A program made the position numbers and the translations under genes. Positions 1 to 64,000 of a stretch of 64,000 nt of DNA are shown here, in pieces. Below the pieces are notes generated by a model. It saw nothing but the letters and a program-made list of their open reading frames with translations. It made no database searches and was not told the DNA's origin. This DNA comes from Porpolomopsis calyptriformis. Its lineage: Eukaryota; Basidiomycota; Agaricomycetes; Agaricales; Hygrophoraceae. Position 1 is the stretch's first letter; every line of letters starts with the position of its first letter. The stretch spans positions 1,612,001-1,676,000 of the forward strand of contig OX621168.1 in assembly GCA_951640195.1 (NCBI GenBank), read 5' to 3'.

Positions 1-15
1 TCGTAACCTTTTGCC

Positions 16-2613
16 ATGATGGCATCTCCTCACATTCCATACCAGGCTTACAAGGTAGGCGACAGCTATCCATTTCGGTGGGTCCAATATTCACCGGGCG
101 TTCACTTTGTAGTCCAAAAGACATTCGCGAACCAGTTCAAACTCGCACTTGGTCCCAAACGTTTCATTTCCTCCAGTGTCGCGTCCTCCAAGTTCTTCCA
201 GCAATTCTGCCCCAGGCACTTTCGCGGTACCTCCCGATCAGGTTTTATCACCACCAGAGAAACCACAATTAGAGGGACCTGTGTCTTCACACAACCCATC
301 TCTGAATTCTTCTCCAGTTCCTTCCAACGGAAAATCACCAGCTGCCAGCAATGGCTATTCTTTACCATCAGAATCTTTGTTACCTGCCCCATCTTCGAGT
401 AAAAGCACCATCCCTTTTCAATTGTCTTCCTCCGCCCCAGACACGATATCCATGCCGGTTCTAAACGGAATAATGAATGGGAAGGATAACAACGACGCTG
501 GGCCGAGGTCCGTGCCCTCCACACCACCAACTCAACCTGCCGAACTGTTGGGTCAGGCATTCCCCGTAACCCGCAAGTCCTCAACGTTCCGGCACATCCC
601 AGCGAGGGGTTCGAGACCATCTCTGCCCTCACCTCTCCGCCCATTTGAAACACACGGTCGGGCGACATCGTCGTCTTCTCGACTATCTGCGCCGCCCCGA
701 TCACATGTGCCGGAAGAAGCCCGTAGTCGCATCACCTCGCTATCCTCTGTTATCTCTGAGGTGGCTAGCGACAAACCCCTTCCCCCAATCTCTTTGGAAA
801 TGCAATCACCCAGTCCACCGTCCCACATAACGCGGACGCCTTCTCAACACTCTTCGCCGCCGGGTGAATTAACCAGTCCTCCACCAAGGACATCTTCACT
901 CGCACCTGCCAACTCCCCGTCAAAAGTACTATCTCCGATTAGTTTTACACCCGCATCCTCGACCCCCACCGCATCACCAGCACCTTCCTTACCAACCCTT
1001 TCGGTCACGAATCATCGACCGCCAGCACCCTATCGTCCCGGTTTCCAACCCAAAGGTGTATACAGACCCCGCACGGACGAATTTGTCAGCATCCGGAATA
1101 ATACGAGAGACGTAGGGCGTATTGAGCGGACAAAGCTGGAGCGACGGTTGGAGAAGCTTATAGACCTACATTTCTCAGATAAACCACCACAGCCTCCAAC
1201 CAACCGCCGTGCCTCGTCGTTTTTCGATTTTGATATCTCAGAACTAAAAAACATGGACGCGAGTGGGTTGTGGAAGGGGATGCTGCAGTCGCAAGCTTTT
1301 CAAGGCGGGGCAAAATCGGACGTACGAGGTAAGTTTGGTTCTGCAAGCATGAAGGTTTCTTACCCGCCATTATTTCAGCCGCTGAGCAGCGAATCACACC
1401 GTGGCAGGATGATGCGTCCGTCTCAAAATGTCCACTCTGCTCGTGAGTGCGCCAGGACATTGTCTATCACATATATAGATTTTTTTTTGCGTATAGCGCC
1501 TCCTTTCACCCGCTTTCGAATCGTAAGCACCACTGCCGACTTTGTGGTCAGATTATCTGTTCGCTACCGATAAAGCGTCCTCAGCGTCCCGTGTCTTGCT
1601 CTGTGCTATTCGTCGTTGATCCAAAGACTCGGCGTATAGAAGAAGTGGGTGAAGGCGTGGACTATGGGGTAAGGAAACGTCAGAGTTTCGGTGGGCAAGG
1701 GAAGGGGAAGGAGGAGGAAGTCCCCGAGGATGAAAAGTTTTTAAAGGGTGTGCGAATTTGTAGGGAGTGCCGTCCTATTCTGTTGTGGGTATCGAGGTTC
1801 ATCCATTCTTGCGTCATTGCTGATACTTCGTGTGTCAGGCGACAGCAGTATCAGTACGAAGTCCATCGTGTCCCAACCTTCGTTAAACTTTACGAGGTAT
1901 ATATCCCTGTGTTTCCCTAGTCGACTACCCTTACACTTGCACAGGCCTTCATCACACTGGAGAAGGAGATCGAAGATTCCCTCCCTCAGTTCCAGGAGCT
2001 GATACTCAGCCTCAGGTAATCTTAAATTGGATTTCTACTTCGCTGCATTCAAACCCTGCCTCTCGTAGCAACGAAGGTCAGCCGACGAAGGAAGCATCTG
2101 CTGCCAGAAAACGGCTGCTGGAAGCATTTTCTCAATACGACGCGTTGTCCAAACGAATACGCCAGTTACCATGCGCAGGGGGGGCAGGGAGTTCCCAGCA
2201 TCGCGTCTACATGGCCATCCATAGTCGAGCCAATCTATTTCTCCAGCAACACATGTTTCCCCTCCAGGTTCGTCTAAACTCCGACCAACAGCGAACTTCT
2301 TCTCACCATGCTTTCTCTCCAGTCGTTGCCGAGACCGAAGGGGGCAAAGTTTAAACCCACCCCTTCTGAAGAAGGCTCGGCCATCGATCTGGATTCAGAA
2401 ATGGCTCGCGTTTTGCAACCGTTGCTCGAGCAGGAAGCGTTGTTGGAATCCTTTGTGGAGGAGGCAAAATCTCGCAGGAAATTTGAGGACACCAAAACAC
2501 TCAAAGCAAACCTGGCAGAAATCAGGGCAGAAATAGACAGAATATTTGCCAGTGCTGAGAACGAAACAAGCCGGCCACCTGGGAAAGGTAGTGATACCGG
2601 CGCAAGGAGGTGA
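16..2613 (+). CDS. VAC1: Rabenosyn-5/Vac1-like FYVE zinc-finger protein
   Basis: Likely endosomal tethering factor that links Rab5-type GTPases and PI3P to SNARE-mediated fusion on the vacuolar/endosomal route. The start is the ATG at 16; a first intron at 55-112 joins it in frame to a long Ser/Pro-rich exon (113-1328). The FYVE zinc finger is split by introns: a CPLCS motif just before 1442, then the basic RKHHCR signature of PI3P-binding FYVE domains and CGQIIC after 1497, closing with CRECR near 1770. The last exon (from about 2333) carries a helical stretch (LLEQEALLESFVEEAK) typical of the Rab-binding domain of Rabenosyn/Pep7. Predicted length is about 735 residues, longer than yeast Vac1 because of the low-complexity N-terminus. 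It converges with the Sog2 gene, with under 200 bp between stop codons. The family call is firm; small exon borders between 1840 and 2330 are less so. Confidence 0.85.
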
Positions 2614-2806
2614 AAATTTGACCCTCTTCCATAATTTAAGCCAAGCGACTTTGGATAAAATAATATGGATTGCAGTGGGCTTCTACTAGAACACGAATGA
2701 GTGTTTCATCGAGGTGTAATTGGTAATGGACAAATGATAAATAGATGCAACGGGTAAGTAAGTGATGGTGATGAGACACGAGAACAAGTACAATATGTTA
2801 AACAAT

Positions 2807-5800
2807 TTACCCTGAAACCTCTTCGGGGTCCAAATTTCTCTCCAGTCTTTCTTGAGGTCGTTGAATTGCCAGAATTTTAAAGGTTTGATTAGGCAAGGCA
2901 CTACGGGGCTGGTCTGACACTGTGGTGGGTAGTTTCAGACTTAATAGTGGCTGGGCGCTCCGACTTCGCGAGAGACCAGCGCCAAGTCTAGCGTCTCCCA
3001 ACCCCCCCAGTGGCCCTGGTAAGGCCGTCTGGGCTGGTGAACTAAGCACGGGAGAATACGTGCGGGAAGATAATGCCGACGAAAATGATGATACATGAAG
3101 GAGAATGACAAACTCCTCTGTGGAGTTTGTGAGCTTGACCATTTTGCTACGCAAATCAGAGGACACGGCGTGTGAGGCGCTGTAAGTCTTGATAACGTTC
3201 GACAATTGAACAACAGTCTGATACGAGGTGTGAGCGTAAGAGTGGGAGAGTGAGAGGGAAGAACACCAGACATTACCTTGACGAACATGTGTGCATCATC
3301 CCGGAGACCTTTCCTGTCGGGGGTAATATCACCTTGTTGAACAGCAAGAATAGAAGCTCCCAATCGTTTTGTCAAAATCCTGGACAAGGCGAGACACTCC
3401 CGAACCTCAACATTTGTCTCCAGTATGTCAGATAAAATGTTGCTCATCGTCTCCCAGACTGCCGGAGCCGCCTCAACCGCAACTTTCATCGCATCGAGAG
3501 CTTCTTTGTCAACAAGGGATTTAGAATCCAGTGGAAGATCCATAATTGGTACTTTTGTAGCATTTCTTGGAGAAGAGGAGGTAAAAGGAGTTTGAAGGGA
3601 AGTTTGGGATCCTTCCCTTGAGTGAATAGCCAAAGTGGGTCGTGTTGTAGCCCCGGAAGACGCGGAGGACGACGAAGAGAGGGGTTGTGGATGAGACGAG
3701 CTAGCCACGGAACCTGATGTGGATGGGGTTGCAGAAGTCGGGGTTAAGTGCCGCTTGGCGATGCGAAGGGCAGCTGTCTTTGTGGCTATCCCGCTAAACC
3801 CTCCCGGCAGAAAAGGGACGTTATCAACCGAGGGTAACTGCTTCCCGATCTCGACATCCTTCGAACTAAATGAACCCGCATGTCTGCGGGCAGTATGAGT
3901 CCTGTTTATGCCTATTCCGCCACCTACTTCGTCAGTGGGTCTCGCCGAGTGAGATCTGAGTGGGAAAGGCTTGTCTAAGGGAGTCGTCGTTGAATTAAGC
4001 TCAGAAAAGAGGGTAGGAGGTGTATGTGCTTTGGAAACAGGGATCCGCCGGTGATCACGTAGCAAAGGCTTAACTGCCTCGATTTGGGGGACCATTCCCT
4101 GCCAGGCATGCGAAATTTCTGCGGTAGCGCCGTATAATACTAATAGCATCTGCCTTAGGTATCGAACGTCATCGCGGGTCGCCAGGACCTTCAACTGCAG
4201 GGTCAGAACCCCGACGGCCTTGCCGAAGACAGCGACTGTGTCCTTGCAGTTTTCAACGACAGATCTGCACAATGCAGGGGGCGGCAACGCCTTTCGGCTG
4301 ACCGCATCAAACCGGTCGAGCGAATTAATTAGCTGCAACATGTCCGTACTGGCGGGATCGAGAACTTTTCGCAAGACAGAGGAGAGACGCTCGTCTATAG
4401 CATAGACAGTGTAATGCTGTAGCGTCTGGTATACTTGACAAACAGCAAACAAAATACTTCGAACGGAATCCACGAGGCTGAACAACGGCGCGGGAAGGGT
4501 GGTGGATATTGTAGAGGAGGGGAGAGCCGAAAGCCTGCGGAAATAAGAGTTGCGTTCGACGTCCATGGAAGGGGCGGGTCTATCCAATGACGTTGGAGAA
4601 TCTGTGAGGTCTGATGCAATGGGTTTGATGGGATGAATGTGTGTGGGTTCATCAGAAGAGCCAGATTCGTGTCGTTGGGACAGAGGAGAAGGTATTGAGA
4701 AATCCTCTAGGGACCTGTTACTGGTGTGTGCGTGCCGACCCGTAGGGTGTTGGTGATCCGGAAGATCCTTTCTTCCGAAATTAAGTTTGGCCGTTCTGAG
4801 ATCAGGCATGCTGTTCTTCACCAGATGATCAGTTCGATGTCGCCCGGTGGCGAAGGAAGGATTTCGCGCATGTTGTTGATGTAATATACTTGAAGCAGAA
4901 GATAAGCCTTCGTCAGCGGACTCATCCGGACTTGGTAGGTATCGTTCAGGAGAACGCGGAGAAGTTGGAGTGCTAAGGGAGGATAAGTTTAAAAAGTGTT
5001 GTCGAGGTGAAGAAGCCGACACTGGGGTTTCTATTTCTTGAAGCGATTCTGCAACGGAGGATACTGAAAAATTAGAGTCTGTTGAAAAGGACCGCGCGTG
5101 GGGTGTCACGCCAGCGTCGAAATCACCGTCACCAATCAAAAATGGTGACCAGTTCTCCTCACTATAAATAACGAGTTGGGATATGACATAAGGTGAACGA
5201 AACAACACATACATGCTGTTTTCCAAGTCCGGGCGCTCGTGGCGAGTAAGATTGTGGTTGGCAGAGGCAAGCTCCGACTGGGACGAATTGCTCTCCATCC
5301 ATTTCTGTAAAGACCTGGTCCAGTCCTTCAACCCTTGCAAAGTATTCAGCCCATTCAAGGGCTCCATTACAGCCTTCTGTGGCCATTCGATTGGGTTGTG
5401 GTCACATTTGAGGATATCCAAATTTTGAAACATGCAGATATACGAAGGTAGTTTGGCGACTTTATTTCGAGAGAAACAGAACACCTAGAAGGCCATCAGC
5501 CTGAGAACAAAGTATGTGACGCGCCACCTATTATCCGTACCCGAAGACTGATCAATGAACCTGGTTTCGACGGTAATCGTTTGATCTTATTATGGCTGAT
5601 GTCTAAGGTATCCAGGGAAGGCATCACCGTCAACTGCATCGCGGAAGAGGTAAGATGGTTATCAGGGCTAAATTCTGCTCCAGTAACTCACAACTTCAGG
5701 GAAAACTGAAAAACTGTTGTTCTTGAGGTTTATATACCGCAGACGCGACAGCAGCGCGAATCCCATAGGAAGTGTGGTTAAACGGTTGTTACCAAGTGCG

Positions 5801-6105
5801 ATTCTGGACCAACAAGACGCTGTATATAGTCAATCTAATGCGAGGGGATTATTGGCGTACCTGAGCACAGAACCCTCATCCTTGATATCCGACATGCCAA
5901 TGGTAGCCAGCTCTTCAGCCCCCGACTCTCCAACATCCGTCACATTTTGCCCGGTCAGGTCGAGTGTAGCACCACTATCAGGAGATCGTTTCAGGGCATC
6001 CGATATATGTGCAGCACTGAGGGAAATTGATGGCAGAGGCGAGGGGAGCCCCATGGCTTTTGCACGGGAAGGGTTGCGTGCTGCAACGTCCAGTTCCGGT
6101 GACAT
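2807..6105 (-). CDS. SOG2: Sog2-like leucine-rich repeat protein of the RAM signalling pathway
   Basis: Scaffold of the RAM network, which with Cbk1/Mob2-type kinases controls polarity, cell separation and cell-wall gene expression. The N-terminal part, spread over several small exons (about 6105-5400), encodes LRRs with motifs such as [22 protein letters not shown] and [11 protein letters not shown] long Ser/Pro-rich middle follows. The C-terminal Sog2 domain includes a conserved stretch at the last splice junction (about 3280-3100) with AHMFVK, a YSASHAV motif and [14 protein letters not shown] took the ATG at 6105 (MSPELD) as start; an in-frame ATG at 6186 is an alternative. The final intron is best read as ending at about 3215, which restores [13 protein letters not shown]. 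The protein is about 1,000 residues. Confidence 0.86.
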
Positions 6106-6288
6106 GACAGTAAGGACCTGAGTTGTGAGGCGAAACGACGAGTTAACAACTGAAGATAGGCATTGAAACTCTGAAATTGGTTCCAAGCGTGTGACTCGCG
6201 ACTGTGACCATGCGGACTGAAGACGCCCTAAATTGGTACTCGTAAAATGAATGAAAAGGGATGCTTGTATTCTAGTTTGGACCAGTGT

Positions 6289-7753
6289 TTAAAACCATAT
6301 AGAGACTGAAAAGCTGGAATCTTCGCTTCGCATTGCATGCCACCAACCGGGGGGGAAGAACAGCAAATCTCCAGGTTCAAGTGTTGCACTGATTGCATTT
6401 GGAACAACCTTTTCCCAAAACTCCGGGTGTTCATTTCTTTTCTCGGTTGGTCGCGAATGAAATACGTTCAAGCTAGATGTATTGTTCAATTGACTCGTAG
6501 CATCAGCCTCAGAATTGTGTGATCTGTTACCGGTCCCGGATGATGGTGATGGGCACGCGCACATGAATGGGGATACGTGAGGAGGGGCCAACCAGACGGT
6601 CTTGCGACCAACAACCTGAACTACGAAAATCAAAACGCGAAAAAAATGCTTAAAAGAGAACTGACAGTAAAGATTGTAATAAGGGTCCTAGTCAAAAAAG
6701 GAGGTCAGTGAAGCACATGACAGATGTCATCAAACTCACCACATGAGCTGGAGACATTGTCCCTCTTGGTCCAAGCCAGGTGTTTATAATGAATTGATCT
6801 TCATTGTCTGGTGGCTTATAATTAGGAAAGTGCGAGGGTGGTTGGAGGCAAGCATAGAGATAGTCGGGTGTTCTGATGTCCATTTCGAGAGCCGGGAATT
6901 GCTTCAGAAGATTATACTGGGCTAGGTATAGCGTCTCCTTTTGTGGTGACTCGAGGTATGCCAGAAAGTCATACCAAGGCATCAGTCGTTGAGTCCAATC
7001 ATGGGTCCGGTAATCGTTTCCCACTTCTACAGGTACGATGCGCCCGGGACCGGCCACGAAGCGGAGGTAATCCGTCGACTGCCATAAATGGTCTTGCACA
7101 GCCGGCCAGTCATTCGCGAAACCTCGCAGAATGAAGGGATGTTGTGAAAGGTGACTCTGAAAGGACAAAAGAGAAGGCGGGGCATCCAACTGAGGGATAT
7201 GCTTGAAGGATGTCTCGAGCTGGAAGTGTTGCCTGGGTTGCACTGGCGGAGAGAGAAGGTTTGGAACTTGAGAGAAAGCCTGCGAAGGGAGGCACTGAGA
7301 CTGGATTGTTTTAATGATGCTTATGGTTAACTCCAGTCTCCCTTCTCCAGCAGCCCCTGCAATAATAATGGCACGATCGAGCCGTGAGATGGATTCCAGG
7401 ACAATCTCCTCAGCAGGCAAGGAAAGCTTGAGGAAATCAGCGAGACTTCTGAATAGACACGAATCGGTGTACAACCGCCTCCAGGGCCAGTTTGCAGGCA
7501 ACGAGAGGGCGTTGTGTGCCAACGTGGTCAGGTTATCTAATCGCTCTGAGCCCAGATTGACCGTGCTGCGGTCGAGTAAGGATTGTACAGCATTTCTCAG
7601 GTGCTCAAGATGTGCTCCACATCTCACTAAATCTGGAAAGGAGTTCAAAGACAATGAAGGATGGCAGACAATAAAGGTACCTGCGGTTAGGGGATTGTCA
7701 TCATTCCGAAGATCCTCATGAAGATGCGATATGATCTCCAGAGACCAAGCCAT
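6289..7753 (-). CDS. JmjC/cupin-8 domain 2-oxoglutarate oxygenase (JMJD5/KDM8-like)
   Basis: Predicted Fe(II)- and 2-oxoglutarate-dependent oxygenase of the cupin_8/JmjC family, whose members hydroxylate or demethylate proteins. An N-terminal helical region (about 190 residues) is followed by the cupin core: HPFILRGF, then a tryptophan-rich segment and GPRGTMSPAH. Two introns interrupt the metal site. Splicing gives HVDPYYNLY, so the HxD ligand pair is present, and then QVVGRKTVWLAPP; the distal ligand is in PPGWWHAM near 6345. The catalytic triad therefore looks complete. The start at 7753 (MAWSLEII) is the first ATG of the exon. It is tail-to-head with Sog2 on the same strand and divergent from Mot1, with about 205 bp in between. 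Substrate cannot be told from sequence. Confidence 0.82.
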
Positions 7754-7958
7754 TGACGAAATCAGAACACGCTATTCCAAATTAAAACCTTAGAAGTAAC
7801 GCGTGACTTGCTGTTTTGTCACGGGCACGCAAAGCGGCGATCATATAAAGCTGACCAACGTCCAACTATTCCACCGTGGGAATCCCCCAGCATTGTCTCT
7901 GCCAAACATCTATTTCGGCAAGTCCCGCCCGGCCAGACCTACTTCCTTTTCTGGAAAC

Positions 7959-10900
7959 ATGACTTCGAGGTCTGTCTTTCCAAACCCGTCCGCCGATTGC
8001 ATTTTAATTTAATTTTGGAACATCAGGTTGGACCGGCTCCTCCTTCTGCTTGACACTGGTTCTTCGACCTCAGTGAGGATCACCGCTGCCAAGCAACTCG
8101 CTCAGTTGGCAGTCAAAAGTGTGATCAGTGACGTTCCAATCGAGGAAGATATCAAGTCAAGCCGTCAACATGCCTCTCTCGGTGACCCCTCAGCATGGAC
8201 CGAGCTAATGGCCGTCGTCGCACGGGTATTATCCAACAATTTCATCCGTATAATTCACTGACAAGATTCCCTCAAGATTATCCCGTGCTTGCATTCGAAA
8301 TCATACGAAACACGATCGGCTGCATCGGTTGCACTGTCTCACATCTTCTCCCTCGTTCCATTGTGGCAACCATTGCAGATCCTAGTCCCCGAGGCCTCAG
8401 CCAATGCAGCTAACCCACTCCCTCCCCCCGAATTTCCTGCCTTTTCAGTCCAGGAACTCATGCAGAAAGGCAAACTTTTTCTTGCATCCTCAGGAAAAGA
8501 ATTTTCGAAAGGTCCTGGCATCTTGTCGAGTCCGTTGGAAGTCAAGAAGGCTCGCAAGGAAGCTATGGGACGGTTAGGTCTTGATTTTCTGGACACCGTC
8601 GGCGATGACGATATGGATCTGGAAAAGGAACTGGTAGCGGATGCTGACCCTGACCCTGACCCTGACGTCGAAATGGAAAATGTTACAAAGCTCGAGGACC
8701 CCTCTGAGGTACCTGAGGCAGAAATCAAGAAGGAACGTTCTCCCCTCCCACGCTCGACGTCAGAGTCTCCTGTAGATCCTTCTCCCTCGACCCCCACCGG
8801 TCCTACCAGCGTTGATCCAAGCATGTTGTCTGCTCGTGAACGTAATCGGCTTAAACGTAAGCGGAAGCCAGGAAACTCGGCTTTCGTGATTGCACCGCCT
8901 ACCCAGGGCGCGGGTACGAAATACACCCCAACCACTGCGGGCGCCAATAAGTATTACTTCCTTTTCATTGTTTTTCAGGTTCCGCAATTCTTACTGTTTT
9001 CGTTAGGGCCCGACTAGTATCCGACGATCAACCAGCTCCAACCTCACGTATGGCTAGTCCAAGCATTTCAGTCAATGTGCCCTTTCAAGAGAAGGTTGTG
9101 ATCGATCCTTCAAAAGGTGGTGCTGTATCCCCGAAAACTGCTCAGCAATCAAAAGCATTGGACGTGGATCCTGGCCTTTGGATATGGGATGGTGTTTTAA
9201 AGGTTCTCGAGGTGGATCTTTTCAGTGCGGCGTGGGAGGTCAGACATGGGGCTGCCTTGGCGTTACGCGAACTGCTCAAGATTCAAGGAAAACATGGGGG
9301 GATGCGAGGTACGCACTGCGACCTGGCATTTTTCGCATGGCTGTAAGCTATCACTCTTAGATGGTGCCTCACGGAACGAAAACGAAATTTCCCATGAAAA
9401 GTGGTGTAATGACCTAGCGGCCAAGTTCCTTCTTGTATTTGTTCTGGACCGTTTCGGAGACTTCGTTTCAGACCAAGTGAGGATGGTTCTCGTAAACATG
9501 TGGATTTTATTCATTCCCTTCGCCTTAGGTGGTAGCGCCAGTCCGAGAAGCAGTTTCTCAAACCCTTGCATCTCTGCTTCTTCACATGCCGCGTCGCTCT
9601 GTATCTCATGTGCATACTATCCTGTTGCAAATGATTCGACAGGACTTCGCACTTCCTTCGGATGCTGCTACAGGGGAAGTGGAAGCTGAGAAAGGTCATG
9701 TTTGGGAGGTGAGACATGCTGGACTGCTAGGCATCAAATACGAAGTTGCGGTCAGGAGTGACCTCTTTGAGAGAAATCCCGTTCAGCAGAAAGGAGATGA
9801 ATTAGACCCTTTCGGGAAAGAGATGCTGAACGACGTCACCGATACTGCCATTCTCGGGTGCGTCACTGCACGGCAGTCTCCTCATTGTTAACTTATTCTG
9901 TTTGGTCGCATCTCAGTCTAGAAGATCGCGACGACGACGTACGTTCAGTGGCTGCTTCATGTTTGTTGCCGGTGGCAGCAAACCTGGTCGAGCAACTGCC
10001 AGAGTCTCTAGACCGAGTCTTGGTGGTTCTGTGGAATTGTTTATCCGATATGAAGGATGACTTAAGCTCAAGCGTGGGTGCAGTTATGGATCTTCTAGGT
10101 TCGGCTTATCGTTTTTTGTTGTCAAGGCCATTTGTGACCTTTATGATCAGGCAAGCTTGTCACTTACGACAGGGTTATCAACGTCCTGGCTAACGAAGCC
10201 GTATCGTATGTGATCCTTGCGTCCATCTTACCAACATGTTTATGGTGGCCCGTGTAGACGCCCCCTTTCTACCCTGGCACCGACTCTGTACCCATTTTTC
10301 CGACACACAATTCCAAATGTACGCCTTGCGGTAATCAATACTCTTAGTTCGTTCATGTCCGTTTCTTCGCTTCCACGAGACTGGGTGGCTGCACCGCTTC
10401 TCCGTCTGCTTATCCAGAATCTTGTCGTCGAGGAGCGCGACGACATCCGTGACGCCAGTCTTTCGGCATGGCGAACAGCTCTTTCTATCATCGCTTCCTC
10501 TCCTGGACTCATGGAGTCGGCCATATCTCCACAACTTATTCTCGATTGGTACGCAATGACAATGACGCCTTTGGGCGTGGCCATCGATGCTTCAAGTTTC
10601 TACCATCCCACACTCGTGATTGACGGTGCTGCTGAACGGCACAACGTGGACAAAAACATGCTAGCTCAAGACCTCTCATTGGTCACCGTTGAGGTTACGC
10701 TAAAGGCGAGAGTGGCTTGTGCAACGGCATTAGCCTATCTGATCGTGTTCTGGCCTGTGAGTGCACCGCTGAGACCGTTCCTTCTATACCTTTTATGACT
10801 TCCACTTCAGCGTCAATCTTTGGAAAAGATATTCCAGCCCATTCTCGTTCACTACATTGATTCGACAAGTATGCTTCAAAACTTTTTGACCGCCATTATT

Positions 10901-13900
10901 GCGGAAGAATGGGCCCATGAGAATGATGCCATTATTTCGCCATCGTGCCAACCACTAGTTGAGATATCGCCTTTGGCGAAGGAACTCAGTACGAAAATTT
11001 TATCGTGGTTGCAAGCGGACCCTCCCTCGGCGTATCACGAAATGGCGTTCACTCTTGCTCGTATCCACATGGACTGCCATGCTCTGCTTCATTCCTTTGT
11101 GATCGACTGCAAACTGCCCGTCTCGTCTATCCCCTTTCTGGGTACCGAAATTGATATCACTGGTACAAAAGACGAATGTTTCACAATTGCAAAAGCCCAT
11201 TCTGCTGTCGGCCCAGTGTATACCAGGCTAAAAGACAGTTTGGGGAAGACCAAGAAACGAGAGCTGGCCGTCATTGCAGAAAGGCGAATGAAAGTACTCG
11301 CGAGTGTCGAACATTACATAGAGGTCAAGGCACAGCATGATACTCGCGTTTCGGCTGCCTTCGCCGCTGCTTTTGTAGCCTTAAGAAGCACTCCAGACAA
11401 AGTCAGTCCGGTCGTGAAGGGCATTATGAATGGCATCAAGGTCAGTCTTGTGTCGTCGTCGTACCATTATCTGAAAATCGAGATTCAAACCCCTATCCAG
11501 AATGAAGAGAATCTGGACTTGCAAACTCGTTCGGCCGTTGCCGTGGCTTCGTTCATTGAGTTTTGTGCCTATCACAATATTTCTCAGCCGCCGGACAAAA
11601 TCGTCAAGAATTTGTGTACATTCCTCTGCCAGGATGCGGAACAAACCCCCACATTCGCATTCTCTCGCAAAGTGACCAATGGGATCCTCTCTTTCCAAGG
11701 GTTGACGGGATCTACGGCTCATCGCGATGGAAAGGACAGCACGAAAGAGAAGGATGCGAATCATGTTGCCAAGGCGAATGAGACAACCAAAGCTTACCTT
11801 TCCAGACGAGGCGCTAAGTTGGCTTTCGAGAAACTTTCTACTAAATTTGGGTCACGATTACTTCGTGTCATTCCAAATATGTGGCAGTCCATGGCTGGAG
11901 GTCTTTTGAATGCTTGTGAATCTGGTAAAGTCAACTTGCAATCCAAACTATGAAACCCATTATGTTCATGCTATCCCTTAGATCCTTCACGTGATACGGA
12001 TACGGACAGTTTGATCGAGAAGCGATACGGTCAAGATGTTATCGACTCTCTCAGCGTCCTAGAAGCCGTCGTTCCTACTCTTCACGAAGATCTATGGCCG
12101 AATCTCGTTGAGATATTTCCCGTGGTGAATCTGGCGCTACGCAGCCGTTTCGCGATTATTCGCCAGTCCGCTGCACGATGCTTCGCGGCTTTCTGCGATG
12201 TAATAACCTCTGAGGCTATGCGATATGTTATTGACCATGTCGTTGATTTGCTTGGTGATCCTCTTGTCCTGAGCAATAGGCAAGGGGCGGTTGAGTTAAT
12301 CTACCGTCAGTATCTCATCCTTTGTCTCACTTTTGTTACTGAGCGCCCCGTAGACATCGTCCAGAGACTCGATATTAAGGCTTTACCCTATGTGATCTTC
12401 ATGATTGTCCCGGTGCTCGGTCGGATGAGTGATTCGGATGATGACATTCGTTCAACGGCAACTAACACGTTCGCCTCATTGGTGAAGATGGTTCCTCTGG
12501 AGGTCTGTAACCATATATTTCTTTTGAGTACATGAACTGAGAGACAGTTAGGCCGGGTTACCTGACCCTCCTGGTTTCACGGAAGAGCTTCTCAAGCGAC
12601 GCGAAATGGAACGTCAATTCCTTATGCAGTTGCTAGATGGAAGCAAGGTCGAGCAGTACGATCTTCCTGTAACCATCAAGGCGAAGTTGCGCAAGTACCA
12701 GCAAGATGGTGTGAATTGGCTGGCTTTTCTTGCCAAGTATCAGTTACATGGAATTCTTTGTGATGGTATGTGCCAGCTTTGACCCGTTCATATCTGCTTT
12801 ACGAGGGCTATTCAGATATGGGCTTGGGTAAAACATTGCAATCCATATGCATCTTATCGGGCAAGCATTTCGAGCGCAGCCAAACCCATGCACGAACCAG
12901 GTCGTTATCTTCTATTCATCTTCCTTCACTTATCATCTGTCCACCAACCTTGACTGGCCATTGGCACTATGAAATCTTGAAATATTCCGAAAACTTGAAG
13001 CCAATCTTGTATACTGGAAACGCCCGAGAACGTGCCCGACTCCTATCTAGACTCTCGGCACATGACGTCGTTATCACTTCTTACGAAGTTGTTCGGAACG
13101 ATATCTCTAACCTTGAAGTCATGAACTGGCTCTATTGTATCCTTGATGAAGGCCACGTCATTAAGAACGCGAAAACCAAACTCACGAAGGCAGTTAAATG
13201 CATGCGTGCACAACACCGGTTAATTCTGTCTGGAACACCGATCCAAAATAACGTTCTGGAGTTGTGGAGTCTGTTCGACTTTCTTATGCCGGGCTTCCTA
13301 GGGACAGAAACGTCGTTTAATGAACGTTTTGGCAAACCGATCCTGTCAAATAGAGACGGTAAATCAAAGAACAGTGAAGCTGGTAAGTAGCTGCTTTGCC
13401 TACTCAAGGCATTGCTCATGCTCGCACCCCTTTCCCAGCCGCTTTAGCCCTCGAAGCTTTGCATAAACAAGTCCTACCATTCTTATTGCGCCGTCTGAAA
13501 GAGGATGTTCTTAACGATCTACCTCCTAAGATCATCCAAGACTACTATTGCGAGTTATCGGATCTGCAAAAGGCACTATACGATGACTTTTCGAGTTCGC
13601 AAGCTCACGCCGCAGTAGAAGATGTGATTCAATCAGGACCAACGGGCAAGAACGGAAGTCAGCAACACGTCTTCCAGTCATTGCAATATCTCCGGAAACT
13701 GTGTAACCATCCTGCCCTTGTGCTTAAAAATGACACGCAGGCTATCGGCGCAGCTTTCTCTAAAGCCGGCCTCAAATCCGTGGGCTTGAGCGACATCCAG
13801 CACGCACCGAAATTACTTGCTCTCCGGTAGGTCACCCTATCGCTTTGGCCAAGCTTGCGGCGTTGCTGAAATGTTGATGAACAGTCAACTATTGTTCGAC

Positions 13901-14678
13901 TGTGGAATAGGGACGGGATCTAGCGTCGGAACGGACATTGGCAAGAGTGAACTTGTTGATCCTGTGGACGAATCGAACAGTTCTTTTTCCCAACATCGTG
14001 TTTTGATATTCTGTCAGCTGAAGCAAATGCTGGATATCATCGAAACGGACCTTTTCAAACTATACATGCCTTCTGTGACGTATATGCGATTGGATGGCGC
14101 GACGGATTCGAAAAAACGTCACGCTGTGGTTCAAACTTTCAATTCCGATCCGAGTATTGATTGTCTCTTGCTCACGACTCACGTTGGTGGACTTGGGCTA
14201 ACGTTGACGGGTGCCGATACCGTGATCTTTGTCGAACATGACTGGAACCCTATGAAGGATCTCCAGGCGATGGACAGAGCACATCGTATAGGGCAAAAGA
14301 AGGTGGTGAATGTATACCGGCTTATCACGAAGGGGACCCTGGAAGAGAAGATCATGGGGTTTGTTTACTGCGTTATCTTCATTGAAAGTCGTCTCATCTC
14401 GGTTTCCTCGCAGTCTTCAACGCTTCAAGCTCAATATTGCCAACTCGGTTGTGACACAGCAAAACTCTGGTTTGGCCTCAATGGACACAGACCATGTGCT
14501 GGACCTTTTCAGGCCCACGAGTCAGGAAGAGGATGCCGCCGCCGCCAAAAAGAAGGCGAAAGAATCTTCCGGCCCAGTCAGCCAGAAAAATATTCTTCTG
14601 GGTTTAGAAGACCTACCAGCGGAAGACGAATACCAGGGACTGGACCTTTCAAGTTTTATGGGTTCCCTTTCAGTCTAG
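7959..14678 (+). CDS. MOT1: Mot1/BTAF1-like Snf2-family ATPase
   Basis: TATA-binding-protein-associated ATPase that strips TBP from DNA and redistributes it among promoters, acting in the nucleus. A tiny first exon at 7959-7969 (ATGACTTCGAG) splices to 8029 to give MTSRLDRLLLLLDTGS, the typical Mot1 N-terminus. HEAT-repeat exons follow to about 12,530, with an Asp/Pro repeat (DPDPDPD) near 8650. The C-terminal Snf2 motor has GLGKT (motif I, 12,823), DEGH (motif II, 13,146), SGTPIQNN (13,230), GLGLTLTGADTVIF (14,200) and AMDRAHRIGQ (14,270). DEGH instead of DEAH is normal for this family. The protein ends in GLDLSSFMGSLSV. It has roughly 20 exons and about 1,900 residues. All motor motifs look intact. 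Confidence 0.9.
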
Positions 14679-14887
14679 TGCTGCCCACGTGTGATATTAT
14701 TATTTTCCCTTGCTCTGAGTCCACGCCTACACGCTAGACACCGCCTACAGAAATGTAACATTGTGTTAGTCTATGAACGCGTAATTACAAGTATGTACAG
14801 TAAGGTAAATATGCCGCGATGTCATGTTCTCGAGAAAAATTGATTGTTTGGTGACATCTCGTCACTCAAAGGCAGCGATTGATACAT

Positions 14888-17800
14888 ATGCCTTCGATGG
14901 CCACTAGGTTTTGTCCTTTGCCTCCGATCACGCATCAAAGAGATGTCTACGGACAGCCAGTAACCACTCTGTCATTTGACCCCGTTTCGGACGTTCTTTG
15001 GGCAGGCTCGAACACTGGAACTGTTGTTGCTTACTACGGTACGCTTGCCACGCGAGGTGTTTGTTTTCCAGCTGGAGGGAATCTTGCCGTGAAGAAGATA
15101 ATTGCCGGAGAAAACTATGTTAGGGCCCTGGGCACGGATGGCAAAGGCGTCGGGTCCTGGGCTAAAGGCGGGAAGAATAAATGGTTTTTTCCGTGCGTCC
15201 TCAGTCCTCCCCGAACGTCGGCATATCTAACTGACATCAATCCAAACAAGTTCACCTGCCACGGTAGTGACTTTCTCAAATGCTTCAAGCTCCTCAAACA
15301 TTCTTGCAGTTTCGACCGTTACCCCTGAGCTGTTGCTACTCAATTCCTTGACAGGAAGAATTGAACGGCAACTACCTACACAATCGACCCTCACTCATCT
15401 GCAATTCTCGCATACTTTTCTTCTTTCTGGATCGTCCGATGGTTTCCTCCGCACTCACGATCCCCGCACGGGTATGAGAAGGGAAGAAACCGGGGAGACT
15501 GCTCTTAAAGCTCATACCAGCGGGTTTCAAGGCCTTCAGTGCAGTGGTAACTTAGCCTTTTCTATCGGTTGGGGCTTGAGGTGGATCTTGATCATTCAGG
15601 TATGATGCCTGTCTAATATATGCCCAGGCAATCTCGACCGTTCCCCGATCCACTCGTCAAAGTTTATGACTTGCGTACAATGCGACCACTTCCACCCGTC
15701 GCTTTCTCCGCAGGCCCGGCATTCATCAATGTCTTTCCTAAACGTCCTTCGAGTATAGTTGTCATCTCTAATCAGGGTCTGGTGAATGTCGTAGATGTAT
15801 TAAATGCAAGTACTGCCAGCGAATTTTACCAGGTATGTTTCTGTTTGGATTGTTTCGGTTGATAATTTTAATGCAAGTGGTCATGTAGCTTGACATGGCT
15901 TCCTATCTTAGCTCCGCGGCTATCTCTCCTTCTGGAGCATACATGGCGTTCGGTGATGCAGATGGAACAATTCATCTTATCACCTCTGCGGACGAAGACG
16001 GTTCTCTCCCCTTCAATGGCTTCGACGGACAACCAATTGAATGGGTCGACACTCCCGAGCCATTGCCTCAAATAGATTGGACGGACTCCACGTAAGGGTT
16101 ATCTCCTCTCTCGCCGTCGGTTTGGATCGTTAACATACTAAGGAGAAACAGACCTTTAAATAGCATTGGCCTCCCTTACTATGATTCGCTTCTCCTGTCA
16201 TCTTGGAGCCCGCGTTTCATTCCCAGAAACCCGAATTATCCTCCTGTGTCCAAGATCCCACCCCAAATTCTGTCTACCATGAAAATGAATGATAACGTCG
16301 CATACGCAACCCTCCCTAAAGAACTTAAGGGCCGACGAAACATGATGGCTTTAGCAGCCCAGCAGAGCAACAGACGGTTTATAAGCGGCAAGTCTCAGGA
16401 GGATGATGTGAGCAGACTGCAATACTATTTACCCTGCTTAGAGTTTGTTCTCACGTATGAATTCTTTTGCGGCTAGATTCCTGATACGCCGATCTTTGAC
16501 TACACGGTAGATGGCGTTCCCCGAATCTACCGTCAGATAGAGATTGAATATTCTAAATTCGGCGTAGAAGATTTCGACTTTGGGTGAGCCGTTTTCTTCC
16601 ATAATTGGAGATAAGGCGGTTTAGACCCCCTTAGGTTCTACAACAAGACTGAATACAGCGGGCTAGAAACCCATATTCTGAATTGTTATACCAACCCTTT
16701 ATTGCAAGTAATGCATCACAGCAGACTAATGCGGCCGCTTGCAAAGTCTCACATTACCACTAATTGTCCCCGGGAACATTGCCTTCTTTGCGAACTTGGT
16801 TTCGTTGTCCGTATGCTGGAACAAGCCTGTGGTACTAATTGTCATTCCAGCAACTTTTGCAAAACTGTGGGCGTCCTTGCGCAGGGTGATTATTCATAAC
16901 ACGCTGTGTAATGCCAACTAATGCCTCTACCGTCAGCCTCGAATGCGATAGAACTGATCGATTACGGTCGAGAAGTTGACTATTCTCATATGATTCAATC
17001 ATTCCATCGGTTCCTTATCGATCATCTCAGTTCGGAAGGAAATACTTTCCCGCATAACCCTTTACTGCTCAGATCCTTGCCTTACCCTGATACCAACTCG
17101 CCTGCCGCGGCCCCAATCACTCAACTATTGGGGATCGATGCGAAAAATGTTATCACCTGCCTCAGTTGTAAATCGGTCAGAGAAAAAGAGAACATGACGC
17201 ATATCGTGGATATGATCTACCCCCACAGAGTCAGTAGACATCCCCTTCCCTTTTGCCCGCCGTCCGGTGTTGAAGCTGCTTTTTTCATAAGGTATCCTCC
17301 AACGACCCAGCACCTCCTGCCGATTTCGCGGCTGTTTTACGCCATTCACTACTTCGCCAAATGACTCATAAAGCGACTTGCCAAACCTGCAGGCATTTTG
17401 CTAATTTCTCTTCCCGACGTTCAATAGCCACCAGAGATCTTCCACCCATTCTGGCAGTCAATGCATCTGTTTATAATGAGGAAAATCTCAAATTTTGGCT
17501 TGACTCCCGTCATCAAACATTCTTGAAAACGAGATTTGAGATTCAAGGCCAAATTGAAGGGATAGATGACCCTGAAACTGCACCATATGAAGTCAGGGTA
17601 AGGATCTCGGATATTTAATCGTTTCACAATTTAGCGATGCCTATTCTCTGCTTAGGCGATGGTTGTGCAAATCGTGACAAAGGAGAAGCTCTCTCATCTC
17701 GTTGCCATTGTCAAAGGTACTTTTACCCTCTTTTCACTGCGTCTCTGACCTCATCTATTCAGTGCCAGAAGCTGAGGACCGGACCGACCTCAATAGCCCA

Positions 17801-19159
17801 TGGTTTATTTTCAACGACTTTTCTGTGCGAAACATCTCGGAAGAGGAGGCGCTGAGTTTCCCAGATGAGTGGAAAGTCTGTAGATCTCGCATTCTCCGCC
17901 ATCTCAGATGCCATACATTAACATGCTTGCTAGATCCCCGCTATTGTGTACCTGGAACGAGTCGACATACGTGATAGCTTGGATTTTAGCGGACTTCCGA
18001 ACCAGGTCGATGAGGCCATTTTAACTCGCGATACTTCTATTTCAATGTGAGTGGCTGTGGGCACTGAGTCAATGGCCTCTGAGAACTTGTTCACAGCAAT
18101 CGAGACAATACCCTCATTAAACATGAATGTCTTCGCTTCGAGGAACTACCCAAGCCGGGTACTCTGGTAGCCATTGACGCAGAATTCGTTAAAATGCAGC
18201 AGGTATTATAACCAGAACGCCAGTGTGAAAGTGAGTATACTAACGCTTCCTTTGCTATCAAAGGAAGAGACGGATTTTCGCTCCGACGGAAGCATCAAAG
18301 TGTTGCGGCCTCCCCGTATGAGTGTCGCCCGGGTCTCCGTTTTGCGCGGAGATGGGCACAAACAAGGCGTCCCGTTTATCGATGATCACATCCGTCTCAG
18401 CGAACCCGTTGTTGACTACCTGACAGAGTTCTCAGGGATAAAGTGTGAGATCTATGATCACTGTCAAAATTTTCCATCCTGTGTTGATCCCGTTCTATAG
18501 TTGGAGATTTGGATCCCCATCTATCGCCATACACTCTCACCCCCTTGAAGCTTGCCTACAAGAAACTGCGCCTTTTGTTGGACCATGGTTGCATATTCAT
18601 CGGCCATGGGCTTTCGAACGACTTTCGTAAAATTAGTGAGGACTCTTTTGGTCGCCCCCTTTATCTACTTCTCATTGGTTTCGCGTTGGAAGACATCTTT
18701 GTTCCTCCAGACCAAGTCATCGATACGGTTGATTTATACTTTTTAAAATCGAGTAAACGCAAACTGTCACTCCGATTCCTGTCATGGTTCGTCCTACAAG
18801 AACACATCCAAACTGACGTACATGATTCCATCGAGGACGCTCGCTCCGCCCTGAAACTGTACAAGGCATATCACGAACTCAAGGAAATGGGGACTCTCGA
18901 TGCAAAACTAGAGGAGCTGTACAAGGAAGGGCGCAAACATGCAAGATATTTCTTCACTCTTTCAGCGACGACAACGTTCCTAATTAACCGTCATCAGGGT
19001 TGGAAGCCTCCAGCAATTGCACCAACGTCGGCAGATAATCCGAGGCACCTTCAACTCACATTCCAACCCGCGTCGACCCCAGGATACTCAAGTCGCACAG
19101 GAGCTGCCCTCCCAAGCTTCTTCCAGCTGCCGACGTACAAGCAGAATTGGAATCCTTGA
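14888..19159 (+). CDS. PAN2: Pan2, catalytic subunit of the Pan2-Pan3 deadenylase
   Basis: Poly(A)-specific 3'-5' exonuclease that makes the first trimming of mRNA poly(A) tails in the cytoplasm with Pan3. Domain order matches the family: WD40 propeller (14,888-16,090, with VYDLRTMRPLPP), a linker with YATLPKELKGRRNM (16,300), a ubiquitin-hydrolase-like domain without catalytic residues, and a DEDDh exonuclease. Exonuclease residues visible are VAIDAEF (18,170), GHGLSNDF (18,603) and VHDSIEDA (18,822). The start is the ATG at 14,888 (MPSMATR); a second Met lies three codons on. There are many short introns and about 1,150 residues. It lies about 210 bp downstream of the Mot1 stop codon, in the same direction. 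Confidence 0.9.
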
Positions 19160-19232
19160 TGTTTGAATTTTTGTATATTATAGCAAACGATTGTATTTAC
19201 ATTCACAAACTACTTGCTTGCAAAAAGCCTTC

Positions 19233-19839
19233 ATGTGGTCAGTTCCTTAACATCATCAATGCTTGCTCCCCATCTTCAAAGGCCTTGGGGAGGCTATACG
19301 TTTTGCTTCTTGTCAATTTGGTTTGAAATATCTATGCCAACCACTGGTTCTATGCAGCAAACACATCCTAAACGCCCAAGTCTCCATTCGCGCGCCTTGC
19401 TGCAAGCAATGGTTTGACTGTCCCGAATGCCACGCTGAATCCAAATCACATCCACTCGCGAAGACGACAGAGATGACGTTTATGTGCAAAAAATGCAACA
19501 AGGCGTTCCGGAAGGACATGACGAACTATGAAGAAAGCGACGAATATTGCCCACATTGTGACAATCACTATGTGAGTGGACTCATCTCGGTAAACGTGGA
19601 TATCCCATGTCTCTTACTTGGCCGTGTTGTAGGTTATCGAAGCGAAAGTGCCTCAGGCCGCTCTTTTTGTAGAAGGAGAGGATGCCAGGGTGGATTCGCG
19701 GTACGCAATTTTACATGTGCAACATGATTGTCGTTATAACATTCCCATTGTCCTCTGCAGAATGGTCAAAGACGATCGCGTCAAACAGGATCCGAAGCGG
19801 TCTATCTTTACTCAAGACTCCACAGATCGGATAGGGTGA
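19233..19839 (+). CDS. Small CHY zinc-finger protein (Hot13-like)
   Basis: Small zinc-binding protein of the CHY family; yeast Hot13, a known member, works in the mitochondrial intermembrane space. The start is inferred: a five-base first exon (ATGTG, 19,233-19,237) splices over a 120-bp intron to 19,358, giving MCKHILNA, which is the expected CHY opening. Zinc ligands follow in APCCKQWFDCPECH, then CKKCNKAF and YCPHCDNHY. Two later introns (from 19,573 and 19,703) lead to VEGEDARVDSRMVKDDRV and the stop at 19,839. About 120 residues. The tiny first exon is the least certain part. It lies about 70 bp downstream of the Pan2 stop on the same strand. Confidence 0.75.
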
Positions 19840-20054
19840 AGACCTTCGGCGGTTATGCTTTGTGTCGTGTAGCTTTCGTCACGATCAGTAAAAGTGCCCT
19901 GATCAGCAGAGCACCGTAATTGGTAGATGGACTGTGCGCGAAGGAATGCACCAGCAATTGTATATATCAATATAAAAAGCACCTATCCCATGCTCATTCT
20001 CACATGTAGAATTGCGATGTGATGTGAACCTTGCGTCGAATGTATTCGATATCT
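19840..20054. other. 3' flank of the CHY gene
   Basis: No coding capacity, tRNA or repeat could be supported here. It likely contains the 3' UTR of the CHY zinc-finger gene. Confidence 0.4.
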
Positions 20055-20162
20055 GTATGTGATCCTTGGTTAGGTAGGTGTTGAATGAATGGAATGTTTA
20101 TCCCTGGCTTTTGAACCAGGAATAAACATTCATTCAATAACTACCTAACAAGGATCACATAC
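20055..20162. repeat. Long imperfect hairpin 1
   Basis: An inverted repeat whose arms (20,055-20,106 and 20,116-20,162) begin GTATGTGATCCTT and end AAGGATCACATAC. They pair over about 46 bases with a 9-base loop and three bulges on the 5' side (single G, single G, and GGAA). It stands in non-coding DNA between convergent genes, only 8 bases from a second hairpin. It could be a precursor of a small RNA, or a MITE-like fold-back element; sequence alone does not decide. Confidence 0.8.
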
Positions 20163-20170
20163 CATCAGAC

Positions 20171-20264
20171 TGTCCAAGGGAAAAGATAGATTTGGCTTCA
20201 GCATGACCGTCAGTTGCAGAACTGATGGTCATGCTGAAGCCAAATCTATCTTTTCCCTTGGGCA
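20171..20264. repeat. Near-perfect 45-bp hairpin 2
   Basis: Arms 20,171-20,215 and 20,220-20,264 pair over 45 bases around a 4-base loop (GCAG). The only two departures from Watson-Crick pairing would be G-U wobbles in RNA. Such a fold is longer and cleaner than an ordinary terminator and resembles a microRNA-like (milRNA) precursor or a young fold-back element. No coding frame fits it. Confidence 0.85.
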
Positions 20265-20853
20265 TGCAACCATTCATTTGCGAGGCGAAAGCGTCCACTG
20301 TTCATTGATGATATCCGAAATCGCTCCGTGCGCGGACAAAGGCGAAGGGATGGGACAAAACTGAGATTGCCAATTTTGTAAATAGTCTTTCGGGTGGGAA
20401 GGACCCAATGATATTTTATTTGGGAATGATGAGGGAATGGTCGGGTGCGGCGACTAGCCTTCACTGTGGCCGAGTAACGTCTCTTCGCACAACTCTCCAT
20501 AAGGTGAGTAATGGCACGTGCCAAGAGAGTAGATTGGTACAGGCCGCTGCACAAGAGATGTGTTGTTGGGGGAGAGAGGCGTTGAACACCACACAGACCG
20601 CAAAATTTGGGTATGCCTCGTTCTATGCGAATGAGCGGCAGATGTGTTGACAGAAGTTCGGGATGGGGCATGCGCGACTCGGCATTATCCTTGATATCAT
20701 TGAGAACGAGGGGTTAAATTGGTGAACGTTCAAATGAACCAGGCGGTGGACAGGAGAGGAGCAGTCATCAAGCTGGATTGAATTTTTTTAGAATGAAAAA
20801 ATCAGGCATTGCGACCCAATTATGAGTTAGCCGCGCATCGAATATACAGCGAG
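20265..20853. other. Intergenic stretch without supported genes
   Basis: An open frame runs on the minus strand across most of this interval, but its composition is not protein-like and it runs into hairpin 2. I see nothing else here beyond the 3' flank of the Lcp5 gene. Confidence 0.4.
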
Positions 20854-22107
20854 TCACTTCCTAGACTTGAGCAGTTTCTTTTTTACCGCCTTGGTCTCCT
20901 TCTCGAATCGACTTCTCTTGGTCAGTTTGGGTGGGTCATCTGCCAAGTTCTCGAATGCCTCATCCCGGGTTCTCGTCCTCGACCGAGCAAGCACACTTCC
21001 CCTCTTACCCCTCTTCCTCAACTCTTCGTAACCATCCCCTACAACGCCCACCTTGGACCTCCCGACGCTCCTCAGCACATCTCCGAACTCGTCTTCAAGC
21101 CCACCCCCACCCCTCCGGACGCCAGCGACACCGCCGCTTCCACCAAGCGCGATATCCTCTTCGTCTCTTTGCCGCCGCTTCATGTCCCTTTTCTTCATGA
21201 CGATCCTCGTGAAATTCTCCTCCTCGAACTCGGTCATTCGCCGGAGTTCGCGCGCGCGGTCGGACGAGAGGGAGGGTGCGGAGCCGAGGCCTGAGGTGGA
21301 TTCGAGGCGTGGCATGGACGGGTCTTGGCGGGTGAGCGCGGCCAATGCACTGGGGACTGGCTGGGGGCGCGACTTTTTGTCTCGAGGATGACCTGTGTAG
21401 GGCACCGGAGCGATTCTGGGGGGCCGGTATACCGACTGTGGGTCATTAGTTTCGCTCGCACCGTCTTCGGACGAGTGAGCTGAGCCGCTGTCGTCGGAGT
21501 TCATCAGATTTTGAGGGTTCGGACGGAAGGAGAGGGGATCTGATTGAATTTTTCTTCTTCAGCAATGGTTCTTTTTGACAGACATGGAGATGCTCACCAT
21601 CAACGATTTTATGACTCGAAGAGGGAGGTTCTTGGGCCAAGTTGATAAGTTTCTCTATCTGGTATCTCATTCTGCTCTCGAGAACCTTGATTTTTTCGAG
21701 CACGATTCGTGATTCGACCATTGAATCTACCAAGTCGCCTGATCCCGATCCACGGGGACCGCGGTCAGCGGTGCTAAACGGCAAAGTGGGCGGTGATTTG
21801 ATGGCTAGGGAATGCCCCAATGCTCGACGCGCGGACAAGAGGGTGAGAGATTGAAGGTATGAGAGCATTAAATGGTGCTTTAGCGACAGTAAGGATATGC
21901 CGTCTTTAGTGTCTAGTTCGTCTGTGTTTGATTTTCTCGAAGCATATGGGTTCAATGTTTTTAGTGTAGATGAGTTCGGAAAGCTCACTTGTCTTGCAGC
22001 GATTTGACGAGTTCACGTACGGAAGACATGCTTGTTGCCATCTCAGTTAGTACGTTGGAAGGTTCCTGGTTAACGGGGTCTTGATCATCCATGATCATGA
22101 AAGACAT
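20854..22107 (-). CDS. LCP5: Lcp5/neuroguidin-like Sas10/C1D family protein
   Basis: Nucleolar factor of the Sas10/Utp3/C1D family, associated with U3 snoRNP and 18S rRNA maturation. The first exon (22,107 to about 21,993) encodes helical MATSMSSVRELVKSLQDK. The next covers the Sas10 helical core, with GISLLSLKHHLMLSYLQSL and VLEKIKVLESRMRYQIEKLI. The last exon (from about 21,535) has NPQNLMNSDDSG, VYRPPRIAPVPY (a family hallmark) and a Lys/Arg-rich C-terminal tail ending KKKLLKSRK. Three in-frame ATGs lie close together (22,107; 22,098; 22,092), so the exact start is open. About 370 residues. Confidence 0.85.
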
Positions 22108-22398
22108 AAAAGTCGGGTATCTGGTAAATACAAAGATGAGCACACGTAGGCATGATCCATTGCAGAGTAAAAAGATCAGTTAACGGTTTTCTAGGCCGCC
22201 GCTCGGTTTTCTGAGCGTAGTGCGTGACATCTGGTTAATTCAGAGCCCAGTGCGTTTCATCAGGAGACCTGGACTGGAATCATCGCATACTCGCCTGGTT
22301 TTTTTGAAGGTGAATGTGCGCTTGATCACGCCGCGTTTCCCACGGGTGCTGTTTCCAAATGCATCCGTCTTTGTTCTTGCGTCTTGGACAAGAACGAT

Positions 22399-24050
22399 AT
22401 GTCTGATTCCCCCGACCGGGTGAAGGAATTGGCCAAGGAGCTAGCAAAGGAATCAGCAAAGCAGATCAAGGCCTCACTCAAATCAGTATTTGGACTTGGG
22501 AAAGAGGTGCTACTTTTTATCATCTATCCATTATATTCTCAACGTACATTACAGGCCAAGACACCCCCATTGTATTCACCCGCAAATGAGTCACATCCTT
22601 CCAATGACGCGCTCCAAGATCCTTATGGCCCTGCGCGATATGACCTCGCGCAAAACTTGGCCTCGCTCTCATTGAGCGACCGCAGCCAAGGGACCCAAGC
22701 GCCTTCTAGTTTCATGGGCGACTTCGACGCAGAGCTTGGACGGCTCCCTTCGCCGTACGACGGATCTCACCGCCCGTATCCTCCCAAGTCGAGCCTGAAC
22801 CACACCATACCCACCTCTCTGATACCAGGATTTAGTGGAGAGAAAAAGATCCAGTCCTTGACGATGCAACACGCGCTATCGATGCAGTCGTATGACGTCG
22901 GTTCGAGCCCGCCCCCCTCACGCCCGCACTCGACCTCTCACCTGCCCTCGCCGGACTTTGGGTTGTCTGTATCGACACCTGGTTCCGTTACTCCTCGTCG
23001 CCCTGAGCGAATGAGATCGGCCTCCACGCCCCCATCGCCTACGGGGACATCCGCGGCCCGGGGTATACAGTGCAGCGGAGTCACTAAAGTGGGGAAGCGG
23101 TGTACCAGGGTCGTGAAATCGAGCCTAGCACTGTTGCAAGTCAGTCCGGATGCCGAAGTGGAGCGATTCTGCCATCAACATGCTAAAGAGTTGCTTGTTC
23201 CGTCTGGGTTTTATTCCCGAAAGAGGGCGAATGAGTGGGTTGAGTTCAAAGGTGCGAGGTTTCCTTTATCCAATGGACGGTTGACCCAAAAAAAACATTT
23301 CATGTGAAAGATTGGATACCTGACTATTTGCAACCAGACACACAGGCTGCCCTGCGAGTTGAGATGGAGAAGCCTCGATCGCAAGCTGACGTTCCTGGAT
23401 ATATCTACACATTCGAAATACGAGGTTTTTTTTTTTTAATTTCATAAGGTGTACCAGTGTAAATTAATCACAGCTTTCTAGACCCGAGAACGCCGACCAA
23501 GCTGAAACTCAAAGTTGGACGCGCCGTTAATCTCGTGAAGCGGATTGACCAATGGGGAAAGCAATGCGGATCAAAGGAACAAGTTCTACGAGGATGGTGG
23601 CCGGGACAGGTAGAAGACGATGAAGGCGGCGCCAATAGCGGGAGCCTTATGAAAGGGCGGGTGATAGCTGGCACACAGGGGCCGTGTTGCCATCGGCTAG
23701 AACGGCTGGTGCACCTTGAACTGGCTGATCTGTCAGTGCATGCGCCATATCTGGACCCAGATTTTCCCACAGTGAGCAAATTTGATGACGGCGGAGGGGC
23801 GTCGGCGAGGCAGAGCACATCAGTTGCGAAAAAGATGCAGAACCAGCGGTGCACAGACTGTGAGTGCGCTAATTGATCATGATGGAAATTAATTGGAATT
23901 TTGTAATTATCCAAACTAGGTGGACAGGTACACAAGGAGATATTTGTATTCACGCGGGCGGAAAAGGGGAGATATGTAGGAAAGGAATGGGAGAGGGTGG
24001 TTGAGCCAGTGATTGAGAAGTGGGGCGGGTTTGTAGAACGGTATGTGTGA
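22399..24050 (+). CDS. DUF1766 (T5orf172-like) protein
   Basis: Fungal protein with a C-terminal DUF1766/T5orf172-type domain, a GIY-YIG-related fold. The N-terminal third is charged and Ser/Pro-rich. The core starts at GIQCSGVTKVGKRCTR (about 23,060), a Cys-containing lead-in common to the family, then CHQHAKELLVPSGFYS. After introns at about 23,252 and 23,425 it continues with GYIYTFEIR, LKLKVGRAVNLVKRIDQW and HRLERLVHLEL, and ends EPVIEKWGGFVERYV. The last intron (from about 23,860) precedes HKEIFVFTRAEKGRY. The start at 22,399 is the first ATG of the open frame. About 480 residues. Biochemical role is unknown. Confidence 0.78.
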
Positions 24051-24174
24051 GTGAAAGCGGTGTGTATGTTTTTTTTTTTTTGGTGAATTTACATTTGTTT
24101 ACATTGCAATGCTCTGATAGGAACAATGGGTGACAACACGTGCCCGATCAGCGGCCGTATTGTTTCAGCCCAAG

Positions 24175-24181
24175 TATAAAA
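24175..24181 (+). promoter_or_regulatory. TATA box of the cupredoxin gene
   Basis: TATAAAA, 126 bp before the ATG at 24,307, followed by a pyrimidine-rich leader. It is a strong core promoter, as expected for a highly expressed secreted protein. Confidence 0.65.
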
Positions 24182-24306
24182 GCCCGTCGTTGTTGCCATC
24201 TCGTTTCCCACCATCTTTTCCCTTTGCCGTTTACGTTCACCTCCTAAGGACTTGGCCAGCCCGAGCTTATCCTATAACAGTAGATCTGCACATTCTCATC
24301 CACACC

Positions 24307-25634
24307 ATGATCTTTACATCCAAGCTGGCTGCTTATGCCGCTTTTCTTTCCTTGGCTACCATTCCACTCGCTCGTGGCGTTGAAATTCCGGTCACCGTCG
24401 GCGGTACGGGCGTCATCGCCTATACGCCCAACTCTGTGGTATGCACTCTCCCAATCTTCATCTATCATACCTATTCTTACGCTCTCTAACAGAATGCAAA
24501 CCCTGGCGATATCATCGTCTTCACCTTCATGCAGAAAAATCATACCGCCACTCAATCAACCCTCCAGGCCCCTTGCCAACCCCTTGCTAGCGGTTTTGAT
24601 TCTGGGTTGTCAGTCCACCGTTCTCCTCTCTTTTTCCCTCCTCATCTTTCTCCATTTTAGTGTCCCCGTCGCTCCCACTGACACTGGTCCATTCCCTGTT
24701 GCTTTGTACACCGTACAGGACACCAACCCTGTTTGGGTTTACTGCCGCCAGACCGGCCATTGCCAGCAAGGAATGGTCTTCGCTGTTAACCCTGGAAATC
24801 AATTTACAGCATTCCAAGCCGCCGCCCAGGGTAGCGCCGCCGCGCCCCCACCCGCTGCATCTTCACCCCCAGCTACCACCGGCGCCCCTCCTGCTGCATC
24901 TGGCGTCGTGACTGTCACCGCAACCGTTACTGTTGCCGGCAATGCCCTCACGACTACCTACGGCTCCTACCCCGGATCTGCTGCACCTACTTCACCTGTT
25001 TCCAATGACCACCCAGTTGTAGTTGGTGGCTCAGGACTCTTTTACAGTCCTTCCAACATCTCCGCTCAAGTCGGAGATACCGTTACATTCCAATTTATGC
25101 AGAAGAACCACACCGCAACCCAATCGAGCTTTGCTGCCCCTTGTCGCGCGTTGACCTTGACTTCGACCAGCGGACAGGTCGGATTCGATTCTGGATTGTG
25201 AGTTTCGTCTTTCTCAGCCCCGAGGAACTTGAGGCTTACTCTTTCCTTTCAGCATGCCTGTTGCCGCAGACGCTACCAGTTTCCCCACTTACACAATCCA
25301 GATTAACGACGTAAGACTTTTTCTCTATCTACTCAATTGATTCTGTCTTACCGAAGAATTTTTTTCTCATTAGACTGCACCCGTCTGGGTCTACTGCCGT
25401 CAAAGTACACACTGCGGTCAAGGCATGGTCTTCTCCGTCAACGCGATTGAATCCGGCCCCAACAACTTTGCTGCATTCAAGACAAAAGCCATCCAGCTAA
25501 ATGGCACCAGCTCATCGCCATCCAGCACCGCTCCCAGCTCTCAACCAACGAATGGCGCGGCTCCCCGATCTGTTAGCCACGGTGCCGGCATCGTGGTCGC
25601 ACTTGTCGCTGCTGTTTTCTGTGCACTACTCTAA
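24307..25634 (+). CDS. Secreted GPI-type protein with two cupredoxin domains
   Basis: Extracellular serine-rich protein with two plastocyanin-like domains, probably bound to wall or membrane. An N-terminal signal peptide (MIFTSKLAAYAAFLSLA, cleaved near ARG-VEI) leads into domain 1, with NHTATQS, VWVYCRQTGHCQQGM and hence the His/Cys/His/Met set of a type 1 copper site. A Pro/Ala-rich linker and a Val/Thr-rich segment follow. Domain 2 repeats the same pattern: NHTATQS, then VWVYCRQSTHCGQGM. The C-terminus has a Ser/Thr-rich spacer and a hydrophobic tail (IVVALVAAVFCALL) that looks like a GPI signal. Four introns, two at equivalent places in each domain, support an internal duplication. About 330 residues. 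Confidence 0.82.
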
Positions 25635-25926
25635 TGGGGTTGTAACGCTTTGACGAGCTGTCATGATGGAGCACGGGTTTTTTCTTCTTTCCGGTTATTT
25701 TGCATGTATTGTATTTTCCCAAACAGCATTCTTTCGGACTCTGCGGACTCGTGTAGAATACGCGCAGGTATTGATTACTCCTTAATCCATCGAGGCTCCG
25801 TGTATCCTTTAGGGAGCATATTTATGAGAGTTTTTTTTTTCTTTTTTCCCAGGCCACGGAACTTTCCGATGGCTGTCCATTTCCACGCGACTTGACTCAA
25901 CCCTTGAATGTCAAACCACAACTCCA

Positions 25927-26505
25927 ATGGAGGAACTGCATGAAATCAGACAGGGTGCCCAGGGCACTTCCAGTCGAGAAGGGGTTGCAGATGACACGGC
26001 CAAGAAGGCTCAAGAGGAACAGATGCGAAGAGAGTTGCTGACAACGGTGTTGGACACTGCCGCGCGCGAACGATGTAGGTTATTCTAAACTTCTACCAGG
26101 GTTCAAATTTATACATTTGTTTGAAGTATCGCGGATAGCGTTGGTGAGCCCTGAACGATCTAGGCAGATCGAAGGCATATTATTGTCGATGGTGCAGACT
26201 GGGGAGGTTCGAGGGCGGGTTAGTGAGGAGCAATTGATTAAGCTGCTAGAGAATGTGAGTCGCTTTATCTTTGGGGCTACATATAAGATTGGATTGAGTG
26301 CTTTTTTTTGTGGGGTACGCCAGATGGAAGAAGCGCAAGGGGCTAAAGCACCGAGTCGGTCCAAGATCGTGGTGAGTGTCGTGAGCTGATGGATTGAATC
26401 TGATTTCTTTCTTTCTCTCGTTCTGACGTGTTTGGCGGTTGTTGATGGATCGTTGCGCAGTTCCAGCGTCGGAGGGATTTTGATGATGATGATTTCGATA
26501 TCTGA
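25927..26505 (+). CDS. PDCD5/TFAR19 family protein
   Basis: Small helical nucleic-acid-binding protein of the PDCD5 family, conserved from archaea to man; in animals it is linked to apoptosis and to the CCT chaperonin. Exon 1 (25,927 to about 26,072) has QEEQMRRELLTTVLDTAARER. The next encodes LSRIALVSPERSRQIEGIL and VSEEQLIKLLEN, then MEEAQGAKAPSRSKIV, and the last exon gives FQRRRDFDDDDFDI. The acidic C-terminal end and helix pattern match the family. About 130 residues and three short introns. A decayed copy of its last intron lies downstream at about 26,857. Confidence 0.88.
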
Positions 26506-26769
26506 ATTCGGACGAGTTGGTGACTGCTGGGTGAGGATGACCGAAGGCCAAAGTACTCAATGATCGGCGGTTCCTGATGATGTTAAATTTAATTGTGGCA
26601 TTTCGATCGTTCATGAAGGTCTTCCAAGTGTGTGCGCAGTATTGTCCCCGGTTACAACCCATAAACTAAAGTAGGGACGTCAAGTAGGATAAACGGCACG
26701 GATCGAGAACGAAGGGGGACAATATGGTCACCCCAGGACGTTGGAAGGAATTGCGAGCCAACTCTGCCA

Positions 26770-26861
26770 ACAATTGATCGACTGCCGGGATATTCACCGA
26801 GTCCAGGTGTCCGAGAATGATCAGCAGATCTTCTCTATTGAATCCTCGCATTTCGGGCAAA
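26770..26861. repeat. Decayed dispersed repeat, copy 1
   Basis: About 90 bp that align with 28,939-29,046: both begin AATTGATCGAC, share ATTCACCGA, a block like GAATGATC(A/G)GC, and end in TTTCGGGCA or TTTTGGGCA. The origin is unknown. Confidence 0.5.
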
Positions 26862-26961
26862 GGCCCCAAGGCGGTCCAAACTCGTCGTGAGTTTTGCACG
26901 TCGATGAATTGAATCTTCTTTCTTTCTGCCATGCGGGTGGTTGTTGATCGTTGCGAAGTGT
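26857..26961 (+). pseudogene. Relic of the PDCD5 exon 3 end and last intron
   Basis: This stretch repeats, with many changes, the end of PDCD5 exon 3 and its last intron (26,340-26,460). Shared blocks are CGGTCCAA followed by CGT(G)GTGAGT, ATTGAATCT, TTCTTTCTTTCT and GGTTGTTGAT(GG)ATCGTTGCG. It is too short and altered to encode anything. It shows a partial duplication of the locus some 500 bp downstream, in the same orientation. Confidence 0.6.
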
Positions 26962-27300
26962 CGGCTTTAGAGACATCTTGACTTGGATGTATGAATCCTG
27001 TATTCTGATCACTTGATGACCCGCAATAGCTTGGTGGGGATGATCGCTAGTAGGCGTACCCGACGCGTTCTGGCTACAGTATCTAAATACACGCGATCAT
27101 TGATACCACATGCTGCAAATAACAATGATCGTGTCTATTTGGAGTGTTCTTTCAATTTGCTCGGGAAGGTCAAGCGCGTAGTATTATCCTCGGCTTGTAC
27201 TTATAACTAGAGTGCGATAATGTAGAGACGCTTTTGAAATCGAGACGGAGTGTAGATGTCAATCAAGAAGACATACCTTTGGTCACTTCTATCACATTGT
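26962..27300. other. Intergenic stretch without supported genes
   Basis: No credible coding frame, RNA gene or repeat family could be identified. A short forward open frame at 27,013-27,210 lacks any recognisable motif. Confidence 0.35.
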
Positions 27301-27833
27301 GGGAAGTAAATCTACTAGATTTCAGCGATCTTGCCACTGGTAGTTGAGTTACTTGCTTTCAGCAACCATCGCTGATTTCAAGTGACTGATTTTAAGTGAC
27401 ATCCTGAAAATAAATGCCATTTCATTACCACTGTTCAGTGATCTACCGCACTTGATGTTGACCAGTCTCCACTTGCGGAGCAGTTGTACATCTTTGTTCA
27501 GTTTCCAGCAGAGTTGACCGATTTCTGTATCAGTCAAGTAATGCAATGGATCGTACGTATTGCACATTGCGCTGTGAGGATTTTAATCCAACTTGTATTT
27601 CTTTTTTTTTTTCAGTCCATTTATACAGCTGAGATTCAGCAATTAAGCAGCTGATTTTAAGACAGGAAAAATAGGGAATTAGCGATTGATTCACCGAAAA
27701 GTTCAACGATATTCATTGATATAATCGTCGAAAAAACCATCAATCAGTAACCATTTGGCTGATTGTCAGACATACTGTAGTGTCGCTGATCTTCAGTGAA
27801 CGACACGCTGATATTTTAGCGAATTTACTTCCC
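27301..27833. mobile_element. MITE-like non-autonomous element
   Basis: A 533-bp AT-rich block bounded by inverted ends. The left end is GGGAAGTAAATC...TTTCAGCG; the right end, read on the other strand, is GGGAAGTAAATTC...TATCAGCG. Inside are many scattered copies of CGCTGAT or its complement and of CTGATTTTAAG, like the subterminal repeats of DNA transposons. It has no coding capacity. No clear target-site duplication is visible, so the exact borders remain uncertain. Confidence 0.55.
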
Positions 27834-27957
27834 AGTGATCAGCCGGTGGAGTTGGGCTGTGGGTGACCATCTGTACAATGAGCTAGCGGATTCCAATTCG
27901 GATCTGGTTGGGGTTCGCGAGTCTCGCAAGGTTGTGCAGGGATACCTTAGCCGCGGG

Positions 27958-27964
27958 TATAAAA
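27958..27964 (+). promoter_or_regulatory. TATA box of the RNase-like gene
   Basis: TATAAAA, 147 bp before the ATG at 28,111. A CA-rich, CT-rich leader without other ATG-initiated frames of note follows. Confidence 0.6.
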
Positions 27965-28110
27965 CGATGGGCTTTTGCATTCAAATTCTTCACACTCGCC
28001 GGTCGAGCCTGTCAACTACCTAGTCGCTGGTCAAACATTTTAGTTTCCTTCACTTTAACATCAAAAGCATCCCCACTTACACACACACACCCTTCCCAAA
28101 ATCCATCATA

Positions 28111-28781
28111 ATGGTCTGTGGATCATCTCTCTCCAGGCTTAGCCTCGCCCTCTTCGCCCTCTTCAGTTTCACTTTCCTCTCCGGTGCTTCCGCTCGAGCC
28201 ATCTACCCTCCAAGAAATGAGCTTTCTGTCAATTTCCCCAGGGAGGAGCCGTACGACCATCTAGTATCTTTCGCCCGCCGTAATCCCCCGATCAAAGATC
28301 ATGTCTTTAAGGAGCACCTGAAACCAGATAGGATCATAAAGGGTACCGATATTGATAGAGCCTACGAGGAAGCGAAAGTATGGCATTTGTTCCGGCCCTC
28401 CTTTCCCCGCGCATTGAATCATCGATCCCCCTATAGACGAAGACAGAAGCAGTATGGACAAGTGGTAACATGAAGCCGGATAAATTGTAAGCCGAGGTTA
28501 TTGGTCCATGTATGAACACACCATGACAGGATTCTTTCCATCACAGAGGACACAAAGGCGGCTACCCCCACGTCTTTAAGGATCTCGAGAAGGGATTCAC
28601 CAGCGATAAAAAGGTCGAAGGCGGATTTCTAGAGTACCCGGTGAAGGGTTCGGGTGCCCGCCCTGGACCTGACCGGGTTATTTTCCAGTCGCCTAAGCAA
28701 GGAGAGTACCACATGGTAGGTGTGGCGTCGCACCCCGAAGGCTCGTCGTCCCTGATCAGGGCGCATCCAGTGGCTGATTAG
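28111..28781 (+). CDS. Secreted guanyl-specific RNase T1/N1-like protein
   Basis: Predicted secreted ribonuclease of the microbial N1/T1 family, which cleaves RNA after guanosine. A hydrophobic signal peptide (LALFALFSFTFLSGASARA) is followed by an extension of about 90 residues and then the RNase core. Residues matching the T1 active site are all visible: YPH (His40 equivalent), LEYP (Glu58), PDRV (Arg77) and ASHP (His92). Introns start at about 28,378 and 28,489. Apart from one Cys near the N-terminus, inside the signal peptide, I see no cysteines, so the two disulfides of RNase T1 are missing. About 175 residues. Fold assignment rests on these motifs and their spacing; target and role are unknown. 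Confidence 0.72.
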
Positions 28782-28938
28782 CCGTCGACTTTGGGGCGGA
28801 GGATGAGCACGATGAAGGGGGGCGAAGAAGATGAAAGAAGTCATGTATGATTACCGGGCTTGGAAGCTTAAGAAGAAAGCCAAAGGGCGGTCTCCACGTC
28901 GATCTGGAAAGTGAGATATACAGCTGGCCATGGTAGTA

Positions 28939-29046
28939 GTAATTGATCGACAGCCAGAACATTCACCGATTTCACCTCAACCCAGGGGTGGTACTACAGA
29001 GGAATGATCGGCGAATCTTTTGTATCAATTCCTCATATTTTGGGCA
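28939..29046. repeat. Decayed dispersed repeat, copy 2
   Basis: The partner of the segment at 26,770-26,861 in the same orientation, with one extra insertion of about 12 bp in the middle. It lies in the gap between the RNase-like gene and Not4. Confidence 0.5.
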
Positions 29047-29253
29047 GTCCAGTCGTGCGAGAGGTGTCGATATCGGGTAGCCACTTGGTTGCCACTGTTC
29101 ATTTCATCTCCGCTTGTATCTCCGCTTGAATAAGACCGTGTGAAAAATTCCCGTCGTTGTGCCTCATTGTCGCGTTGCTAATTTTGTCCTCTCCCTCCAC
29201 AACCTGCACCTGTACGACAACGCACACTTTACATAGAATCAGAAGGCAACACC

Positions 29254-32200
29254 ATGTCCTCGTCCAGAATACATCCTTCATTGCCTGCACCCGTTGTGCA
29301 TGCAGGTTTTTCCGTCTCTCAGTCAAAGTCGCACCTCTTAGCTGGCGTTCAAGACGCGTATTGGAGCGACGACGAAGGGGTGGGTTCTTTTTGCTCTTTA
29401 ACTTTTGATTTTTCCGCCGATACCCCACTAGGAGGACGCGGAGTGCCCTCTTTGCCTCGAGGAGATGGACATTTCGGATCTCAACTTTAAACCATGCATC
29501 TGCGGGTACCAGGTAAGCCACCTTGTTCATTTTACTTCCTCCGCCTGCTTACTCTCTCTTTTCTTCAGGTCTGCCGGTTTTGTTGGCATCATATCAAGGA
29601 GAACCTCAACGGGCGTTGTCCCGCTTGCAGAAGGGTCTATACCGATGAGGCCGTTCAATTCAAAGCTATTGCCAAGGAAGAGTAGGCCTTTTTTTTGCGG
29701 CTTATATTTATCCGTAATTGAGAATGCTCGCATTTTTTCAATAGTCACAAGCGTCTAACCCAGCAAAAGAAACAGAGAGAACGGGAGCGCAAGGAATTGG
29801 ACGCTCTCGGCAGACGACATCTTGCAAACGTGCGAGTTGTTCAGCGCAATGTAGTCTATGTTGTTGGTATTGGACCCCGTTTTGCCAAAGAAGAGGCACG
29901 TTCTATCTCTTCTCTTTTTTCAAATTCAAACTCGTTACTTTTTCTCATAAGCTTATACCGACGCTACGTTCCCACGAGTACTTTGGCCAGTATGGCAGAA
30001 TCACCAAGATCCTACTTGTTAAGCGGACTTCATCTGGAAGTGGTGCTCCTGTAGTTGGTTTATATATAACGTATCACCGACGGGAAGATGCCGCCCGTGC
30101 TATCGCTGCTGTGGACGGAACGGCCTCCCCTAGTGGCAGTCGAGAAGTTATGAGAGCCAGCTATGGTACCACAAAGTACTGCATGGCGTTCCTTCGTGGG
30201 GCTTCCTGCAGTGATAATAACTGCATGAACCTTCACGAGTGGGGCGACGAGAAAGACTGTTTCACCAAAGAGGATTTGACGACTCTGTATGCACCCTATT
30301 TTTCTTCTCAAGTCGTCAAGAACGATGCTGATTCATCGATCATTCAAGAAAACATACTATGAAGGCAACTGAGAGCAGGTCCAGAGCCGTTACTGCCGGC
30401 AAAAGAGGCGAAGAGTCAGAAGGTGAGCCATTCTCACTTTTCAAGAAAACTTGATTGATATCAAGTTACGCAAAATGTAGGCTTGCCTCGGGCAGCTTCC
30501 TGGGCAAATAAACGCTCCACCACGACTCACGCCAGCGTAAGTAATCATAATCACCCACCGTCAACGGCTACGCGCCAACCAAGACGTGGCGGGGCAGTTC
30601 GCCAACCTCGCTCTTCCCATGTCAGCCCCGGTGATTCTCGTCTATCGGGCACACGAGCCCACACTGATCGAAAAAGCGGGTCCACAAGCACCACCTCTAC
30701 TACGAAAACTCCTTCACAAGCGTCCTCTTCTCGTCCGCCGACCCCTTCTTCCATTTGGTCTGTGCAAGGCTCGACTACATCAGCCGAGATCAAAACTTTG
30801 CGGCAGACAAAGGGGCTACAAAAGTCATCAACTTCTCCAACGTGCCGTTCCCCTACTCCCTCTGTTACTGTCGAATCGGATCTGGGATCGGATTCTCAGG
30901 ATGCTTCGCTGGCTGCCCAACGTGCGTCTACTGAGTCGGCACAGTCTTCTGCGCCCTCTTTACCACCTGGTCTACCCACTGTCCCTCCCGGCCTTTCTGT
31001 GCCGTCCGGTTTACCATCATCGAGTGTGCCTCCCCGCGTTGGAACGGATTCACCTCAGACGCCGATCTTAGCTTCCCAGACTTCCTATCAAATGTCGACA
31101 GCAGCAAAGGCTCTGCTTGATGATGTTAAGGCCAGGCGGGATGTGATTCCGTTCAACACTGCTGCCAGTCCTTTCCCAGATCTTGATCGTACACTCCAGA
31201 CCTTGAGCGGTGTGGATGATCAATTCGGAGGGTTTAGCTTTAATCTGGACCCGAAACTGGCTGGAGACCAGACTGAAAATACCGAACTTCTCCCTGAGTT
31301 TGATATAGAAGCCAATACACCATTCCAGAGTAACTATCTCGACACATTCCCTGGTTTGAGATCTCCCAGCCAGCCACTGTCAGCTTTGATCCCTCCTGGA
31401 ACAACATATTCTAGCCGTTCACTCTATGACCCCTTGACTATAAGACCCACACCGATTATTACTATGGAGAAACAGCCTACTGGTGGTTCCAATTACACCG
31501 GGTCGTTTAATCCATTTGCCGATGCTAGCGAGGCTCCTCCCAGCTCTTCTCCACGTATCACACAGTATTCCCCATTAGAAGATGACTCGAGCAGAAACGT
31601 GTCGCGTTTCGGGTTTGCTCGTGGTCGGCGAAGCTCTACTGCGGCTTCTTCTCCCCTTCACGCATCCTCTCCATTAAGCAACAGCGACAGTCAAACATCA
31701 TTTTATACCTCAGGAGAATATTCCCAAACTTCAGCACAGCCTCCGTGGGCTACAACAATACGTCAGCCGTATTCCGACTATGGATACCCCCTACAGGGTT
31801 CGCCATTGGTACCACACGTGCAAGCGCAGATACAGCCGGGGTATGCCCAGCAACATAGCCGGTTTCAACCATTCGACTCAGGCGTGAGTGAAGCCCAGTT
31901 GAGAGACCTGCTCCAATCAAGTCGGGATCGGACGATTGCTGTTCACAACAGCTCTCCCGGTATGAGGTCTTCATATGTGTAATATTACCGTAATTGATAA
32001 TTCGATTCCGGGACCGCCTACCTCTGTTAATTCCATCCAATGATGGCTCTTGATCGGTTGTGTGTCGACTGGCTTTCAATGTCACTGCAGAACAAAGCTC
32101 TCAGGCTCCTCAACAACATTTCAATGATCCGGCTATCATGTCTGCGAGTGTTGCAAGTCGTTTACCACCTTCAGATTCTGGATATCTCGAACCAGCTGCT

Positions 32201-34172
32201 ACCGAAAATATTCCTAACCTAATGAGACACGAACCTCCTCTGGGTGCGTACCCCCAAGGCATTCTGCCTAACCCCATGTCAAGCATTCATGACCGTGATG
32301 GAAAGTTTGGACAAATGACGAATGTGGGCGCACCAGCTCAGGGTAAGTCCTTGACATCGTTATTTGAAGGGGAGAGTGTTACCGGCCGATATACCGAGTG
32401 CCGTGCTTTACCAGCACGGAATCACTTTCGGCCATGAGGTGTCGTCTATCTATCCTCGTCCCCATTTCCGCTCTGGACTGATATGGATGGCCTCGGCTTG
32501 CAATCAGACAAATATGAATAGATCTTCTACTCTACTCTCCTCTCTGGGTATGATGTTCCTGTTGACTCCTGACACTGACGTATGCTATTCCTTTCTTGTT
32601 TACATATTCTTTGGTGAATTAGCCACAACGTCGTCGTCGTCTCCGTCACCACCTCTTACTCTTTCCTCTTCCGACTTTCCTGCTTTAATTCCGTCCACGG
32701 ATCCACGTACGAGCGGCAGTTCTCATCGAGCAGAACACCTACTGGCTGAAACTCGCTCGACCACCGTCGATGACAAAGAACAGGCCAAGACTGAACGAAA
32801 AGCAGCCAAGAAGGCCGCTGCTGCCGAGAAGGCTGCAGAGAAGCAATTAGCTGCGCAAGAGAAGGCAGCAGCGAAAGCAGCAGAAAAGGCGAAAGCTATA
32901 CAAGAGAAGGCCGCGGAGAAAGAAAGACTTGCCATGCAGGAGGCACAACATGCAGCGCTACAGCGAGAGAAGGCCGCCCGAGAGAAGGCCCTCCGAGAGG
33001 AAAAGGAGAAGACCGCCAAGTTGGAAAAGGAGAGTGTTGCGAAAGAGATGCCTGGACGAGCCGAGAGGGAAAAGGCTGCTGCGCACGAAAAGAAGGCGAA
33101 GCAAACTGACGGCCAGAAACCGTCAAAGCGTCCAGCCTCTGCTGCGACCTTGGTTCCCGTTTCGCAAACATCCAAAGAGTCGATCTCCACCGCGTTTTCG
33201 GGATCTACCTCTCAAGTTCCTCTGTTATCCAAAAGGCCCAAGAAAAATAAGCCGATCTCGAAGCCCATTCGGGTGTCGAAGGATGAGGAAATTGCGGTTG
33301 AGGAAACACAACCCATCTCCGCTTCCGTGCCTGAAATATCCCAAATCTCGATTGCCAACCCTATCAATACTTCCGAGTCAAGCTCGAATAACTCCAGGGC
33401 TCAGTCAGTGGATCACTTCACGTCTAATGATCCTACGTCCGTCGAGGAACTCCTTGAGGAGATTAACCTGGCGAATCCGATCATGGATCTCCCGAATCAC
33501 CCCTTTTTCGATCTCTACAAAATCAACCCAGCTGCGAAAATGCCTTTGGAGTACGGTCCGTTGGTTCATGCGTTGTCAGCGTTGTCAGTTGGAGGTGGTT
33601 CCTTCGCGAACAATATGCCGTCCGGATCCATCGACAATGCGGTGTCCTCGTTCCAACAACTCTTGGAAACTTTGACGCAGACTATTTCGGATTTGCTGAG
33701 GCTTCTCCCTCGGACTACTTGGGACGACAGCTCGTCGTTTGACGGTGTGTTGCGGGACATGTTAAAGGGAGATGATTTCTTGGATGATGGAGGTGAAGAT
33801 GGACCGGGCAAAGATGACGAGGTAGCCACGTTAACGCTTGCCCTCGAGCGACGGGCGAGGTGGATGGAGGTTCAGCTGTCAAAGCTGGAAGAGCTTCACC
33901 GCGATATCAACACCGCCGCGGTGCGGGCCGTTCTGACATTCAACGACAACGGATGGGACCGTTATGGCCTCCTGCCTCGAGTCGGCAACACGTTGCGTCG
34001 TTTTGACAGTATGGGGATGGTCGATCACGATGGGGTTATGAGACCGATGTCGGTGGACGAACTAGAGAAGAAGTTGGTGGTTGCGAAGGAAGCTGCTGTG
34101 TTTGCGGAGACAGAAGTGAGGGAAATTATGGAGAGGATGCAGGCGATCAAGCCTCTTGAAGTTGAGATGTAG
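29254..34172 (+). CDS. NOT4: Not4, E3 ubiquitin ligase of the CCR4-NOT complex
   Basis: RING-type ubiquitin ligase of CCR4-NOT, acting in mRNA control and co-translational quality control. The start at 29,254 (MSSSRIHPSLPAP) leads to a C4C4 RING: ECPLCLEEMD, KPCICGYQ, VCRFCWHHI and GRCPACRR. A coiled linker (QQKKQRERERKELDALG) precedes the RRM (VVQRNVVYVVGIGPRF, GQYGRITKILLVKR, then ITYHRREDAARAI). A CCCH zinc finger follows (TKYCMAFLRGASC, then CMNLHEWG). The rest is long and Ser/Pro-rich, with a Lys/Ala/Glu-rich coiled coil at about 32,790-33,110 and a helical C-terminal part. About 1,400 residues, far longer than yeast or human Not4. Introns at 31,970-32,100 and 32,340-32,630 are the weakest part of the model. 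A transposon sits 113 bp after the stop codon. Confidence 0.87.
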
Positions 34173-34284
34173 ATTGTGCACGCTGTAACTCAATGTTTCT
34201 TGACACTTATCTGACGAAACTGATTTGTTTATAACTTTTTTGAGCTGAGAGAAGTGCCCACCGTTCGCGGTGGACCTCTCATTA

Positions 34285-34588
34285 CTGTCTTTTTCAGGTA
34301 AGTTGGCGGAGCGCGAAAAACGTCCCAAAACGGCAATTAGATAAAGAAAAGGCCATAACTCGCCGAAAACTCAACGTCTCGCCTTCGGTAGTATACCGTT
34401 ATGATCCTATGAATTAGTAGCATGAAGTAGTCATAGACCGAGGCCAAAAAAATGTAAAATAAAAATTTCAATTTTTGATAGTAGCGACATAACCTCTGTT
34501 TGAGCGTAACTCGCCGCTTTTCAACAACAACCATGACGAAAGGGAGCAGGATTCCTGCCGCAGTCCACTGGATCATTATCCGACTGTC
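34285..34588 (+). repeat. Left 304-bp terminal inverted repeat
   Basis: The inverse complement of 39,338-39,641 with hardly any differences. It includes a copy of the first 19 codons or so of the transposase gene (ATG at 34,533, MTKGSRIPAAVHW), so the left end is a duplicate of the right end rather than an independent terminus. Confidence 0.88.
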
Positions 34589-34754
34589 TTTGTAATGATC
34601 CTGCTATTCCTACGAGTGTTTTTCATGTCATATCTGATGCACAGGACACCACAGAATGACCTGCAATTTAACCACGATTCTACAACTCAGTGCGTCCTAT
34701 CCTTTTCATCTAACTACTCTTACTAACAGTGTTCATAGTCACACAATATATTTT

Positions 34755-35828
34755 CAGTCGATCTGATTCCGAGCTTTCATCATCACCATCCTTTCCTGCT
34801 GTCCAAATCTCCTCGACAACGAGTCTTCGGCTGGTGAATCCAGTGACGCATACATGAAAGGAAGCAGGCCTTCAAAGTCCAAAAGACGTCCAAAGTCGGG
34901 ACAGGATGGTGAAGACGAGGAGGCTCAGAGGAAGCGAAAGCGGAAGGCTTTTGTTGAGCAAGATTTGAGCGAACTTTCCCTGGAACAAGGTGTGCACCAC
35001 TCGGCGTTTCTTAGATCTCGCTCTCGCTCTGAATATGACCTGGCCTCGTTAGCGAACAAGATCCGACTCGATAGACAAATCGAGGCGATCCTCAAACCAA
35101 AGAAACCTTCATGACCCAAAAAGAGAAACAAAGATGCAGAAGATGTCTTGGACTGGTTCGTGGATGAGGAAATATCCCATTGCGCGACTCAATGTTCTCT
35201 GCAGCAGATGATGATATCCAAGCCAACTGAGACAAACTGCCAGTAATGGAGGTCTTTCGCAAGTACGCCTGCTACAAATTTTTTAATAATAATGCCGCAG
35301 CCGTCTAACATGTTGCATCTAGGGTCTCGCTTTCTAAATCAATCATTAACAATAATCTTTTGGAGGTCTGGCGGTGGCTTGAGCCACTCCTGGACTGCTC
35401 GCTACCAGTGCTGACATTCGGCGGGACTTTCCTCAATTCTCAAAAAGATGGATTATATCAACAATAACGTGCTCAAGGAATCTGGACTAGGTAAAATCAT
35501 GTTATTCTACACAAAGCGCAAACACGATGCACCGGACATCGCACGAACTGTGAAAGATCTCGTATCTACATGGTCAAGGCCGATCATTAATTGCAGTGCG
35601 TCTTACAGGGATCGAATTACCCCCATTGCAAGAGGCTGCGAGGGCGAGGGAGGACAAATTGGTGGAGAACGATTGAACACTTTTATTGCGCATGCGAGAG
35701 AGAGCGAAAAGAATCGGGTGCGGAAGAACGCAGTGATGATACTGCAGAGGGAACTGGGAAGTTATACGGTTACACCAAAAGATGGGCTTAACAGAATGAA
35801 CGCAAGCGTGGACATGGATATTGAGTAG
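34755..35828 (+). pseudogene. IWS1/Spn1 gene fragment carried in the transposon
   Basis: Homologous to the transcription elongation factor Iws1 (Spn1), partner of Spt6 on RNA polymerase II. Visible are the acidic/Ser-rich and basic linker (ESSAGESSDAYMKGSR, SKSKRRPKSG), LDRQIEAILKPKKPS, then after breaks WRWLEPLLD, and the TFIIS N-terminal-type core (LKESGLGKIMLFYTKRKH, VSTWSRPIIN, ASYRDR). The frame is broken: a TGA at 35,112 follows KKPS, there are shifts near 34,840 and a further stop near 35,240. An intron-like gap at 35,261-35,322 is still present, so the copy came from genomic DNA, not from mRNA. The last block (35,448-35,828) is open for 126 codons. It lies wholly inside the element. 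Confidence 0.78.
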
Positions 35829-35965
35829 AGAAGGAAGAATGCGGAGAGATAGAAGAGTTTGACAAGTGTCGCAGAATGTGTGATTGATCAAACGACTCAT
35901 TTTGAATAGGAAAACTATGGACAGACATGCAAAGCAAAGATAACAATTACAATAAATGTAGCAGC

Positions 35966-38102
35966 CTACTGACTAGATTGTCTTGGTATAATGAGTTGGC
36001 CAGCTTTTATGGCCGCGACATCCTCTGCTGCATATTGCATGATGAGCATGACTATACCAATCGGAACACCTAACCACTCCTGCATGTCCTTTAGGGTAAA
36101 ATAGTCTAGTGTGAGTTGGGTGATGCGCACGAAACCTTTATCCTTCAGCAAGTGCCCATATTGAGCAAAATTGATGTCATCCTGGTTCCGGCCGCTGTGT
36201 CCATCAAGGTAGCAGCACCAGGAAATAATGTCCGGAATGTCTATCGCATGCATACTTTGATGTTGTGGAAGAGGCAGCGTGGGAGGTTGATATGGGGGGT
36301 AATAGTAAGGGAATGGATTCTGGGGAATAATGGGGGGTGCATGCTGACAGTTCAGACTCGGGCCCACGCATCTGTGCTGAGAGCCGCAGGTAGGATCAAG
36401 TGCCGTCTGATTATTTGGCATTCGTGCATGCTGCCAAGCATTGTGGAGGTACAGATTGACAGGTTTGGTATCGATGGTAGTACGCTTCTCACACTAAATA
36501 CGTTGTGAGTGACTACCAATGAAGTTTTGCATGAAAACTTACAATTTCGACTGCCCAGAAACCAAGGTTACTGTGTGTGAGTGCGTAACAGATACCGCTT
36601 GATTGCCAGCAATATGTGTCTTGTCCGCCTTTTGAGTGAGCTTCACATTTCCAACGTTTCTGTAATTCCGCAATCGCAGCGAGTCTATCATTGCGACCAG
36701 TGTCTGCTTGCTCATCTAACATATCAGTGTCAGCAGCATTCGAAGATTTACTCTGCAAGAAATGCTGTGAACAAGTGATAATACAAGTAGATAGTATGTA
36801 CCTTTTTGCTAGTAGTTTTGCTGGAATTTGTCGGCAGGGAGCGCGTTACACTCTCGTCAGCACCATCTTCAAAAATAATGGTGATAGGTTTCAGTATACG
36901 AGTTGAGACCTTCCCATTAGCAAGCCTTTGTGGTACAACCAGGGACCGCATGCGTTCCTTGAAGATTTTGAACTCGTCTTCAGTTTGGATTGAGGTCGCG
37001 CTAGCCTTTGGCTTGTCATTTTCAAGGCGATACCATAGTTGGAGGAGTCCAGGGAAGCAGCGCAGCTTCTCGGCAACCAGTATGCGAAGGCCAGTAAACT
37101 GAATTGAAGACGAGATGGAGAACGGGAGATTGCTCCCATCACGATCTTTTACAGCAGCGGCAATAGTGAAATCTGAATGAAATATATTATTCTAGTAGTT
37201 CTTGGGAGTAAGAATTGGTAACGCACCACAGGTAGAAGGGTCGTGAAACCCGCTGTCACTTCCCTTCGAGTTTGAAGGCTTGGGTCCAGGCTTCTTCCTG
37301 GTTTGATGCGTGAACACTAGCTTGGGGATTGCCTGTGATTGCCAGGGAAACTCGTCCTCATCAAAGTCCAACAATTCACCTTCCTCATTCATGCTACTTG
37401 TGCCTATACTATCTTCATCCTCACCAGACTCAGATACGAACTCCGTGTCTTTGCTGCGAGATTTTTTTGATGCTTTCGTGGATACAAATTCCGTGAATGA
37501 TGTGACCATCTCTTCAGGGAGGTCTTCATCTTCGTCGTCTTCCGTGATGGCTGGTAAGTGGGTGACTGTCAACTGGGATGGTGCACTTCTGGCCGCTGAG
37601 ATATCATCTTCACACAGCAGGGAAGCTTGGGACTTTGGTTGGACAGATCCAGAAGCGCAATGACTATTCAATCGACTGCATTTTCTCGGAGCGGTGGTGG
37701 ATCGCTGATGAGTAGGCTTAGGCTGTGGTTCTTCTGGAGGAGTCTCTGGAATAGTGTCAACCGTTTTAGAGGGTAATACGGTCTCGCTGCCAAGTCAGCG
37801 ACTACTCCTCATTCTTGGTTGGATCAGGTTCTGTGCAGGCACGCAAGATTCTTCAAGTCCAGTGGCAATACATTTTTGACACCCTGCTGTCTCATTCGTG
37901 TATTCGCACTTGATTTTCCGACGCTTGCAGCGGGTGCAGGCACCTTTATTAGGCTGGTGCACAGGCGGGGTTGGTTGGCTAGTATCAGAGGCACCTGAGG
38001 AAGAAGGCGGTTGAAATTAGATATAAGTCATTGATATAAAATTTAGCACTCACCTGCGCACTCCTTAGGTGCTTTCTTGCGTTTTCTGCCTCTGCTAATC
38101 AT
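35966..38102 (-). pseudogene. Zn2Cys6 protein gene with SAM-like tail, transposon cargo, in-frame stop
   Basis: The first exon starts at 38,102 with a basic, AT-hook-like MISRGRKRKKAP. Exon 2 has a complete Zn(II)2Cys6 cluster: CTRC, six residues, Cys, eight residues, CQKC, eight residues, Cys (37,935 to about 37,840). An in-frame TGA at 37,795-37,797 then interrupts the frame; I found no splice solution that removes it and keeps the cluster. Beyond the stop the frame stays open through an acidic region (DEDEDLPEEMV, SGEDEDS) and further exons with FKERMRSLVVPQRLANGK and FEDGADESVTRSLP. The last exon is Pro/Tyr-rich (PFPYYYPPYQPP) and ends in a helical, perhaps SAM-like, domain (LTLDYFTLKDMQEWLGVPI). 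It is either a recently disabled gene, or one translated as a short form or by readthrough. Confidence 0.55.
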
Positions 38103-38204
38103 TGATTCAATATGCTTTCAGGTGATCAGATAATGAGGAGGCAGGAAAAAAAAAGGGTCACGTTGTGCTATTCGGCTAACGATACATCATCTGTTGCGTA
38201 CATA

Positions 38205-39393
38205 TCATACATAGCTGCAATGATAATACCAGCCATGGATATCATCAAGGGAGATTGAATACAGAGCTTTGAGGAGACAATAACAGATATCTTTGTTGCC
38301 CATTTGAGTCATTGCCATTCGAATATAGTCTCCTTCGCGGCGAAGATGATACTTCATACTCGAAAATGCAAGTTCAATCGGATTGAAGTCGGGTGAGTAA
38401 GGTGGTAAGAATTCACAGCGTGCACCCCTAGAACTTTATCAGTATATGCTAGGGGTGAAATTTTGAATACGCACTTGGCTCGGATCAAATCCTGGATCTC
38501 GGGGTGCTTATGGATGCGGCAGTTGTCTATGACGACAACAGAGTTGGCGCTAGGGTATGGTTGCATGTTGTCAAGCAGGCCTTGAATGAATTGCGTGAAT
38601 GTATATGCGTTGAATGATCCCTCAACGATTTCGCAGTGCAGAATTCCACTATCTAAGGATATCGCTGGGAGGACCGAGAAGCTAGAATGGTATTAGTATC
38701 CGCAATCAGTGAATTCTATGAAATGATATAACACACTGTCTCCCATGTACAAAAAATGCTTTGCATTGCGCTTGCGTGCCTCGAATTGACCAGGCGCGTC
38801 CACGATACGTAGTCCTGCAGTCAACCGAGCTTTCGTCCACAAAAACCAACTGATCAGCACGATATTGACTGATCCTGTCAAGATAGTCAAGCCGTTTTTC
38901 AGCTGAGCGTTCAGCTGCACGTCGTGTCATCTGTGGAGAACAAAGATCAGTGATCGGGATGGATTACATAGAATATAACAAAATTTACTGGCCTTCTTGA
39001 GAGTGAACCCTCCCTGGTGAAGCACCCGCCATACCGTTGAACAAGAGACCACCTTGCCGCAAGCAGCGGCCAGCATTTCCTGAAGTTCATCCAAGTACAA
39101 ATCTGGGGTCTGCTTTATAGATCCTAAGAGAAACTAGACAACAAATAGTAAGCGAAATGGTAAAGAACACATTTGCATACCTCTGTGTCCATATCGCGTA
39201 GATATTTGCGCCTCCTCTTGCACACTTCTTCCTTGTGATCGATTGTACCATGTACCTTGAAGAAATGGAGTATGCGTTCAACTGTGCGCTGCGAGATTCC
39301 TGTATATATGGCGATATCTTCTGGTTTGAGTAACGAGGACAGTCGGATAATGATCCAGTGGACTGCGGCAGGAATCCTGCTCCCTTTCGTCAT
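38205..39393 (-). CDS. DDE_3 (Tc1/mariner-type) transposase
   Basis: Cuts and joins the ends of the surrounding element. The ATG at 39,393 (MTKGSRIPAAVHW) is the first in a frame that begins inside the right terminal repeat. An N-terminal helix-turn-helix region (LKPEDIAIYTGISQRTVERI) and LYLDELQEMLA precede the catalytic core. Catalytic residues are VFVDESS (first Asp), VVVIDNCRIH (second Asp) and, 34 residues on, NPIE (Glu), so DD34E; PPYSPDFNP is the usual lead-in. Introns at about 39,180-39,135, 38,995-38,937, 38,745-38,685 and 38,475-38,430 splice in frame, and no stop breaks the frame. About 320 residues. It could be active. Confidence 0.83.
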
Positions 39394-39641
39394 GGTTGTT
39401 GTTGAAAAGCGGCGAGTTACGCTCAAACGGAGGTTATGTCGCTACTATCAAAAATTGAAATTTTTATTTTACATTTTTTTGGCCTCGGTCTATGACTACT
39501 TCATGCTACTAATTCATAGGATCATAACGGTATACTACCGAAGGCGAGACGTTGAGTTTTCGGCGAGTTATGGCCTTTTCTTTATCTAATTGCCGTTTTG
39601 GGACGTTTTTCGCGCTCCGCCAACTTACCTGAAAAAGACAG
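39338..39641 (-). repeat. Right 304-bp terminal inverted repeat
   Basis: Carries the outer end CTGTCTTTTTCAGG (read inward) and the start codon of the transposase. It is the functional counterpart of the left repeat at 34,285-34,588; a flanking TA lies at 39,642-39,643. Confidence 0.88.
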
Positions 39642-39643
39642 TA

Positions 39644-39974
39644 AAACCCGGCTACAAGTGGATTCGGGAAATTTACACCGTTGTCTTAGGTACGAACGGT
39701 GGTATCACCTGCATGTCTGAGACTGTCGACCGTGCCGTGACAGTTTGATTAACGAGCCGGAAGGCAAGTCCGGTCCACTGCGGTTGATTGACGCCTATAG
39801 GTTATGCAATGACAAAAAAATGGGTACAGGGTGGTAAAAAGGATTTCTTGAATGGTTGCAAGGGTAGGATGAGAAGTAAGATTCAGGACGAATGGCGATC
39901 ACTCATGCATGAACAGTGACCGGGTGCCAGGTTCCCAGTCAGGGTAACAGACGATTGGTCGGTCAGGAAGACAC
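39644..39974. other. Upstream region of the NLR gene
   Basis: Non-coding; the transposon's right border abuts it. No TATA box or repeat stands out. Confidence 0.35.
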
Positions 39975-42845
39975 ATGGACGCTTATCACGCTTATCTCTT
40001 CCACTCCACCATCATCGTCATGGCAAGCGGTTCGTCGGGTACTACCGTTAACGCAAATATTCACGGTACAGTCAATTTGGTTGGACATGATCAAATCAAT
40101 CAGCACTTCCATTTTGCACCAGGTAACTCGACCTTCCAATGTGATCCAGATGGCGGACAACTCGCTTTTTGTGCTTGCCCAAGGCAAATGTTTTGCAGGA
40201 GATGTCGATTGCCAATCTGCTTCGCATATAGAAACACAACAATATCCATTCTAACTTTATCGTACCTTCTAGAAAATACCAACCGTCAACCAGGATTACC
40301 GCGACGGATTAACGATGCTCCTATCGACCGTCTCTCAGTAAATTTCACCGGAAGAGGGAAAGAATTCGAGTTGTTAAAGGAAGCATTGAATAAGCGCCTG
40401 AGCAATCTCCCAAGTCGTTGCGCAATATATGGCATGCCGGGCGTTGGAAAGACACAGTTGCTTCTGCAGTACGCTAAAGTGGCCTTCGACAATGACTGGT
40501 ACTCTCATATATTCTGGTCATCGGCTACGACCATCGACAAGCTGTACCAAGGATTCGCCAAGATTCTCGATCTCGTCGATGATCGCGGTCGGTTCCTTCA
40601 AGAGCAAAGCGCAAAACTAACCTCGGCCAGGCTATGGTTAGAAGGATCGCACGGAGATGACAATATCAATTGGCTTCTCATCGTTGACAATGTTCACCGG
40701 GACACAGTAGATTTTCTTCGCTCGAATCTGCCCCGCGGAAAGACCAAAGGGAACATTCTGTTCACGACGCGGACAGCTGGGCTTGCTGAGGCATTAGCGA
40801 ATGCAGCGGGAATACGGTATCCGGTAATCAAACTTGAGACGCTGAGCGTGAAAGAGGGAACAAACCTTCTCGTCGACGGTGCAGGTATCGTTTCGGGTAC
40901 TGCAACACCATCTTTGTTAAGCGAAGCCGAAGAATTAGTGAAATGCGTCGGTCGTTTGCCTCTTGCTGTCGTCCACGCAGCATCATTCATGAAAGAAACG
41001 GGGATCTCCCTTGGCAACACGCTCAAGCTGTATAACAGCGAACACAAATTAGAAGTACGTTTATCTTTGCCTCTTACATTGAGTACAAGTATTCAAATAC
41101 ACTGACAGGTAATTCAATGGGAGAATGATTTAAATGCGTATGAGGAGCGGTCTGTAGCGGCTACGTTTACCCATCATTTGAACCAATTGAATGAAGAATC
41201 TCGGGATATCAGCAACCTCCTGAAAGTTCTCTCGTTCTTTGACCCTGAAAGTATACCTGTGGAGATGGTTGTTCAAGGGGCCCGACAACTGTCGCACCCA
41301 CAGGTGAACCAAGGCCCACCTTCCAACCCGCCCATGCCTAATGCTACTCTCTCAAAATCGTCTCGCGCCTTGACGTCCTCTTCACCGTCACCATTGTCAT
41401 TACCGAAACGTACCCCATTTCAAAAGCTGAAGGAATGGAGCAACCATCGTCGACTCAAGGGTCACAGTGAAGGGAGTCAGACAGACGACATCACGCCAAC
41501 GTCTCGGATATATTTCGAAACCCAATCTCTCATTTCTCTCATTCTATCACCTATCGAATTTCCGAAAGCGATACAAAAACTCAGCAACTTATCTCTGGTT
41601 GAACATCGACCGAATATCGGAGATTCCTCGTTGTGGATACATGATTTGGTCCAATTCATGACGCGAGAGTCTGCGAGAACAGAAGAAAGTTACCAAGAGT
41701 GGCTCCAATTATCTGTGTCACTTGCCTGCGGTGCGTTCCAGGATATCGAAGACGTAGACTCACCCCAGTCGTGGCCTGGATGCGAGAAGTTCATGCCACA
41801 CATGCGATCGTTGAACGAAGCATGGGATGATGCGTATGGCATGAATCACGAACTAGTCGACGCCAAGACAACGATGACAATATATCTATTGCGTCGTGGA
41901 CGATACGACGAGGCTGAGGAGTTGTGCAAGCAGGCGCTTGAAGTGAGGAAGAAGTATTTAGGCTCGGATCATTTGAATACGCTCCGCTTGATGCACCGTC
42001 TCGCATTGGTACATGGCTCGCAAGGACGGTACGACGAGGCGGAGTTGCTTAATAAACAGGTGTTGGTGGGCAGGGAGAAGGTTATGGGGGCCAATCACCC
42101 AGACACACTCAACTCGATGCATAATCTTGCAAGGGTGTATGAGTCGCAGGGACGGTACGATGAGGCAGAAGCGCTTTATAAGCAGGCGTTGGCGAGCAAG
42201 GAGAAGGTTATGGGGGTCAACCACCCAGACACGCTCGCTTCGATGAACAATCTTGCATTGGTGTATCAGTCTCAAGGACGGTACGAGGAGGCAGAAGCGC
42301 TTTATAAGCAAGTGTTGGCAGGCAAGGAGAAGGTTATAGGGGCCAATCACCCAGACACGCTCACCTCGATGCACAATCTTGCAATGGTGTATAACTCGCA
42401 AGGACGGTACGATGAGGCAGAAGCGCTTTTTAAGCAGGTGTTAGCAAACTGGGAGAGGGTTATAGGGGCCAATCATCCAGACACGCTCGCCTCGATGCAT
42501 AATCTTGCAAGGGCGTATGAGTCGCAAGGACGTCATGAAGAGGCAGAAGCGCTTTATAAGCAGGTGTTGGCAAGCCAGGAGGAGGTCATAGGGGCCAATC
42601 ACCCAAACACATTCTCCTCAATGAACGATCTCGCATTTGTTTATCAGTCGCAAGAACGGTATGACGAGGCAGCTGCACTTTATAAAGCAGCCTTATCCGG
42701 TCTGGAGAAGTGTCTCGGGCGCAATCACTCACACACAAAGGCGATCGCCCACAATCTCGCCCGTCTTTGTCAGTTACGGGGACAGGGGAATGCAAGCCAA
42801 GATGATGAATCTCTCGCAAGGGGCGAGCTGGGGACCCACTTATGA
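39975..42845 (+). CDS. NLR-like STAND protein: NB-ARC plus tetratricopeptide repeats
   Basis: Intracellular sensor-type protein of the STAND class; fungal relatives act in non-self recognition and programmed cell death. After a short N-terminus (MASGSSGTTVNANIHGT; second Met at 40,020) comes the NB-ARC: FTGRGKEFELL, Walker A GMPGVGKTQLL (40,433), Walker B WLLIVDNVH (40,671), FTTRT and GRLPLAVVHAA (40,950). An intron at about 41,055-41,107 leads to a helical winged-helix-like region (KVLSFFDPESIPVEMV). Seven TPRs follow (from 41,898), each with GRYDEAEALYKQ and NHPDTLASMHNLA motifs. A possible intron at 40,122-40,273 is in frame either way, so the N-terminal exon is uncertain. About 880-940 residues. 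No known effector domain is visible at the N-terminus. Confidence 0.82.
41898..42779 (+). repeat. Seven 126-bp tandem TPR-coding repeats
   Basis: Copies start at 41,898, 42,024, 42,150, 42,276, 42,402, 42,528 and 42,654, each coding for 42 residues. The four central copies are nearly identical in DNA (AAGGACGGTACGA, GGCAGAAGCGCTTT, GGCCAATCACCCAGACACGCT). The regular period and high identity favour copy-number change by unequal crossing-over or slippage. Confidence 0.9.
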
Positions 42846-43877
42846 TGGATTTTATTTGGCAGTTGGCTAATTTTGTTCACTTCTGGGTAGTCACCTTCTT
42901 ACCTTTGATCCGAACGCTCATTATTCTTGTATACCATTGAGACTACACACTTTATCAATAAGCGGACAGATTATAAACCACGTTCTGATTATATACTTCA
43001 ACCTGAGGTAGAAAGCCGTTGGGTTCATTTATCGCGTATGAGCCACCGGAAGCTCAGAACGATGACACATATATAAGGCTGGTGGTGTCTTTTAGCATCC
43101 GTCGAGGCGACTCATATGTATGCCAGGTTGAGATGAATCTCGTTGCCAAAGACCGTTCGAGCAAAAGGTGAGAGTTTTCGAGTGCAACTGTTATTCATTC
43201 TTTACCGTTCAGCTGCTTGAGTACTAGGATTATATGGTCAGCAACGGACATAGATTCTCTTAGCCAAACCTAACCCACCTGCACATTCACTCTGGTGCTT
43301 CGGAATGATTGTGAGATGTATAAGCAGTTCGAATAAACCAATTCCTTTGCCATTTCCAGTGAAGCTCTACATCAGACACATCGAAGGAGCCGTGATGAGT
43401 TGAGCCCAGTCGCGGCAACCGCTCGTGATAGTGATACCAGCTTTCCGAGGCAGTGACAAGGATTTTGGAGCGTGTCGAAAACTCGCCCATGACAATGGGG
43501 GGGAGGGTCTGCCCTGTTGAGCTTTGCTGCGAAGTACTTAGTGAACAACTTGCACCTCCCGAGTGGATCCATAATTGCGACGATGGCTTTGGTAGTTCCG
43601 GGTCTTTGGTCAATTCGCCGGCCAGGTTAAGGGGATTTAAGCGTCCTGTTCGTGAACACACGTAGGACGATCGCGCTCATCTATGAACGATCTCCTATAA
43701 CCGAGGAAAGTTGGTCCGGGGAAAATGACTGAATAATCATTCTGTCATAACGCCTCCGAAACATCCTGCAATCAATGTCATCTTCGCCTTGAATATGCTA
43801 CATGGGCATCTCCAGCCTCGTCAGGATACAGCTGAATATGTTGACATTAGCCTTTACACGCAGGTAAAGGAAAAAGA
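42846..43877. other. Intergenic kilobase between NLR and D-lactate dehydrogenase genes
   Basis: No gene is supported. A minus-strand open frame at 43,287-43,661 (124 codons) is free of stops but shows no family motif; I leave it out. The rest holds the 3' flanks of the two converging genes. Confidence 0.4.
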
Positions 43878-46338
43878 TTATTTCACCTTCCCTGGGTTGA
43901 AAAGGTTATATGGGTCGATAGCTTTCTTGACGGTCCTCATTAGTTCCACGGTGCCTTCACCTAATTCTTCTGTCAGATATTTCTTTTTCCCAATGCCGAT
44001 TCCGTGTTCACCCGAGCCTGGCGTGGTAGACCTTGAGAGACACCTTACAGAACTTTATCCGTAGGACTCACACGTTCCATCTAACGCGATCGCGCGAAGA
44101 ACTAGCCGATGAGAAGCTTCGCTTGCTAATTCCAATTCTTCGTCATTCGTGAAGAGAAGCAGAGCATGGAAGTTTCCTATAGAAAGCCGTACAACGAGTC
44201 AGTGAAAAATATTGAGATAATACAGGAGAGAAAAGTGCACCGTCTCCTACGTGTCCCACGATAGTAGACTTGATTCCGCGACTTGCGAGATCCTTCTTAG
44301 TTTCATAAACAAGTTGGGGGAGGCGTGACACAGGTACACTAAATCAATCGCCAGGCAAAAGACAATTAGATTTATCTAATTGCTCACTACCCAGGTTCAA
44401 CAACGCACCATACGTCCGTTATCAGCCCTTGAGAATTAGGGTGTGAGGACAGAGACGCCGTCAGTGCATACTTGCGATTCTGCCAAATATGATCAGCCTC
44501 TTCATCTGTGGTCGCGAATTCGAATCTATCGCTGCCGTGCTTTTTGACAAGGGTCTTGACCACGTCAAAAGTTCGTTTGATAGAGTCTGTGTCACCCTGG
44601 ATTTTGAGGAAGAGGGTGTCCTTAACAGGATGCGGTTTGTCTACGATGCCGGCAGTATTAATAGCACTTATCACTTTCTACACGTTCAAATCTGTTGCAG
44701 CAGGATAGGGTTCGATCTTACTCACTGTTGTCGTCTACTAATTCTACGCATTCTGTGACGTGGAGAAGGAGCATGAGGAGACGAAATTGCTCGTATCCAT
44801 GTTACTCACGGATATGAGGACCATGTGGAGTATTCAGAATTTCTTGCACCGCGCTTACAGCATGCTGGACGCTGGGAAATTGGGCCATAGCTACTTTTGT
44901 AGGAACCACAGGAGCCAGCCGTAGCGTCGCTGCAAGAAACACCCTTGATGAGTGAGCTACGGTACGCAATGGAAAATGAGGATATCACCTTCTGTTACAA
45001 TACCAAGCGTTCCTTCTGCACCGATAAACAACTTTGTTGTATCAAAGCCAGTAGATGATTTTCTCGCTCTCTGGCGAGTTTTGATGACCTTGCCTGAGGG
45101 CAGCACAGCCGTCTGCAGCATCAGAAAAAGAAAAGGTCAGTAAGGTACTCCCCTCATTGAACACGAAATTATCACGAACCACATTAAGGAACCACTCGCC
45201 TTTCGCGGTGCCGTATTTTACCGCGTTTGCTATGATAGAAAGACAACGTCAAGATTCTTTCCTGCAGCATCTCCACTGGCTTACTGCCTGAGCAACCGGT
45301 CCCTATCATGCCACCAATAGTCTGAGTAGTTTGGGATCGGTTTCAGACCTTTCGGTGTGAAGAAATATATGAGCTTACAGCACCAGGCCCTGGATCTAGC
45401 TGAATGTTATACATTGCGATTATTGAAATGTTTTGATATTGCAAGGTATTTACTCACGGGAAAGAAAAAGGGAATACCTTTGTCTTTCAGGATCTGGTTA
45501 ATGTCTTCCCAGCGTGCACCTGCCTGGCATCTTAAATCTCCATCCTTCTCTATAATTAGCAAGTAGCAGAGTAAGATTCCGAAATGGGAAGTTGCACAAT
45601 GCCTTACCATTGATCTCGAGGATTTTATCCATGCCAGACATGTCCAAGCATATGCTACCTGAGTGATGCTGTGTAGATTTAAAGGTAAATATGGCTACCG
45701 CCGGTGGAGAATAACAAGCCAGATCTTACCCCGAAGAAATGGCCCTCCAGGCTCGTTGCCCCTGAGTATGGGATGATCGGGACTTTGTACTTCCGCGAGA
45801 TGTCGACGATCCGAACGACATCTTCGGTCGTCTCTGGACGAACTATCACAGAGTGCGGGGTGGTTACGTGGTAAGAATTTGCGGAGGAGCCGTACGACTT
45901 CAAGCACTCTGGATCCAATTCCACACTCTGTGGTTTGGGAAACGCTACCCGCAACGCCTCGATTGCGGCTTGGACTTCTTTCTTGGACCCATATTTCGTG
46001 TTGGTCAAGTCGGAGTCATAAAAATTGCCCGATTGTTGTGTCTGGCGGGTGGGGGGGATGTGAGCAATTTATGGCAGTCTGATCGTGATCGGGCTCACCT
46101 GAGGCGACTGGTACCTTTCGAGGGCGTAAGCAGTCAAGGAGAAACTGGCCACACCGACAAGAGATATCAAAGCCACGCGTGAGAGCAGTTGGTTTCGTGA
46201 GCCTGCCCCAGCAGAAAGATGATACGTCCGGCGGAAGGAAATTTGCTTTCCGGACATGGAATAATCAATCGCATATGCATACGTACGAAAACCCAGCGAC
46301 GATGTAGCTAGCTTCCGGGATATCGATGGGCAGATCAT
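43878..46338 (-). CDS. DLD: Mitochondrial D-lactate dehydrogenase (cytochrome)
   Basis: FAD enzyme that oxidises D-lactate to pyruvate and passes electrons to cytochrome c, at the mitochondrial inner membrane. The N-terminus ([16 protein letters not shown], many Arg/Ser) looks like a mitochondrial presequence and is followed by a hydrophobic anchor ([19 protein letters not shown]). The FAD-binding half has [52 protein letters not shown] and [20 protein letters not shown] across short exons, then [15 protein letters not shown]. The C-terminal half has [41 protein letters not shown] and [14 protein letters not shown], ending [12 protein letters not shown]. About 12 introns. All signature motifs are present. 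It is divergent from the small gene at 46,435, 96 bp apart. Confidence 0.88.
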
Positions 46339-46434
46339 TCGCTGTCATATAAAGCATGTCGTAAGAGTCACGTGAACAAACGCGTTCTCTCTTTGGCTCA
46401 AACCCCCACTGCAGCTGGTACTGGCCTCGGGTTA

Positions 46435-46917
46435 ATGGCTGATCGATTTACGGTCATCTTTGCACTTATCCTCCTCATCGTTCTATCACACAACTTACTC
46501 TATCCTTCCATCCCAACTTCCCACTCATCCCTCCAAAAAGTACGTATCCAAGGGCGGTGGAAGACTGTCCGTGCGTCACTTGGACTTTCTCTAGTCGCCG
46601 ATCACGTCCGTCTCCCTTCTAACCCCTCGGCCGTTGTGGAGCAACCGCGACACTCTCGCTTCGACCTGAAACGTAAACGTGCTCTAGAGGAATCTGAATC
46701 GCATCATACACCCCTATACTTTTCACTGGGGGCGTTGGATACCCCAAGCCTTACAACATACCAACTCTCGGAAGCCTTCCGTGCCATCGCCTTGGCCGAG
46801 AAGGAGAACGCCGCAGAGGCGAGACAACGTGCGCAGAAACAAGGTCGAAAAACTCAACGACGCCCATCCAGTTGGACGGTGAAGGGCCAGCAAAGAGATC
46901 TATCTTGGAACCGATAA
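46435..46917 (+). CDS. Small hypothetical membrane-anchored protein
   Basis: Unrecognised 160-residue protein. The ATG at 46,435 is the first in frame. A hydrophobic N-terminal segment (FTVIFALILLIVLSHNLL) may be a signal anchor. The rest is soluble, with a basic patch (RFDLKRKRALEE) and a charged, helical C-terminus (ALAEKENAAEARQRAQKQ). It shares a short divergent promoter region with the D-lactate dehydrogenase gene. No intron is needed. It may be a real small membrane protein, but support is limited to frame length and layout. Confidence 0.5.
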   Translation: MADRFTVIFALILLIVLSHNLLYPSIPTSHSSLQKVRIQGRWKTVRASLGLSLVADHVRLPSNPSAVVEQPRHSRFDLKRKRALEESESHHTPLYFSLGALDTPSLTTYQLSEAFRAIALAEKENAAEARQRAQKQGRKTQRRPSSWTVKGQQRDLSWNR

Positions 46918-47063
46918 TCCAACACTCACAGTAGCCGTCACTAGTCATTGTATACCACAACCATGGACACCATATAGCTATATTCGTTGCAATTATGAAT
47001 GTATGTCCAAGTCCATTTGATTGTGACCTCATGAACTTTCATAGAGATAACGGTCTATCGTCC

Positions 47064-49209
47064 TCAGTCGTCCGGATTGCCAACAGGAGTAGCATCTTCA
47101 CCGCTCCTCTTGCTCTTTTTCCACAATGCGAAATCATCCAACAGTGTAGGCCACGCCTAGAACGTAAAAATCACGCCGAGTAGGTTTCGAGTTAAAAAAG
47201 AAGCAAAGTTGGACACGCACGCCATCCGCTTCGTAGTCGTCTAAGCTGGGGTTTACCGTCTGACAAAACTCCAACATCTGTGGAGGTAAAAGGACGTTCA
47301 TCATTGAAATCTTGAAAAATTAGAATACGATCACCCACCATGTTCCAGAGATCCTTATTGGCCCCCTTGTATGTCCCCTTTTCCTGTATCACAACTTTAA
47401 TACACAAGTCTGGTTCGCTTGGAGGAGCGGATGGACGCACGTTAATAAATTCAATCACATCTCCCATTATGGGATACTGTGGTGCAAGAAGGACGGACCA
47501 AAATGCAGTCGCTGTCTGACAACATGATGTCATAAGTCTGGCTTTCTCTGGAAAGAAGCCTGGAGTAATACACACCTCCATGTCTATATTTCTGGCTTGC
47601 CTGGGATTTGCTGAGATTAACTAGAACAGGAGGGGGAGAGGAAAGCACTCACTCTGGTTTCGCAAGAGCAAAGCAAAATACATACAACTTCGAAAAAGCG
47701 GCTTTGGGATCAACGGCATATGTCCAATAAGTTGTCCTGTCATAAGGCTCGGACTTGTAGGATGACGCCGGGTATTTGGCTGGTTGTCCGCCAAGAATTA
47801 GTAGATTTTCAAGGTCTTTGATCGCCAGAGACAATTGAGGTAAAGAAGAGATTCTGTGTTGCGATAGAAATTCAATAGACCGCTTTCACGAAAATGCAGC
47901 GAATCAGAACTCACTGCAATAAGCTCAGCCCTTGAATCCATTCCTTCTTCGTTAGTTTCCCCATCTCTTTCGCTTGAAGCTGCCATGATAGCACCAGCGG
48001 CAAGGCACCCTCCATCGGCATCTCAGCATCCCCACATAACTGTGTGAAACCTTCGGGGCCGATCACATCCGGATCGTCAGAGTCAGCATAAGTCTGGAAA
48101 ATCGAGAGAGCACGAGTGGTGTTGAAGGTGTCGTAAGACCTGGGCGGTGGTTGTAATTTTACTGGCACGGGTGGAGGTAATGTCTGTGGAACCAAAGACA
48201 ACACCAGAACTTCAGAGGACAAGATGCCCGAGAGGTCAGAAGGACACTTACAGGAAGAGAAAAGAACTTTGGCGGCTCTAATCCTCGATTCGGTGGAGGC
48301 AGGGGTTTCTATAGGAGAGGAATGCGAATGGGCTCAACAAACCTAAATCAGTGGGCTCATCGATGGTGCTCACTGTGATAACTCTGCTAGGTCCTGACTC
48401 ATCATTCCTAAAGTCGACATTTTTAGTCGTGTTGGAAGATGAACAGCAAAGAAGAGAGAATAAGCGCATGCGGGTCAAAGTGGAGACCACCACTACACCA
48501 GTACAGGCTAGCGGGCGCTGACGCTGGCAGAGAAGCAGAGAATAACGGTGTGGTGTTGGGTGGGAATTCTACTCACTGCTGTAAAGGAAAGAGGTTAGCC
48601 ACGTGCAGAGTACTAAAACATGAGGTATTACGTCAGCATTGCTGGACAAAGGATATTCCGCGGGAAAAGTTGAAAGGAGGGTGAGGAAAAGTAAGCTGGG
48701 AAGTTTCGTGATGAACTCGTGGAGGGGAACTGACCTCAAGGCAGCTTTGGATGGCTTTGTTGATTTTGACTTGGCCCTTGTCTGGGCCCTCTTTGTTTTC
48801 TTGGCAGTTTGGGCAACCTGATGGCAGAACAGCGAGATCGGAAGTGTGACGGGGCAAGTCAAAGCACGTATTATACGCGCACCTCGTTAGGGTCGGCCTC
48901 CTGGCTTGCATGCACTTCCCTGGTGTTTGTCAATAAGATTGAAAGGAACGAAATGTTAAAACCAAACTCACGTCGATAGGTTGACAGTGAAAGACGGTGT
49001 AGAGCCCGGGGGCATTTCAGCTGGTGCAGAATTTGAAGTGGCGTTAGCTCGAGGCTTCCTAGTTCGTTTTGACACTCGAGTGGGTCGTGTCGAGGTTTCT
49101 GCAGAGTCAGCAGCAGCAGCGGCGGCGGCGGCAGCATCGCGTTTGCGCTAAGCAGAGATGGTGAATGAATCCAAAGCTTGAAAAATGGCGATACTACCTT
49201 GGATGTCAT
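47064..49209 (-). CDS. Dcn1-like cullin neddylation factor with basic N-terminal extension
   Basis: E3-type co-factor that helps Ubc12 join Nedd8 to cullins. The PONY domain is spread over many small exons: FNTTRALSIFQTYADSDDPDVIGPEGF, MPMEGALPLVLSWQLQAKEMG, FCFALAKPE, then NIDME, TATAFWSVLLAPQYPIMGD, EKGTYKGANKDLWNM, MLEFCQTVNPSL and AWPTLLDDF. The N-terminal exons (49,209 to about 48,720) encode an Ala tract and basic stretches (SKRTRKPRAN, AKKTKRAQTRAKSKS) that are not part of the classic domain. The joints between 48,720 and 48,350 are uncertain, so a separate small upstream gene cannot be fully excluded. The end at 47,064 follows TPVGNPDD. Confidence 0.75.
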
Positions 49210-49334
49210 TGGTGTATGGAACGAGGATTGAGAGATGCAGGCTTTATCATGGACGCGTTTCAATGTCGGATATCACCGAAGTGCTACAGTAACGCGTCCG
49301 AGTGACCGTGACCCGATACTTTCAAAGAGAGACG

Positions 49335-50025
49335 ATGCCTGAGGTCTACAACCCTAATCCGACCATTTACTCACTGCCAAAGTCCTCTGGTCGAAAGCAT
49401 GATTCGGAAAGTCGGAAGGAACCCTGGTTTTATGCAGAAGACACCGTCGACGACACAAACGAAGTAGAGCCAATCGACCAGGAAGAGATATTCGGTGAGT
49501 TATGAATATGACCACCATCGAACCAATTTAACCATTGTTCATTTAGATCTTATTCGTTCCATCACCGATCCAGAGCATCCGAACACGCTCGAAGAACTCC
49601 GTGTCGTCTCGGCTCCACAAATACAAGTGGAACACAACCGGGTGACAGTCGAGTTCACCCCAACTGTCCCGCACTGTGGTATGTCTACCCTCATAGGTAA
49701 GTGTGCAGAATGTTCGCCCGCTTAGTACCGCATCGATCCAAACCCCAAAAGGCTTGTCCATTCGGGTAAGACTGTTCAGGAGTCTTCCGGATCGGTTCAA
49801 AATCGATATATTTGTAAAGCCGGGCTCGCATCAGAGCGAAAACTCATGTGAGTCAGGATCCATATAGTCAAGACGTTTGTTCCTGTTGCTAACCACGTAA
49901 TCCCAGTAAACAAGCAACTGAATGACAAGGAACGAGTAGCAGCAGCCCTCGAAAATCCTCACATTGTGAGCTCACTCGAGCACTGTTTAGCAACTGCTGG
50001 CCGTCGCGATTCATCTCCCGAATAA
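49335..50025 (+). CDS. CIA2: Cia2/MIP18 family cytosolic Fe-S targeting protein
   Basis: Part of the cytosolic iron-sulfur cluster assembly targeting complex, which hands Fe-S clusters to nuclear and cytosolic client proteins. The start at 49,335 ([14 protein letters not shown]) leads to [46 protein letters not shown] with the reactive Cys of the family, then [36 protein letters not shown] and a stop at 50,025. Three introns (from 49,494, 49,696 and 49,849). About 180 residues. The 3' end of this gene recurs as decayed fragments in the tandem array that follows. Confidence 0.87.
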
Positions 50026-50249
50026 GATTCGTTTCAATCTCGTACAAATTCACGTTGTATCGATAGCATCTATCTCAATGTCACTTTCCTACAGGCTACA
50101 TGCAAGCCTTTTCGTTTCAGCGTACACTTCGCCGAAAGCACCAACGACCCCGAGTGTACCAGCCTCATATTTTCCGGGGACCGTTCACTGAGCTTCTTGG
50201 AACTCGTCCCTTGATATGCGAAGTGATAAACCAGCACCTCGATACCCAA

Positions 50250-50390
50250 CGCTCTTTCCCCGAGGATAAATCCCACGTGTCTTTCTGCCAAACGACTGAA
50301 CGCATTCTTAAAAATCATCAGCTATTCTACTGAACCTATGGAGCACTGTTCTATGAGAGTACGCGAACCTGTGCGTTTGCCCAAGGCAGC
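50250..50390 (+). pseudogene. Decayed B-gene fragment (B0)
   Basis: Aligns with the middle of the B genes: CAAACGACTGAACGCATTCTT, AAAATCATCAGCTATTCTACT, GAACCTATG and GAGAGTACGCGAACCT. Frames are broken and both ends are missing. It shows that a B gene once stood directly behind Cia2. Confidence 0.7.
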
Positions 50391-50666
50391 TATAACATTG
50401 TCAATTTCCTTGAATGCATGTTATTTCAGGTGAAGTGGCCTACAGAATCCTAGAACACCGTCAGTGTGGTATGTTTAATTTGATTAAACCTTTCTGGTGT
50501 GGAATAAGTTTTCTTTTCATTACAGCTGGCTCGAATCTTCTGGAATACAAATATATATCAACGCGATCCAGGTTGAAGCTTTCTGTTAGAGAAGGGTTCA
50601 AGGCAATAACGTTACTAAACTGTAGGCCATTGAATCCAAGGGGATCGAACCTCAGGATTTTGGCCT

Positions 50667-51599
50667 TCAGACCCTCAGAACTGAAATGTCTGTGTTGAAG
50701 GGATCAATAAAAGCTTCCGCCCAAGCTTCAATCCTGTCCAGCATGGTGTTTGATTCCATCTTTCCTATCTGCAAGTAGCCTGACCACTGCGACTGCCTTG
50801 TTGGGTCCAATATGTCATCAGAGGGCATGTAGTCGGTATCGTCGAAGCTGCCATATACATGCTCTACGTCTGCCTTGAAAAATTGTCGCCACGTCCAGAA
50901 TGATCCGGCGGCGGCGATTGCGATGACGGATGATTGCCGTGCTCCAGAGAATAAATATCCAACCTGAGCTTTAGAGGCCTTCTGTGCTTCTCTCATCCCA
51001 CTCCTAAGGCTAAGCTTGCTGGAAATATCATCGTCGTTGTTATTCGAGCGACGGTACGTCTTGACTTCAGTGATAATTGGGATGATTACGTCTAAAATTT
51101 CTCTTTCCGAAGTCGCTGCATTGTACGCATTCCGAAGGTGTAGGATCGCAAAATCGGTCACTTTGTGAGTCTCGGTTTTGGACAAGGGTGGGAGTGGTTG
51201 AGTAGGAGGATGTTGCGGGGGTGAAGGTGTTGGCAACAGGGGGGGTTTTGGAGCCGACTTGTGGGCCAGAGGTGACGAAGGTGGTGATAAAGACATCGAG
51301 TCTGAGTCACTGTATATTCGACTCCTTCCCAAAACATGTTTGAAGGAAATCAAAGCGTCCTCGGGATCGGGATCCATCTCAATATCTGACGGAGACCGGG
51401 GAATGCTACTCCCAATCTCGCTTTCCTCTGAGTCCAATGACCACAGAGGGTACTGTGGACTGAGACAGCAGGAATCTAACTTCTCGAACCGCCTTAAAAC
51501 AGTGTTCCATAGTGCATACCAGGGTAATTCACGTTGTCGGTAATTTTTGCCGGGGTCATTGCCAAGAGCAATGGCAAGTTCTTGAATGTGAGGGGCCAT
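50667..51599 (-). CDS. Array gene A1, PD-(D/E)XK nuclease-like protein
   Basis: 310 residues, one coding exon, ATG at 51,599 (MAPHIQELAIALGND). It has a conserved N-terminal block (LPWYALWNTVLRRFEKLDSC, CLSPQYPLW), an acidic/Ser/Pro-rich middle (DSDSMSLSPPSSPLA), then HKVTDFAILHLRNAYN and IIPIITEVKTYRR. I read the Asp of TDF and the Glu/Lys of EVK as the core of a PD-(D/E)XK nuclease fold. A helix with AQKASKAQVGYLF and a hydrophobic strand VIAIAAAGSFWTWRQFF fit that fold. The most divergent A copy: it has FSGARQ and a different tail (DPFNTDISVLRV). Biological role is unknown. Confidence 0.75.
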   Translation of the reverse strand: MAPHIQELAIALGNDPGKNYRQRELPWYALWNTVLRRFEKLDSCCLSPQYPLWSLDSEESEIGSSIPRSPSDIEMDPDPEDALISFKHVLGRSRIYSDSDSMSLSPPSSPLAHKSAPKPPLLPTPSPPQHPPTQPLPPLSKTETHKVTDFAILHLRNAYNAATSEREILDVIIPIITEVKTYRRSNNNDDDISSKLSLRSGMREAQKASKAQVGYLFSGARQSSVIAIAAAGSFWTWRQFFKADVEHVYGSFDDTDYMPSDDILDPTRQSQWSGYLQIGKMESNTMLDRIEAWAEAFIDPFNTDISVLRV

Positions 51600-51908
51600 T
51601 GGTGATAACTAACCGCATATTTAATGGAATACATAGCCTACTGGGCGGACAGGGACTTACCAGACTGTGAGAGGCTAAAGCTCATAGAGTTTGATGTCAT
51701 GATTGGGTGGGGTACAAGTGCCAAGCTTGCGCCGACCGAAACCTTGGTTGAGTGCCTGATTGCTATGTAACAAGCAGACACGGTGGGTAACAATCTTTGG
51801 GCCAAATGGCCCTCGTTTTTGCTGCTCGTTCACTCACGGCGCTGGTTGGATTACATAAAGAAGGGAATCCGCACTCACTGTAAAACTCAACCAACATCCT
51901 TACTCTCG
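51600..51908. promoter_or_regulatory. Divergent A1/B1 promoter region
   Basis: 309 bp between start codons. On the A side lies an intron-like segment before the ATG (GTAAGTCCC...GTTAG), as in the other copies, so A mRNAs probably have a spliced 5' leader. The frame of B1 is open upstream to about 51,783, but homology with the other B genes starts at MSNTFWGY (51,909). Confidence 0.5.
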
Positions 51909-52457
51909 ATGTCGAATACTTTTTGGGGCTATCCTATGGACGTACCTCGTACGATCAAGGAGGTCATGCGCCGGGAGCAAAGCTATAGGCAAAAGGTCCG
52001 ATCCTATGACGATTTCGAACGTTGGAACCTTAGTATGTTCACTTATGCCGAGGAAATTTTCGGGAGAGAGAGTGGCATCCAAAATCTCGACATACAGGAA
52101 ACATGGATTGGTCGCGGCAGGAAAGCATATTGCTGGGCTCTTCCTCCCACGATGAATCCTGCATGTCGTTCTGCAGAGGACACCAAACGACTAAACGCGT
52201 TTTTGAGAATCATCGGCTGTACTACCCAACCTAGGAAGTATTGGTCTACAAGAGCACGCGAACCCACACACTTGCGCGACGCCCCGCCTATCCCAAAGAT
52301 CGTGGAAGACAAACTTTGGGAGGCTTGTCTTAGTGGGTTTAGATCCGGTGCGATATTGGAAGAATTGGAGGCGGAGGATATTGCTAAAGCAAATAGAGCG
52401 GAATTGGACGAATCGTTGGCAGAGGACATGGCCAGAGCGAAGATCACCGCCCCCTAA
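51909..52457 (+). CDS. Array gene B1, unknown 182-residue protein
   Basis: Unrecognised family. The start MSNTFWGYPMDVP at 51,909 is chosen because all B genes share it. Conserved blocks are TIKEV(M/I)RR, GRKAYCWALPPTMNPACRS, EDTKRLNAFLRIIG, PPIPKIVEDKLWEACLSGF and the acidic helix ILEELEAEDIAKANR, ending ARAKITAP. No signal peptide or membrane segment is seen. The N-terminal half differs most from the other copies (RREQSYRQKVRSYDDFERW), while the C-terminal half is nearly the same as in B2, B3 and B5. It is always paired head-to-head with an A gene, which points to joint regulation or a joint product. Confidence 0.72.
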   Translation: MSNTFWGYPMDVPRTIKEVMRREQSYRQKVRSYDDFERWNLSMFTYAEEIFGRESGIQNLDIQETWIGRGRKAYCWALPPTMNPACRSAEDTKRLNAFLRIIGCTTQPRKYWSTRAREPTHLRDAPPIPKIVEDKLWEACLSGFRSGAILEELEAEDIAKANRAELDESLAEDMARAKITAP

Positions 52458-52847
52458 ATAGTGAGCAATTTTACACTTCTTCATAACCACCTTGGGTTGA
52501 TTCACGATGTACAGTAGTCTCATATCGTAATTCAGACTACATTGTCGTGGATTCCCTCCAACGTTCAATTGAATCAGTTCATATTACCTTCTTGTACAGA
52601 CCTAATCGCTCGTTCATTCGCACCTCAGTTTTTGACCAACCATGGTGGCATTGACACACCAGCCTTATCCCTTTCGGTTCGCACCCTGATCTGCTACCTG
52701 ACTGCCAAATGGTCATGCCTTAATGCTGTAGAGTAAGTCCTTTATTCCTTCCTGGAATGGAATGCGACTTTTCAGGATGATATGGTATAGCCTCAAGGAG
52801 ACCTTACGCTGATACGAAAGCCAAGGACGAAGATGCCGTTCTGCAAG

Positions 52848-53329
52848 TGGTAATCATCTCAAATAGTTTTTTGGGCTACCCCATGAACGTACCTGCTACG
52901 ATCAAGGAGGTCATACGTCGGATGATTTCGGCAAGTCACCCAGTATGTTTTCTTTGGCCAGAGAAATATTCGGGAGAGAGTGTGGCATCCGAAATCTCGA
53001 CATACGGGAAACATGAATTGGTCACGGTTGCTGCGCCCTTCCTCCCACAATGAGTCCCGCATGTCGTTCTGCAGAGGACACAAAGCAACTAAACACGTTC
53101 TTAAGAAATCCTTACAGAACCTACGAAGTATTGTTCTACATGAGTACGCGAACCCACACACTTGCGCAACGCCCCGCCGATTCCTGAGTTCGTGGAAGAC
53201 ATACTTGTCTTAGTGGGTTTCGATCCGGAGCTATATTGGAGGCGGAGGACATTGCGAAAGCGATAGAGTGTGGTTGGGCGAATCATTGGCGGAGGGCATA
53301 GCCAGGGCGAAGATCGACCCTTCCTAAAT
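52848..53329 (+). pseudogene. Decayed extra B copy
   Basis: Recognisable from TTTTTTGGGCTACCCCATGAACG through the end block GGGCGAAGATCGACCCTTCCTAA. Deletions (a gap after ATACGTCGGATG and another after GAAGACATACTTG), a TGA near 53,014 and shifts destroy the frame. It sits in the spacer of the first unit, interrupting sequence that is continuous in the other units between about 52,793 and 53,410. Confidence 0.8.
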
Positions 53330-53510
53330 AGTGTGAGTGCTTCGCAGTTCCTTCACAACTATTGTGGTTGATTCACTGAGACGCATACAGTAGTCTGCCA
53401 CTCCTCCATGGCCTCAGACTCAAGAAATTGCAGAGTACCTCGCGCCGGGATATTCCTGCCGACAGCCACTGCAAGTGTAGTTCTCAGAAGTCTAAACTGG
53501 CACTGTCACA

Positions 53511-53620
53511 ATGTAATCCCAGCAACCAAACGGCTGGGCAATAAAGGACAGATAGTAGGTGCGCGCGAGAATCCTCACATGTTGATCTCGAATACTCGAA
53601 CATAGTTTAGAAATTGCTGG
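53511..53620 (+). pseudogene. Cia2 3'-end relic, unit 1
   Basis: Similar to 49,906-50,000 of Cia2: TGTAATCCCAG, GGCAATAAAGGACAGATAGTAG, GAGAATCCTCACAT and TAGTTTAGAAATTGCTGG. It is frame-broken and non-coding. Confidence 0.65.
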
Positions 53621-53838
53621 TTGCGATCCACATTACAGATGTCAAATTCCCAAATACAAGTGTACATACAGTGAGCACCTCGAGAAAGACAGCGGAAGCA
53701 TATCACAAAGAATATAACCCCATCATTCTTTAAATTACAGACCATTCGACCGAAGGGGGGCAAGCCGCTCCGCGCTCGATGTGTCTTGCATAGTACTTCG
53801 CCTCGTAGAAGTAGTAGGTCCTTGTCAGTCCTCAGTCC

Positions 53839-54792
53839 TCAGGCCTTCAGATCCAGGACTAAAATGCCTGAGCTGAAAGGATCGATAAACTCTTTTGCCC
53901 AAGCCTCAATCTTGTCCAACATGACATTTGATTGATGATCCCCGATTCGGAAATGGTCCGACCACTTTGTCCTCCTTGTCGAGTCCAATACATCGTCCGA
54001 TGGCATGTAGTCGGCATCATCAAAGTTTGCAAACGGACGCACTTCCTCCGCTTTAAAATACTGCCGCCATGTCCAGAAAGGTCCAGCGGCAGCAATTGCG
54101 ATGACGGACGATTGTTCCTTTCCAGAGAAGAGATATTGAACCTGAATTTTCACCGTGTTCTGTGCTTGGTTTATCCCATCCCAACGACTGTCCAGGCTGG
54201 CATCGTCATTATCGCTGTTATTCGATCGGCGGTACGTCTTAACTTCTGCAACCACTGGAATGATTACGTCCAAAATTTCTCTTTCGCAAGTCAGTTTATT
54301 GTAGGTGTTCCGGAGATGAAGGATAGCAAAGTCGGTCACTTTGTGCGACTCATCTTTAGACATGGGTGGAAGTGCTTGAGTTGGAGGAGGTTTCGGAGGT
54401 GACGGTGTCGGGATAAGGGATGGCATTGGTTTTGACTTAAGGGCCAGAGGTGATGATGGAGGTGATAAAGACATCGAGTCTGAATCACTGTATACTCCAC
54501 TCTGGCCCAAAACATGTTGAAAGGCTGCAGCATCAACCTCTTCATCGTATGGATCCGAGGACATCTTAATATCCATCCGAGACTGGGTGCTGCTGCTCCC
54601 AGTCTCACTGCCGTCCGAGTCTAACAACCACAGAGGGTACTGCGGACTGAGACAACAGGAATCTAAGGTCTCGAGCCGCCTTAAAACGGTGTTCCATAGT
54701 GCATACCATGGGAATTCACGTTGTCGGTGATTTTGTTGGGGATCATTGCCAAGGGCGATGGCAAGTTCTTGAGTGATCAGAGAGTGACGCAT
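53839..54792 (-). CDS. Array gene A2, PD-(D/E)XK nuclease-like protein
   Basis: 317 residues from the ATG at 54,792 (MRHSLITQELAIALG). Same layout as A1: FPWYALWNTVLRRLETLDSC, acidic/Ser-rich middle, KVTDFAILHLRNTYN, IIPVVAEVKTYRR, then AQNTVKIQVQYLF and VIAIAAAGPFWTWRQYF. It ends SGILVLDLKA. In this copy a longer reading is possible: an upstream exon from the ATG at 54,952 (MRRKFGAHPWFVLF, hydrophobic) would splice in frame via the leader intron (donor GTAAGTATC, acceptor CCTAG) and would add a signal-like N-terminus. The other copies do not clearly support it, so I keep the shorter start. Confidence 0.75.
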   Translation of the reverse strand: MRHSLITQELAIALGNDPQQNHRQREFPWYALWNTVLRRLETLDSCCLSPQYPLWLLDSDGSETGSSSTQSRMDIKMSSDPYDEEVDAAAFQHVLGQSGVYSDSDSMSLSPPSSPLALKSKPMPSLIPTPSPPKPPPTQALPPMSKDESHKVTDFAILHLRNTYNKLTCEREILDVIIPVVAEVKTYRRSNNSDNDDASLDSRWDGINQAQNTVKIQVQYLFSGKEQSSVIAIAAAGPFWTWRQYFKAEEVRPFANFDDADYMPSDDVLDSTRRTKWSDHFRIGDHQSNVMLDKIEAWAKEFIDPFSSGILVLDLKA

Positions 54793-55022
54793 GGGTGATA
54801 GAACCTAGGTAGATGTGAATGAGATGAAAAGTAAAGAACTTGATACTTACTAGTAGTGGCGAAAAGTCTGCTATTCGGCATTTCGAGTAACATGAACAAA
54901 TAATTGCCACAAACAACACGAACCATGGGTGAGCACCAAATTTACGTCGCATTATTTATCTATCGTGATAACTGCCATCAATAGCTTCGTTCTTAATATC
55001 AAACACTTTTTGGGGCTACCCT
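54793..55022. promoter_or_regulatory. Divergent A2/B2 promoter region
   Basis: Contains the A leader intron (about 54,807-54,852) and GAACAAATAATTGCC at 54,894-54,907, a weak version of the GACAAACATTTGCC motif found in the A3/B3 and A5/B5 gaps. The B start codon position (about 54,996) reads ATA here. Confidence 0.45.
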
Positions 55023-55544
55023 ATGGACGTACCTGCTACGATCAAGGAGGTCATACGTCGAGATTCAACATACAGGCAAAATGTCCGGTCTCTTAACGAT
55101 TTGGACAGGTCGGGACCCAGTATGTTCTCTTTTGCCCAAGAGACTTTTGGGAGAGAGTGCGGTATTCGGAATCTCAGAATAGAACGAGCGTGGATTGGCC
55201 GCGGCAGGAAAGCATATTGTTGGGCCCTTCCTCCCACAATGAATCCCGCATGTCGTTCTGCAGAGGACACCGAACGACTAAACGCGTTCTTGAAAATCAT
55301 CGGCTATACTACCGAACCTATGAAGTATTGCTCTGCAAGAGTACGCGAACCTACACACTTTCGCGACGCCCTGCCGATCCCAAAGATCGTGGAGGACAAA
55401 CTTTGGGAGGCTTGTCTTAGTGGGTTTAGATCCGGTGCGATATTGGAAGAATTGGAGGCGGAGGATATTGCTAAAGCGAATAGAGCGGAATCGGACGAAT
55501 CGTTGGCAGAGTACATGGCCAGGGCGAAGATCACCGCCCCCTAA
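55023..55544 (+). CDS. Array gene B2, shortened start
   Basis: The usual B start ATG is replaced by ATA (ATATCAAACACTTTTTGGGGC at about 54,996), although the following codons are intact. The first in-frame ATG is at 55,023 (MDVPATIKEVIRRDSTYRQ), giving 173 residues. The rest is complete: SMFSFAQETFGRECGIRN, GRKAYCWALPPTMNPACRS, LNAFLKIIGYTTEPMKYC and the terminal ARAKITAP. Translation may start at the internal Met, or output may be lowered. Confidence 0.7.
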   Translation: MDVPATIKEVIRRDSTYRQNVRSLNDLDRSGPSMFSFAQETFGRECGIRNLRIERAWIGRGRKAYCWALPPTMNPACRSAEDTERLNAFLKIIGYTTEPMKYCSARVREPTHFRDALPIPKIVEDKLWEACLSGFRSGAILEELEAEDIAKANRAESDESLAEYMARAKITAP

Positions 55545-56002
55545 ATAGTGAGCGATTTTGCACTTCTTCATAACCACCTTGGGTTGATTCACGATGTACA
55601 GTAGTCTCACATCGTAATTCAGACTACATTGTCGTGGATTCCCTCCAACGTTCAATTGAATCAGTTCATATTACCTTCTTGTACAGACCTAATCGCTCGT
55701 TCACTCGCACCTCAGTTTTTGACCAACCATGGTGGCATTGACACACCAGCCTTATCCCTTTCGGTTCGCACCCTGATTATGTGCCGATCTGCTACCTGAC
55801 TGCCAAATGGTCATGTCTTAATGCTGTAGAGTAAGTCCTTTATTCCTTCCTGGAATGGAATGTGACTTTTCAGGACGATATGGTATAGCCTCAGACTCAA
55901 GAAATTGTGGAGCATCTCGCGTTAGAGGCACCGTGATATATTTGCCGACAGCCACCGTCGTATCCCAACGTGTGCTCAGAAGTCTAAACTGTACCTGTGA
56001 TC

Positions 56003-56096
56003 ATGCAATCCGAGTAAACGAGCAGCTGGATGATAAGGAACGGGTACGCTTGAGAATCGTGAGGTCAAATGCTCAAACACCGTTTAGCAACCGATA
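56003..56096 (+). pseudogene. Cia2 3'-end relic, unit 2
   Basis: GAGTAAACGAGCAGCTGGAT and GATAAGGAACGGGTA align with GTAAACAAGCAACTGAATGA and CAAGGAACGAGTA of Cia2 (49,908 on), with transitions only; CACCGTTTAGCAAC follows. Not coding. Confidence 0.7.
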
Positions 56097-56250
56097 CTTG
56101 TTACAATCCACCTTAAGAATGTTAAATGCAAGTGTACATCGAGGGTATAAAATCCACAATACAGACCATTGGGCCAAAGCGATCAAGCCGAAGTTCATCG
56201 CTCATTGTCCTGTTCTACCTAGTAGAAGTAGTAGGTCCGGCCATAGGTTA

Positions 56251-57204
56251 TCAGTCCTCAGGGACCAGGACCAAAACGCCCGAGGTGAAGGGATCGATGA
56301 ACTCTTTTACCCAAGCCTCAATCTTGTCCAACGTGACGCTCGAATTTTCACTCCCTATCCGAAAATGGTCCGACCACTCTGTTTTCCTTGTCAGATCCAA
56401 TACTTCATCGGATGGCACGTAGTCGGCATCGTCAAAATTCGCAAACGGACGTGCTTCTTCGGCCTTGAAATACTGCCGCCATGTCCAGAATGGTCCAGCG
56501 GCAGCAATGGCAATGATGGATGGTTGTTCTTTCCCAGAGAAAAGATATTGGGCCTGACTTTCCGCCGCCTTCTGTGCTTGGTTCATCCCATCCCAACGAC
56601 TATCCAGGCTGGCATCATCATCATCGCTGTTATTCGATTGACGGTATGTCTTCACTTCTGCAATCACTGGAATGATTACATCCAAAATTTCTCTTTCGCC
56701 AACCATGGGATTGAAGATGTTCCGAAGGTGTAAGATAGCAAAATCAGTCACTTTGTGTGACTCGTCTTTGGACATGGGTGGGAGTGGTTGGGGTGGGGGA
56801 AGTTTCGGAGGTGATGGTGTGGGAACGAAGGATGGCATATGTTTTGACTTACGGGCCAGAGGTGATGATGGCGGCGATAAAGACATCGAGTCTGAATCAC
56901 TGTATACTCCACTCTGGCTCAGAACATGTTGGAAGGCATTTGCATCAACATCTTCATCGCATGGATCTGAACCCATTTCGACATCTTTCTGAGACCGGGC
57001 GGTGCTGCTCTCAGTCTCATGATCGTCGGAGTCCAACAACCATAGAGGGTACTGTGGGCTGAGACAGCAGGAATCTAACGTCTCGAACCGCCTTAAAACT
57101 GTGTTCCATAGTGCATACCATGGGAATTCACGTTGTCGGTAATTGTGTCGGGGGTCATTACCAAAGGCAATGGCAAGTTCTTGAATGATCAGAGAGTGAT
57201 GCAT
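56251..57204 (-). CDS. Array gene A3, PD-(D/E)XK nuclease-like protein
   Basis: 317 residues from the ATG at 57,204 (MHHSLIIQELAIAFG), chosen because it lines up with A2, A4 and A5; the frame is open further upstream to 57,294. It has KVTDFAILHLRNIFN, IIPVIAEVKTYRQ, AQKAAESQAQYLF and VIAIAAAGPFWTWRQYF... with the variant IIAIAAAG, and ends SGVLVLVPED. The presumed catalytic Asp, Glu and Lys are kept. Confidence 0.75.
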   Translation of the reverse strand: MHHSLIIQELAIAFGNDPRHNYRQREFPWYALWNTVLRRFETLDSCCLSPQYPLWLLDSDDHETESSTARSQKDVEMGSDPCDEDVDANAFQHVLSQSGVYSDSDSMSLSPPSSPLARKSKHMPSFVPTPSPPKLPPPQPLPPMSKDESHKVTDFAILHLRNIFNPMVGEREILDVIIPVIAEVKTYRQSNNSDDDDASLDSRWDGMNQAQKAAESQAQYLFSGKEQPSIIAIAAAGPFWTWRQYFKAEEARPFANFDDADYVPSDEVLDLTRKTEWSDHFRIGSENSSVTLDKIEAWVKEFIDPFTSGVLVLVPED

Positions 57205-57332
57205 GGGTGGAAAACCTAGGTAGCGTTGATGTGAATGAAGCAATTGGGTGGGCAGGGAAGGACACACGTACTGAAGCGCGTTAAGACTCTTCACACTCGA
57301 TCATATCGTATCGATGACTATTGGTAAACACA

Positions 57333-57346
57333 GACAAACATTTGCC
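57333..57346. promoter_or_regulatory. GACAAACATTTGCC motif in the A3/B3 gap
   Basis: The same 14 bases occur at 62,215-62,228 between A5 and B5, at a similar distance from B. It is a candidate shared regulatory site of the divergent pairs. Confidence 0.4.
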
Positions 57347-57397
57347 GACATCGTCCATTGTCTACCTCTCGTTTAGCAATCAATAGCTTCACTCTCC

Positions 57398-57946
57398 ATG
57401 TCAAATACTTTTTGGGGCTACCCTATGGACGTACCAGCTACGATCAAGGAGGTCATTCGTCGAAATTCAAAATACAAGAAAAACGTCCGATCTCTTAACG
57501 ATTTGGACAGGTCGGGACCCAGTATGTTCTCTTTTGCCCGAGAGACTTTTGGGAGAGAGTGCGGTATTCGGAATCTCAGAATAGAACGAGCGTGGATTGG
57601 CCGCGGCAGGAAAGCATATTGTTGGGCCCTTCCTCCCACAATGAATCCCGCATGTCGTTCTGCAGAGGACACCGAACGACTAAACGCGTTCTTGAAAATC
57701 ATTGGCTATACTTCCGAACCTATGAAGTATTGCTCTGCGAGAGTACGCGAACCTCCACACTTTCGCGACGCCCTGCCGATCCCAAAGATCGTGGAAGACA
57801 AACTTTGGGAGGCTTGTCTTAGTGGGTTTAGATCCGGTGCGATATTGGAAGAATTGGAGGCGGAGGATATTGCTAAAGCGAATAGAGCGAAATCGGACGA
57901 ATCGTTGGCAGAGGACATGGCCAAGGCGAAGATCACCGCCCCCTAA
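57398..57946 (+). CDS. Array gene B3, unknown 182-residue protein
   Basis: Complete copy, ATG at 57,398 (MSNTFWGYPMDVPATIKEV). It is almost the same as B2 from about 57,490 to the stop, apart from RRNSKYKKNVRS in place of the B2 N-terminal segment and PPHFRDALPIPK. It ends AKAKITAP. No known domain. A3 lies 193 bp away on the other strand. Confidence 0.74.
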   Translation: MSNTFWGYPMDVPATIKEVIRRNSKYKKNVRSLNDLDRSGPSMFSFARETFGRECGIRNLRIERAWIGRGRKAYCWALPPTMNPACRSAEDTERLNAFLKIIGYTSEPMKYCSARVREPPHFRDALPIPKIVEDKLWEACLSGFRSGAILEELEAEDIAKANRAKSDESLAEDMAKAKITAP

Positions 57947-58399
57947 ATAGTGAGCGATTTTGCACTTCTTCATAACCACCTTGGGTTGATTCACGATGTA
58001 CAGTAGTCTCATATCGTAATTCAGACCACATTGTCGTGGATTCCCTCCAACGTTCAATTGAATCAGTTCATATTACCTTCTTGTACAGACCAAATCGCTT
58101 GTTCATTCGCATCTCACTTCTTGACCCGCCATGCACCTGGCACTGACACACCAACCTTATCCCTTTCGATTCATCCCTTGATTATGTCCCGATCTACTTC
58201 CTATGATCATGCACCTTGATGCTGTAGAGTAAGTCCTTTATTCCTTCCTGGAATGCTATTCTAAGGAATGCAACTTTTCAGAATGCTATGCTTCGATGTG
58301 GTGTGGCCCCAGACTCAAGAGATTGCCACGCTAAGAGCTCCCAGATATTCCAGCCGACAGCTACTGACAGTGTATATCTCAAAATTGGCACATGTCACC

Positions 58400-58492
58400 G
58401 TGTAATCCTAGTACACAAGCAGCTGGACAATAAAGAATGGGTACCAGGTGCCGTGAGCTCAAGTACTTGAACACCGTTTAACAATGCTGGTT
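58400..58492 (+). pseudogene. Cia2 3'-end relic, unit 3
   Basis: TGTAATCCTAGTACACAAGC, AGCTGGACAATAAAGAATGG and GAACACCGTTTAACAATGCTGG parallel Cia2 49,903-50,000. This unit's spacer is less like the others, so it may be an older copy. Confidence 0.6.
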
Positions 58493-58700
58493 GTCAAAAT
58501 CCACCTCATAGATATTAAATTTCCAAATACAAGTGCATATATAGAGCACCTCGAGAAAAGACCAAAAATTATTAAATTACAGATCATCGGATTGAAAGGA
58601 ATCAAGCCGAAATTTATCCCCTAGCGCTGTATCTTGAATAGAAATGTTTCCACCTGTCGCCTCGTGGAAGTAATAGCCTCTGCACATAGGCTGTCAGTCT

Positions 58701-59636
58701 TCAGGCCTTGGGGTCCAGGACCAAAACGCCTGAGCTGAAAGGATCGATAAATTCTTTTGCCCAAGCCTCCATCTTGTCCAACATGACATTCGATTTTTCA
58801 TGTCCTATCCGGAAATAATCCGACCACTTGGTCCTTGTTGAGTCCAATATATCATCAGATGGCACGTAGTCGGCATCATCAAAGCTCACGGATGGTCGCG
58901 CTTCTCCTGCCTTAAAATACTGCCGCCATGTCCAGAAAGGTCCAGCGGCAGCAACTGCGATTATGGACGATTGGTTCCTCCCAGAGAAGAAATATTGAAC
59001 CTGATTTTCCACCGTCTTCTGTGCTCGGTTCATCCCAGTCAAACGACTTTCTCTGCTGGCATCACTCTCATCGTTATTATTCCAACGACGGTAGGTCTTG
59101 ATTTCGGTGATGACAGGAATAATTACATCCAAAATTTGTCTTTCGTGAGTCAATTGATTGTAAGTGTTCCGGAGATGTAGGATAGCAAAGTCGGTCACTT
59201 TGTGCGACTCATCTTTGGACATGGGTGGGAGTGGTTTGAATGGAGGAGGTTTCGGAGGTGATGGTGTCGGTAAGAGGGATGAGATTGGTTTTGACTTATG
59301 GGCCAGAGGTGATGACGGTGGCGATAAAGACATCGAGTCTGAATCACTGTATACTCCACTCTGGTCCAAAACATGTTGGAACGCAATTGCGTCTGCATCA
59401 TCGGAAGTCATTTCGTAATCGGGTTGAGACTGGGCACTGCTGCTCTCAGTCTGATCATCCGAGTCCAACAACCATAGAGGGTACTGTGGACTGAGACAAC
59501 AGGAGTCTAACTTCTCGAATCGCCTTAAAACAGTGTTCCATAGCGCATACCATGGGAATTCACGTTGTCGGTAATTTTGTTGGGGGTCATTGCCAAGGGC
59601 GATGGTAAGTTCTTGAATGGTTGGAGGGTTACGCAT
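58701..59636 (-). CDS. Array gene A4, PD-(D/E)XK nuclease-like protein
   Basis: About 311 residues from the ATG at 59,636 (MRNPPTIQELTIALG). It keeps FPWYALWNTVLRRFEKLDSC, KVTDFAILHLRNTYNQLTHE, IIPVITEIKTYRRWNNND, AQKTVENQVQYFF and VAAAGPFWTWRQYFKAG, and ends SGVLVLDPKA. The acidic middle is shortened relative to A2 and A3. The E-x-K pair is EIK here. Confidence 0.75.
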   Translation of the reverse strand: MRNPPTIQELTIALGNDPQQNYRQREFPWYALWNTVLRRFEKLDSCCLSPQYPLWLLDSDDQTESSSAQSQPDYEMTSDDADAIAFQHVLDQSGVYSDSDSMSLSPPSSPLAHKSKPISSLLPTPSPPKPPPFKPLPPMSKDESHKVTDFAILHLRNTYNQLTHERQILDVIIPVITEIKTYRRWNNNDESDASRESRLTGMNRAQKTVENQVQYFFSGRNQSSIIAVAAAGPFWTWRQYFKAGEARPSVSFDDADYVPSDDILDSTRTKWSDYFRIGHEKSNVMLDKMEAWAKEFIDPFSSGVLVLDPKA

Positions 59637-59864
59637 GGGCGGCGAAAAGCTAAGCACATTCTTGATGTGAGTAACACAGCATGAACAGGGGAGACTTTAA
59701 TGCTTACCAGCGGTGAAGCTTCAAGCTGGGGGCGGCATCCGCCAGATCAACGATTAGGTGACGAAATGGCAAACACTGATAAATATTTTCAACCCACCCA
59801 CAGTGAGCTCCAAATTTCCGTCGCGAGCTATGGTTAGTAACTGAAATTAGTAGATTCACCCACG

Positions 59865-60413
59865 ATGTCAAATAGTTTTTGGGGCTACCCCATGAACGTA
59901 CCTGCTACGATCAAGGAGGTCATACGTCGGGATTCCACATACAGGCAAAACGTCCAATCTCTTGATGATTTCGACAGGTGGGCACCCAGTATGTTTTCTT
60001 TTGCCAGAGAAACATTCGGGAGAGAGTGCGGTATTCGGAATCTCAGCATAGAACAGGCATGGATTGGTCACGGCAGGAAAGCATATTGTTGGGTCCTTCC
60101 CCCTACCATGAATCCCGCCTGTCGTTCTGTAGAGGACACCAAACGACTAAACGCGTTCTTAAAAATTGTCGGGTATACCACCGAACCTACGAAGTACTGT
60201 TCTACGATGGTACACGAACCTACACACTTGCGCAATGCCCCGCCGATCCCGAAGATCGTGGAAGACATACTTTGGGAGGCTTGTCTTAGTGGGTTTAGAT
60301 CCGGAGCTATATTGGAAGAATTGGAAGTGGTGGACTTTGCTAAAGTTAATAGAGCGAAATCGGACGAATCATTGGCGAAGGATATGGCCAGGGCGAAGAT
60401 CGCCGCCCCCTAA
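59865..60413 (+). CDS. Array gene B4, unknown 182-residue protein
   Basis: Complete copy, ATG at 59,865 (MSNSFWGYPMNVPATIKEV). It differs from the other B genes also in the C-terminal half (WVLPPTMNPACRSVEDTK, LEVVDFAKVNRAKS, AKDMARAKIAAP), so it appears not to have been homogenised there. The 3' spacer after the stop is again the common one. It is the likely source type of the extra B relic in unit 1, which shares the MNVP reading. Confidence 0.74.
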   Translation: MSNSFWGYPMNVPATIKEVIRRDSTYRQNVQSLDDFDRWAPSMFSFARETFGRECGIRNLSIEQAWIGHGRKAYCWVLPPTMNPACRSVEDTKRLNAFLKIVGYTTEPTKYCSTMVHEPTHLRNAPPIPKIVEDILWEACLSGFRSGAILEELEVVDFAKVNRAKSDESLAKDMARAKIAAP

Positions 60414-60863
60414 ACAGTGAGCGATTTTGCACTTCTTCATAACCACCTTGGGTTGATTCACGATGTACAGTAGTCTCATATCGTAATTCAGACTACATTG
60501 TCGTGGATTCCCTCCAACGTTCAATTGAATCAGTTCATATTACCTTCTTGTACAGACCTAATCGCTCGTTCATTCGCACCTCAGTTTTTGACCAACCATG
60601 GTGGCATTGACACACCAGCCTTATCCCTTTCGGTTCGCACCCTGATTATGTGCCGATCTGCTACCTGACTGCCAAATGGTCATGGGTTAACGCTGTAGAG
60701 TAAGTCCTTTATTCCTTCCTGGAATGGAATGCGACTTTTCAGGATGATATGGTATAGCCTCAGACTCAAGAAATTGTGGAGCATCTCGCGTTAGAGGCAC
60801 CGTGATATATTTGCCGACAGCCACCGTCGTATCCCGCTCAGAAGTCTAAACTGTACCTGTGAT

Positions 60864-60957
60864 CATGCAATCCGAGTAAACGAGTGGATGATAAGGAACG
60901 GGTACGCTTGAGAATCGTGAGGTCAAATGCTCAAACACCGTTTAGCAACCGCTACTT
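60864..60957 (+). pseudogene. Cia2 3'-end relic, unit 4
   Basis: Nearly identical to the unit 2 relic, with a short deletion (CGAGTGGATGATAAGGAACG). Not coding. Confidence 0.68.
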
Positions 60958-61121
60958 GTCACAATCCACCTTAAGAATGTTAAATGCAAGTGTACATACA
61001 TCGAGGGTATAAAATCCACAATTAATAAATTACAGACCATTGGGCCAAAGGGATCAAGCCGAAGTTCATCGCTCATTGTCCTGTTCTACCTAGTAGAAGT
61101 AGTAGGTCCGGCCATAGGTTC

Positions 61122-62069
61122 TCAGTCTTCACGTTCCAGGACCAAAACGCCTGAGGTAAAAGGATCAATGAACTCTTTTACCCAAGCCTCAATCTTATCC
61201 AACATGACGTTTGAATTTTCGTTCCCTATCCGAAAATGGTCCGACCACACCATATTCCTTGTCAGATCCAATACATCATCAGAGGGCACGTAGTCGCCAT
61301 CATCAAAGTTCGCAAACGGAGGCGATTCTTCTGCCTTGAAATATTGCCGCCATGTCCAGAATGGCCCAGCGGCAGCGATCGCAATGACAGACGATTGTTG
61401 TCTCCCGGAGAAGAAATATCGGACCTGAATGTTTACAGCTCTCTGCGCTTGTTTTAGCCCTTGCCAGCGACTATCTATGCTGGCATCATCGTCATCGTTA
61501 TTATTCCAACGACGATACGTCTTGATTTCGATGATGACAGGAACAAGTATGTCCAAAATTTGTCTTTCGTGAGTCAATTGATTGTAGGTGTTCCGGAGAT
61601 GTAGGATAGCAAAGTCGGTCACTTTGTGCGGCTCATCTTTGGACATGGGTGGGAGTGGTTTGGGTGGAGGAGGCTTCGGAGGTGATGGTGTCGGTAAGAG
61701 GGGTGAGATTGGTTTTGACTTATGGGCCAGAGGTGAAGACGGTGGCGAGAAAGACATTGAGTCTGAATCACTGTATGCTTCACTCCGGCCCAAAACATGT
61801 TGGAACCCAATTGCGTCTGCATCATCAGAAGGATCTGAGGTCATTTCGTAATCGGGTTGAGACCCGGAACTGCTGCTTTCAGTCTCATCGTCCAGAGCCA
61901 ACAACCATAGAGGGTATTGTGGACTGAGGCAACAGGAATCGAACCGTTCGAACTGTCTCAAAACGGTATTCCATAGTGCATACCATGGCAATTCACGCCG
62001 TCGGTAATTTTTTTCCGGGTCATTACCGAGAGCAATGGCAAGTTCTTGAATGACAGGAGAGTGACGCAT
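61122..62069 (-). CDS. Array gene A5, PD-(D/E)XK nuclease-like protein
   Basis: 315 residues from the ATG at 62,069 (MRHSPVIQELAIALG). It keeps LPWYALWNTVLRQFERFDSC, KVTDFAILHLRNTYNQLTHE, LVPVIIEIKTYRRWNNND, AQRAVNIQVRYFF and VIAIAAAGPFWTWRQYF, ending SGVLVLERED. It is closest to A4 in the middle and to A3 at the 3' end, a patchwork consistent with exchange between copies. Confidence 0.75.
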   Translation of the reverse strand: MRHSPVIQELAIALGNDPEKNYRRRELPWYALWNTVLRQFERFDSCCLSPQYPLWLLALDDETESSSSGSQPDYEMTSDPSDDADAIGFQHVLGRSEAYSDSDSMSFSPPSSPLAHKSKPISPLLPTPSPPKPPPPKPLPPMSKDEPHKVTDFAILHLRNTYNQLTHERQILDILVPVIIEIKTYRRWNNNDDDDASIDSRWQGLKQAQRAVNIQVRYFFSGRQQSSVIAIAAAGPFWTWRQYFKAEESPPFANFDDGDYVPSDDVLDLTRNMVWSDHFRIGNENSNVMLDKIEAWVKEFIDPFTSGVLVLERED

Positions 62070-62214
62070 GGGTGACAATGACTACATGCAATGTGAATGA
62101 AACGCAACTTAGCTGGGACAAGGGGATTGAATACTTACCGGGGTAAAGCGTGCAAGCTTGAAGCAATCGATTACAATGAACAGCCATCGGCAGGTGATCG
62201 ACGCGTCGAACAAA

Positions 62215-62228
62215 GACAAACATTTGCC
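62215..62228. promoter_or_regulatory. GACAAACATTTGCC motif in the A5/B5 gap
   Basis: Exact match to 57,333-57,346; it lies 76 bp before the B5 start codon. Confidence 0.4.
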
Positions 62229-62303
62229 ACACCAAAGCGTCAGTCACCTTTCGCTGCATTGTCTAGCCATCACTGATAACCGCAGTTAATAGCTTCTCCA
62301 TCG

Positions 62304-62852
62304 ATGTCCGATACATTTTGGGGCTACCTCGTGGACGTACCTGCTACAATCAAAAAGGTCATACGTCGAAATTCAGGATACAAGAAAAACGTCCGATCCC
62401 TCCATGATTTCGACAGGTCGGGAGCTAGTATGTTTTCTTTTGCCGAAGAAACTTTTGGCAGAGAGTGCGGTATCCGAAATCTCAGCATAGAACGGGCGTG
62501 GATTGGTCACGGCAGGAAAGCATATTGTTGGGCCCTTCCTCCCACAATGAATCCCGCATGTCGTTCTGCGGAGGACACCAAACGACTAAACGCGTTCTTA
62601 AGAATCATCGGCTATACTACCGAACCTACGAAGTATTGTTCTACGAGGATGCGCGAACCCGCACACTTACGCGATGCCCCACCGATCCCAAAGATCGTGG
62701 AAAACATACTTTGGGAGGCTTGTCTTAGTGGGTTTAGATCCGGTGCGATATTGGAAGAATTGGAGGCGGAGGATATTGCTAAAGCGAATAGAGCGGAATC
62801 GGACGAATCGTTGGCAGAGGATATGGCCAGGGCGAAGATTACCGCCCCCTAA
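62304..62852 (+). CDS. Array gene B5, unknown 182-residue protein
   Basis: Complete copy, ATG at 62,304 (MSDTFWGYLVDVPATIKKV). Its N-terminal half is a variant (RRNSGYKKNVRSLHDFDRS, AEETFGRECGIRN). Its C-terminal half matches B1-B3 (SGAILEELEAEDIAKANR, ARAKITAP). It is the last complete gene of the array. Confidence 0.74.
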   Translation: MSDTFWGYLVDVPATIKKVIRRNSGYKKNVRSLHDFDRSGASMFSFAEETFGRECGIRNLSIERAWIGHGRKAYCWALPPTMNPACRSAEDTKRLNAFLRIIGYTTEPTKYCSTRMREPAHLRDAPPIPKIVENILWEACLSGFRSGAILEELEAEDIAKANRAESDESLAEDMARAKITAP

Positions 62853-63451
62853 ATAGTGAGCGATTTTACACTTCTTCATAACCACCTTGGGTTGATTTAC
62901 TATGTACAGTAGTCTCATATTGTAATTCAGACTACATCACCATGGATTCCCTCCAATGTTCAATTGAATTGGTTCATAATTACCTTCTTGTACAGACCTA
63001 ATCGCTCGTTCATTCGCATCCCGCTTTTTGACCAGCTGTGGTTGCATTGACGCACTAGCCTTATCCCTTTCGGTTCGCCCCCTGATTATGTGCCGATCTA
63101 CTACCTGACTGCCAAATGGTCATGCGCCTTAATGTTGTCCTTTATTCCTTCCTGGAATGTTATTCCAAGGAATGCGACTTTTCAGAACGATATGGTATGG
63201 CCTCAGACTCAAGAAATTGTGGAGCATCTCGCGCTAGAGGCACCGTGATATATTTGCCGACAGCTACTGCCGGTGTTTCCCAGCGTGTGGTCAGAAGTCT
63301 AAAATGCAAGTGTACATACATCGAGAGTGTAAAATCCACAATTACAGACCAATGGACCAAAGGGGTCAAGCCAAAGTTCATCGCTCAGCGCTCGGCTTGT
63401 TTCGTATACCTCAGTAGTAGGTCCTATACATAGGGATTATCCTCAGGCCTC

Positions 63452-63570
63452 TGAATGGTTGGAGGGTTACGCATGGGCGATGAAAGCTAACTATATTCTT
63501 GATGTAAATAATATAGCATGAACAGGGGAGACTTTAATGTTTACCAGCTTCAAGCTTGAAGCCCAGTGAA
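63452..63570 (-). pseudogene. Remnant of a sixth A gene
   Basis: Only the start region and leader intron of an A gene remain: TGAATGGTTGGAGGGTTACGCATGGGC (as in A4 at about 59,614-59,640), then ATTCTTGATGT, AGCATGAACAGGGGAGACTTTAATG and TTACCAGC. The whole coding body between this point and the usual 3' end has been lost. B6 is absent. Confidence 0.7.
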
Positions 63571-63816
63571 AAACGCGGCTATTTGGAGGGAATCGTGTAG
63601 ATATGGAACTATTTGTACCAATACATAACAATTGCGTACCAATTACACCAATTTACTTCTTGATAAAAAGCTTTTTGTCCTTATTTGAGGAAGTTCCTTG
63701 CCATTTTTGAGTGCCTCGAGTCGACGACGTTTACTTCCAGACTTATTGATAAATTTATTCTTCGGTGAGCCTCAATTTAATCAATTTATTGGTTAAACTA
63801 ATTTACTTCCGATTAC
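63571..63816. other. 5' region of the right-hand transposon
   Basis: AT-rich, with repeated TTTACTTC(C) at about 63,653, 63,731 and 63,802 and repeats of TTGATAAA, resembling subterminal repeats of a DNA transposon. The outer border is not clear. Confidence 0.4.
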
Positions 63817-64000
63817 ATGGAACCTGTGCAAGACCAGCCGCTGCCTGGCTTCTGGTGCAACTGCAGCAGGTACTGTGGCGACCCACCCAAGAAGGTTTCA
63901 CAAATGACATATAACCGACATACCAACAACTGCAAGTACGATCTCTTCGTACTGGAATTCTGGGCATTGTTGCAGTCCAGAAACGGGGGGAAATCTACAA
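63817..64000 (+). CDS. Start of a Tnp2/Plavaka-type transposon gene (cut by window end)
   Basis: An open frame from the ATG at 63,817 to the window edge (61 codons). It begins MEPVQDQPLPGFWCNCSRYC and has KKVSQMTYNRHTNNC, a Cys/His arrangement (C-x-C-x3-C...H-x3-C) often seen at the N-terminus of Tnp2-type (CACTA/Plavaka) transposase proteins in Agaricomycetes. The rest lies outside the window, so the family call is provisional. Confidence 0.5.
   Translation, partial: MEPVQDQPLPGFWCNCSRYCGDPPKKVSQMTYNRHTNNCKYDLFVLEFWALLQSRNGGKST

Follow-up and report, generated by a model that had tools for sequence, protein, structure and literature searches.

Closest described systems

Nucleases of the PD-(D/E)XK superfamily share an α-β-β-β-α-β core and an active-site signature of the type D ... 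E-x-K. The HD1/HD2 homeodomain mating-type genes of Agaricomycetes form pairs in divergent orientation, which can be present in several copies. The CidA/CidB and CinA/CinB proteins of Wolbachia are bacterial and large. Two-gene conflict systems described in the group to which mushroom-forming fungi belong are, to our knowledge, few. The spore killers termed SPOK, from Podospora and Fusarium, are fungal, multicopy and equipped with a nuclease-like killing domain, which is fused to a kinase domain in a single protein (PMC12693581).

The locus described here lies in a window of 64,000 nucleotides (positions 1612001–1676000 of contig C6) in the 33.5-Mbp genome (17 contigs) of Porpolomopsis calyptriformis and consists of tandemly repeated, divergent genes termed A and B. 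It resembles SPOK in being fungal, multicopy and nuclease-like, but comprises two divergent genes, and neither A nor B yielded a kinase match in Pfam; a Spok gene was thus ruled out. Divergent orientation and multiple copies are also shared with HD1/HD2, but A and B have no homeodomain match. An exon-by-exon search of the host genome with PF00046 returned nine matches among the best candidates, hence at least nine, none of them on C6, ruling out a homeodomain mating-type locus and leaving the corresponding version of an allorecognition function, considered in the initial annotation, unsupported. A profile of B showed no sequence match to the CidA/CidB and CinA/CinB chains. The best rows of a VIA-align comparison with the A model were nuclease domains of restriction enzymes, namely the type IIG enzymes BpuSI (3s1s) and DrdV (7lvv), the PD-(D/E)XK domains of which match A in the order of secondary structure elements and in the D...ExK residues. 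Different from these enzymes, A is fungal, has no other recognised Pfam domain, contains a linker of some 90 residues modelled with low confidence and shares only 7–10 % sequence identity. A literature search covering mostly non-subscription papers found no description of this gene pair in titles or the openings of abstracts.

Organization of the A/B array

The array extends from 50667 to 62852 and comprises five head-to-head pairs, with A (310–317 aa) on the minus and B (182 codons) on the plus strand. The reading frames, five for each gene, alternate in divergent order, in agreement with the content and coordinates given by the initial annotation. The features are:

50251–50424, plus strand: B relic, fragment, best stretch residues 77–125; no A detected head to head
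50667–51599, minus strand: A1, PD-(D/E)XK-type nuclease candidate, 310 aa
51600–51908, no strand: gap 1, 309 bp, candidate shared promoter; contains the A1 signals for a 5' UTR intron
51909–52457, plus strand: B1, 182 aa, family unassigned; 3' half far closer to the other B copies than the 5' part
about 52856–53315, plus strand: decayed copy of B, interrupted by in-frame stops; no head-to-head A detected
53839–54792, minus strand: A2, 317 aa, copy used for the structure model
54793–54995, no strand: gap 2, 203 bp, candidate shared promoter
54996–55544, plus strand: B2, 182 codons, first codon ATA instead of ATG; next Met at codon 10
56251–57204, minus strand: A3, 317 aa
57205–57397, no strand: gap 3, 193 bp, candidate shared promoter
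57398–57946, plus strand: B3, 182 aa
58701–59636, minus strand: A4, 311 aa
59637–59864, no strand: gap 4, 228 bp, candidate shared promoter
59865–60413, plus strand: B4, 182 aa
61122–62069, minus strand: A5, 315 aa
62070–62303, no strand: gap 5, 234 bp, candidate shared promoter
62304–62852, plus strand: B5, 182 aa
about 62909–63387, no strand: inter-unit spacer, truncated copy after B5; array end

Protein identities among the array copies amount to 64–79 % for A and 75–94 % for B (10 pairs each), and the A/B unit is therefore a true repeated unit. Start-to-start distances of B are 3087, 2402, 2467 and 2439 bp. The unit length of about 2.4 kb proposed earlier for all five units fits the last three of these distances (2402–2467 bp) but not unit 1, which measures 3.1 kb because of the decayed B copy with stops; the A-B gaps measure 193–309 bp (proposed range 190–310 bp). 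While the other four array copies of B start with ATG, B2 starts with ATA and may be decaying or translated from codon 10. The metagenomic B relative P0004 begins at the position matching this codon, a start which presumably reflects the choice of the gene caller.

Upstream of all seven intact A genes of the genome, a donor-like GTAAGT, GTAAGC, GTACGT or GTAGGT starts between -71 and -58, followed by an acceptor (TAG or CAG) with its end 9 to 13 bases ahead of the ATG, the pairs having been picked by eye among candidates and without a chance control. Since the distance from acceptor to ATG varies (9, 11, 12, 13), these signals would belong to an intron in the 5' UTR and not to the coding region, and such intron-like leaders speak for transcription of A. 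The A-B gap would serve as a shared promoter.

A gene for an NB-ARC/TPR protein, i.e., of NLR-type architecture, is located at 39948–42845, about 7.4 kb ahead of the first B relic.

Protein A

Residues D154, E183, K185 and Q217 (A2 numbering; D...ExK...Q) are invariant across 20 aligned sequences. The model of A2 contains the α-β-β-β-α-β core and is confident except for the linker, which is inserted between core strands one and two. These invariant residues, together with the resemblance of the model to restriction-enzyme nuclease domains, suggest that A is probably a small, active PD-(D/E)XK-type nuclease, substantiating its earlier designation as nuclease-like. Foldseek searches with the model against the PDB and a viral library gave no row at E ≤ 0.001. 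A Pfam/NCBIfam scan of the 20 A members yielded no clear match, Herpes_UL24 appearing for A5 at E 0.084 and thus under the family cut-off. Eighteen rows obtained with A against sequences of solved structures were taken as chance: 13 designed Pizza proteins (best E 0.00028, residues 212–239 only, no single stretch significant), four ATP-synthase gamma chains and one light-harvesting protein. In viral contigs, one pattern stretch was found and not confirmed as a relative of A.

Protein B

The Pfam scan revealed no clear family for B. One of 11 members (B1) has a weak and short match to the H-NS C-terminal domain (E 0.0053; best E 0.0031 in the 11-member scan), which spans about 10 residues around W-x-G-x-G-R and scores 16.9 bits versus a curated cut-off of 25.6 bits; this may be a hint of DNA contact by this region. 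Three other Pfam families match B once each (E 0.079–0.24). The B profile found no match among sequences of solved structures, the sole row being LuxE at E 1.4, and the structure model (mean pLDDT 47.2) is unreliable, such that no fold search was started from it. Pattern stretches resembling B in prokaryotic genome contigs (12) and viral contigs (13) were in no case confirmed. From the matches available, B is a small protein with a distribution that is narrow as far as known.

Selection on both genes

Pairwise dN/dS ratios (Nei-Gojobori, with bootstrap limits) range from 0.20 to 0.32 for A (21 pairs) and from 0.14 to 0.42 for B (36 pairs). The upper bootstrap limits do not exceed 0.45 in A; in B, only one of 36 pairs (B2–B3) reaches 1.22, due to few changes (dS 0.068), followed by 0.68 as next highest. 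Both genes are under purifying selection, in line with the selection proposed earlier, and values near 1, which had been named beforehand as speaking against the proposal, were seen for neither of them. Within A, dN/dS is 0.22 in the N-terminal part, 0.22 in the nuclease core, 0.25 in the C-terminal part and 0.35 in the linker. Within B, it climbs from 0.14 (residues 1–55) to 0.34 (residues 151–182); the values pooled over all pairs thus give no sign that the 5' part of B is under diversifying selection.

Divergence along the unit and history of the array

Identity is unevenly distributed along the unit. In windows of 150 columns, A shows 64–94 %, the gap 28–63 % and the 5' window of B 67–90 %, as compared to 84–98 % in the last two windows of B and 88–100 % immediately 3' of B. 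In the spacer ahead of A, values extend from 30–52 % (unit 1 versus others) up to 92–99 % (units 3 and 5). The A-B gap is hence far more diverged than either gene. Compared with shuffled sequences, gaps 2–5 are mutually related (z 6.3–9.4) and gap 1 barely so (z 1.6–2.7).

In trees rooted on the C2 and C4 copies (see below), copy 1 falls outside copies 2–5 for both A and B. Copies 2 and 3 are paired with support of 0.928 (A) and 0.975 (B), and copies 4 and 5 with 0.977 (A), but just 0.177 (B). Branch lengths are unlike, with dS of 0.49 for A2–A3 versus 0.068 for B2–B3. As read from the high identity at the 3' end of B and the low identity in the gap, the B tails and the sequence 3' of them were homogenised by exchange, with older differences retained in A, the gap and the start of B.

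Copies elsewhere in the genome

A genome-wide protein search, considering the best candidates only and thus giving lower bounds, located further copies of A on C2 (at least one intact and one broken into two frames) and C4 (at least one), and of B on C2 (at least three reading frames and a fragment) and C4 (at least one), in addition to relics on C6. Reading of the loci revealed an intact divergent A/B pair on both C2 and C4, i.e., on three contigs including C6. The gap of the C4 pair comprises 1386 bp. A 1013-bp stretch therein bears terminal inverted repeats and is matched over most of its length at five other places of the genome (94–98 % identity), which indicates that a short gap was probably widened by an insertion.

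Over the stretches fetched, nine B frames and five B relics (one of them with 17 aligned residues only) were counted along with seven intact A, one broken A and a small A fragment beside the latter. All seven intact A of this genome have a B head to head. Two of the nine B frames lack an intact A, both on C2, one being without an A of its own and the other facing the broken A; no A relics were detected head to head with the five B relics. The earlier view that pairing was kept through all duplications therefore holds for the intact A genes, but is too strong with regard to B. Another A-like piece at about 95.8–96.3 kb of C10 has lysine at the position of E in ExK and no adjoining B better than E 0.45. 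Weak A-like pieces at about 980.3 kb of C12 and about 1683.0 kb of C6 were not counted as genes. In a scan of seven frames flanking the three loci, the matches on C2 and C4 were EF-Ts and a tryptophan-synthesis gene.

Relatives in other organisms

The widest protein search, in which 7998 candidates were scored at most, retrieved at least 15 relatives of A at E ≤ 0.001. Three of these come from named species (Taiwanofungus camphoratus, Phlebopus sp. FC_14 and Melanogaster broomeanus), which we take to be Agaricomycetes. The A relatives of these three fungi carry the same catalytic-type residues. The closest metagenomic matches are 45–46 % identical. For B, a protein database search with one B sequence found two metagenomic proteins (66 % identity) outside the host genome, and none among the annotated proteins of the three named fungi, small genes often being unannotated. 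Since the metagenomic matches of B exceed those of A in identity, a B of the named species might be within reach of the search, if annotated; the best metagenomic matches of A and B need not share an organism.

Presence of A relatives without an annotated B in three fungi indicates that the A/B pairing may be lineage-specific and is, at the level of annotated proteins, the strongest point against obligate pairing. Separate occurrence of A and B in most other genomes had been named as counter-evidence in the initial annotation. The annotated proteins of the three named fungi, as searched with one B sequence, lean that way.

Possible functions of the A/B pair

Co-occurrence of A and B in the array and as pairs at two other places suggests that they work together. 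The most likely reading, although slightly short of an even chance, is a co-duplicated nuclease module with B as a co-expressed partner functionally linked to A. We infer catalysis by A as the predicted active nuclease, and physical contact of A with B, which would be co-expressed from the same gap and would bind A, holding it in check or directing it; tandem amplification would then raise dosage or diversity of the pair. The chief alternative, somewhat unlikely but the best placed of the others, is that A and B are functionally unrelated genes which have a promoter gap in common and were duplicated jointly through unequal crossing-over, each being useful alone. A tandem unit copies both genes whatever their function, B persists without A, A apparently occurs without B elsewhere (annotated proteins), and the homogenised B tails correspond to ordinary unequal exchange. 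On the other hand, intact pairs are found on three contigs despite deep divergence, and both genes are still open side by side across gaps diverged far beyond them. Another true alternative, a remnant of a mobile element with A as transposon nuclease and B as accessory protein, would agree with three contigs of differing gene neighbourhoods, but is very improbable considering that no inverted repeats of ≥60 bp are present in 48000–64000, dN/dS is low in the intact copies and homology between the loci ends near the gene ends, even though old non-coding sequence may have decayed.

Two further proposals specify or overlap with the nuclease module. If A were a killing nuclease and B its antidote, the pair would form a two-gene toxin/antidote selfish locus, a special case regarded as unlikely, in which arrays would arise because each new pair could kill cells or spores without the matching B. 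None of the seven intact A of the host genome is without B, but three named fungi have A relatives with these residues and yielded no B (annotated proteins, one query), the asymmetry between A and B rests on few copies, and an arms race is not indicated by pairwise dN/dS, though a few fast sites could escape it. Alternatively, A could cut foreign or non-self DNA or RNA under targeting or control by B, as effector in genome defence, nucleic-acid surveillance or allorecognition. The likeness of A to restriction-enzyme nuclease domains, multiple copies under purifying selection as suits a useful effector, the NB-ARC/TPR gene near the array and the H-NS hint in B1 point in this direction; the shortness and sub-threshold score of that hint and the lack of a common defence neighbourhood among the seven flanking frames scanned argue against it, rendering this function improbable at present.

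With respect to the preferred nuclease module, a more far-reaching and rather speculative possibility is a new nuclease toxin/antidote or nuclease/specificity-factor system of mushroom-forming fungi, tandem as well as dispersed, in which the block from A across the gap to the 5' part of B is kept per pair while the B tails are exchanged. A represents a nuclease family without a clear Pfam or NCBIfam match here. If A and B act together, they would constitute a eukaryotic nuclease module with a dedicated adjoining partner, multiplied and under selection.

Additional elements besides the A/B gene pairs

Additional features in the window and on other stretches (L020, L022, L023) of the same genome (G000)
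L020:4915-5927 (G000:C4:1258915-1259927), 1013-bp repeat inside the gap of the A/B pair on contig C4
L022:4681-5188 (G000:C6:1697681-1698188), decayed copy of the small gene B
L023 about 3800-4300 (G000:C10 about 95.8-96.3 kb), divergent reading frame resembling the nuclease candidate A
Window 39948-42845, + strand, NB-ARC + TPR (NLR/STAND-type) gene

The repeat in the C4 gap is bounded by terminal inverted repeats, and most of it is matched at 94-98 % by five other places; an inner stretch of ~110 bp finds matches at many more.

The decayed B copy lies ~22 kb past the window, preceded at ~2-4 kb by a frame with retrotransposon-type aspartyl-protease matches. In the A-like frame on C10, the glutamate of the ExK residues is replaced by lysine, and no clear B was found adjoining it.

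The two parts of the NB-ARC/TPR gene (39948-41105 and 41106-42845) share one common frame and are separated by a stop codon, which may reflect an intron or decay.
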